From NCBI GenBank assembly GCA_964019135.1, contig OZ025260.1, positions 24,298,254 to 24,362,253 of the forward strand: 64,000 bases of DNA. The letters run 5' to 3'. Made by a program: the position numbers and the translations under genes. The notes beneath the pieces were generated by a model, which saw only the letters and a program-made list of their open reading frames with translations, did not search any database and had not been told where the DNA came from. The DNA comes from Arenicola marina (lineage: Eukaryota; Annelida; Polychaeta; Arenicolidae). This document shows, in pieces, positions 1-64,000 of this stretch (within the stretch, counting starts at the first letter, position 1; the number at the start of each line of letters is the position of its first letter).

Positions 1-2889
1 CACAATGTCATGTTTTTACTGACTGACCCACACAATGTCATGTTTGTACTGACTGACCCACACAATGTCCTGTTTGTACTGACTGACCCACACAATGTCA
101 TGTTTGTACTGACTGACCCACACAATGTCATGTTTGTACTGACTGACTCACAATATCATGTTTATACTGACTGACCCACACTGTCATGTTTATGCTGACT
201 GACCCACACAATGTCATGTTTATAGTGTCTGACCCACAATGTCGTGTTTATACTGAGTGACCCACACATTTTCATGTTTGTAGTGAGTGACCCACACAAT
301 GTCATGTTTGTAGTGAGTGACCCACACAATGTCATGTTTGTAGTGAGTGACCCACACAATGTCATGTTTGTACTGACTGACTCACAATGTCATGTTTATT
401 CTGACTGACCCACACAATGTCATGTTAATACTGACTGACCCACACAATATCATGTTTATACTGACTGACCCACACTGTCATGTTTATACTGACTGACCCA
501 CACAATGTCATGTTTATACTGACTGACCCACACAATGTCATTTTTATACTGACTGACCCACACAATGTCATGTTTTCACTGACTGACCCACACAATGTCA
601 TTATTGTACTGACTGACCCACACAATGTCATGTTTGTACTGACTGACCCACACAATGTCATGTTTGTACTGACTGACTCACAATATTATGTTTATACTGA
701 CCCACACTGTCATGTTTATGCTGACTGACCCACACAATGTCATGTTTATAGTGTCTGACCCACAATGTCATGTTTATACTGAGTGACCCACACATTTTCA
801 TGTTTGTAGTGAGTGACCCACACAATGTCATGTTTGTAGTGAGTGACCCACACAATGTCTTGTTTGTACTGACTGACCCACACAACGTCATGTTTGTAGT
901 GAGTGACCCACACAATGTCATGTTTGTACTGACTGACTCACAATGTCATGTTTATACTGACTGACCCACACAATGTCATGTTTATACTGACTGACCCACA
1001 CAATGTCATGTTTGTACTGACTGACCCACACAATGTCATGTTTATACCGACTGACCCACACAATGTCATGTTTGTACTGACTGACCCACACAATGTCGTT
1101 TATACTGACTGACCCACACAATGTCATGTTTGTACTGACTGACCCACACAATGTCATGTTTATACTGACTGACCTACACAATGTCATGTTTATACTGACT
1201 AACCTACACAATGTCATGTTTGTACTGACTGACCTACACAATGTCATGTTTGCACTGACTGACCCACACAATGTCATGTTTATACTGACTGACCCACACA
1301 ATGTCATGTTTGTACTGACTCACAATGTCATGTTTATACTGACTGACTCACAATGTCATGTTTATACTGACTGACCCACACAATGTCCTGTTAATACTGA
1401 CTGACCCACACAATATCATGTTTATACTGACTGACCCACCCTGTCATGTTTATGCTGACTGACCCACACAATGTCATGTTTATACTGACTGACCCACACA
1501 ATGTCATGTTTATACTGACTGACCCACACAATGTCATGTTTTTACTGACTGACCCACACAATGTCATGTTTGTACTGACTGACCCACACAATGTCCTGTT
1601 TGTACTGACTGACCCACACAATGTCATGTTTGTACTGACTGACCCACACAATGTCATGTTTGTACTGACTGACTCACAATATCATGTTTATACTGACTGA
1701 CCCACACTGTCATGTTTATGCTGACTGACCCACACAATGTCATGTTTATAGTGTCTGACCCACAATGTCGTGTTTATACTGAGTGACCCACACATTTTCA
1801 TGTTTGTAGTGAGTGACCCACACAATGTCATGTTTGTAGTGAGTGACCCACACAATGTCATGTTTGTAGTGAGTGACCCACACAATGTCATGTTTGTACT
1901 GACTGACTCACAATGTCATGTTTATTCTGACTGACCCACACAATGTCATGTTAATACTGACTGACCCACACAATATCATGTTTATACTGACTGACCCACA
2001 CTGTCATGTTTATACTGACTGACCCACACAATGTCATGTTTATACTGACTGACCCACACAATGTCATTTTTATACTGACTGACCCACACAATGTCATGTT
2101 TTCACTGACTGACCCACACAATGTCATTATTGTACTGACTGACCCACACAATGTCATGTTTGTACTGACTGACCCACACAATGTCATGTTTGTACTGACT
2201 GACCCACACAATGTCATGTTTGTACTGACTGACTCACAATATCATGTTTATGCTGACTGACCCACACAATGTCATGTTTATAGTGTCTGACCCACAATGT
2301 CATGTTTATACTGAGTGACCCACACATTTTCATGTTTGTAGTGAGTGACCCACACAATGTCATGTTTGCAGTGAGTGACCCACACAATGTCATGTTTGTA
2401 CTGACTGACCCACACAACGTCATGTTTGTAGTGAGTGACCCACACAATGTCATGTTTGTACTGACTGACTCACAATGTCATGTTTATACTGACTGACCCA
2501 CACAATGTCATGTTTATACTGACTGACCCACACAATGTCATGTTTGTACTGACTGACCCACACAATGTCATGTTTATACCGACTGACCCACACAATGTCA
2601 TGTTTGTACTGACTGACCCACACAATGTCATGTTTATACTGACTGACCCACACAATGTCATGTTTGTACTGACTGACCCACACAATGTCATGTTTATACT
2701 GACTGACCTACACAATGTCATGTTTATACTGACTAACTTACACAATGTCATGTTTGTACTGACTGACCTACACAATGTCATGTTTGCACTGACTGACCCA
2801 CACAATGTCATGTTTGTACTGACTGACCCACACAATGTCCTGTTTGTACTGACTGACCCACACAATGTCATGTTTGTACTGACTGATCT
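1..2889. repeat. 30-bp minisatellite with a 1,526-bp higher-order repeat
   Basis: The unit is close to CACAATGTCATGTTTGTACT plus GACTGACCCA, about 96 copies, and the array is cut by the window start. The variant pattern repeats: 162-365 and 1688-1891 match base for base in translation, as do other segments at the same 1,526-bp offset. It ends at GATCTATACAAATCACAGG. Frames open on both strands are a by-product of the 30-bp period. Confidence 0.97.
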
Positions 2890-3218
2890 ATACAAATCAC
2901 AGGCCGGAAAGAAATGGCTGCAGACGTGAAACCCCGCATAAATAGATTTTAAACACATAATCAGGAATACACGATTTGGCCTTTTTTTTTTTTACACACT
3001 TTGGTTTCTGGACAGTTTCCAAAGTAGGGCTAATGACATGTGATGCATGATTATAGGAGTCTGTAGAGAGTTTTTTATTAGTTCCCCCATTTGCCGCTTG
3101 CCTTCTTTGGCGCGAGTTTCTTTGAACTTAGTCCCCCCAAAAGGCAAGTAATACAAAGACTTGAATGTATGTGAATATTACCGGAACCTGGTATAGATGT
3201 GTCGGGCACTTCGCTATG
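2890..3218. other. Unassigned sequence
   Basis: Single-copy looking, with a T run at about 2981-2992. No coding exon, RNA gene or repeat was recognised. Confidence 0.5.
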
Positions 3219-3460
3219 CGCGATAGCTCAGTGGGCTAGAGCGCTGGCATTGAGTGCTCTGGCCACCTGAGAGCCTAACGGCTCGTGGATCGGTGGTTCG
3301 AGCCCCGCTGCGGCCATGTCTGTGCGGTCGCAGGATAAAGATCCCATGTCTTTCTTCGTAAAGAGTAGGGGGTTACCCCCGGGGACATGGCTCCACTCTC
3401 CCTTCCTTCTCCTATTGACGCGAAAAGTGGTTAAAGCGTCCTGAATATGCAACCAACCTT
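3219..3460 (+). mobile_element. tRNA-derived SINE
   Basis: The head has a pol III A box (TAGCTCAGTGGG) and a B box (GGTTCGAGCCCC) about 60 bases on. The body contains CAGGATAAAGATCCC, a TCTTTCTTCG/AAAGAGTAG block, GGGGACATGGCTCC and a GTTAAAGCGTCCTGAATA end. Other copies are at 5005, 9998, 25909 and 58106. Confidence 0.85.
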
Positions 3461-3952
3461 CGCTATGCTACCTGCGGAACTCCTCGGAGCCGGGATAGTT
3501 TACCTATTTATTTCAGCGGGTCTCTAGAAGAGGCTCTGGTCTGTATGGGGCGGGCGGGGGCGGGGGCGGGGGCGGGGGCGGGGGGAGGGGATGGATCACT
3601 GGGTGATTAGACTGGTTTAGGATATAGTGTGATGGTGGGTAGTGAGAGGTGGTGGGGGTAGTGTTGTGTCTCAAAACCAGGCATTGGATTTTAATGCCCT
3701 GAACAGGCAATCGTACCCTACCCCCCCCCTCCCCCCCCCCCCTACCTACCTAGCCTACCCCCTCCCCCCTATACCCACCACAAGACACGCCTGCGAGGGA
3801 GTTCAGACCCCTTTGATAAGGCGGATTGGGGTTGTGTTGTTTTTTTTGTCCCCTGTATGTGTTAGTGGGCCCATCGCGACAGGCTGTTTGGGCGTCGGAC
3901 CTTGGGCCCCCACACTCACTGACCCTTCTCCCCTCCCCCCCTCCCCCCCCCG

Positions 3953-3994
<42 letters not shown>

Positions 3995-4446
3995 TGTGCC
4001 TGATCAGAAGGGTCATCATCCATACATTGTTTCTGACAGACAACTGAAGCACGTGCAGGACGCCGCCGCCGTCACCTCCCCGCCGCCGCCGTCACCTCCC
4101 CGCTGACGACATATGGCTAACTCCGGCATGTCGCGGACTCATGTTTGACCTGCTTCTTTTGTAGACCAACTCACCCCGGCATACTCACGACTCTCGAGCG
4201 AGCGGCTATTAATGAGAAATGTCCTTTACGGCTTGCGTCGGTGTCACCCGGTGCGCGGCGCAAAAGTCGGCCACTTTCACTTCATAATTATTATCCCCGG
4301 AAGAATAATGTCGCGTATTACCGATCGGGGTTTGCTGGTATAACACGCTGATGGTACGGACGTGCGAATATCCAATTGATAATTTGATATTGGTGTTTTA
4401 TTTTATTTTTATTTTAAACATACGTCCAGCCAGGTCTGGATCCAGA
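3461..4446. other. Low-complexity spacer
   Basis: Holds a (GGGCGG)n-like run at about 3545-3590, C-rich stretches near 3720-3770 and 3925-3955, a CT dinucleotide run at about 3957-3993, and a duplicated CCGCCGCCGTCACCTCCCC near 4060-4102. No exon recognised. Confidence 0.6.
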
Positions 4447-5010
4447 AGCCGACTCTCCGGGGCCGCCCTGATAGCTCAGGTGGCCAGACTCTCCGGGGCC
4501 GCCCTAATAGCTCAGGTGGCCAGACTCTCCGTGGCCGCCCTGATAGCTCAGGTGGCCAGACTCTCCGGGGCCGCCCTAATAGCTCAGGTGGCCAGACTCT
4601 CCGTGGCCGCCCTGATAGCTCAGGTGGCCAGGCTCGCCCTGAAAGCTCAGGTGGCCAGACTCGCCGGGGCCGCCCTGATAGCTCAGGTGGCCAGGCTCGC
4701 CGGGGCCGCCCTGATTGCTCAGGTGGCCAGACTCTTCGGGGCCGCCCTGATAGCTCAGGTGGCCAGACTCTCCGGGGCCGCCCTGATTGCTCAGGTGGCC
4801 AGACTCTCCGGGGCCACCCTGATAGCTCAGGTGGCCAGACTCTTCGGGGCCGCCCTGATTGCTCAGGTGGCCAGACTCTCCGGGGCCACCCTGATAGCTC
4901 AGGTGACCAGACTCGCCGAGGCCGCCCTGATTGCTCAGGTGGCCAGACTTTCCAGGGCCGCCTGATTGCTCAGCTGGCAAGACTCTCCGGGGCCGCCCTG
5001 ATAGCTCCGG
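4447..5010. repeat. 34-bp minisatellite derived from a SINE A box
   Basis: The unit contains GCCCTGATAGCTCAGGTGGC and CAGACTCTCCGGGG; about 16 copies. Each carries TAGCTCAGGTGG, a fit to the pol III A box. The last unit runs without a break into the SINE at 5005. Confidence 0.92.
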
Positions 5011-5232
5011 TGGCCAGAGCGCTGGCATTCAACGCTCTGGCCGCCTGAGAGCCTAACGGCACATGGATCGGTCGTTCGAGCCCTGCTGTGGCCATGTATG
5101 TGTGGTCGCAAGATAAAGAGCCCATGTCCTTCTTCGCAAACAGTAGGGGGTACGTTCCCCGGGGACATGGCTCCACTCTTCCCTTCCTTCTCCCATTGAC
5201 GCGATATGACCCAAGTGTCCTACATATATATA
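5005..5232 (+). mobile_element. tRNA-derived SINE fused to the 34-bp array
   Basis: Same family as 3219-3460. The head's A box is the final unit of the preceding array. The body has GTCGTTCGAGCCCTGC, AAGATAAAGAGCCC and GGGGACATGGCTCC. The end is truncated into TATATATATA. Confidence 0.8.
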
Positions 5233-6904
5233 TACCACCAACCAACCAATTGTATTGTGAATAAACTGATGAAGGTCGGAGTGAGAGAGTAGGTTCACCG
5301 CCTCCCCCCCCCCCCCCCCCACCCCACACACACACTCAAATACAAATGCACACATCCATATGTCTGCTGGGCGCTGATGGCTATGCAGATACGTGTTACA
5401 TTGGCATATGGTGTGTATCCAAAGAATGGTGAGGTCTTTTGGTTTTTACCTTGGTCGTAAGCGGTCTATGGATCATACCCCCCCTCCCCACCCCCCCCCC
5501 CCCCACCCCACCAATCCCTCCTAGTGCCATCACCCTTCCCCCCAGCTGCATCGATCAGCCCCCACTTCGTGCAGCGCGTAGAACCCCATTCCACGCACCT
5601 GACCCTGTACAAAACGCGCCAGTCAGTCTGTCTGAGCCTAGAGGTGATGATACCCGGCCAGGGGAACCAGGCATCAGGCAGGCCGCTAACTGTACCGACT
5701 GCACTTGTATGTATGCCGTAGAGGAAATCCGGACTGCCTACCACATGGGTTTGTGGAAGTACCTGGTTGAATCAACTCGCCCTCAGACAGACAGGTAGTC
5801 GGCTTAAACATAATTTTATTAAGGCAATTGGAAATCAGGCAAAGCCTATAACAAATTCATCTTGCAGACAGGTAGTTAATTACCAGCTTGTCACTCCGCA
5901 TCTCATGGCAGTGCTTACAACATATATCGACCACCCCCCCAGGCCATTACATACCAGCCTGAAGTTTTCGCCGTCGTTTCCCCCATAGAAGGATATGCTT
6001 TCAGACGTGACAATGATTAAGCTGGTGCAAAGCTTGTAGCATTTCTGGTCCCAGGCCCGAATAGACGGCGACAAGTTCATTACCCGCGGGTTTCCAACCG
6101 GCGACCCTTCGCATCCAGGGTGAACACCTAGCGCATTAGACCAAAGGGAGCTTCCCATTTGGCCCGAGGCTCTTGATGTCTTTTATCCCCCGGGTCTAGG
6201 CCAAGATTTTACACTCATGATGCTCTCGTCAGATAACTAAACCAAGACGTGGGCCCCTTATTCCACTTGGCCGAATTATTAGTCCTCCAAAGGTCTGGTT
6301 GTTGTTTCCTTCGCCTTCACTCCCTTAATTAAGTGTTGTGATCCTGGCATGACGACTGCTGTGTCAGTGGCTTCGATCTGTTGTTATTTACTCCGTCTCA
6401 GAAGGATGTAGACACACCTCCCTCAAATAAAACCTCGTCTGACTATGGTAAGCGATACCATGTTCAGGGCGCCACCGCGGGGTGCTGTATGTAATTCCAA
6501 CGAGCTTATAGAGCGTCGCTAACGGCTTTTCTACTCTCCGTGGTCGTGTAGCTAATAAAAACTGTAGCAATATGTTCTGTTACTGGTATGACTTGTCACG
6601 TGGGGTGTAGCACACATACACATGTATCTATGTATATTATATATATATAAATACGTAACAATTGAATACTAAAATAAGCTTGATTGGGAAATTAGCTTAT
6701 GATTATGAGCCATATTTCTCCAATAATATGTTTTTGATTCCCTGCGTCCGTCCCGCTCCACAACCCCCCACCCCCCCCCCCCCCCCTGCTCCCCCCACTC
6801 CCCACCTGTGCCGCCGCCCCTGTCTCCCTCTTTCCCTGCGTCCCCCTCCCTGCCCCCCTTCTACCCCTGCCCCTCCTCCTATCTCACTCCTCCGGAGTGT
6901 AGCG
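5233..6904. other. Unassigned upstream region, with a tRNA-like stretch
   Basis: Contains C or G homopolymers near 5305-5325, 5478-5510 and 6765-6786. About 6045-6150 (minus) resembles a degenerate tRNA or SINE head, with a D-arm-like TTTGGTCTAATGCGC and a T-arm-like CCGGTTGGAAACC. A missing 5' exon of the bHLH-PAS gene could lie here but none was recognised. Confidence 0.4.
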
Positions 6905-8400
6905 ATGTGGCGCCTACTCGGCGTCCTGTCGCCTTGACGATGGCTTGGCCCTGGGCGTCCTGTCGCCTTGGCGGTGGCTTGGCCCTGGACGTCCTGTCGC
7001 CTTGGCGGTGGCTTGGCCCTGGGCGTCCTGTCGCCTTGACGATGGCTTGGCCCTGGGCGTCCTGTCGCCTTGGCGGTGGCTTGGCCCTGGGCGTCCTGTC
7101 GCCTTGACGATGGCTTGGCCCTGGGCGTCCTGTCGCCTTGGCGGTGGCTTGGCCCTAGGCGTCCTGTCGCCTTGGCGGTGGCTTGGCCCTGGTCGTCCTG
7201 TCGCCTTGACGATGGCTTGGCCCTGGGCGTCCTGTCGCCTTGACGATGGCTTGGCCCTGGGCGTTTTGTCGCCTTGACGATGGCTTGGCCCTGGGCGTTC
7301 TGTCGCCTTGACGGTGGCTTGGCCCTGGGCGTCCTGTCGCATTGACGATGGCTTGGCCTTGGGCGTCCTGTCGCCTTGAAGATGGCTTGGCCTTGGGCGT
7401 CCTGTCGCCCTGACGATGCCTTGGGCCTGGGCTTCCTAACGCCTTGCCGATGGCTTGGCCCTGGGCATCCTGTCGCCTTGAAGATGGCTTGGCCTTGGGC
7501 GTCCTGTCGCCTTGAAGATGGCTTGGCCCTGGGCGTCCTGTCGCCTTGAAGATGGCTTGGGCCTGGGCGTTCTGTCGCCTTGAAGATGGCTTGGGCCTGG
7601 GCGTTCTGTCGCCTTGAAGATGGCTTGGGCCTGGGCGTTCTGTCGCCTTGAAGATGGCTTGGGCCTGGGCGTTCTGTCGCCTTGACGATGGCTTGGGCCT
7701 GGGCGTCCTGTCGCCTTAACGATGGCTTGGGCCTGGGCGTCCTGTCGCCTTGACGATGGCTTGGCTCTGAGCGTTCTGTCGCCTTGACGATGGCTTGGCC
7801 CTGGGCGTCCTGTCGCCTTGAAGATGGCTTGGCCCTGGGCGTCCTGTCGCCTTGGAGATGGCTTGGGCCTGGGCGTTCTGTCGCCTTGACGATGGCTTGG
7901 CCCGGGGCGTCCTGTGGCCTTGACGATGGCTTGGCCATGGGCGTTCTGTCGCCTTAAAGATGGCTTGGGCCTGGGCGTTCTGTCGCCTTGAAGATGGCTT
8001 GGGCCTGGGCGTTCTGTCGCCTTGAAGATGGCTTGGGCCTGGGCGTTCTGTCGCCTTGAAGATGGCTTGGCCCTGGGCGCCCTGTCGCCTTGGAGATGGC
8101 TTGGGCCTGGGCGTTCTGTCGCCTTGACGATGGCTTGGCCCTGGGCGTCCTGTTGCCTTGACGATGGCTTGGCCCGGGGGCGTCCTGTGGCCTTGACGAT
8201 GGCTTGGCCATGGGCGTCCTGTCGCCTTGAAGATGGCTTTGCCCTGGGCAAGGCGACAGGACGCACAGGGCCAAGCCATCTTCAAGGCGACAAAACGCCC
8301 AGGCCAAAGTCATCGTCAAGGCGACCCAACGCCTAGGCTTGGCCCTGGGCGTCCTGTCGCCTTGACGATGGCTTGGTTCTGGGCGTTCTGTCGTCTTGAC
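6905..8400. repeat. 34-bp minisatellite with an inverted block
   Basis: The unit is GGCGTCCTGTCGCCTTGACG plus ATGGCTTGGCCCTG; about 43 copies. Between about 8249 and 8335 the units are inverted (GGCGACAGGACG then CAAGCCATC), after which direct orientation resumes. Open frames of over 400 codons here are array artefacts. Confidence 0.95.
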
Positions 8401-8800
8401 GTTCTTGCTGGCCCTTGGCGGTTCTTGGCGTTGCTTGTCGGTCCTTGCTGGCCCTTGGCGGTTCTTGGCTTTGCTTGTCGGTCCTTGCTGGCCCTTGGCG
8501 GTTCTTGGCGGTGCTTGTCGGTCCTTGCCTGCCCTTGGCGGTTTTTGCCGGCCCTTTGCGGTTCTTACCGGCCCTTGGCATCCGTGGCGGTCCTGGGCCG
8601 TCCTTGCCGACCCTTGGCGGTTTTTGCCGGCCCTTGGCATCCGTGGTGGTCCTTGCCGGCCCTTGGCGGTCCTTGCTTGCCCTTGGCGTTCCTCGCCGGC
8701 CCTTGGCATACGTGGCGGTCCTTGGCGGCCCTTGGCGGCTCTTCTCGGGCCGTGGTGTCCGGGCCGTGGCGGTCCGTGCCCAGTCCAGCGGTGGCCGAAT
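8401..8800. repeat. Degenerate GC-rich array
   Basis: Irregular repeats of CTTGGCGGTTCTTGGC and GTCCTTGCTGGCC, following directly from the 34-bp array. The periods vary, so no single unit is given. Confidence 0.8.
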
Positions 8801-9997
8801 CTGGTCACCCTCGGCGTGCCTTGACGACTGACGATGACGCATAGTGGAGATAATTTATGTCAGCGACACTGATACGGCGGGGGCCAGCCAAGATTCCAGG
8901 CCTCCCGTCTTTTTATATCCTTCATCATTGGCTGGTCCCCAGTATCTGCGTGTGTGGCGGTACATGACGCGAGACACGCTCGCTCGTATTAACCCGACCA
9001 GTCGTGCCCACCACAAAACTGTACTCAGGCCTAGTTGTCCCCTCCTCCCTCGCCCAGGCCCTGCACCGTATCGAAAAGCCAGGAAAAAACATAATCCCAT
9101 AGCATAGACCTAGCAGGAAGACATGATAATACTCTACTATCAACATGTAGAGCAAGAACACCCATACCAAGCCCTCTCCCACTTATACACCCAGCAAGAG
9201 AAACATACCCCCCCCCCCCCAACTTATACCAAAAACAACCAGACCATCATACAGCTAACATTCATACCCCCTATCATACACCTAACCCAAACATCCCGCA
9301 TCCCCCTATTCTTCACGTAACACGAACAACCATACCTCAACCACCCCCATATAATAGTTCTAACAGAACAGCCCCCCCTCCACCCCCCCTCCCCCACCCC
9401 CGAGCTGCTTCCTTCGCCTCCACTGAGCATGCTGGGCTGTGGCTGCAGCGCTGCTCCGTTCTGCCGCTCCGTTCTGCCGGGCCTCCCGTGTCTGCCGCCC
9501 TCTGCGCTGTGTCCCACACCAGCACCTGTACTTGAAGTCTGCACTTCGGTCCACATTCATCCGTATTTTTTTTTTTTACGCCATCTGCGGTTTGAATGTT
9601 TTAATTCCCCGTTACTGATGCATGGTAGGTGTGATTGGAGTCACAGGGGGGGGGGGGGGGGCATGGACCGGCAGGCTAGCTGCCCGTTATATCCGGGAAC
9701 TGTTACGTACGTATAGATATTTTGTGGCTAAGAGGGCGATGTAAACTGGGCTGTCGCGCCGGCCCCCAGACCAATCCGTCCTGATGTGGGCCATGTTTCA
9801 CCCGGCGCCAGTTCAGTGGGGGGGGGGGGGGGGGGGGAGTTGGCGGGGGGTGGGGGGGCGGGGGGGTGGCGCTATTTTTTCATATATATTTGTACACCGG
9901 ATATACTGCTCGTTTGTTATATAATATTTTAGCTTTGATATGTAAGAATTTAGCCTGATAGGCTCCGATTTACACTTTCATACATAAAAGGAGCATG
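8801..9997. other. Unassigned spacer with homopolymer runs
   Basis: No exon recognised. G runs at about 9648-9662 and 9818-9870 contain many GGG blocks that could form G-quadruplexes, and a C run lies at about 9210-9221. Confidence 0.5.
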
Positions 9998-10170
9998 CTA
10001 AAAGCCCTGCTGCGGCCATGTCTGTGTGGTCGCAGGATAAAGATCCCATGTCTTTCTTCGTAAAGAGTAGAGGATTGCCCCCGGGGACATGGCTCTACTC
10101 TCCCTCCCTTCTCCCATTGACTCGATATGACCAAAAGTGGTTAAAGCGTCCTGAATAACCAACTAACCAA
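9998..10170 (+). mobile_element. 5'-truncated SINE
   Basis: Starts at the B-box end (GCCCTGCTGCGGCC) and has the full body, CAGGATAAAGATCCC to GTTAAAGCGTCCTGAATA. The tRNA-like head with its A box is missing. Confidence 0.75.
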
Positions 10171-10254
10171 CCCACCGATTGGTCTGCCGCTCAACCGGCC
10201 AACCAACCAGTATGCTACAAGGAGCATACTATGTATGGAGGTAGCGTTATTGTA

Positions 10255-10460
10255 TAGTGTGCTCAGCTAAGCCGTCCCGAGCGGCCAGTGCATGGTTCGA
10301 ACCCCACCTGACCGGTGCAAGATGTCTGTGCAGGGTGAATATCCCATGTGTTTCTTCGCAAGCGGGCCCGGAGACCCGGCCCCTCTTGTTCCTCTACTCC
10401 CATTGTCGCGATATGACCTACAGAGGTTACAGCGTCGTACAGCCGACCAGCATAAATAAA
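10255..10460 (+). mobile_element. Divergent SINE with shared core
   Basis: Has ATGGTTCGAACCCC (B box), then GTGCAGGGTGAATATCCCAT, TGTTTCTTCGCAAG and a TCGCGATATGACC end. It is clearly related to the family at 3219 but diverged through the body. Confidence 0.6.
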
Positions 10461-10731
10461 ACATTCATGTACACAACAAGTGCAATGTTCGAAATTCCAA
10501 CATGTCGTTTTAATTGTTTTGTCAAGAAAAACAAACATTTTATTTGGTGTCCTGTTGTAATAAAGTTACATACAGACAGGCAGATGTTTAGTATCTGGTA
10601 TTATGTTTATCGTGTCAGCAGCCACATGCTATGTTGTATCTATTTATTTACATCGAGACATCTCTGTTTTACATATATATATATATATATATATAACGGT
10701 ATATAACATATCTTCGGTAATCTCGCCTCAG

Positions 10732-10889
10732 ATTAAACCGCAACGAGAGCGAGAAGATGCGGCGAGACCGGCTGAACGCCTTCATGGCCGAGCTGGCCAA
10801 GATGGTTCCTTTCGTGATGTCGTCCAGCCGTAAGCTGGACAAGGCCAGCGTGCTGCGGCTGGCGGTCGCCTACCTCCGCATCTACCAGG
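10732..10889 (+). CDS. bHLH-PAS exon: basic helix-loop-helix
   Basis: Acceptor CTCAG at 10727-10731, donor G/GTGAGC after 10889. Encodes NRNESEKMRRDRLNAF (basic region and helix 1), a loop with SSSRKLDK, then helix 2 ASVLRLAVAYLRIYQ. The basic residues E, RR and R at the DNA-contact positions are present, as expected for E-box binding. It ends in phase 1, and its G joins AT of the next exon to give Asp. Confidence 0.9.
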
Positions 10890-13800
10890 GTGAGCGTCGC
10901 TGGTGGGGCCGCCAAGGGGATCAGGTGGGGTTGTGGAGGGGGTGGGGGTGGCTGGGGGAGGTGGCAAGGGGTTAGGGGAGGGGCTGGGTCTGCAGGAGTG
11001 TGGTGGGCGATCGGGAAGAATTAGGGCTGGGTATAGTGGTTAAATGTAGATTTTGCGAGCGGTAGCTGGTGTAAATGTCGTTGTGACTGTCAGGTCTTGT
11101 AGCAGACGGAGACTGTCGGGAATGATCTGCCCTATCTACTGCTTCCTGACGTAGGGGTTTACATACAGAATACCGGGTGGGAAAAGTACATGTAAATAAG
11201 ATATCTTCATAATGGATTTCGTCGCTCCCCTTATGTGAGTCTCTTGACCTTGTAGATTTTTGCAATCTAATGTCTTCAATGATAAAGGAAAACTTTATAA
11301 CCTAGCCACATTTGCTTAATATCACCTGTGGTGACATACAGCCAAACCCCGGGCCCGTGTCCGTTAACGTCAGTATTTATCACCTTAACGCCAGGAGTAT
11401 AGTCAGCCAACCAGACTCTGTCTCTAATTATGTGCCCATCCGCCAGACTTATTATAAATTAAATAATGTGTATCATTTACTTGTTGTTAGCAAGCAGGCT
11501 AATATCATATGCATCAGTGAGTCGTGGCTTGACTTTACTATTCTGAACGAAGACATTGAGCTGCCGGGATATCAAATATTCCGCAATGATAGAGACCGAC
11601 AGGGAGGTGGGGTGCTCGTGTATGTTCGCGACACCCTCTCTGCTCGACGCCGGCCTGACTTAAGAGAAAGTCCATTTGGCTCGAAGTCTTGATCTCGAAT
11701 GGTATGGCACTCTTGGGTGCATATTATGGTCCCCCGAATGCTTGTATAGAATCCGTCAGTGAGTTCATGTCCAATTTACAGGAGTCTTTCAACGACGCCA
11801 CTGCAAATAACTCTAATGTTGTTATCATAGGTGACTTTAATGACAAGTGTGTTAAGTTTGACGTCTCTAATGATGATAGCGATTTAAAATACCGCCTAGT
11901 TAACTTTGTCAATAATAATTCTTTATGTCAACTGATAACTAAGCCAACCCGCATAACCCCAACCAGCACGTTGCTGCTTGATCTTGTCATAACGGATTTT
12001 CCATCATGTATTTTGAACAGTGGTGTTATTCCCCCAATTTGTAACCTAGATCATCACTTAGTATATTGTCTGTTGAAAAACAACCGTAGTCAGGGGGGAT
12101 CTTTCCAACGAAAGATATATGATTACAAAAACGTCCATTTTCTAGCAATGCGGGAATATCTGTCCGATGCCCCTTGGTATGTGGGTATTAACTTATATGA
12201 TGACGTAGATGACTGTACACGCTATTGGTATAAGATATTTCAAAGGGCAGTTGACCTCTATGTACCAAGTAAATCAATCAATGTTAAAAGTAAAGACAAA
12301 CCATGGATGACTGCAAATGTTAAGAGGCTCATCAGGAAGAGAGATCGGTTATACAAGCGCTTTTCTAAATGCAAATCTGATCATCACTACAGTTTATACA
12401 TAACTTGTCGGCGTGAGGCTCATGTAGAGATTGAAGAGAACTATTACGCTAGACACACTAGGCGTCTCCAAGATCCTGCCACTGTATCAAAAGAATTATT
12501 TCGGCTCTGTAAAGTGTTTTATAACGGCAAAGTTAATACTGGTATTCCATCAATATTAGATAATGGAGTGATGTACGCTGAGCCCCGATGTAAGGCTAAT
12601 CTATTAAACGATTTTTTTTCCTTGAACTCAACGTTACCCCTAGTAGACGACGGTTTTGTTTTACCACCCCTGCAGGTCAAGACATCTGCAAGACTTTCTG
12701 AGGTACATTTTACATCCGCCATAGTGTACTCTGCCTTAAAAGATCTGAATATAACTAAGGCAAACGGTCCCTGATAATATTAGTAATAGAATGTTAAAGG
12801 AATCAGCCACTGCAATCTCACAACCCTTATCTGATCTGTACAATCGCAGTTTATCATCCAGGTCCTTCCCGAGTTTATGGAAAGAAGCTAATGTTACAAC
12901 AGTGTTCAAGAAATATTATAAGCAGTTTAAGGGTAACTACCGCCCAATCTCGTTATTGTCGTGTGTTGGGAAACCCATGGAGCGCATTGTATATAACGAA
13001 GTCTATGACTATTTCATCAAACACAACTTATTGATCTGGAGGAACTCTAGTTTTAAGCGGAAAGATTCCACAGTAAATAAACTAACGTATATTACTCACA
13101 AAATTTACAGTTCCCTTGAACAAAATAAGGAATCCGTCATCGTTATTTTAGATGTAACTAAAGCGTTTAATCGAGTACACCATTATGGGATCCTGCATAA
13201 GCTACAGAGTTTTAGCATAACGGGAGATTTAGTACACTGGCTCGAGAGCTATTTAAATAATCGCAGACAACGGGTAGTTTTGGATGGTGTTACCTCCGAA
13301 AGCAGAGCGATCAATGCCGTTTTTTTTATTTTTTTTATAATCGTTTTATTTCTATAATCGTACAGCAAGTTGTGACATCAGACAGACGGAAAATATGTTA
13401 TATTGTTAAGAATATACAACTGTGCAGGAGAGGGATCATGCTAGAAGAGGGATGACCGGTTTCCATTTTCTTAGAAATATTGTCTCGCTACGATATTGTT
13501 CTGTTATTCCAAATTTTTCTATATCGTAATAATATTTAATACAATTTATCAAGCCACAAAGACTAGGGGTAACATGAGCCCATTTACACTGATAGATATA
13601 TTTTTCTCCAATGATAATTATATGGTTAAGCAGGCGAGAAAAAGGCGAGGTTGTCACTCCTAACATCACAGTCTGAGCCGAAATGAATGTGCCAATGTCT
13701 TCTTCAGTGACATTTCTAAACAAAGCTATAAATTCTGACCATAATGACTTATAATAATAATAATAATGTTTATTTCAAACTGTAGGCACCAGGCCCATGG

Positions 13801-16800
13801 TACAAAAATAGAAACATTTAATTTGCGACAAAGCACAACATTTTTATAATAGAAAACCCAAAAGCCATTAAGTGAAATCTCAAGGTAAATATGCTTCTTC
13901 ATACAGTTGAATTGCACATTTAACAAATAGGGCTAGGTTATGAAGTTTTCCTTTATCATTTGAAGACATTAAATTACAAAAATCTACAAGGTTGCAATAT
14001 TGGAGGTCTTTTCTAGATATATACTTAGATCTTAACGGTAAGTAAAAAGGACATTTGACCACAATATGAAACTCGTCTAGCTTTAACTGTTGACCATTTT
14101 CTTCCAGGCAGTATTTACAAGTGACACCATTTGCCTCATGCTTTCTTAACAAATACATTCCACATCGAAATTTTGACAGGGCCTGGCGAAGTCTAAAATT
14201 AGAGAGTAATATTAAATAATCTTCACACATGAGAGACCTTTTATATTCTTTATAAATTCCTAGTCTATCTGTATTACTAACATTACTACACCATTCCTGC
14301 CCTGCACAGTCAATAACTCTTTGGCTAAATAGAGAGATAAATAATTCTGGGCTACCCAATTGTTGAGCCAACCAGACATCACCAAAGCCATACATCAAAA
14401 GTAATTGTTTTATTTTAGATGCCCATGTAGTCCTTCCCGCTTCTTCACCATAATGACTTCACTGGTTGACAATAATAAAATAGATGTTCTATCGTTTCAC
14501 ACTCGTTACCGCAAAAGCCACACATATCAGAGTTAACTATTTTACTCATGTATAAGAACCTATTCGTTACGGTTGTTCTGTGTAAAATAATGAACTGAAA
14601 ACTTCTCATTCTCTCATCCGTAGTGGCGTTCACCGGTAATTTATATAATGCTTTCCATGTATCCCCTTCTATTTGCACACCTAAAATATCTGACCATTTA
14701 CGCTCATTACTGCCGGTTGTTACTTGTTACGTTTTATAAACGAGCAGCGTTTATAAAACGCATATTAGACCACTATTAGAATAGGCCGTCCCTGTCTTTC
14801 ACGGCAACCTTACTAAGTATCAAAGCGAAAAACTAGAGAGCGTGCAGCGCCAGGCATTACTCACGGCGACGAGGGCATACGCCAGCACGTCTAATGCTAA
14901 ACTTATTGCAGAAACTGGTGTTGAACTGTTATCTACCAGACGTACTTATTTTAGTCTCTGTCTGCTCTATAAGATGATTTAACAATCTATCCCCGCGTTA
15001 CCTCTCGTCTCTCGTTCCACCCCAGACCTCAGATATTTCTCCCTATGTGCTCCGCGGAGTACTGATTTATACCTTTTAAGCTGTAAAAATAGTTATGTTA
15101 TGAACTCTTTTCTTGTGGAGCACAGCTCGCGCATGGAACAACTTGCCGTCTGAAATGAGGCAGTCGGGGTAATATATATGTCATTTAAATCTTCATACAA
15201 AGAACGTTTTTTCAATTCGTGCAATGTACTGTATGACATGTTTACGGGTTATGCAGCCGTGAATCATTGCAGACTGCGTCGTGGCCTCAGTGGTCTTAAC
15301 GCTCATAGGTACAACTATGGTTTTATCCCCACCAAATACTGTCAAAACGGTTGTACTAAAAAACCAGAAGATTCAACCCACTACCTACTACAATGTCCAA
15401 CGTATAACAGCCTTCGCAATGAACTACCAAATGGTATCTCCTTCGCTGTTGAACATGGTTTGATCTTGGATCTTACAGCTGCGTCAAAGAATCAACTCGC
15501 TAGTCTCTGCAATGTCCTATTATTCCGTTTCTCCAACTTTAATCTTGAAGATAATACTAAATTATTTACAGCAGTACAAATGTTCATTTCCGGACAGGTC
15601 GGTTCATCTAAGGGCTATGCTGTCGATTTTATATTCAGGGTTGTATGCCACTAAATCTCTGTCACTGTATTAAATTTAAACTCTGTATATTTGATCAACT
15701 GTACTTGTTAATGACTTAACCTCAACTCCACAACCACTTTTTTGTTACATGTTGAGGTGGCCGTTAATGTGTGTATTCGCTATCGGTAACCTGCAAAAAT
15801 GTGCAGCTAAACTCTATGAAAAAACGTATTTACGTGGAGATATTTAAATTTATAGCATTTGGGTTTTCTGTTGTAAAAATGTTGTGCTCTGTTGCAACTT
15901 AAATATGTCTTATGTTGCACGATGGGCCTGGTGCCTACAGTTGGAAATAAACATTATTATTATTATAATTATGTCAGTCTTGAACTCTCCGTCAGTGTTG
16001 TCACCTTTACCCCCATTCAGATTTGATAAAGAATGGCCACACTGGGGTGAAGTGGAAACCCGACTTCATGACCTACAGCGACCTGGGCGACATGCTGCTG
16101 AAGGTAAGCTGGGTGAGCCGGGGCGCGCCGTGCTAGCCCAGGAGGTAGTCGCTATCATAGCACGCTGCAGAGCGTCATCAGATCAGCAGAGCCGGGGGGC
16201 GCCGTGCTAGCTCAGGAGGTGGTCGCTATAATAGCACGCTGCAGAGCGTCATCAGATCAGCAGAGCCGGGGGGCCCCGTGCTAGCTCAGGAGGTAGTCGC
16301 TATCATAGCACGCTGCAGAGCGTCATCAGATCAGCAGAGCCGGGGGGCGCCGTGCTAGCCCAGGAGGTGGTCGCTATAATAGCACGCTGCAGAGCGTCAT
16401 CAGATCAGCAGAGCCGGGGGGCCCCGTGCTAGCCCAGGAGGTGGTCGCTATAATAGCACGCTGCAGAGCGTCATCAGATCAGCAGAGCCGGGGGGCGCCG
16501 TGCTAGCTCAGGAGGTGGTCGCTATAATAGCACGCTGCAGAGCGTCATCATATCAGCAGAGCCGGGGGGCGCCGTGCTAGCCCAGCAGGTGGTCGCTATA
16601 ATAGCACGCTGCAGAGCGTCATCAGATCAGCAGAGCCGGGGGGCGCCGTGCTAGCCCAGGAGGTGGTCGCTATATTAGCACGCTGCAGAGCGTAATCAGA
16701 TCAGCAGAGCCGGGGGGCGCCGTGCTAGCCCAGGAGGTGGTCGCTATCATAGCACGCTGCAGAGCGTCATCAGATCAGCAGAGCCGGGGGCGCCGTGCTA

Positions 16801-19800
16801 GCTCAGGAGGTGGTCGCTATAATAGCACGCTGCAGAGCGTCATCAGATCAGCAGAGCCGGGGGGCCCCGTGCTAGCCCAGGAGGTGGTCGCTATAATAGC
16901 ACGCTGCAGAGCGTCATCAGATCAACAGAGCCGGGGGGCGCCGTGCTAGCCCAGGAGGTGGTCGCTATAATAGCACGCTGCAGAGCGTCATCAGATCAGC
17001 AGAGCCGGGGGGCGCCGTGCTAGCTCAGGAGGTGGTCGCTATAATAGCACGCTGCAGAGCGTCATTAGATCAGCAGAGCCGGGGGGCGCCGTGCTAGCTC
17101 AGGAGGTGGTCGCTATAATAGCACGCTGCAGAGCGTCATCAGATCAGCAGAGCCGGGGGGCCCCGTGCTAGCTCAGGAGGTGGTCGCTATAATAGCACGC
17201 TGCAGAGCGTCATCAGATCAGCAGAGCCGGGGGGCGCCGTGCTAGCTCAGGAGGTGGTCGCTATAATAGCACGCTGCAGAGCGTCATTAGATCAGCAGAG
17301 CCGGGGGGCGCCGTGCTAGCTCAGGAGGTGGTCGCTATAATAGCACGCTGCAGAGCGTCATCAGATCAGCAGAGCCGGGGGGCCCCGTGCTAGCTCAGGA
17401 GGTGGTCGCTATAATAGCACGCTGCAGAGCGTCATCAGATCAGCAGAGCCGGGGGGCGCCGTGCTAGCTCAGGAGGTGGTCGCTATCATAGCACGCTGCA
17501 GAGCGTCATCAGATCAGCAGAGCCGGGGGGCGCCGTGCTAGCTCAGGAGGTGGTCGCTATAATAGCACGCTGCAGAGCGTCATCAGATCAGCAGAGCCGG
17601 GGGGCGCCGTGCTAGCTCAGGAGGTGGTCGCTATAATAGCACGCTGCAGAGCGTCATTAGATCAGCAGAGCCGGGGGGCGCCGTGCTAGCTCAGGAGGTG
17701 GTCGCTATAATAGCACGCTGTAGAGCGTCATCAGATCAGCTGAGCCGGGGGGCCCCGTGCTAGCTCAGGAGGTGGTCGCTATAATAGCACGCTGCAGAGC
17801 GTCATCAGATCAGCAGAGCCGGGAGGCGCCGTGCTAGCTCAGGAGGTGGTCGCTATAATAGCACGCTGCAGAGCGTCATCAGATCAGCAGAGCCGGGGGG
17901 CCCCGTGCTAGCTCAGGAGGTGGTCGCTATAATAGCACGCTGCAGAGCGTCATCAGATCAGCAGAGCCGGGGGGCCCCGTGCTAGCTCAGGAGGTGGTCG
18001 CTATAATAGCACGCTGCAGAGCGTCATCAGATCAGCAGAGCCGGGGGGCGCCGTGCTAGCTCAGGAGGTGGTCGCTATAATAGCACGCTGCAGAGCGTCA
18101 TTAGATCAGCAGAGCCGGGGGGCGCCGTGCTAGCTCAGGAGGTGGTCGCTATAATAACACGCTGCAGAGCGTCATCAGATCAGCAGAGCCGGGGGGCGCC
18201 GTGCTAGCTCAGGAGGTGGTCGCTATAATAGCACGCTGCAGAGCGTCATCAGATCAGCAGAGCCGGGGGGCGCCGTGCTAGCTCAGGAGGTGGTCGCTAT
18301 AATAGCACGCTGCAGAGCGTCATCAGATCAGCAGAGCCAGGGGGCGCCGTGCTAGCTCAGGAGGTGGTCGCTATAATAGCACGCTGCAGAGCGTCATCAG
18401 ATCAGCAGAGCCGGGGGGCGCCGTGCTAGCTCAGGAGGTGGTCGCTATAATAGCACGCTGCAGAGCGTCATCAGATCAGCAGAGCCGGGGGGCGCCGTGC
18501 TAGCTCAGGAGGTGGTCGCTATAATAGCACGCTGCAGAGCGTCATCAGATCAGCAGAGCCGGGGGGCGCCGTGCTAGCTCAGGAGGTGGTCGCTATAATA
18601 GCACGCTGCAGAGCGTCATCAGATCAGCAGAGCCGGGGGGCGCCGTGCTAGCTCAGGAGGTGGTCGCTATAATAGCACGCTGCAGAGCGTCATCAGATCA
18701 GCAGAGCCGGGGGGCCCCGTGCTAGCTCAGGAGGTGGTCGCTATAATAGCACGCTGCAGAGCGTCATCAGATCAGCAGAGCCGGGGGGCGCCGTGCTAGC
18801 TCAGGAGGTGGTCGCTATAATAGCACGCTGCAGAGCGTCATCAGATCAGCAGAGCCGGGGGGCGCCGTGCTAGCCCAGGAGGTGGTCGCTATAATAGCAC
18901 GCTGCAGAGCGTCATCAGATCAGCAGAGCCGGGGGGCCCCGTGCTAGCTCAGGAGGTGGTCGCTATCATATCACGCTGCAGAGCGTCATCAGATCAACAG
19001 AGCCGGGGGGCCCCGTGCTAGCTCAGGAGGTGTTCGCTATAATAGCACGCTGCAGAGCGTCATCAGATCAACAGAGCCGGGGGGCGCCGTGCTAGCTCAG
19101 GAGGTGGTCGCTATAATAGCACGCTGCAGAGCGTCATCAGATCAGCAGAGCCGGGGGGCCCCGTGCTAGCTCAGGAGGTGGTCGCTATCATATCACGCTG
19201 CAGAGCGTCATCAGATCAACAGAGCCGGGGGGCCCCGTGCTAGCTCAGGAGGTGTTCGCTATAATAGCACGCTGCAGAGCGTCATCAGATCAACAGAGCC
19301 GGGGGGCGCCGTGCTAGCTCAGGAGGTGGTCGCTATAATAGCACGCTGCAGAGCGTCATCAGATCAGCAGAGCCGGGGGGCGCCGTGCTAGCTCAGGAGG
19401 TGGTCGCTATAATAGCACGCTGCAGAGCGTCATCAGATCAGCAGAGCCGGGGGGCCCCGTGCTAGCTCAGGAGGTGGTCGCTATAATAGCACGCTGCAGA
19501 GCGTCATCAGATCAGCAGAGCCGGGGGGCCCCGTGCTAGCTCAGGAGGTGGTCGCTATAATAGCACGCTGCAGAGCGTCATCAGATCAGCGGAGCCGGGG
19601 GGCCCCGTGCTAGCTCAGGAGGTGGTCGCTATAATAGCACGCTGCAGAGCGTCATCAGATCAGCAGAGCCGGGGGGCGCCGTGCTAGCCCAGGAGGTGGT
19701 CGCTATAATAGCACGCTGCAGAGCGTCATCAGATCAGCAGAGCCGGGGGGCGCCGTGCTAGCTCAGGAGGTGGTCGCTATAATAGCACGCTGCAGAGCGT

Positions 19801-22800
19801 CATCAGATCAGCAGAGCCGGGGGGCGCCGTGCTAGCTCAGGAGGTGGTCGCTATAATAGCACGCTGCAGAGCGTCATCAGATCAGCAGAGCCGGGGGGCG
19901 CCGTGCTAGCTCAGGAGGTGGTCGCTATAATAGCACGCTGCAGAGCGTCATCAGATCAGCAGAGCCGGGGGGCGCCGTGCTAGCCCAGGAGGTGGTCGCT
20001 ATAATAGCACGCTGCAGAGCGTCATCAGATCAGCAGAGCCGGGGGGCGCCGTGCTAGCTCAGGAGGTGGTCGCTATAATAGCACGCTGCAGAGCGTCATC
20101 AGATCAGCAGAGCCGGGGGGCGCCGTGCTAGCCCAGGAGGTGGTCGCTATCATAGCACGCTGCAGAGCGTCATCAGATCAGCAGAGCCGGGGGGCGCCGT
20201 GCTAGCTCAGGAGGTGGTCGCTATAATAGCACGCTGCAGAGCGTCATCAGATCAGCAGAGCCGGGGGGCGCCGTGCTAGCCCAGGAGGTGGTCGCTATAA
20301 TAGCACGCTGCAGAGCGTCATCAGATCAGCAGAGCCGGGGGGCGCCGTGCTAGCTCAGGAGGTGGTCGCTATAATAGCACGCTGCAGAGCGTCATCAGAT
20401 CAGCAGAGCCGGGGGGCGCCGTGCTAGCTCAGGAGGTGGTCGCTATAATAGCACGCTGCAGAGCGTCATCAGATCAGCAGAGCCGGGGGGCGCCGTGCTA
20501 GCCCAGGAGGTGGTCGCTATAATAGCACGCTGCAGAGCGTCATCAGATCAGCAGAGCCGGGGGGCGCCGTGCTAGCTCAGGAGGTGGTCGCTATAATAGC
20601 ACGCTGCAGAGCGTCATCAGATCAGCAGAGCCGGGGGGCGCCGTGCTAGCTCAGGAGGTGGTCGCTATCATATCACGCTGCAGAGCGTCATCAGATCAGC
20701 AGAGCCTGGTGCCGTTATGGGATCAATGTTCGACATGGAGACCGGAGATTGTTTCACATATCTAATCTTCTCGTTGTCCCGGCAGGGTTTTCTGGTCTGG
20801 GTTTCAACAACGGTGGCCAGACATATTGAAATTGTTATCATTTCTTTTATGGATCCATTGCAGCATTCTTCTCTTCAATTTCTCAAGTCATTTTTTTTTT
20901 CGCTTTCTAGGCTTGTTTTTTTTGGTCATTTCCGCCCTTAATTTATCCATTTTTTTATCCATTCTTCCATGTCTGTCTTGCGAACCCTGGTCTGTGTCGC
21001 AAGCAGACGACAGTCGCCCTTACAGTGGCTGGTCCCTGGACTTCTAATTAACGTATCATTTTTTCAGTCTTCTCTGTTTTCAAAGCGCTTATTTAAGGAC
21101 ATATGTCTAACAGTCATCGTTTTCTAGAGCAGGTGTTATTAATATGGCTTTTATTAATGCATTTCAAGTAGACGTTTTCTCAATCTCGGCGTCTTTATGG
21201 ATGTAAGTTACACCTGATGACATGATTTGTAATCGGCAATAATGTAAGTTTGCTTATAGCGCAACGGCGCCGGGGTTCTTACGTAATTTGTTGCTACTTT
21301 GTTTCAGTCCCTCAACGGATTTCTTTTCGTCGTCAACCGTCGCGGCACGCTGGTCCTGGCAACGGAGGCCATGTCTGAAATCCTGGGCTTTGACCTGGTG
21401 AGATGGATAATAAGCGGCTAGAGGGCAGCCAGGGGGCTTATTTCAGGGTGCTGGACGTTATCACGGGTTCGGAATGATAGAGTCATGAAGCTTAATCTCA
21501 ATTCTCAGTAAGGGACTTGTGTTCAGGACCTCCTTGGTGTCAATGAAAAAAGCATAACTTGTAAATAGAGACGTCTGGTCAGCTACTGAGTGATTTGTGT
21601 CGTAAACCAGTGATGCACCAATGGGCGGGTCACCATGTCCCAGAGCTGCTTAAAGCTACGGGACATCCTAATATTTAATGGGACATTAGTTTAAATGAAA
21701 TATTGCGTAGTCTGCATGCTAGTTTATTGGAAGGAAATCCCTTAAATAATTACATTTACAATAGTTTCAGATACTAGACCTACTTACCTATAATTAATAT
21801 TAACGGCACTTGATCCTGGGTCACCATTGCAAGTCGGTTCCTGTGTGGTGTAAGGCCCCCGATTCTGGACAAAACCCGTCTCACACCCAGCTGTTATACA
21901 TATATTTACAATGCGTCCTCATGTCCCCTCACAACTCAATGAAATGCGTCATTTGAAATTTGTGTACGACAAATGACGCAGAACGCCTACCTCAGAATCG
22001 ATGTGAACATAACTCGGATATTCACTGAAAAGAAGGATCGGACATCTGATCGTGAATCCGAGATTAGGAGACATTATAAAGTTGCATATCGAGCTATTTC
22101 CCGCCAGAACTAAGGCCAGGCGAAATTTATATCAAAATAGGGAGAAAACTTAATTGCTTCATACTATAAATTCAGAAACGTTATAAACACCACTGTTTTG
22201 GCTGTGATGTAGAAAACGTGTCTATCCCGCGACACCACAGAACTCCGTCGCGGCAATGCTACTTATAGCAAAGCATCGCGAAGCACACAAACTGATGACG
22301 TTTACCACTGAAATGAAAACTTGTGGTAAATTGATATCACGGGCAAGGCCAGGAGACTCTGTGTGGCAGTCTGGCAAGCGTGGATTATAGACAAAAGAAA
22401 TCTTGAATGATTCAAGGACTGATTCCTATTTGTATTTTGGCCTCCTTAGTTTTGGCGGGAAAGAGCTCGATATGCAACTTTAATTAAGCAGGACGAGCAA
22501 AAGTGAGATCTCCAGCTTGAGTGAATATGAGATATGATGATGGTAAACGGAAAGTGAGCTGGTTCAGATGTGGTAGAGATTGACCGAAAGTGAGGTGTTT
22601 CAGATATGAAATAGATTGACCGAAAATGAGATGGTTCAGATGTTAAATAGATTGACCGAAAGTGAGATGGTTCAGATATGAAATAGATTGACCGAAAGTG
22701 AGATGGTTCAGATATGAAATAGATCGACCGAACGTAAGATAATACAGATAACAAATAGATTGACCGAAAGTGAGATGGTACATATATAGTAGATATTAAC

Positions 22801-25800
22801 CGAAAGTGAGATGTGCGGATATGGCATAGATTGACCGAAAGTGAGACGAGAGCGTCACCCACAGGGTGAAGGCTGATGACGGAAATGCAGCATTCCCGCA
22901 CACCACGCCTACCCGCCCCTCCCCGCCAATACACACGCCCACGCACACGGACAGATGGAAAGTAAGTCGAGAGCGTCACCCACAGGGTGAAGGCTGATGA
23001 CGGAAATGCAGCATTCCCGCACACCACGCCTACCCGCCCCTCCCCGCCAATACACACGCCCACGCACACGGACAGATGGAAAGTAAGTCGAGAGCGTCAC
23101 CCACAGGGTGAAGGCTGATGACGGAAATGCAGCATTCCCGCACACCACGCCTACCCGCCCCTCCCCGCCAATACACACGACCAAACACACGGACAGATGA
23201 AAAGTAAATCCAGATTTGGCCCTTCAGATCCAGATTTGACCTCTCAGATCGGGATTGACCACTTAGATACAGATTTGACCCCTCAGATCAATATTTGACT
23301 TCTCAGATCCAGATTAGTGAATACGTTCAAATCACGACTTTCTACGCGTCCTTGGTCGCGCCCTAATCGCTCTTCTCGGACTCGTCATCGCCGAGTTACG
23401 GAGCCCCTAGCGGCGGAACTAAGCGTGATAGGCGAAAAACGAAGGCGGTTTCCACACCCAAGTCGACGTTTGCCCGTCTTTTGCAACCGGTCCCGACTCT
23501 CTAGCGTCGCTATTAAGCGAACGGCGGCCATCGCAACCCCGAAAGAGTGCCGGTCCATATCGCCGTTGACTCACAATGGGAGCGTCGGCATGGAGGGGGG
23601 TGCACCTCTTGCGAGCGCTCTAGCGGCCAAACTAAGCGTCCTAGAGCAATTCTGAGGTGGTTTCGATCAGCCTAGCTCACACTTTTCTCTCCGTTCATGC
23701 CAAATCTGGGCTCCCTAGCTCAAATATTGACCGAGTTATGGCCTTGCAAAGTTCAAAACGCCACTTGACACGTACGCTGAATATTGATTGGCCGATTACT
23801 CGAAAATCGTTCAGTATCCGGAAAAATCTGAGCGAGTACTGCGTTACCGCCTCTCCCTGATTAATACTCTCAAACAAACAGCGAATCTCTAGACCCGATA
23901 TTAACAGAGTTACGCGGGAAAATCTGTTTCGTGACCTTGACCTTGCTGTGACCTTGACCCTGGAAGCGTGACCTTGAGCGATATAGTTATTCGTGCCCAA
24001 TTACTGATGTCATGTATCAGGCCAGGAAGCGTTTGTGTCACATGTACCCTTCACGGAGAAATTGAGACCATTTTCCCGCCAAAATGCTGCGGTAGGATCC
24101 CATGTTAAACTTTGGGATTTGACCCCTCAGATCCAGATTTCGGCCCCTTCGATCCAGATTTGACCTCCCAGATACAGATTTGAACCCTCAGATCCAAAAT
24201 TGACCTCTCAGATCCAGATTCAACCCTCAGATCCAGATTGACCCCTAAGATCCCGGAGACACCCATAGATGGAAACAACCGAACGCCCCACCCCTGCGTT
24301 CCTTCCCCGTAAATACACACACACATATTTGAGCAGTACTCCACCCTGAAAGGCGGCACGGCTTATTGCTCACGATGAGTAGAGCTTATTGCTCAAATAT
24401 GTAGCCTCATAGAGTCCCATGTTAAACGTTTTTTTAAAGTTAAAATATTTTTTAGCGATCAAACTTAATTGATTTCGATGCAAATTGGCACAGGGCGCGA
24501 AAAGCCAGAGGACCATATGTGTATTTTTTTCCAAAGCGCTAGCTCCAAAACTGTCTGTACAGTGGCCTGTATTTCAATTATTGGCCCTATCTCCCAATGG
24601 TTAAGGATCAAACGAAAAATTCCTGTGACCTTGACCTTTGACCTACACACCCCGCTAACGAACTTGACCGAGCCATGTCGGATACCTATCGGTGGGTAAA
24701 GTTACAGAACGATCTGTTGCGATTTGCGACCTACAGAGTGCGAACAGACAAACAAACAGACAGACACACACACGGACAAACGGACAAACTGATAGATTCC
24801 TCCAATCAAAGATTTCCGTCATAACGAGAGCGTCACCCACAGGGTGAAGGCTGATGACGGAAATGCAGCATTCCCGCACACCACGCCTACCCACCCCTCC
24901 CCGCCAATAAACACACCCACGCACACGGATTTGAGCAGTACTCCACCCTGAAAGGCGGCATGGCTTATTGCTCACGCGATGAACAGAGGTTATTGCTCAA
25001 ATATGTAGCCTCATAGTCCCATGTTAAACGTTTTTTTAAAGTTAAAATATTTTTTAGCGATCAAACTTTTTAATCGATTTCGATGCAAATTGGCACAGGG
25101 CGAGAAAAGCCAGAGGACCATATGTGTATTTTTTTCCAAAGCGCTAGCTCCAAAACTGTCTGTACAGTGGCCTGTATTTCAATTATTGGCCCTATCTCCC
25201 AATGGTTAAGGATCAAACGAAAAATTCCTGTGACCTTGACCTTTGACCTACACACCCCGCTAACGAACTTGACCGAGCCATGTCGGATACCTATCGGTGG
25301 GTAAAGTTACAGAACGATCTGTGGCGATTTGCGACCTGTAGAGCGCGAACACACAGACAGACAGACACACACACACACGGACAAACGGACAAACTGATAG
25401 ATTCCTCCAATCTTTCCGTCATAATGATGCAGATATGGCAGAGATAGTTGATTTGCTGAAGTGAGACCTGACATTACATAAACTGTGGTTGTACGCTGTT
25501 GCTGCAACAGGTTGAAGTCCTGGGCAACTCCATATATAAGATGATTCATGAAGACGACGAGGAGCTGATGAAGGAACAGTTTAAGGGAGTCAACGTGGAG
25601 GCCTTGGAGACTGGTAAGACAAAACGTTACTGAGCTATCGCGGTGACATTTATGAAGGCATTTTAAATACCTGTCAACTGTCAACGTGAGGACGTGTCAA
25701 ACCATGTTCATCGCTAATCAGCTGACCTTTGAAGATTGAATAAGAAAGTAAATAAAATATATTAGTCGATAATTATTTTAGATACTTTAAGTGCGAATTT

Positions 25801-28800
25801 TCTTTATGGATGCATACGCAGTGAGGAGATGTTATTGTTATAGTGCTGTAAAATCGCGGTCCATGCGGTTAATCCCGACCTTCTCCCCGTTTCGAGACGA
25901 GAGGCCGGCCCGGTAGCTCAGTGGGCTAGAGCGCTCGCATTGAGTGCTCTGGCCACCTGAGAGCCTAACGGCCTAACGTGGATCTGTGGTTCGTACCCCG
26001 CTGTGGCCATGTCTGTGAGGTCGCAGGATAAAGATACCATGTCCTTCCTCGCAAAGAGTAGGGGGTTACCCCCGGGGGCATGGCTCCACTCTCCCTTCCT
26101 TCTCCCATTGCCACGCGCTATGACCAAAAGTGGTTAAAGCGTCCTGAATATACAACCAACCGTTTCGAGACGATGTATGAATAGCGGCTATTTTGTTGCC
26201 ATTGCGCAGGCGCGGAGGTCGGCATGAGTACCCACAGAGCCTTCAGTCTGCGCATGCTCCAGAAGACCTCCAAGACGTCCGACACATACGTCACCATCAG
26301 TGTGGTCGGCTACCTGAAGCTGGTCCCTGGGATCCAGCCCTCGCAGCCGGGTAAGTGTGTCTGGATCCTGGTGACCGTCATGGGGCCTAGCCGGAGCGCC
26401 ATCTGTGGGTAGATTGACCCGAAGTGAGATGCGGTGTGCCATGCGGGCGAATTATAAAATGAGATGCTTCATGCACTATGCTCAAGGGTGAGAACGAATA
26501 AATCAGAGTAAGCGTAACGAACATCAATTATGAATCGTCGGTTAAATAATTGTTTTTCTGTGGCCTCACACTTAGGCAATTTGGTATTTAGTCAGTGCTC
26601 CAGTTTGTTGACTGATGCCTCTTGTTCGGCTGTCTCACGGCACTGATGACTGATGTCCCCCTAGAATTGACTGACGCCTGATGTCCCCCTAGAATTGACT
26701 GACGCCTATGTCTCCCTATCCCAGCCTCACCTGACGCCCGTGTCCCCTCACCTGACGCCCGTGTCTTCTTATCCCAGCCTCACCTGACGCATGTGTCCTC
26801 CTATCCCGGCCTCACCTGGCGCCTGTATTCCCATGCCTGACGCCTGTGTCCCCTCACCTGACGCCTGTGTCCCCCTGTCCCGGCCTCACCTGACGCCTGT
26901 GTCCCCCTGTCCCGGCCTCACCTGACGCCTGTGTCCCCCTGTCCCGGCCTCACCTGACGCCTGTGTCCCCCTGTCCCGGCCTCACCTGACGCCTGTGTCC
27001 CCCTGTCCCGGCCTCACCTGACGCCTGTGTCCCCCTGTCCCGGCCTCACCTGACGCCTGTGTTCCGCTGCAGGCACGAGCCACCAGACCCGCGGCGAGCC
27101 GGACGTGTGCCTGGTGGCGGTGGGCATGCAAGCCCGGCGGGAGACTATCAACGATCTAGACCCCGCCCCCGACACCTCCACCAACCAGTGGATGACACGC
27201 CACGAGATGGACGGCAAGATCACCTTCAGCGAACAGAGGTCAGTGAACCCAGTCCCACGTCCCCCATCCTGTGAAGATGACCAAAATACATGTAGTTCAT
27301 CATTTTAGTAGTGCCGTCATATGATATTATGCCCACGCCCCTCATTCTGTGAATATAATCAAAATGCATGTATATCGTCATTTTAGTAGCGCCGTCATAT
27401 GATATTATGCCCACGCCCCTCATTCTGTGAATATAATCAAAATGCATGTATATCGTCATTTTAGTAGCGCCGTCATATGATATTATGCCCACGCCCCTCA
27501 TTCTGGGAATATAATCAAAATGCATGTATATCGTCATTTTAGTAGTGCCGCCATATGATATTACGCCCTCGTCCCTCATTCTGTGAATATAATCAGTCCA
27601 TATATTTCCTCAGTTTAGTGTTTCCGCCTTTTGATATCATGCCCACGCCCCTCATTCTGTGAATATAATTTAAATTTAACATGTGCTCTTCCTCATTTTA
27701 GTATTGCCTCCTTTTGATATCATACCCATGCCCCTCTTAATGTGAATATAATCAATATACATATATTACCGTCTGTTGAAATCACTAAAATTAATTATAC
27801 AGTAGAACCTGCTTAATAACTTAATATGTTTGGGACAAAGCCATATTTCCATTGATGTACAGGTTTTCTATTAACAAGGTTCAAGTAGGGGTTAAACAAA
27901 AGGCAGGATCTGGAAAACTGTCGGATGTTGACAGGATATGGGTTTAGTCGGGGTAATAGGGTACTATGGGTCGAGGAAATAGTTACACGTTTAAGCTCTT
28001 GTGTATAAAAATACAGCTTCTAGTTAATATCCTGTTATGGCAAATAGACCTGACTCGATGTGTATTAAGCTTGTTATCGATTTATGTCTCGTCATAATAG
28101 TTCTGTCCTTGTGAGTGTGTTTTAACTTAGTACAACTGGTGTGTGCAAACACTATCGTCTTTTTTATCGTTGTAAATATGTCCTCGAACTCGCATCTTCT
28201 ATGGTTTTCTCGTATACCAACAGGGATATGGTTATAATAGATTCGGTTCTTAAAGTTGCATGTCGAGCTCTTTCCCGCCAAAACTAAAGAGGTCAAAATA
28301 CAAATAAGAATCAGTCCTTGAATTCTATACTAATAAAATGAAGCTGTCTGTCCCACTATGCCGCGGCATGCAAGAGCCCATTGGCTCCAGCACCCGCCTT
28401 GAGAACCTACGCCATGAGAACCTATTAATATCCAGCCGTCGCTCTTAGATGTGTCAAAACTATCACATGTGTCAACACAACCGCTGGGTGCTTATCACCT
28501 TATCCCGCGGCCTGCGGCATGCTACCAGGCTTGGTGCCAACAGTAATAATATTTCTCCCCAACGCCTTATCGCCCGAACCGTCATCAAAACAAACAAATC
28601 CCGTACTGTCTCGCTTCCACAACTTTCCATTAGTAGCAAGAGAACGAACTCCGCCCGGGAAACTCTGCCCGGGAAACCTATAATACGCTGCTCTTAACAT
28701 CAGTCACGGCAGTATCCAATTCCACCCACACCAACCATGGTTAATGGACTCCTCTCTGCTCATCCCCCACACCCATCCACCCGACTCCTGCAGCCCCGCG

Positions 28801-31800
28801 CCCCGTCGATATTCATCAGACTCCGGCTTTACTGGCCCGCCCCCTCGCCCACCGGCACCCACTAGACTTAAGGTTTATGCACTTCTGTTTTTGTTCGTAC
28901 CCTCTACTGACTTAACGACAACAGCTATCGTTCACCAACTTTTATGGAAATGTGGCATGTGCGAGCCTCTACAATTTTCAAGTATTATTGTATCCAGTAC
29001 AGAATACGCAAATTGCAGCTAAAGCACGCTGACAAAAATGTGTACATGGCGTATATGTATCTCACTTGGAATAACAACAACATGTCTAGATGCAATCTGT
29101 ACCATTATGGTACCGGAAGCGTGACGTTAAAGACCGACGTACAGAAACAATTCTAATTATCGTATATGTTGAAATTATAACATTCATTTGTAATCAACAA
29201 ACATGCGCAAAATAACTGAGCGGACGCGTGTCGTTAAAGACCGACGTACAGAAACAATTCTAATTATCATATATGTTGAAATTATCCTTAACATTTATGT
29301 CCCGTTATTCAGTAGCTCCCGGTCAATATTATTATCGATATTATTTCTGCCCAATGTCTACCTTCTGCCTGCTACTATTTGACGTATAAACCTAAATACT
29401 GTCATACTGTTATTTATTCTGCCCAATGTCTACCTTCTGCCTGCTACTATTTGACGTATAAACCTAAATACTGTCATACTGTTATTTATTCTGCCCAATG
29501 TCTACCTTCTGCCTGCTACTATTTGACGTATAAACCTAAATACTGTCATACTGTTATTTCTTTCGCTTATTACTACGAACACTAGACGTCCCGCGAGCGG
29601 AGCGAGCGGGGCGGCTAGTATCCCCAAAAAATGGAGTCTCTTAGCTACGCCCGCGATATCAATTAACCATTGATTTTCAACTTAGGGGTAAACGTCCTCA
29701 GTTTTTGCGCTTCGCGATGCTTTGTTATAAGTAGCAGTGCCGCGACAGAGTTCTGTGGTGTCCACGTTTGCCATATCCCAGCCGAAACGGCGATGTTTAT
29801 TAGGTTTCTGATTTTAAAGCATGAAACAATCGAGTTTTCTGCAAATTGTGATATATATATCTATATCGCCTGGGGTTAGATTTGGCGGGAAAGCAGCTTT
29901 AACTTAACTGTGCGGTGTTTGGTGTTTTGACGTTGACAGGGGCGCCTGGATGACCGGGTTCCTGCCGGGCGAGTCCGTGGGGCTGTCTCCGTACGCCCTG
30001 ATCCATGAGGACGACATCTCCTGTGTGGTGGACTCCCACAACGCCTGTAAGTACAGCCCGCCTTGTGCAATGTAACTGTGTGACTGTATGTGATCGTACA
30101 AGGAGCGTGCATATACCTCCGGAAAACAATTAGGTGTGTAAGTGAACGTACAAGGCGCGTGCATATACCTCTGCAAAACAATTGGGTGTGTAAGTGAACG
30201 TACAAGGAGCGTGCATATACCTCCAGAAAACAATTGGGTGTGTAAGTGAACGTACAAGGAGCGTGCATATACCTCAAGAAAACAATTGGGTGTGTAAGTG
30301 AAAGTACAAGGCGCGTGCATAACCCTCCAGAAAACAATAGGATGTGTAAGTGAACGTACAAGGCGCGTGCATATACCTCCAGAAAACAATTGGGTGTGTA
30401 AGTGAACGTACAAGGAGCGTGCATATACCTCCAGAAAACAATTGGGTGTGTAAGTGAACGTACAAGGCGCGTGCATAACCCTCCAGAAAACAATAGGATG
30501 TGTAAGTGAACGTACAAGGAGCGTGCATATACCTCCAGAAAACAATAGGATGTGTAAGTGAACGTACAAGGAGCGTGCATATACCGTCAGAAAACAATAG
30601 GATGTGTAAGTGAACGTACAAGGAGCGTGCATAAACCCCCAGAAAACTGTTTTTGTGTACATGAGGTCTCCGCATCCTTTCAGCTGCCTTTGACATATCC
30701 TCATTAAAATTGGAATTGATACTGATTGACCTGTAGTTACAAATATATGAATTAAAAATTTAAACTTATTTTCTAGGGCCTCCATAACACTTGAAGATGC
30801 TTGAGCCCATGACTAAAGCTATTAAACTGCCTAGGGTTTTTTCAATAATTGGCTAACAGACCCTAACAGACAGATCACATCTCCGGGAACAGCAGGGCCA
30901 CACACCCAGACCCTGTATGGGAACAGCAGGGCCAGACACCCAGACCCTGTATGGGAACAGCAGGGCCAGACACCCAGACCCTGTATGGGAACAGCAGGGC
31001 CAGACACCCAGACCCTGTATGGGAACAGCAGGGCCAGACACCCAGACCCTGTATGGGAACAGCAGGGCCAGACACCCAGACCCTGTATGGGAACAGCAGG
31101 GCCAGACACCCAGACCCTGTATGGGAACAGCAGGGCCAGACACCCAGACCCTGTATGGGAACAGCAGGGCCAGACACCCAGACCCTGTATGGGAACAGCA
31201 GGGCCACACACCCAGACCCTGTATGGGAACAGCAGGGCCAGACACCCAGACCCTGTATGGGAACAGCAGGGCCAGACACCCAGACCCTGTATGGGCCCAG
31301 CAGGGCCAGACACCCAGACCCTGTATGGGAACAGCAGGGCCAGACACCCAGGCCCTGTATGGGAACAGCAGGGCCAGACACCCAGACCCTGTATGGTAAC
31401 AGCAGGGCCAGACACCCAGACCCTGTATGGGAACAGCAGGGCCAGACACCCAGACCCTGTATGGGAACAGCAGGGCCAGACACCCAGACCCTGTATGGGA
31501 ACAGCAGGGCCAGACACCCAGACCCTGTATGGGAACAGCAGGGCCAGACACCCAGACCCTGTATGCGCTACCTCGTCACGTTGGTGCAACTCCGCCCTGA
31601 ACCCGGATCGAGAATTTAAACCTAATCCATTGCTTTTTTCTGTTTTTAAAGTTTTGACAACTGGTGTGATCCCGAAGACGATCTTCCGGATGTACACCAA
31701 GTCACGTGACATCCTGTACATCTGCACCACGACGCACATGATCGTTGACATGTGGACGTCTAAGCCGAGGTTCATCATCAGCATCAACCAGCTACTCGAG

Positions 31801-34800
31801 TGAGTGGCCTCCACAGACTCTTGGGGTGGGGGGGGGGGGGGTGGCGGAGCGTTTACATTGTGAATGGTTAAAGTCCAATCTGGAACCTTTTCTTTGCATT
31901 TTCTGGGAATGCGCAAGGTTTAGAAAAATACATTTGCAATTTTGTTATCGTTCATACATTATACATGTCGAATTCTCTCAAAAAAAGCAAACAAGTTACG
32001 GATTTATGTGTGGAAGTAAGACGCTATGAGCTTTATATGACCCAGCGCCTGCGCGGACTTAATTAACATGGCTGCGGCCCATTGCATTGCAGATCGAAGA
32101 CCGGAAGGAAGATGCTCAAGACCCAGAAACGCCGCCAGAGGACGCTCAAGGCCCAGGCTATGGACGTTGACTCGTCGGACACGGCCAGCAGCGACGGCAT
32201 GTCTCCCGCGGTGGGGGGTGGCGGCCGGGCGGGGGGTGGCGGCGGCGGCGGCGGCGACGGCGGCGGCGGTCCCGGCAGCCTTGCCGGCGACGAGGAGGCG
32301 GCGGCGAGGGCCGTGGAGGGCGATAATGAGGAGGATGATGACGACGATGACGACGATGATGCCGAGGAGGAGGATCGGGGTGCCGGGCGGGGGGCCGGAC
32401 GCTGATCCCGGAGACGGTTGCCGCGGGAGACCACGCCATCCACGTGATGGTCGGCGTCCATAAGTTTGAGATCGACCTGTCCCGGAACGAGACCTTCCAC
32501 CCGCAGCCCGCCGCCTTGGACGGCGGCAGCACGATCTTTCACCCGGCCGTCCACGGCGACGAGGGCGGCCAGGGCATCCCCTCCGTCAAGCCGGTCTTCC
32601 TGGGCGACGAGCTGTCCCCGACCGGCGGCGACGCGGCGCGGGCCAGCGCCAGCCCCTATGACCAGATCAACGCCATGCTCGGCAACGACGTCCTGCCCGA
32701 GCTGTCCGAGAGCGGCGTCCCCATGGTGCCGGCCGCGTGGGGGCAGGCCGCCGCCGCCGCCGCCGCCGACGCCGGGTGCCAGGGTGCCGCTCTCAGCAGG
32801 CTCCACCAGATGATGTTTGGCACGCAGGACGGGGACAGGGGCGGGGGAGAGGGAGGCGGAGGTGGAGGGAGCGTGGGAGGGGGTGGGCAGGATGGGGTCG
32901 AAATGGGTATGGAGTATGTGGAGGGAGGCGCACCGGCGGCGGGCAGTGGGGGGGCATTTGGGGGCAGCGCCAGCTCGATCCAGCAACTTCAAGCCCTGGC
33001 GACCCTGGTCGAGCACCGCCGGCGGAGTAGCCCCGGCGCCATGGGCCACCCCCAGCCCCACCCCCAGGCCCAGCTCCTGACTCACCCCCAGCCTCACTCC
33101 CAGCCTCACTCCCACTCACACCCTCACCCCTGTGCACCCATCCCGCTGGGTCTCCTCCAGGATTACGGCTACAACCAGTCGGTGGGACTGAACGGCGCCT
33201 ACCCGGGCCATCTGGCCGACCTGGGCCGGCTGGCGGACAGCCCCCCGGGCCTGGCCGCCGTCGCCCCGAACGACGTGCTGACGTACCTCACCCCTCAGGC
33301 CGCCGAACAAGGCTCCCATCCCCACGTCCACCCCCTCGCCGCCCCTTCCTCAAGCGGCCCATACGCGGCGTCCCACAGCACTACGGCCCCGACCTTCACC
33401 TTGACCTCGTCGTCGACCACGGCCTCCCCGACCCCGGCGTCCACTTTTTCGTACGCCAGAGGGCAGCAGCGTCCATCGCCCGGCGCCTGCGTCAGCTGTG
33501 ACGCGGTGTCGTCATCTGTGGCTTTCGTGACGGCGACGACGACGACGGCGACGACGACGCGGCCGGCGGCGTCGCACGCCGTCACCAGCGCCGGGTCCGT
33601 CAGCTCGTCCCTGGCCACGCCCTCCAGCACGGTGCCCTCTACCGGTAGCCAGAAGAACTCGCTGCTCCTCAAGCTGCTCAGCCAAAAGTCGCAGCAGGGC
33701 GCCACGGTGCGGGAAACGGTGACGTCGCATTTGGTGAATGAGCTGCAGACCTACCGGACGTCGTCCAGCGCGGCGACATCTAACGGCGATGCCTCAGCCT
33801 CCAGCACGGCCACCGCGTCCAGCACAGCCACTGCGGCCGACACCACAACAGGTAAAGCGTCCAGCACCGCCTCCGCGTCCAGCACAGCCACAGCGGCCGA
33901 CACCACAACAGGTAAGGCGTCCAGCACCGACTCCGCGTCCAGCACAGCCACAGCGGCCGGCACCACAACAGGTAAGGCGTCCAGCACAGCCACCGCGTCC
34001 AGCACAGCCACCGCGTCCAGCACAGCCACAGCCTCCAACCCAGCCACATCGGCCGACACCACAACAGGTAAGGCGTCCAGCACAGCCGCCGCGTCCAGCA
34101 CAGCCACCGCATCCAGCACAGCCACAGCATCCAGAACAGCCACAGCGGCCACAGTCCACAATTACTGAAGACACTGGGAGGTATACCTTCCGGTAATTTG
34201 TCATTAAGACTTTAATCTGTTGAAATCCTCACCCTACATGAGATATAGAACAATTTGTATTCCTAAATCAGATGAGACAAGATCCGGCTTTTCATAATAT
34301 CTTTCTTTGTGTTTGTGTTTTAGATATTGACACGTTAAATCAGGAGTGCGTGATCACCTCATCAGACGAATCAAACGGATCGGTAAGTCCCTTAGTACTT
34401 AAAATATGTACCTACGTACATTATACTTTTTTTGTACTTTAGTGCTGATAGTAAGTAATGTACAGTATGCTCGTTATGTCCTTTATCACGTACAGTATGT
34501 ACTGTGAAGAATGTTTTGCATTAATGATAGATATATTTTCATATAAGAAGTGTCGTAATGACTCTGGTTGTTTGATATTTGCCAGGGTAGGTTCTTCTAT
34601 TCTGCTCAGTATTGTGTTGGTAGACTGTTTGTAGAACATTTTTGACATGTTTATTACCCATAAGATAGGTTGTTTCGTGGCTCTGTACGTCATACTGTTT
34701 GGTAACTACAGTTTGATGTTTGTCGAAAACACGCAGTTCCATTTGCAGTTACAGCAATATTTTTCCCGAAAACAAAAAATATTATGTTACAATATTTTAA

Positions 34801-37061
34801 ATGAAAATTATGTATTTAGGATCTTTGACGTATAAGAACACATATGTTCTATGTTATAGCCACTTGTTGGTCCAGCTGGTGCGTCACCTGTGGGAAAGTG
34901 GGGCTTTATTCTGTAATACTTCATCAACATGTGGACATTTGGACATTGGACATCGCCGTGTTCGCCTGTTAACATGATAATATCTCTATTTCATACATAG
35001 TTTGGCACAGTCAGACAGTGTGTCCAAGACGTGCTTGTAAAAATATTTTGAACATCATCATATAGGTTAAAACTTACTGTATGAGGAGCTTTAATGTCCT
35101 TCCCTACTTCCGCTTCCGGCTATTGAGCCTTAACTGCATGGATGACGTCACTCACCTTGCAGATTGCTCCCGGCGTGGAGGACGCCGCCGGTGACGTCAT
35201 ATCCGCCAGCCCGTCGTCTCTGGCGTGCCACCTGGCGGCCCACCAGGAGCTGCGGGAAAACTTGCTGAGTCACAGCGAGCGGCTGCAGTGTCTGCGGCAG
35301 GCCTACCAGTACGAGGGCGGCCCGGACCAGCCAGGGCTGGAGCAGGACCCAGCCTACAGACACCACGTCGACAACATACTGCATCTGCAGGTCAGTCGAA
35401 GTAGGGTATGGGGTGGGGGAAAGGCGGCGGGGCGGCGGGGGTCGGGGTGGGGTGGGGGTATGCCCGTTAGGCAGGTAGGTATGCGACCGCCACAGATGAT
35501 ACATCTAGCAGCATTTCTTGAAACGTCATACAACGCTAGACTACACAACGCAACAACCGCCCTCTCTCTCCCAAGAAAAAAACAAAAAAAAACATACACC
35601 GGTAGTAAAACTATGTATCATATCAACCTATATTTTCAATACTCTATATCTTTATTTTTGTTTACTTCACATGTCCATGGTTCAAGTTCAAAATTCAAAA
35701 TTGTAGTTGTGATTCTCGGCCAATATTATTTAGGCTATTCGGTCCGTTTGAAAGCTTTATGGTTACTTGTTACGTGGTGGTGCCAGTGTCCTATAATAGG
35801 GAGGTCTCCAAAACCATATACACACTTCTAAATATAGATATCGCGATGGTGGGCATCATTACTGTCTGGTCTGATCAAATATACATGATACGGCCACTGT
35901 GTCAGCAATTGATTTGGACAATGGCTTGTTCAGTACCTTTTTGACATGGGTTTGCCATTCACTAATGCGACGTAGGACGCTTACAACCGGATTATCCTTG
36001 GCGGTGTGCCATGATGTGGAATACTGAAAGCTGCTGATGCAACAAGTTTCGATCTCTATATTTCATGTGCTTTCTTCAAAAACTTAATGAACATATTATT
36101 TGATCTGGAAATATTTGCGTAATCACATCTAGATTCATGCTAAAGGGAAAATACGGTAGCAATGTCCCAAGTTTGATGACGTAGAACACAAGAATGCCAC
36201 ACTTTGCGACACGATGAGATTCTAGCCAAACGAAGTCCACATGCCTTTGAATTTGTTGCATATATAATGTTTTAATCTATAAATGCAATATGGACCTACA
36301 TATTTGTATCCTGTTAAATATATTTCCATAACTGGGACCTAAATATATAATTTCCAAATTTGAAAATTTGAACGCGTTTATCAGGAGGAAAATTTCTGCA
36401 TGATAATGATATATGAATTCAGGCGCAGATCGCGCATCAAGAGGACAAACTGAGGGCGCTGAGACAACGCTACGAGACTCAGCAACAACAGCAGCAGCAG
36501 CAGCCGCAGCATCCGCAGCAACAGCCGCCGCCGCAGCAGCAGCCGCAGCAGCAGCAGCCGCAGCAGCAGGGCTCGCCTGCCGAGGGTAGCGGGTCGTTGT
36601 CCCCGGGGTTTGAGGCTATGTCCTGGCGGAGTCCCCCGGAGTGGGACAGCCAGACGTCCGAGTCCCCGGCCAGTAGCGGCGGCCGCTCGCTGTACGGCAG
36701 CTCCTCCTCCTCCCTCAGGCTGGGGGAGGGCGGTCGCCGCACCTCCAGCCGCTACTCCTCCGTGGACAGCTCCCCCGGGGGGCGGCCTCCGCCGACCCCG
36801 ACCGCTGGCGCAACCCCGGGCCCACCACCCCCGGGGTCCAGGCGCGGCCAGCGGCGGGGCACAATCCCGGAGGAGCCGTCCCCCGCCGACCCTGGGCAGG
36901 ACCCCTTCAGCGACGACGGGGAGGAGGGGGCGGCCCCTCGCGTGGGGCGCGACCCCCACACGCAGCCGTTGGCGTTCAACCAGCGGGGATATGACTCCCA
37001 GCGCCGGCTGCCGCAGCAGCAGCAGCAGCTCTTACAACTTCAGCAGCGGCAGCAGCAGCGG

Positions 37062-37141
<80 letters not shown>

Positions 37142-38126
37142 GCAGCAGCAACAACCTGATATGAGCTGCGGGGACTACCACGGCGCTGTGGTGCGGGGCA
37201 AACGCAGTTTGGGAGCCCCGTCGGCGGCAAGGGTGGTCCCCAGGGGCGCCGGCTGCGGCTACGTCCTCCACCTGGGGGAGGCTGGGGAAAACGGGCTGGC
37301 CGCGGCCCTGCCCAGGCTCAGCGGGCGGCCAGGGCGGGGGGCGCCCCGCCCTAGGGTAAACGGCAGCCACACCCCTCGCACGGGCCTGGCCACAGCCCCA
37401 GCCCCAGCCCCAGCCCTGGCCACAGCCCCAGTCTCCGCCACCTCCGCCTCCGCCTCCTCCACCACCTCCCGGGGCACCCCCGGCCTCCTTTCTGGGCAGC
37501 AGACGAGTAGTCAAGCCGCGCATACCCCGTACTTCCAGGGACGAGGTCAAGGTTATATGTCCACGCAAGGTCAAGGTCAGAGTTCGTTGATGAACGGCAA
37601 CACCCAGAAGTGTCAATCGGTGCCGGGGACGGCGGCAGCTGCGGCAGCTGCGGCAGCTGCGGCTGCTGCTGCTGCGGCTGCGGCTGCGGCGGCGGCGGCG
37701 CGGCCTCCATTCTCCGTCTCCGTCCCCGTCTCCGTCCCCATCACCCACAACGGGGGCGCCCGCCTCCCCACACCGCCCATGCCCTTGCCCCTGCCCTCCG
37801 CCCTCGCCGCCGGCCCCGACGGCACCCTCTTCTACATGGAGCAAGGCGTCCCGTTGGATATCGGCAATAACCACGGCGGACTCTATCACGAGGTGCGCCA
37901 CCTGGAGGCCGAGGCGCTCAACGGGCAGGTGCCGACGCTGGGCTACGCCATGGACCCAGCACCGCACCCAGCGGCGCACCCAGCGGCGCACCAGGCGGCG
38001 CACCCCGGGGCGGGCGGCGTCCCCATGGCTCCCGGTCTGCTCTCTCCCATGCTGGGTGACGCCATGCTGCCACAGGACCGGCTGGCCGACTGTAACCACT
38101 CGTTTGCTCACTCGGGGGCGCTGTAG
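10732..38126 (+). CDS. bHLH-PAS transcription factor, methoprene-tolerant/gce-like, 12 exons, 5' end missing
   Basis: Twelve exons with consistent GT-AG sites and phases: 10732-10889, 16021-16103, 21308-21397, 25511-25613, 26210-26350, 27073-27238, 29940-30046, 31652-31799, 32093-33851 (or a later donor up to 34067), 34324-34382, 35163-35390, 36423-38126. Domain order is bHLH, PAS-A, PAS-B, then a C-terminal half of low-complexity tracts with a short coiled-coil-like part. Family members are nuclear DNA-binding proteins that act as dimers; Met/gce proteins bind juvenile hormone through PAS-B. The bHLH pattern SEKMRRDRLN plus RKLDKASVLRL and the LRIYQ end favour Met/gce over BMAL/ARNT, but a BMAL-like origin cannot be excluded by eye. 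The start codon lies upstream: the first exon seen opens two bases into a codon. About 1,580 residues are visible, long for the family, mostly through the C-terminal repeats. bHLH-PAS identity is very likely; the Met assignment is probable. Confidence 0.85.
10890..11284. other. Intron sequence after the bHLH exon
   Basis: G-rich for the first 100 bases after the donor, then unremarkable. No repeat or exon recognised before the LINE. Confidence 0.5.
11285..13318 (+). mobile_element. CR1-type LINE fragment A: endonuclease and partial reverse transcriptase
   Basis: Two frameshifts (near 11690 and 12775) split the ORF. The start reads CGDIQPNPGP, a 2A-like motif. The AP-endonuclease part has ISESWLD, RQGGGVLVYVRD, VVIIGDFND, LDLVITD and NLDHHLV. 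The RT part has YRPISLLSCVGKPMERI and VIVILDVTKAFNRV, where the usual FDRV Asp is Asn. It breaks off at 13318, before the catalytic DD motif. Defunct, in the intron after the bHLH exon. Confidence 0.88.
13319..14710 (-). mobile_element. LINE fragment B with zf-RVT end, inserted between fragments of A
   Basis: Minus-strand element with an A-rich tail at about 13319-13337. The protein from about 14678 reads RSFQFIILHRTTVTNRFLYM, then CGFCGNECETIEHLFYYCQP, a zf-RVT zinc-knuckle typical of LINE C-termini. It continues in frame across the insertion of element C (VKSLW then SEFIALFRNV at about 13735). A TGCCG at 13314-13318 and 14711-14715 may be its target duplication. Confidence 0.75.
13751..14446 (-). 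mobile_element. 5'-truncated LINE fragment C nested in B
   Basis: Bounded by a 13-bp direct repeat, ACCATAATGACTT, at 13738-13750 and 14447-14459. It encodes SKFRCGMYLLRK, CKYCLEENGQQ and DEFHIVVKCPFYLPLRSKY, a LINE C-terminal cysteine/histidine region. The 3' end has AAATAAACATTATTATT, a microsatellite-like tail. Confidence 0.85.
14711..15770 (+). mobile_element. CR1-type LINE fragment A: C-terminal part
   Basis: Reads THIRPLLE, AVPVFHGNLTKYQSEKLES, VQRQALLTATRAYAS, then at 15178-15654 RLRRGLSGLNAHRYNYGF and CTKKPEDSTHYLLQCPTY. This is the post-RT region of the same LINE type as 11285-13318. The central RT segment is missing, so this is either one internally deleted copy or two copies. Stops are present. 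Confidence 0.75.
15775..15972 (+). mobile_element. 3' end of a second C-family LINE
   Basis: KCAAKLYEKTYL matches the end of element C (KCAIQLYEEAYL). The non-coding tail GGGCCTGGTGCCTACAGTT, GAAATAAACATTATTATT is shared. It ends 48 bases before the exon at 16021. Confidence 0.8.
16021..16103 (+). CDS. bHLH-PAS exon: linker and start of PAS-A
   Basis: Follows acceptor CCCATTCAG; donor AAG/GTAAGC at 16104. Encodes DLIKNGHTGVKWKPDF and TYSDLGDMLLK. The other two frames contain stops or lack family resemblance. The LGDMLLK segment is the usual lead-in to the first PAS strand, which continues on the next exon in phase 0. A 74-bp satellite begins immediately after the donor. Confidence 0.85.
16104..20705. 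repeat. 74-bp satellite, about 62 copies, starting at a splice donor
   Basis: The unit includes GTGCTAGCTCAGGAGGTGGT, CGCTATAATAGCACGCTGCA and GAGCGTCATCAGATCAGCAG. The first unit follows the exon donor within about 20 bases. Copies differ at few positions, mainly GGGGCGCC versus GGGGCCCC. Each has an A-box match (TAGCTCAGGAGG) and a 7-bp inverted repeat CGTGCTA/TAGCACG. No B box was found. Confidence 0.97.
20706..21307. other. Intron sequence before the PAS-A exon
   Basis: T-rich single-copy looking sequence with no repeat or additional exon recognised. Confidence 0.5.
21308..21397 (+). CDS. bHLH-PAS exon: PAS-A, first half
   Basis: Acceptor TTTCAG, donor CTG/GTGAGA. Thirty codons including SLNGFLFVVNRRGTLVLATE and a segment ending EILGFDL. 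It shows the hydrophobic NGF-FVV strand, turn and second strand of a PAS domain. Both ends are phase 0. Confidence 0.9.
22079..22481. mobile_element. TA-flanked MITE, copy 1
   Basis: Terminal inverted repeats: AAGTTGCATATCGAGC, TTTCCCGCCA at the left, and the complement TGGCGGGAAAGAGC, TCGATATGCAACTT at the right. A TA dinucleotide on each side fits a Tc1/mariner-type target duplication. The interior, read in reverse, matches the two arms at 28253-28323 and 29619-29899. No coding capacity. Confidence 0.75.
22510..22850. repeat. 36-bp minisatellite
   Basis: The unit is GATTGACCGAAAGTGAGATG plus GTTCAGATATGAAATA, about nine copies, degenerate at both ends. A solitary related unit is near 26410. 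Confidence 0.85.
22848..23208. repeat. 121-bp tandem triplication
   Basis: Three nearly identical copies start at about 22850, 22971 and 23092 (GAGCGTCACCCACAGGGTGA). A fourth copy of the segment is at about 24829-24930 within the 602-bp repeat. Confidence 0.93.
23209..24330. repeat. Short CAGATTTGACC arrays around unassigned sequence
   Basis: About 23209-23315 and 24112-24255 hold irregular 20-bp repeats of TCAGATCCAGATTTGACCCC. Between them is repeat-like DNA with three TGACCTTGA-type half sites at 23932-23980. No exon recognised. Confidence 0.7.
24331..25430. repeat. 602-bp tandem duplication of a dispersed repeat
   Basis: Two copies begin GAGCAGTACTCCACCCTGAA at 24331 and about 24933. 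Each contains TCCCATGTTAAACG, GCGCTAGCTCCAAAAC, a TGACCTTGACCTTTGACCT block and an ACAGACAGACACACAC microsatellite. A diverged relative is at about 61320-61700. Confidence 0.9.
25511..25613 (+). CDS. bHLH-PAS exon: PAS-A, second half
   Basis: Acceptor GCAACAG, donor G/GTAAGA. Encodes VEVLGNSIYKMIHEDDEEL and a following EQFKGVNVEALET. The LG-SIY-IHEDD signature is the canonical PAS helix region. It ends in phase 1. Confidence 0.9.
25614..25908. other. Short intron stretch
   Basis: AT-rich sequence between the PAS-A exon and a SINE; nothing recognised. Confidence 0.5.
25909..26160 (+). mobile_element. tRNA-derived SINE
   Basis: Full-length copy: GCCCGGTAGCTCAGTGGGCT head, GTGGTTCGTACCCCGC B box, CAGGATAAAGATACC, GGGGGCATGGCTCC and GTTAAAGCGTCCTGAATA. 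It ends just before the acceptor at 26209. Confidence 0.85.
26210..26350 (+). CDS. bHLH-PAS exon: PAS-A end
   Basis: Acceptor TTGCGCAG, donor G/GTAAGT. Encodes GAEVGMSTHRAFSLRMLQKT, then TYVTISVVGYLKLVPGIQP. The FSLRML and GYLKL strands close PAS-A. Phase 1 at both ends. A SINE at 25909-26160 sits about 50 bases upstream of the acceptor. Confidence 0.9.
26640..27060. repeat. 32-bp minisatellite abutting a 3' splice site
   Basis: The regular part (about 26860-27060) has the unit CCTGACGCCTGTGTCCCCCT plus GTCCCGGCCTCA; upstream copies are degenerate. The last partial unit, CCTGACGCCTGTGT, leads straight into TCCGCTGCAG, the acceptor of the exon at 27073. Confidence 0.92.
27073..27238 (+). CDS. 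bHLH-PAS exon: PAS linker and start of PAS-B
   Basis: Acceptor GCTGCAG, donor AG/GTCAGT. Encodes PDVCLVAVGMQARRETI, a linker, and WMTRHEMDGKITFSEQR. The TRHEMDGKI motif is the conserved PAS-B entry seen in ARNT, BMAL and Met proteins. A 32-bp minisatellite runs up to the acceptor. Confidence 0.9.
27262..27760. repeat. 78-bp minisatellite
   Basis: The unit includes TCATATGATATTATGCCCAC, GCCCCTCATTCTGTGAATAT and GTCATTTTAGTAGCGCCG; about six copies, decaying towards the 3' end. It begins about 25 bases after an exon donor. Confidence 0.9.
27761..28252. other. Intron sequence
   Basis: AT-rich, single-copy looking, up to the left end of MITE copy 2. No exon recognised. Confidence 0.5.
28324..29618 (+). 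mobile_element. Non-autonomous Helitron
   Basis: Begins TCTATACTAATAAAATG and ends with a hairpin (stem CGTCCCGC/GCGGGGCG, one G-T pair) followed by CTAG/T, the standard Helitron 3' signature. About 1.3 kb without Rep/helicase coding. Inside are two copies of a GTTAAAGACCGACGTACAG segment (about 29126 and 29233) and a 72-bp triplication. Confidence 0.75.
29346..29570. repeat. 72-bp triplication inside the Helitron
   Basis: Three copies of TCTGCCCAATGTCTACCTTC, GCCTGCTACTATTTGACGTA and AAATACTGTCATACTG, nearly identical. Confidence 0.9.
29940..30046 (+). CDS. bHLH-PAS exon: PAS-B core
   Basis: Acceptor GTTGACAG, donor T/GTAAGT. Encodes GAWMTGFLPGESVGLSPYAL and IHEDDISCVVDSHNA. This is the PAS-B helical part with the IHEDD motif. 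The acceptor lies 40 bases downstream of a MITE end at 29899. It ends in phase 1. Confidence 0.9.
30085..30650. repeat. 52-bp minisatellite with donor-like GTAAGT units
   Basis: The unit is GTGTGTAAGTGAACGTACAA, GGAGCGTGCATATACCTCCA, GAAAACAATTGG; about 10 copies, starting about 40 bases after the PAS-B exon donor. Most units contain GTAAGTGA. Confidence 0.92.
30880..31566. repeat. 34-bp minisatellite
   Basis: The unit is GGGAACAGCAGGGCCAGACA plus CCCAGACCCTGTAT, 20 highly uniform copies in the intron before the last PAS-B exon. All six frames are nearly open, giving spurious long ORFs. Confidence 0.97.
31652..31799 (+). CDS. bHLH-PAS exon: PAS-B end
   Basis: Acceptor TTTTTAAAG, donor GA/GTGAGT. 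Encodes LTTGVIPKTIFRMYTKSRD, then ILYICTTTHMIVD and FIISINQLL, the last strands of PAS-B. The first codon is split with the previous exon's T. It ends in phase 2. Confidence 0.88.
31800..32092. other. Short intron
   Basis: Contains a G run at about 31827-31841, otherwise nothing recognised. Confidence 0.6.
32093..34067 (+). CDS. bHLH-PAS exon: long low-complexity region, with frameshift and four tandem donors
   Basis: Acceptor CATTGCAG. Reading opens with SKTGRKMLKTQKRRQRTLKA, a basic stretch, then a Gly-rich tract and an acidic run of Glu and Asp (about 32320-32380). The frame hits TGA at 32403-32405. From about 32361 the frame one base earlier is open and continues through FEIDLSRNETFHPQP, a His-rich segment near 33045-33135 and Ser/Thr/Ala repeats. 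A single missing base, or two extra, between about 32361 and 32404 explains this; that span includes a run of G. Phase arithmetic agrees: the exon is 1,759 bases to 33851 and only closes if one base is missing. The donor is one of four CAACAG/GTAA sites ending at 33851, 33911, 33971 and 34067, all in the same phase. If none is used, the frame stops at 34166-34168. Confidence 0.75.
33820..34075 (+). repeat. Coding repeat with four in-frame splice donors
   Basis: Repeats of GCGTCCAGCACAGCCACAGC and GGCCGACACCACAACAG/GTAAGG. The donor G is at 33851, 33911, 33971 and 34067, spaced 60, 60 and 96, all multiples of three. Each joins the exon at 34324 in the same phase. The first has GTAAAG, the others GTAAGG. 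Confidence 0.85.
34324..34382 (+). CDS. bHLH-PAS exon: short acidic segment
   Basis: Acceptor TGTTTTAG, donor TCG/GTAAGT. Entered in phase 1, it reads DIDTLNQECVITSSDESNGS, exactly 20 codons with the incoming G, and leaves in phase 0. Unlike its repetitive neighbours it is not low-complexity. Confidence 0.8.
34383..35162. other. Intron sequence
   Basis: AT-rich, no repeat or exon recognised. Confidence 0.5.
35163..35390 (+). CDS. bHLH-PAS exon: coiled-coil-like segment
   Basis: Acceptor CACCTTGCAG, donor CTGCAG/GTCAGT. Seventy-six codons, phase 0 at both ends. It contains LACHLAAHQELRENLLSHSE and RLQCLRQAYQYE, an amphipathic heptad-like region followed by HHVDNILHLQ. No named domain was recognised. 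Confidence 0.82.
35391..36422. other. Intron before the terminal exon
   Basis: G-rich near the donor (35400-35460), AT-rich afterwards. No exon or repeat recognised. Confidence 0.5.
36423..38126 (+). CDS. bHLH-PAS terminal exon: polyQ and polyA tracts, stop at 38126
   Basis: Acceptor ATGAATTCAG, entered in phase 0, starting AQIAHQEDKLRALRQRYE and continuing the coiled coil of the previous exon into Gln/Pro repeats. The middle is Ser/Pro/Gly-rich. A main glutamine tract of mixed CAG and CAA codons spans about 37008-37155, and a run of roughly 26 alanines spans about 37629-37700. The end has HPAAHPAAHQAAHP and stops with TAG. Such tracts are typical of activation domains. No AATAAA was seen in the next 200 bases. 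Confidence 0.85.
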
Positions 38127-38359
38127 GCTTGGATATCATCCCGCCCCCCCCCCCCTCCCCGGTCGCAGCCATTTGTCTCATCACCGACGTGGAAGCTGTG
38201 GGGAAGGCGGTCATCCGTTCCTTTACAATGTACTAATAATTCTTTTAAGCTAAAAACACAAAGATTGAGTTGCACTGTCTGACAGTATACTTGGCACGTC
38301 CATGTTTGTATATATTTATACTGTATTGGTGCAGTTGGTTGGCAGCTGATGGAGACTGG

Positions 38360-39535
38360 TTGGCCGTGTCTGGCTCGCTGTCTTTGACCCTACGGCTGGC
38401 CCTGGCTGAGACCTGCCCTGTCTGGCTCGCTGTCTTTGACCCTCCGGCTGGCCCTGTAGGAGACCTGTCGTGTCTGGCTCGCTGTCTTTACCCCACGGCT
38501 GGCCCTGGCTGACACCTATCATGTCTGGCCGGCTGTCTTTACCCCACGGCTGGCCCTGACTGAGACCTGCCGTGTCTGGCTCGCTGTCTTTACCCCACGG
38601 CTGGCCCTGGCTGAGACCTGTCTTGTCTGGCTCGCTGTCTTTACCCCACGGCTGGCCCTGACTGAGACCTGTCGTGTCTGGCTCGCTGTCCTTACCCCAC
38701 GGCTGACCCTGGCTGAGATCTGCCGTTTCTGGCTCGCTGTCTTTACCGCACGGCTGGTCCTGGCTGAGACATGTCTGTCTGGCTCGCTGTGTTTACCCCA
38801 CGGCTGGCCCTGGCTGAGACCTGCCGTGTCTGGCTCGCTGTTTTTACCCCACGGCTGGCCCTGGCTGAGACCTGCCGTGTCTGGCTCGCTGTTTTTACCC
38901 CACGGCTGGCCCTGACGGAGACCTGTCGTGTCTGGCTCGCTGTCTTTACCCCACGGCTGGCCCTGGCTGAGACCTGTCGTGTCTGGCTCGCTGTCTTTAC
39001 CCCACGGCTGACCCTGGCTGAGACCTGTCGTGTCTGGCTCGCTGTCTTTACCGCACGGCTGGTCCTGGCTGAGACATGTCTGTCTGGCTCGCTGTGTTTA
39101 CCCCACGGCTGGCCCTGGCTGAGACCTGCCGTGTCTGGCTCGCTGTTTTTACCCCACGGCTGGCCCTGGCTGAGACCTGCCGTGTCTGGCTCGCTGTTTT
39201 TACCCCACGGCTGGCCCTGGCTGAGACCTGTCGTGTCTGGCTCGCTGTCTTTACCCCACGGCTGGCCCTGGCTGAGACCTGTCGTGTCTGGCTCGCTGTC
39301 TTTACCCCACGGCTGGCCCTGGCTGAGACCTGTCGTGTCTGGCTCGCTGTCTTTACCCCACGGCTGGCCCTGGCTGAGACCTGTCGTGTCTGGCTCGCTG
39401 TCTTTACCCCACGGCTGGCCCTGGCTGAGACCTGTCGTGTCTGGCTCGCTGTCTTTACCCCACGGCTGGCCCTGGCTGAGACCTGTCGTGTCTGGCTCGC
39501 TGTCTTTACCCCACGGCTGGCCGTGGAGGAGACAT
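38360..39535. repeat. 51-bp minisatellite downstream of the bHLH-PAS gene
   Basis: The unit is CTGGCTCGCTGTCTTTACCC, CACGGCTGGCCCTGGCTGAG, ACCTGTCGTGT; about 23 copies. A segment near 38771 recurs near 39076 (305 bp), a higher-order repeat of six units. It may lie in the 3' UTR, since the array starts about 230 bases past the stop. Confidence 0.95.
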
Positions 39536-40065
39536 CACCATTTGCTTCGTGGTCGCATAATACAGATAAGCAGCTTTGTGCGCGCAGTCCGTATTTTACC
39601 GCTTTCTCTGTACAGTGTCATTCACCCGGTCGTGGCGTCGGGTAATAGCGGGGGTAATTCCCTGAAGGCATTACCAGATCGGGGATGAATAACAATTTTA
39701 TGAATGACTTACTGTTGCTTCGCGGTGAGAAACTGTGGCAAAGCGAGCGGTGTAGCTAATTTGCGAGTGGGGTCACGTCAAACAAATGTAGTGTACAGGC
39801 AGCATATTTTGACTACGTTGTATATAGGGTCTAATGGAAAGTACCTCTTGGGTGAGTGTCCCAGAACAAGGCAGCAGTTAGGGTAGAGCATTGCTTAGTC
39901 AGAGGTTAGTCGGCGCAGACCCTTGCGTCGGACACGCTCATCTATAGCCAAGTAACCTTCAGGTGACCTTCATGTGAACTTCATGGGATCTTTAGGTGAC
40001 CGCAAAGATCCGAGTTTATCCGAGCGTCGGTGGCCGGGGTGTAGAATACGTAACGAACTATAATA
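39536..40065. other. Intergenic spacer
   Basis: No gene or repeat recognised. Confidence 0.5.
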
Positions 40066-40490
40066 GTATGTACGAGACGGACTGTGTACGACATGGAATG
40101 TGTACGACATGGACTGTGTAAGACACGCAGTGTGTACGACATGGACTGTGTACGACATGGACTGTGTACGACATGGATTGTTTACGACACGCAGTGTGTA
40201 CGACATGGACTGTGTACGACATGGACTGTACGACATGGACTGTGTAAGACATGGAGTGTGTACGACATGGAGTGTGTACGACATGGAGTGTGTACGACAT
40301 GGAGTGTGTACGACATGGAGAGTGTACGACATGGAGTGTGTACGACATGGAGTGTGTGCGACATGGAGTGTGTGCGACATGGAGTGTGTGCGACATGGAG
40401 TGTGTACGACATGGAGTGTGTACGACATGGAGTGTGTACGACATGGAGTGTGTACGACACGGTAAAACATGGAGTTTGTACGAGGCGTTA
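40066..40490. repeat. 16-bp minisatellite
   Basis: The unit is TGTGTACGACATGGAG with GACTG variants at the 5' side; about 26 copies. Confidence 0.95.
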
Positions 40491-40504
40491 TTTTTCGTGA
40501 CTGT

Positions 40505-41550
40505 TGTTTCATACTGACCCCGTTCATACTGACCTGAGAGAGATCCGGGCCGACTTCGTTCACACTGACCTGGGATAGATCCTGGCCGACCTCGTTCATA
40601 CTGACCTGGGAGAGATCCTGGCCGACCTCGTTCATACTGACCTGGGAGAGATCCTGGCCGACCTCGTTCACACTGGCCTGGGAGAGATCCTGGCCGACCT
40701 CGTTCATACTGACCTGGGACAGATCCTGGCCGACCTCTTTCATACTGACCTGGGAGAGATCCTGGTCGACCTCGTTCATACTGACCTGGGAGAGATCCTG
40801 GTCGACCTCGTTCATACTGACCTGGGAGAGATCCTGGCCGACCTCGTTCATACTGACCTGGGAGAGATCCTGGCCGACCTCTTTCATACTGACCTGGGAA
40901 AGATCCTGGGCGACCTCGTTCATACTGACCTGGGAGAGATCCTGGCCGACCTCGTTCACACTGGCCTGGGAGAGATCCTGGGCGACCTCTTTCATACTGA
41001 CCTGGGAGAGATCCTGGCCGACCTCGTTCATACTGACCTGGGAGAGATTCTGGCCGACCTCGTTCATACTGACCTGGGACAGATCCTGGCCGACCTCTTT
41101 CATACTGACCTGGGAGAGATCCTGGTCGACCTCGTTCATACTGACCTGGGAGAGATCCTGGTCGACCTCGTTCATACTGACCTGGGAGAGATCCTGGCCG
41201 ACCTCGTTCATACTGACCTGGGAGAGATCCTGGCCGACCTCGTTCATACTGACCTGGGAGAGATCCTGGCCGACCTCGTTCATACTGATCTGGGAGAGAT
41301 CCTGGCCGACCTCGTTCATACTGACCTGGGAGAGATCCTGGCCGACCTCTTTCATACTGACCTGGGAGAGATCCTGGCCGACCTCTTTCATACTGACCTG
41401 GGAGAGATCCTGGCCGACCTCGTTCATACTGACCTGAGAGAGATCCTGGCCGACCTCGTTCATACTGACTGGCCTGGAAAAAATCCTGGCTGACCTCTTT
41501 CATACCTACCAGGAAGAAATCCTGGCCGACCTCGTTCATACTGAAATACC
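40505..41550. repeat. 36-bp minisatellite
   Basis: The unit is CCTGGGAGAGATCCTGGCCG plus ACCTCGTTCATACTGA; about 29 copies. Reads open on the minus strand in two frames (12-residue periods) without being a plausible gene. Confidence 0.96.
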
Positions 41551-41699
41551 CCCAGCCCCTCTGGCCCGCCTTGTGTTTCTGGCCTGTCTATACACTTTGT
41601 TGATGACTCTAATCCCAATTGTATTTGTAATATGTGTTGGTTTGGATGTATGTGTTTCTCTGAAATTGTTTACATATTTCAAACCATTCATGTTGTGAC

Positions 41700-42055
41700 A
41701 ATACGCCATGGGCAATGGTCTTGATATCTATTGATGCAGCCTTCTATGTGAGTGAGAGACAAGACGTCATGGGCAATGCTCTTGCGAGCTATTGATGCAG
41801 CCTTTTATGTGAGTATGAGACAATAAGTCATGGGCAATGCTCTTCATATCTATTGATACAGCCTTCTATGTGAGTGAGAGACAAGACGTCATGGGCAATG
41901 CTCTTGATATCTATTGATACAGCCTTCTATGTGAGTGTGAGACAATAAGTCATGGGCAATGTTCTTCATATCTATTGATGCAGCATTCTATGTGAGTGAG
42001 AGACAATACGTCATGGGCAATGCTCTTGATAACTATTGATACAGCCTTGCTCGCT
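41700..42055. repeat. 61-bp minisatellite
   Basis: The unit is CCTTCTATGTGAGTGAGAGA, CAAGACGTCATGGGCAATGC, TCTTGATATCTATTGATGCAG; about six copies alternating between AGACGTCA and AATAAGTCA variants. Confidence 0.92.
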
Positions 42056-42164
42056 TCATTTTAATTGCTCTGCTTTCCCCATAATTATTGTTCAGTCAAA
42101 CGGAACAATCACAAGATGGTGGTGTCTGGACTGACTAGAATAGTGCCATTGTTACCTTCTTTGA

Positions 42165-42735
42165 GGCGGGTTTCGGGTGGTACATTATGTACTTGTAGGT
42201 TTCGTGCGGTACATTATGTACTTGTAGGTTTCGTGCGGTACATTATGTACTTGTAGATTTCCGAAGGTACATGATGCATTTGTAGGTTTCGTGCGGTACA
42301 TTATGCATTTGTAGGTTTCGTGCGGTACATTATGTACTTGTAGGTTTCGTGCGGTACATTATGCACTTGTAGGTTTCGTGCGGTACATTATGTATTTGTA
42401 GGTTTCGTGCGGTACATTATGCACTTGTAGGTTTCTTGCGGTACATTATGTACTTGTGGATTTCCAAATATACATTATGCGCTTGTAGGTTTCGTGCGGT
42501 ACATTATGCACTTGTAGGTTTCGTGCGGTACATTATGTACTTGTGGATTTCCGAAGATACATTATGCACTTGTAGGTTTCTTGCGGTACATTATGTACTT
42601 GTGGATTTCCAAATATACATTATGCACTTGTAGGTTTCGTGCGGTACATTATGCACTTGTAGGTTTCTTGCGGTACATTATGTACTTGTGGATTTCCAAA
42701 TATATATTATGCGCTTGTAGGTTTCGTGCGCTAAA
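42165..42735. repeat. 29-bp minisatellite
   Basis: The unit is TGCGGTACATTATGTACTTG plus TAGGTTTCG, about 19 copies with an alternating GGATTTCCAAATA variant. Confidence 0.94.
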
Positions 42736-43130
42736 TTAGAGGATTTACGGTAACGTATGTGTAGGTGTGATGCCACGCGTGTGATGTGATCCGAACAATC
42801 TTTAGATTTGTTATTCTGGATTAACGGAGTCCAGATCTAGATCTCTTGGAATAGTGTATAATCTCGTAGGGGCGATATGTTACATGTTATTGTCTTGCGC
42901 CTCGCTCTTGGAGTAATTGTCGCTGCAACACCAATGAGCGACACATACAGTAATGGCCTCTTTTCTTGCTAGAAGGACAAGTCAGTGAACTTTTGGCGGG
43001 ATGGGCTGTTTTTTTGGTGGAAGGTTATGCCATGGTACAATAGGTGACCCTTCGGTATTTTTTTAGTTCGTGTGACACGAAGCACAAAGTGGCGGATTGC
43101 TTTTGCACAATATTGTTAATTGTCGCAGCA
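42736..43130. other. Intergenic spacer
   Basis: Nothing recognised apart from a TTTTGGCGGG at about 42991 that recalls the MITE terminus. Confidence 0.5.
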
Positions 43131-44330
43131 CAAAGCCTAGCGCAGCTCAGTGCCTCGGTCCAAAGCCTAGCGCAGCTCAGTGCCTCGGTCCAAAGCCTAG
43201 CGCAGCTCAGTGCCTCGGTCCCAAGCCTAGCGCAGCTCAGTGCCTTGGTCCAAAGCCTAGCGCAGCTCAGTGCCTCGGTCCAAAGCCTAGCGCAGCTCAG
43301 TGCCTCGGTCCCAAGCCTAGCGCAGCTCAGTGCCTCGGTCCAAAGCCTAGCGCAGCTCAGTGCCTCGGTCCCAAGCCTAGCGCAGCTCAGTGCCTCGGTC
43401 CAAAGCCTAGCGCAGCTCAGTGCCTCGGTCCCAAGCCTAGCGCAGCTCAGTGCCTCGGTCCCACGCCTAGCGCAGCTCAGTGCCTCGGTCCCAAGCCTAG
43501 CGCAGCTCAGTGCCTCGGTCCAAAGCCTAGCGCAGCTCAGTGCCTCGGTCCAAAGCCTAGCGCAGCTCAGTGCCTCGGTCCAAAGCCTAGCGCAGCTCAG
43601 TGCCTCGGTCCAAAGCCTAGCGCAGCTCAGTGCCTCGGTTCCAAGCCTAGCGCAGCTCAGTGCCTCGGTCCAAAGCCTAGCGCAGCTCAGTGCCTCGGTC
43701 CAAAGCCTAGCGCAGCTCAGTGCCTCGGTCCCAAGCCTAGCGCAGCTCAGTGCCTCGGTCCAAAGCCTAGCGCAGCTCAGTGCCTCGGTCCAAAGCCTAG
43801 CGCAGCTCAGTGCCTCGGTCCAAAGCCTAGCGCAGCTCAGTGCCTCGGTCCCAAGCCTAGCGCAGCTCAGTGCCTCGGTCCAAAGCCTAGCGCAGCTCAG
43901 TGCCTCGGTCCCAAGCCTAGCGCAGCTCAGTGCCTCGGTCCCAAGCCTAGCGCAGCTCAGTGCCTCGGTCCAAAGCCTAGCGCAGCTCAGTGCCTCGGTC
44001 CAAAGCCTAGCGCAGCTCAGTGCCTCGGTCCAAAGCCTAGCGCAGCTCAGTGCCTCGGTCCAAAGCCTAGCGCAGCTCAGTGCCTCGGTCCAAAGCCTAG
44101 CGCAGCTCAGTGCCTCGGTCCAAAGCCTAGCGCAGCTCAGTGCCTCGGTCCCAAGCCTAGCGCAGCTCAGTGCCTCGGTCCAAAGCCTAGCGCAGCTCAG
44201 TGCCTCGGTCCAAAGCCTAGCGCAGCTCAGTGCCTCGGTCCCAAGCCTAGCGCAGCTCAGTGCCTCGGTCCAAAGCCTAGCGCAGCTCAGTGCCTCGGTC
44301 CAAAGCCTAGCGCAGCTCAGTGCCTCGGCA
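43131..44330. repeat. 30-bp minisatellite, 40 near-identical copies
   Basis: The unit is CAAAGCCTAGCGCAGCTCAG plus TGCCTCGGTC. Exactly 1,200 bases. Units differ almost only at one position (CAAAG versus CCAAG). Open in two plus frames and one minus frame; downstream, diverged CACAAAGCCAACGCTGG units extend to about 44600. Confidence 0.98.
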
Positions 44331-45900
44331 CTGGCGTAACCAATGCTCTGCAACACGTGCTTTCATCGTGGTGCTTTGCATTTCGCTTTGTAATTATTGA
44401 ATTGTATTCTAGTGTCTCAGCACAAAGCCAACGCTGGTTGACGAGACAAATGCTCTGCTACACTTGTTTTCATCGTGGTGCTTCGCATTTCGCTTTGTTA
44501 TTATATAATTGTACTCTAGTGTCTCGGCACAAAGCCAACGCTGGTTGTCGAGACTGTATTTGCACAAAGCTAAGCATTACTTTTTGTCTTCGCACAAAGC
44601 TAACCATGGCTCACAGTATTACACGCGCAAAGCAGGGCGGGAATCCTGCTGGCTTTCAAATCATGTTCAAATGGAACGCCTACCGTGCTGTGATCTCAGC
44701 TCAGTCTACGTCTGTGGTCAAACCACGGGGTAGGTCACGTCAAGTTCAAAACTGACCTGATAGAAGGCTGATTAGTTCTCGGTTTAGTTCATGATTGGTG
44801 ATACATATTTGGTCAAACCACGCCACACACTTGTGGCGAAAATTAAGTTTATTTAGCACTGTTTATGGCCGAGTCTGGGTTTTCCTGATAAGGCCACGCC
44901 ACACAATAATGGCGAAAATTAAGTTTATTTAGCACTGTTTATGGCCGAGTCTGGGTTTTTCTGATAAAGCCACGCCACACAATTAGGGCGAAAATCAAGT
45001 TTATTGAAGACCGTCCGGCGTGGTGATGGACCCCACTGTCGAATTTTGTGTGAAGAAACTATTTTTCTATTATACTCTGGTTTGGGAATACATTTGGCTG
45101 TGACAGTTCGTCGGCGAAGGCCAAACCCCCAGTTGAGAAAACAGTTAATTCGTCCTTGTTATGTCTGCGTCATGGGTCATTCGCATGGCTGAGACACTCG
45201 AAAACGCGTAGTTCTCGTAGTCAAGATATAAAGTACGACAGTCTGCGATTGTTATTATAATTGATAATCATATACGAGTCACTTGCCATTCCGAAACTCT
45301 TATCTGTGTTGGCGCAAGCGCCTGACAATGTTTACTGATCTATGTGATAGTGATCACTGGGTGATATTGGGATCGCGCAATGTGATAGATAGTTTGGACT
45401 TCCCGTGGGATCGTGCGATGCTTCCACTGTGTTTTGCCTTCCTGGTGAGTGAGATAAAAAAAAAAGTGCCATGCCTAAGGGTTATACATGCATGTTGACA
45501 ATCGCTTCAAGTGATATTTGTTTTTTTGCCAGCTTCTGTGTTTTTTTGTGATGTTTGTGTTTGTGAGTTTAACCCGCGATGTGAAGCTGATCGAACGCTC
45601 TGATCATTCGTCCACCGCGGCCGTCTCGCATCATGTGTTCGGCGATTTCGCAACTAAACACGGTTTTGTCTACTTGTGGTGTCAAGTTGGTTGTTCTTTA
45701 TATGTCAATAATGTCTTTTTGTCATTGGTGTTGTTAAATAATGTCTGTCCCAAATCAACAGAGGTGTTAGCATTAATTAATTAATTAGACCATGTGTGTT
45801 CTGTACCGTATTAAAGTATTAAGTACGAATTGCCATCTCGCGCCGCTAGATCGTTGGGGAGGGAGTATTACTGGGATACTGAGGCAGCTCGGCGCGATTT
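44331..45900. other. Intergenic spacer with a 76-bp duplication
   Basis: About 44815-45005 holds roughly 2.5 copies of a 76-bp unit (GCCACGCCACACAATAATGG, CGAAAATTAAGTTTATTTAG). ORFs at 45283-45498 and 45518-45784 are short, without recognised homology or splice context, and are not called. Confidence 0.55.
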
Positions 45901-45904
45901 GGGG

Positions 45905-46918
45905 TCTGCCCATGGGTGTGACGCCCCTGGGTGCCCCTGGGTACGACCCCCTGGGTGCCTCTGGTTACGACCCCCTGGGTGCCCCTGGGTGTGACGCCCC
46001 TGGGTGCCCCTGGGTACGACCCCTTGGGTGCCTCTGGTTACGACCCCCTGGGTGCCTCTGGTTACGACCCCCTGGGTGCCCCTGGGTACGACCCCCTGGG
46101 TGCCTCTGGTTACGACCCCCTAGGTGCCCCTAGGTGTGACGCCCCTGGGTGCTCCTGGGTACGACCCCCTGGGTGCCTCTGGTTACGACCCCCTGGGTGC
46201 CCCTGGGTGTGACGCCCCTGGGTGCCCCTGGGTACGACCCCCTGGGTGCCTCTGGTTACGACCCCCTGGGTGCCCCTGGGTGTGACGCCCCTGGGTGCCC
46301 CTGGGTACGACCCCTTGGGTGCCTCTGGTTACGACCCCCTGGGTGCCTCTGGTTACGACCCCCTGGGTGCCCCTGGGTACGACCCCCTGGGTGCCTCTGG
46401 TTACGACCCCCTAGGTGCCCCTAGGTGTGACACCCCTGGGTGCTCCTGGGTACGACCCCCTGGGTGTCTCTGGTTACGACCCCCTGGGTGCCCCTGGGTG
46501 TGACGCCCCTGGGTGCCCCTGGGTACGACCCCCTGGGTGCCTCTGGTTACGACCCCCTGGGTGCCCCTGGGTGTGACGCCCCTGGGTGCCCCTGGGTACG
46601 ACCCCCTGGGTGCCTCTGGTTACGACCCCCTAGGTGCCCCTAGGTGTGACGCTCCTGGGTGCCCCTGGGTGTGACGCCCTGGGTGCCTCTGGTTACGACC
46701 CCCTAGGTGCCCCTAGGTGTGACGCCCCTGGGTGCCCCTGGGTACGACCCCCTGGGTGCCTTTGGTTACGACCCCTTGGGTGCCTCTGGTTACGACCCCC
46801 TGGGTGCCTCTGGTTACGACCCCCTGGGTGCCTCTGGTTACGACCCCCTGGGTGCCCCTGGGTACGACCCCCTGGGTGCCTCTGGTTACGACCCCCTGGG
46901 TGCCCCTGGGTGTGACCC
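45905..46918. repeat. 24-bp minisatellite with a 291-bp higher-order repeat
   Basis: The unit is CCCCTGGGTGCCTCTGGTTA CGAC, about 42 copies with CCTGGGTAC and GTGTGACGC variants. The variant order of 45931-46212 recurs at 46222-46503. Confidence 0.95.
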
Positions 46919-47380
46919 CTGATTGGGCTGCCATTTTGTGTGTGCTTATTTTGATGGTGTGAAAACTGTGGAACAATTTCTGAGGTCAGAAGTCACCCAA
47001 ATGTCGTTTTATGTCCAGATATGCAGGTCAAGGCACCATTAAGGAAGGGACTGAAACAACTGCTCACGGAGTCTCTGTGCTTAACAAGCTTAACGAGACT
47101 GCTGGTGTCCCCCACTCATTATCGCTCGCCCTGGACATTCAGTCAATGTAACCACTTTTTTTTTCTCTCTTTCCCTTATCTTTCAACGCGTATAGGTACG
47201 TAGGTCTGGATTTCTACATTTCTAGGTGTAGCTAGAGTTCTTACATTACATGTTAGGACCGCCAGAGGATGTTGCGTTCATAAAGTAATGGTAATACTAT
47301 GAATGGACTTCTTGTGTATAGATATATGTGTGCTTTTTATATGGAAGACGCCGCGCCAGGCAGCTTTGTTGTGGCTTCGA
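46919..47380. other. Intergenic spacer
   Basis: No gene recognised; a T run lies at about 47155-47164. Confidence 0.5.
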
Positions 47381-47384
47381 ATAG

Positions 47385-47518
47385 TGACGTCAGAGAAAGA
47401 GGTGCCGGTGACGTCATTACCGTAATCACCCCGGCTTCTGTTGCGCCCAGCAGTGCCGGTGACGTCATTACCGTAATCACCCCGGCTTCTGTTGCGCCCA
47501 GCGGTGCCGGTGACGTCA
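47385..47518. promoter_or_regulatory. Cluster of four CRE sites (TGACGTCA)
   Basis: The palindrome TGACGTCA occurs at 47385-47392, 47409-47416, 47460-47467 and 47511-47518. The last three lie in a 51-bp repeat (47401-47530). A TATA-like TATATATAAT follows near 47579. CREB/ATF proteins bind this octamer. No gene start was recognised downstream, so it may be an intergenic enhancer, an unannotated promoter or chance amplification. Confidence 0.45.
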
Positions 47519-47530
47519 TTACCGGAATCG

Positions 47531-48319
47531 CCCTGGCTTCAATTCTAACTTGGCTGGACTTTGGTGCAGTCCAGCGCTGTATATATAATAGCTCTGTAGC
47601 GATGTGGTTTCTTTCATGAAGCCGATGTCGGTCGCATTGTTGTCTTGTCGATATATTATGTAGGATCATATACATATATATATCATATAATATATATATC
47701 TGATATATATACCATATATATATAATATATAGTCAGTCTAGATTGTCGTTAATGCTAAAGTGCTAATCGCTAACGCTGGTCTAACCCGCTTGCAAGTAGC
47801 TAACCCTAGACCGAAACGTGTATATGTTGTCGCCATAAATTGTAATATGCCTGACATTTGTGTGCGTGTGTGTTTTGTTCTGGTCCTGCTCTATCATTTT
47901 AATTCCATGTAAAATCCGCGCAAGTGATTTAATCTTCGATATACTTGGGAGGCACATTTCTGACCTGGATTGGAGCCTATTCGTGTTTTTTTTATTCCCG
48001 AGCGATGGCGACCGAATCTGGGTCGTAAACAAATGCAGGTCAGCCGCTAAATCGGGCATTTGATCCGCAAAAAAGTGATTCTATTTTGAAAAGCTTTGAT
48101 TGTGAAGGAGAGCAGCTCTGTGCCGACGTTTTTGCGTGGTTAAGAGAGACTGCCCATATGTATCTTCAGTCCAAATAAATATTTTGTTCTGTCTTGCGAG
48201 AGATGTAACACAACGAGAGTGGCCATACTAGTTTTGTTCCGGGGAGCAATGTCAAAAGGTGGGATGCATCGTTTGGTGTTTTAGACCACCTTTGTGAATA
48301 TATTAATTAAACCAGCCCC
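47531..48319. other. Intergenic spacer
   Basis: A TA-rich stretch at about 47655-47735, otherwise no repeat or gene recognised. Confidence 0.5.
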
Positions 48320-48465
48320 ACGGTATATATTGGCTGTGACCCGACCTTGGTATACAGTAGCTGTGACCCGACCTTGGTATACAGTAGCTGTGACCCGACC
48401 TTGGTATACAGTAGCTGAGACCCGACCTTGGTAAACATTCGATATAGCCGGACCTTGAGATACAC
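48320..48465. repeat. 27-bp minisatellite
   Basis: The unit is GTATACAGTAGCTGTGACCC GACCTTG, about five copies. Lies just beyond the HARS polyadenylation signal. Confidence 0.9.
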
Positions 48466-48567
48466 ACGGCAGTGACCTTGGACTGACAGTAAGAAGGATG
48501 GGGGGGGGGACCAATCACCACACACTTGGGGGAAACAACAGTATTGACAATAATGACGTTGGCACAG

Positions 48568-48573
48568 TTTATT
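48568..48573 (-). terminator. Candidate HARS polyadenylation signal
   Basis: AATAAA on the minus strand, about 370 bases past the HARS stop. It is the first canonical signal noticed downstream, giving a 3' UTR of normal length. Cleavage was not tested. Confidence 0.5.
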
Positions 48574-48940
48574 TCACCACGAGTATTCTGTCATTTACCT
48601 TCCTAACGCACTTACACTAGTTACATCATCCAAACAAGAAGGGAATGAAAACCATTGACGGGACACGAAACGCCCATTCAATCGCCGTCTCCCACCAGAT
48701 TCACAAAAATGAGCGCACACAGATTGTTGGGCATACCTGCAGAACGGCCATTTTAAAAGCTAAAATTACCAGAGAAAAACAAAACACAAACATAGCAAAG
48801 GGATTTTAAATGTAAGATTTTTATCATATATGAAGCAGGTCCGTTGGAATAACGAATGCGCGATGACCGTAAGATGTTTGAAGATGACCTCTCCTGAAGA
48901 CACAAGTGCGGGAGTGGCTGGGGTGGAGGGGTGGGAGGAC

Positions 48941-63570
<14,630 letters not shown>

Positions 63571-64000
63571 GTTGACCGGTGACCAGTGTGACTTCGCGTT
63601 CTTTCGGGTTTCGTCCGGAGTTACAGGAAGTAACCGAGCAATGCCAAACCGGTACGAATCATTAGGTCACATCAGATTTTTTTTCGACGAACGCGTTTGA
63701 AGATATGTATATTGACAATATTTCGTAATTCGTCAGTGCTCAAGAACAACCATTTGATAAGGAAAATGACCTGAATCCCTGGCCCGCTGTAGTTCTGCTG
63801 ACGCTGGATGCTGAAGAACACACAGTCAGACAACACCAATATGCATATATCTCTAGCAATTATTTTTTCCTTGTGTGAAACTTACAAGCTCATCAAGTTA
63901 CGTTGATAACGCTATAATAAAACAATTGTCTCAGTTTCTCAAGTTTAAATTTGCATTCGCAATTCGCCTAATTGCCATATAATATTTATCTCACATATGG
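63571..64000. other. HARS upstream region
   Basis: No TATA box near the ATG, one ETS-like site. A 40-base minus segment at 63810-63771 between TTCTTCAG and GTCATT could be an exon of a neighbouring gene or 5' UTR, but this is weak. Confidence 0.4.
63623..63632. promoter_or_regulatory. ETS-like site upstream of HARS
   Basis: ACAGGAAGTA matches the ETS core in the short TATA-less stretch upstream of the HARS ATG. ETS sites are common in housekeeping promoters. Single-motif evidence only. Confidence 0.3.

Follow-up and report, generated by a model that had tools for sequence, protein, structure and literature searches.

An exon of the gene analysed here ends in a tandem repeat that carries four copies of a 5′ splice site, and the question it raises is whether the number of these copies, and the choice among them, sets the length of the encoded protein. 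The initial annotation proposed that it does, describing a repeat-driven splicing rheostat in the C-terminal region of a transcription factor. The exact sequence CAACAGGTAA occurs four times in the window (the whole 64-kb stretch of Arenicola marina DNA that was analysed), on the + strand at 33846, 33906, 33966 and 34062; thus, all four copies lie inside 226 bp (33846-34071). In shuffled sequence, its mean count was 0.11, and none of 100 dinucleotide shuffles gave four or more copies.

By its domain content, the host gene on the + strand is a bHLH-PAS transcription factor, in agreement with the class first assigned to it; Pfam matches were obtained for HLH (5e-14), PAS (4e-12) and PAS_11 (1.5e-19, over the joined PAS exons). 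The PAS exons, also on the + strand, fall between 21308 and 31799. The features that precede or include the repeat are the following:

10732..10889, + strand, bHLH exon (HLH match)
29940-30046 and 31652-31799, + strand, two PAS-B exons (PAS_11 match)
32093..34067, + strand, exon 8 in its longest spliced form, acceptor attgcattgcag/ATCGAA, continuing the frame of exon 7
33665..33679, + strand, LLKLL (LXXLL-type) motif by pattern match, some 120 bp 5′ of the array

Exon 8 comprises the end of the PAS region, an acidic/Gly-rich stretch, a long Ser/Thr/Ala/Pro-rich region and the array itself. The gene model is without a protein start, and an exon is probably missing between the bHLH exon and the first PAS exon, since their phases do not meet. 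An apparent frame break in exon 8 near 32380-32404, in a G-rich stretch, is likely a sequencing or assembly error; otherwise, it may represent a disrupted or variant allele. The remains of a LINE-type retrotransposon, with endonuclease (PF14529) and reverse transcriptase (PF00078) matches, lie at 11659-13357, downstream of the bHLH exon.

Among the best 60 of 68 PDB sequence matches, the closest solved structures are BMAL1, ARNT and CLOCK chains. The bHLH-PAS part matched 35 proteins at E ≤0.001 among 2,356 candidates, with 24-33% identity; the informative names among these relatives are ARNTL/BMAL/cycle, and many are unnamed. A longer query, scored against the 7,980 candidates with most words in common, gave at least six protein matches, two of them unnamed and four of AHR type. 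A Met-like bHLHPAS-orphan gene group has been described in amphioxus (PMC4066832); no match in either of our protein searches was named Met, many matches being unnamed. For exons 9-11, no orthologue was found at E up to 1 among 339 candidates.

The repeat at the end of exon 8 is built from two kinds of unit. The 18-bp unit has the consensus TCC AGC ACA GCC ACC GCG, read as SSTATA, and the 24-bp donor unit has the sequence GCC GAC ACC ACA ACA GGT AAG GCG, read as ADTTTGKA, with two single-base differences among its four copies. Their arrangement is as follows:

33800..34147, + strand, minisatellite of 14 18-bp units and four 24-bp donor units, in the order A2D A2D A2D A4D A4
33836..33859, + strand, donor unit 1, CAG/GTAAAG, exon end 33851, weaker donor
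33896..33919, + strand, donor unit 2, CAG/GTAAGG, exon end 33911
33956..33979, + strand, donor unit 3, CAG/GTAAGG, exon end 33971
34052..34075, + strand, donor unit 4, CAG/GTAAGG, exon end 34067, intron-proximal
34076..34168, + strand, read-through tail of four more 18-bp units (72 bp), then ATVHNY and the stop TGA at 34166-34168

The repeat array placed by the initial annotation at 33838-34075 is real, but its true extent is larger, from 33796-33800 to about 34147-34154, past the last donor. Repeat units flank both sides of every donor (33800-34147), so that the copies span the predicted exon-intron boundary. All four donor units contain CAG/GTAA. In the unspliced reading, GGTAAG encodes Gly-Lys and the frame stays open to the TGA at 34166-34168; because the unit lengths are also multiples of three, each copy reads as a coding repeat that doubles as a full 5′ splice site. 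By their sequence, the four donor sites are copies of one another, all within a single kind of 24-bp unit, which rules out four splice sites arisen independently by chance. A fifth, decayed donor unit considered at the 3′ edge (34152-34176) was not supported, as its match was equalled by 39.9% of 2,000 shuffles.

Tandem repeats are abundant in the window, where 28 selected arrays (1-58112) make up 34.8% of the sequence, including a 74-bp unit present in 62 copies at 16115-20706. Four minisatellites (26746-27069, 27254-27766, 30085-30647 and 30885-31565) each lie 4 to 87 bp from exons of the bHLH-PAS gene: a 32-bp array ends just before the exon 5 acceptor, a 78-bp array lies just after the exon 5 donor, a 52-bp array with GTGTAAGT motifs follows exon 6, and a 34-bp array precedes exon 7. 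The window gave no Rfam match at gathering scores and no match in a tRNA scan.

Downstream of the array, the predicted coding sequence continues in three exons:

34324..34382, + strand, exon 9 (59 nt), acceptor tttgtgttttag/AT, donor TCG/gtaagt
35163..35390, + strand, exon 10, phase 0
36423..38126, + strand, exon 11, the last coding exon, phase 0, with poly-Gln and poly-Ala, ending in TAG

Exon 11 holds poly-Gln (CAG-rich) and poly-Ala (GC-rich) runs at 36480-36569, 37013-37150 and 37630-37704, which are candidate length-variable tracts.

The last exonic bases of the CAACAG/GTAA sites are 33851, 33911, 33971 and 34067, with spacings of 60, 60 and 96, and all four sites are in phase 1. The spacings follow from the unit order, 96 being 60 plus two extra 18-bp units, and the common phase follows from the unit lengths of 18 and 24 bp rather than from four separate coincidences. 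Exon 9 is open in one frame only, the one entered after a phase-1 donor; the other two frames are closed. Joined to 34324, every donor reads ...ACA ACA G/AT ATT GAC, i.e., T-T-D-I-D (...TTT-DIDTLNQ...), and with exons 8-11 joined in silico, the frame is open from 32402 to the TAG at 38126 in all four junctions. The intron would measure 256 nt from 34067 and 352, 412 or 472 nt from the other donors. The distance from the first to the last donor is 216 nt, divisible by three and equal to 72 residues. The positions and spacings of the donors, their joining to 34324 in a single phase and a maximum length difference of 72 residues without a frameshift, all put forward in the initial annotation, were therefore borne out. 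At the level of sequence, two or more competent donors stand ahead of the single acceptor at 34324.

The open read-through tail admits a reading in which exon 8 is terminal, ending at the TGA of 34166-34168, and exons 9-11 are confined to a different isoform. The open reading frame reaches 34168 and the tail copies are in frame, as this reading predicts; nevertheless, the A[AT]TAAA signal is absent from 34168-34323, and exons 9-11 are in phase with the array donors over about 2.0 kb of coding sequence, which makes a terminal exon 8 very improbable. Retention through 34168 may give a minor truncated isoform.

Donor strength was scored with a donor matrix that covers GT sites only. On this scale, donors 2-4 (CAG/GTAAGG), which have one 9-mer in common, score 11.41 each; donor 1 (CAG/GTAAAG), at 7.61, is weaker, yet within the donor range of the gene. 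The eight other scored donors of the gene (the exon 3 donor being left out) range from 6.83 to 10.29 and are all outscored by donors 2-4. Over the whole window, a score of at least 11.4 was reached by 3 of the 4,005 GT sites on the + strand, namely donors 2-4, and by 2 of 3,987 on the - strand. Among the 87 GT sites in 32402-34319, the array donors are the top four and the next phase-1 site scores 5.29; the early part of exon 8 (32093-32405) contains nine GT sites, the best of which scores 5.48. More than two donors of at least 7.6 were found only in the donor array among the 28 selected tandem arrays scored on the + strand, four others of which contain one or two such donors. Because the other phase-1 GTs in 32402-34320 score 5.3 or less, the joining of exon 8 to exon 9 through an array donor appears nearly forced. 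This real donor signal makes it very likely that exon 9 is spliced from one or more of the array sites, and at least one array donor is very probably in use.

The anatomy of the locus recalls the "mirage" minisatellites of amphioxus, described in Adh3 and in the globin genes BflGb6 and BflGb9 (PMC3087553; the original Adh work, by Canestro and colleagues in 2002, is cited therein). Mirages are reported to carry AG/GT signals in many copies and to be unstable in length, somatically so at Adh3; in that account, they do not interfere with regular splicing, and possible use of their copies as cryptic splice sites, with alternative and perhaps aberrant transcripts as the result, is allowed for (PMC3087553). 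As in amphioxus, the copies here bear splice signals at an exon-intron boundary, and the unit sizes of 18, 24 and 60 bp are within the 10-72 bp range given for the Adh3 mirages (PMC3087553). By anatomy, the array fits the mirage class. What sets it apart from that class as described, judging from the predicted reading frame, is that every copy keeps both phase and coding frame: a single open frame runs through the array, before and after each donor, and all donors are in phase 1, and therefore any donor choice would encode a full protein. No coding array whose repeated donors all preserve phase was named in the literature searched, which consisted largely of titles and abstract openings; such an array may nevertheless be in print. 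In human segmental duplications, alternative splicing can arise from internal tandem repeats located at exon-intron boundaries, and there too variation of a boundary repeat changes coding length and splicing pattern (PMC2812944). Those cases are described between recent paralogues and involve novel introns, whereas here the repeat is within a single gene and is read from sequence alone.

Based on this anatomy and on the donor scores, we consider the chances even that the array is a coding mirage-type minisatellite with at least two donors used at a detectable level. A single used donor, most likely 34067, is a serious possibility that we place somewhat short of even; in that case, the upstream GGTAA(A/G) sequences would be Gly-Lys codons suppressed by exon definition, and the array a coding VNTR without a role in splicing. 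The 9-mer common to three donors, which leaves position to decide, is consistent with single use, as is the undisturbed regular splicing of the published mirages (PMC3087553). Nevertheless, copies 2 and 3 match copy 4 in strength and exceed the eight other scored donors of the gene. Local RNA structure was set aside as a selector among the copies, the mean unpaired probability over the four donors being 0.43-0.55 with no clear difference.

Both of these readings have the array translated, and its reading frame is open throughout. So is one of the two alternative frames; thus, openness is a weak sign of translation. Likewise, a period divisible by three says little by itself, since it was found in 10 of the 27 other selected tandem arrays. 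Of the 23 differences between copies, 15 fall at third codon positions, a bias with p 0.0017 that presumes independence, although the array copies share descent; when distinct variants alone are counted, the figure is 8 of 15 (p 0.088). As controls, 10 presumed non-coding arrays were used, of which six have at least 15 differences. In five of these six, the differences are not strongly biased toward any phase (0.34-0.47 in the fullest one), and the sixth, at 43131, has 14 of 16 differences in one phase, a stronger bias than that of the donor array; the other four control arrays have 0 to 4 differences each and are little informative. Given the distinct-variant count and the biased control, the substitution pattern supports translation of the array only weakly, and we regard translation as likely. 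The lean toward third codon positions also agrees with the use of a single donor.

These observations bear as well on the reading in which exon 8 truly ends at 33851 and the array beyond it consists of intronic mirage copies, after the pattern of the globin genes, where the authentic transcript sections are distinguished by name from the mirage duplicates (PMC3087553). Under this reading, the splice site in use would be the weakest of the four (7.61 vs 11.41), and neither the frame open throughout the array nor the weak third-position lean across it would be expected. We regard this reading as very improbable.

The intervals between donors could themselves be spliced, each 60- or 96-nt interval acting as a tiny intron (exitron) or each boundary as a recursive splice site, given that CAG/GTAAG is both acceptor-like and donor-like. 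Every interval starts with GTAA, ends with CAG and measures a multiple of three nucleotides; new introns have been proposed to arise through tandem duplication of AGGT. In Schizosaccharomyces SPOG_01682/SOCG_00815, introns made of 24-nt repeats lie within repeat arrays, at positions that differ between the two orthologues (PMC3629103). Those genes resemble the present locus in having a short exonic repeat with AGGT (AGGT content according to PMC4974935); there, the new intron is made of repeats and one in vivo structure is called unsettled (PMC3629103), whereas the array studied here is followed by a conventional intron with its own acceptor. The C+T share at -20 to -5 is 0.44-0.50 in the candidate acceptors, within the range of the 11 acceptors of the gene (0.38-0.88), and does not separate them from real acceptors. 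However, the T share over the same positions is 0-0.06 in all four candidates vs 0.31-0.75 at the 11 acceptors, and it is for this missing T-rich tract that we consider exitron or recursive splicing unlikely. A recursive product would, moreover, be the same mRNA as direct donor choice.

Returning to the use of at least two donors, we propose that a segment with the exon 8 donor (ACAACAG/GTAAGG) was tandemly duplicated along with the surrounding 18-bp Ser/Thr/Ala units, and that U1 would be able to pair with any of the copies. Since donors 2-4 have an identical 9-mer, position and splicing factors would decide among them. Among equal 5′ splice sites, the intron-proximal copy usually wins by default; therefore, 34067 is probably the main site. 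Donors 33971, 33911 and 33851 would then yield minor isoforms that fall short of the 34067 form by 32, 52 and 72 residues; counted from the shortest form, the products would be 20, 40 or 72 residues longer. The length change would fall in a low-complexity linker between the LXXLL-type motif and the Gln-rich C-terminal exons, and array length is expected to vary between individuals. SRSF1 has been reported to favour intron-proximal donors, and hnRNP A1 intron-distal ones (PMC5585400). The competing 5′ splice sites of DOK7 likewise present a choice of proximal or distal donor before a single acceptor; in DOK7, there are two unlike sites 11 nt apart and one choice leads to a frameshift, whereas here there are four duplicates, three with the same 9-mer, and no frameshift (PMC5585400). 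It is conceivable, though in our judgement rather unlikely, that a coding minisatellite, heritable and perhaps unstable in somatic cells, determines how many donors compete as well as how long the linker is. Array length, in concert with the balance of splicing factors, would then yield graded protein lengths without a frameshift penalty.

The strongest statement that these data support is that the gene contains a minisatellite in the coding frame, whose four donor copies keep one phase and include the three highest-scoring donors of those scored in the gene, and that at least one of the four is very probably used. The "rheostat" of the initial annotation goes beyond this evidence. If only one donor is used, the locus would show how exon definition handles coding sequence that contains strong decoy donors. 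If several are used, it would provide a ready-made set of nearly identical 5′ splice sites, regularly placed ahead of a single acceptor, in which proximal-donor preference and the direct effect of minisatellite mutation on protein length could be tested in vivo, and a case of a mirage-type minisatellite that changes the protein instead of being silently spliced away.
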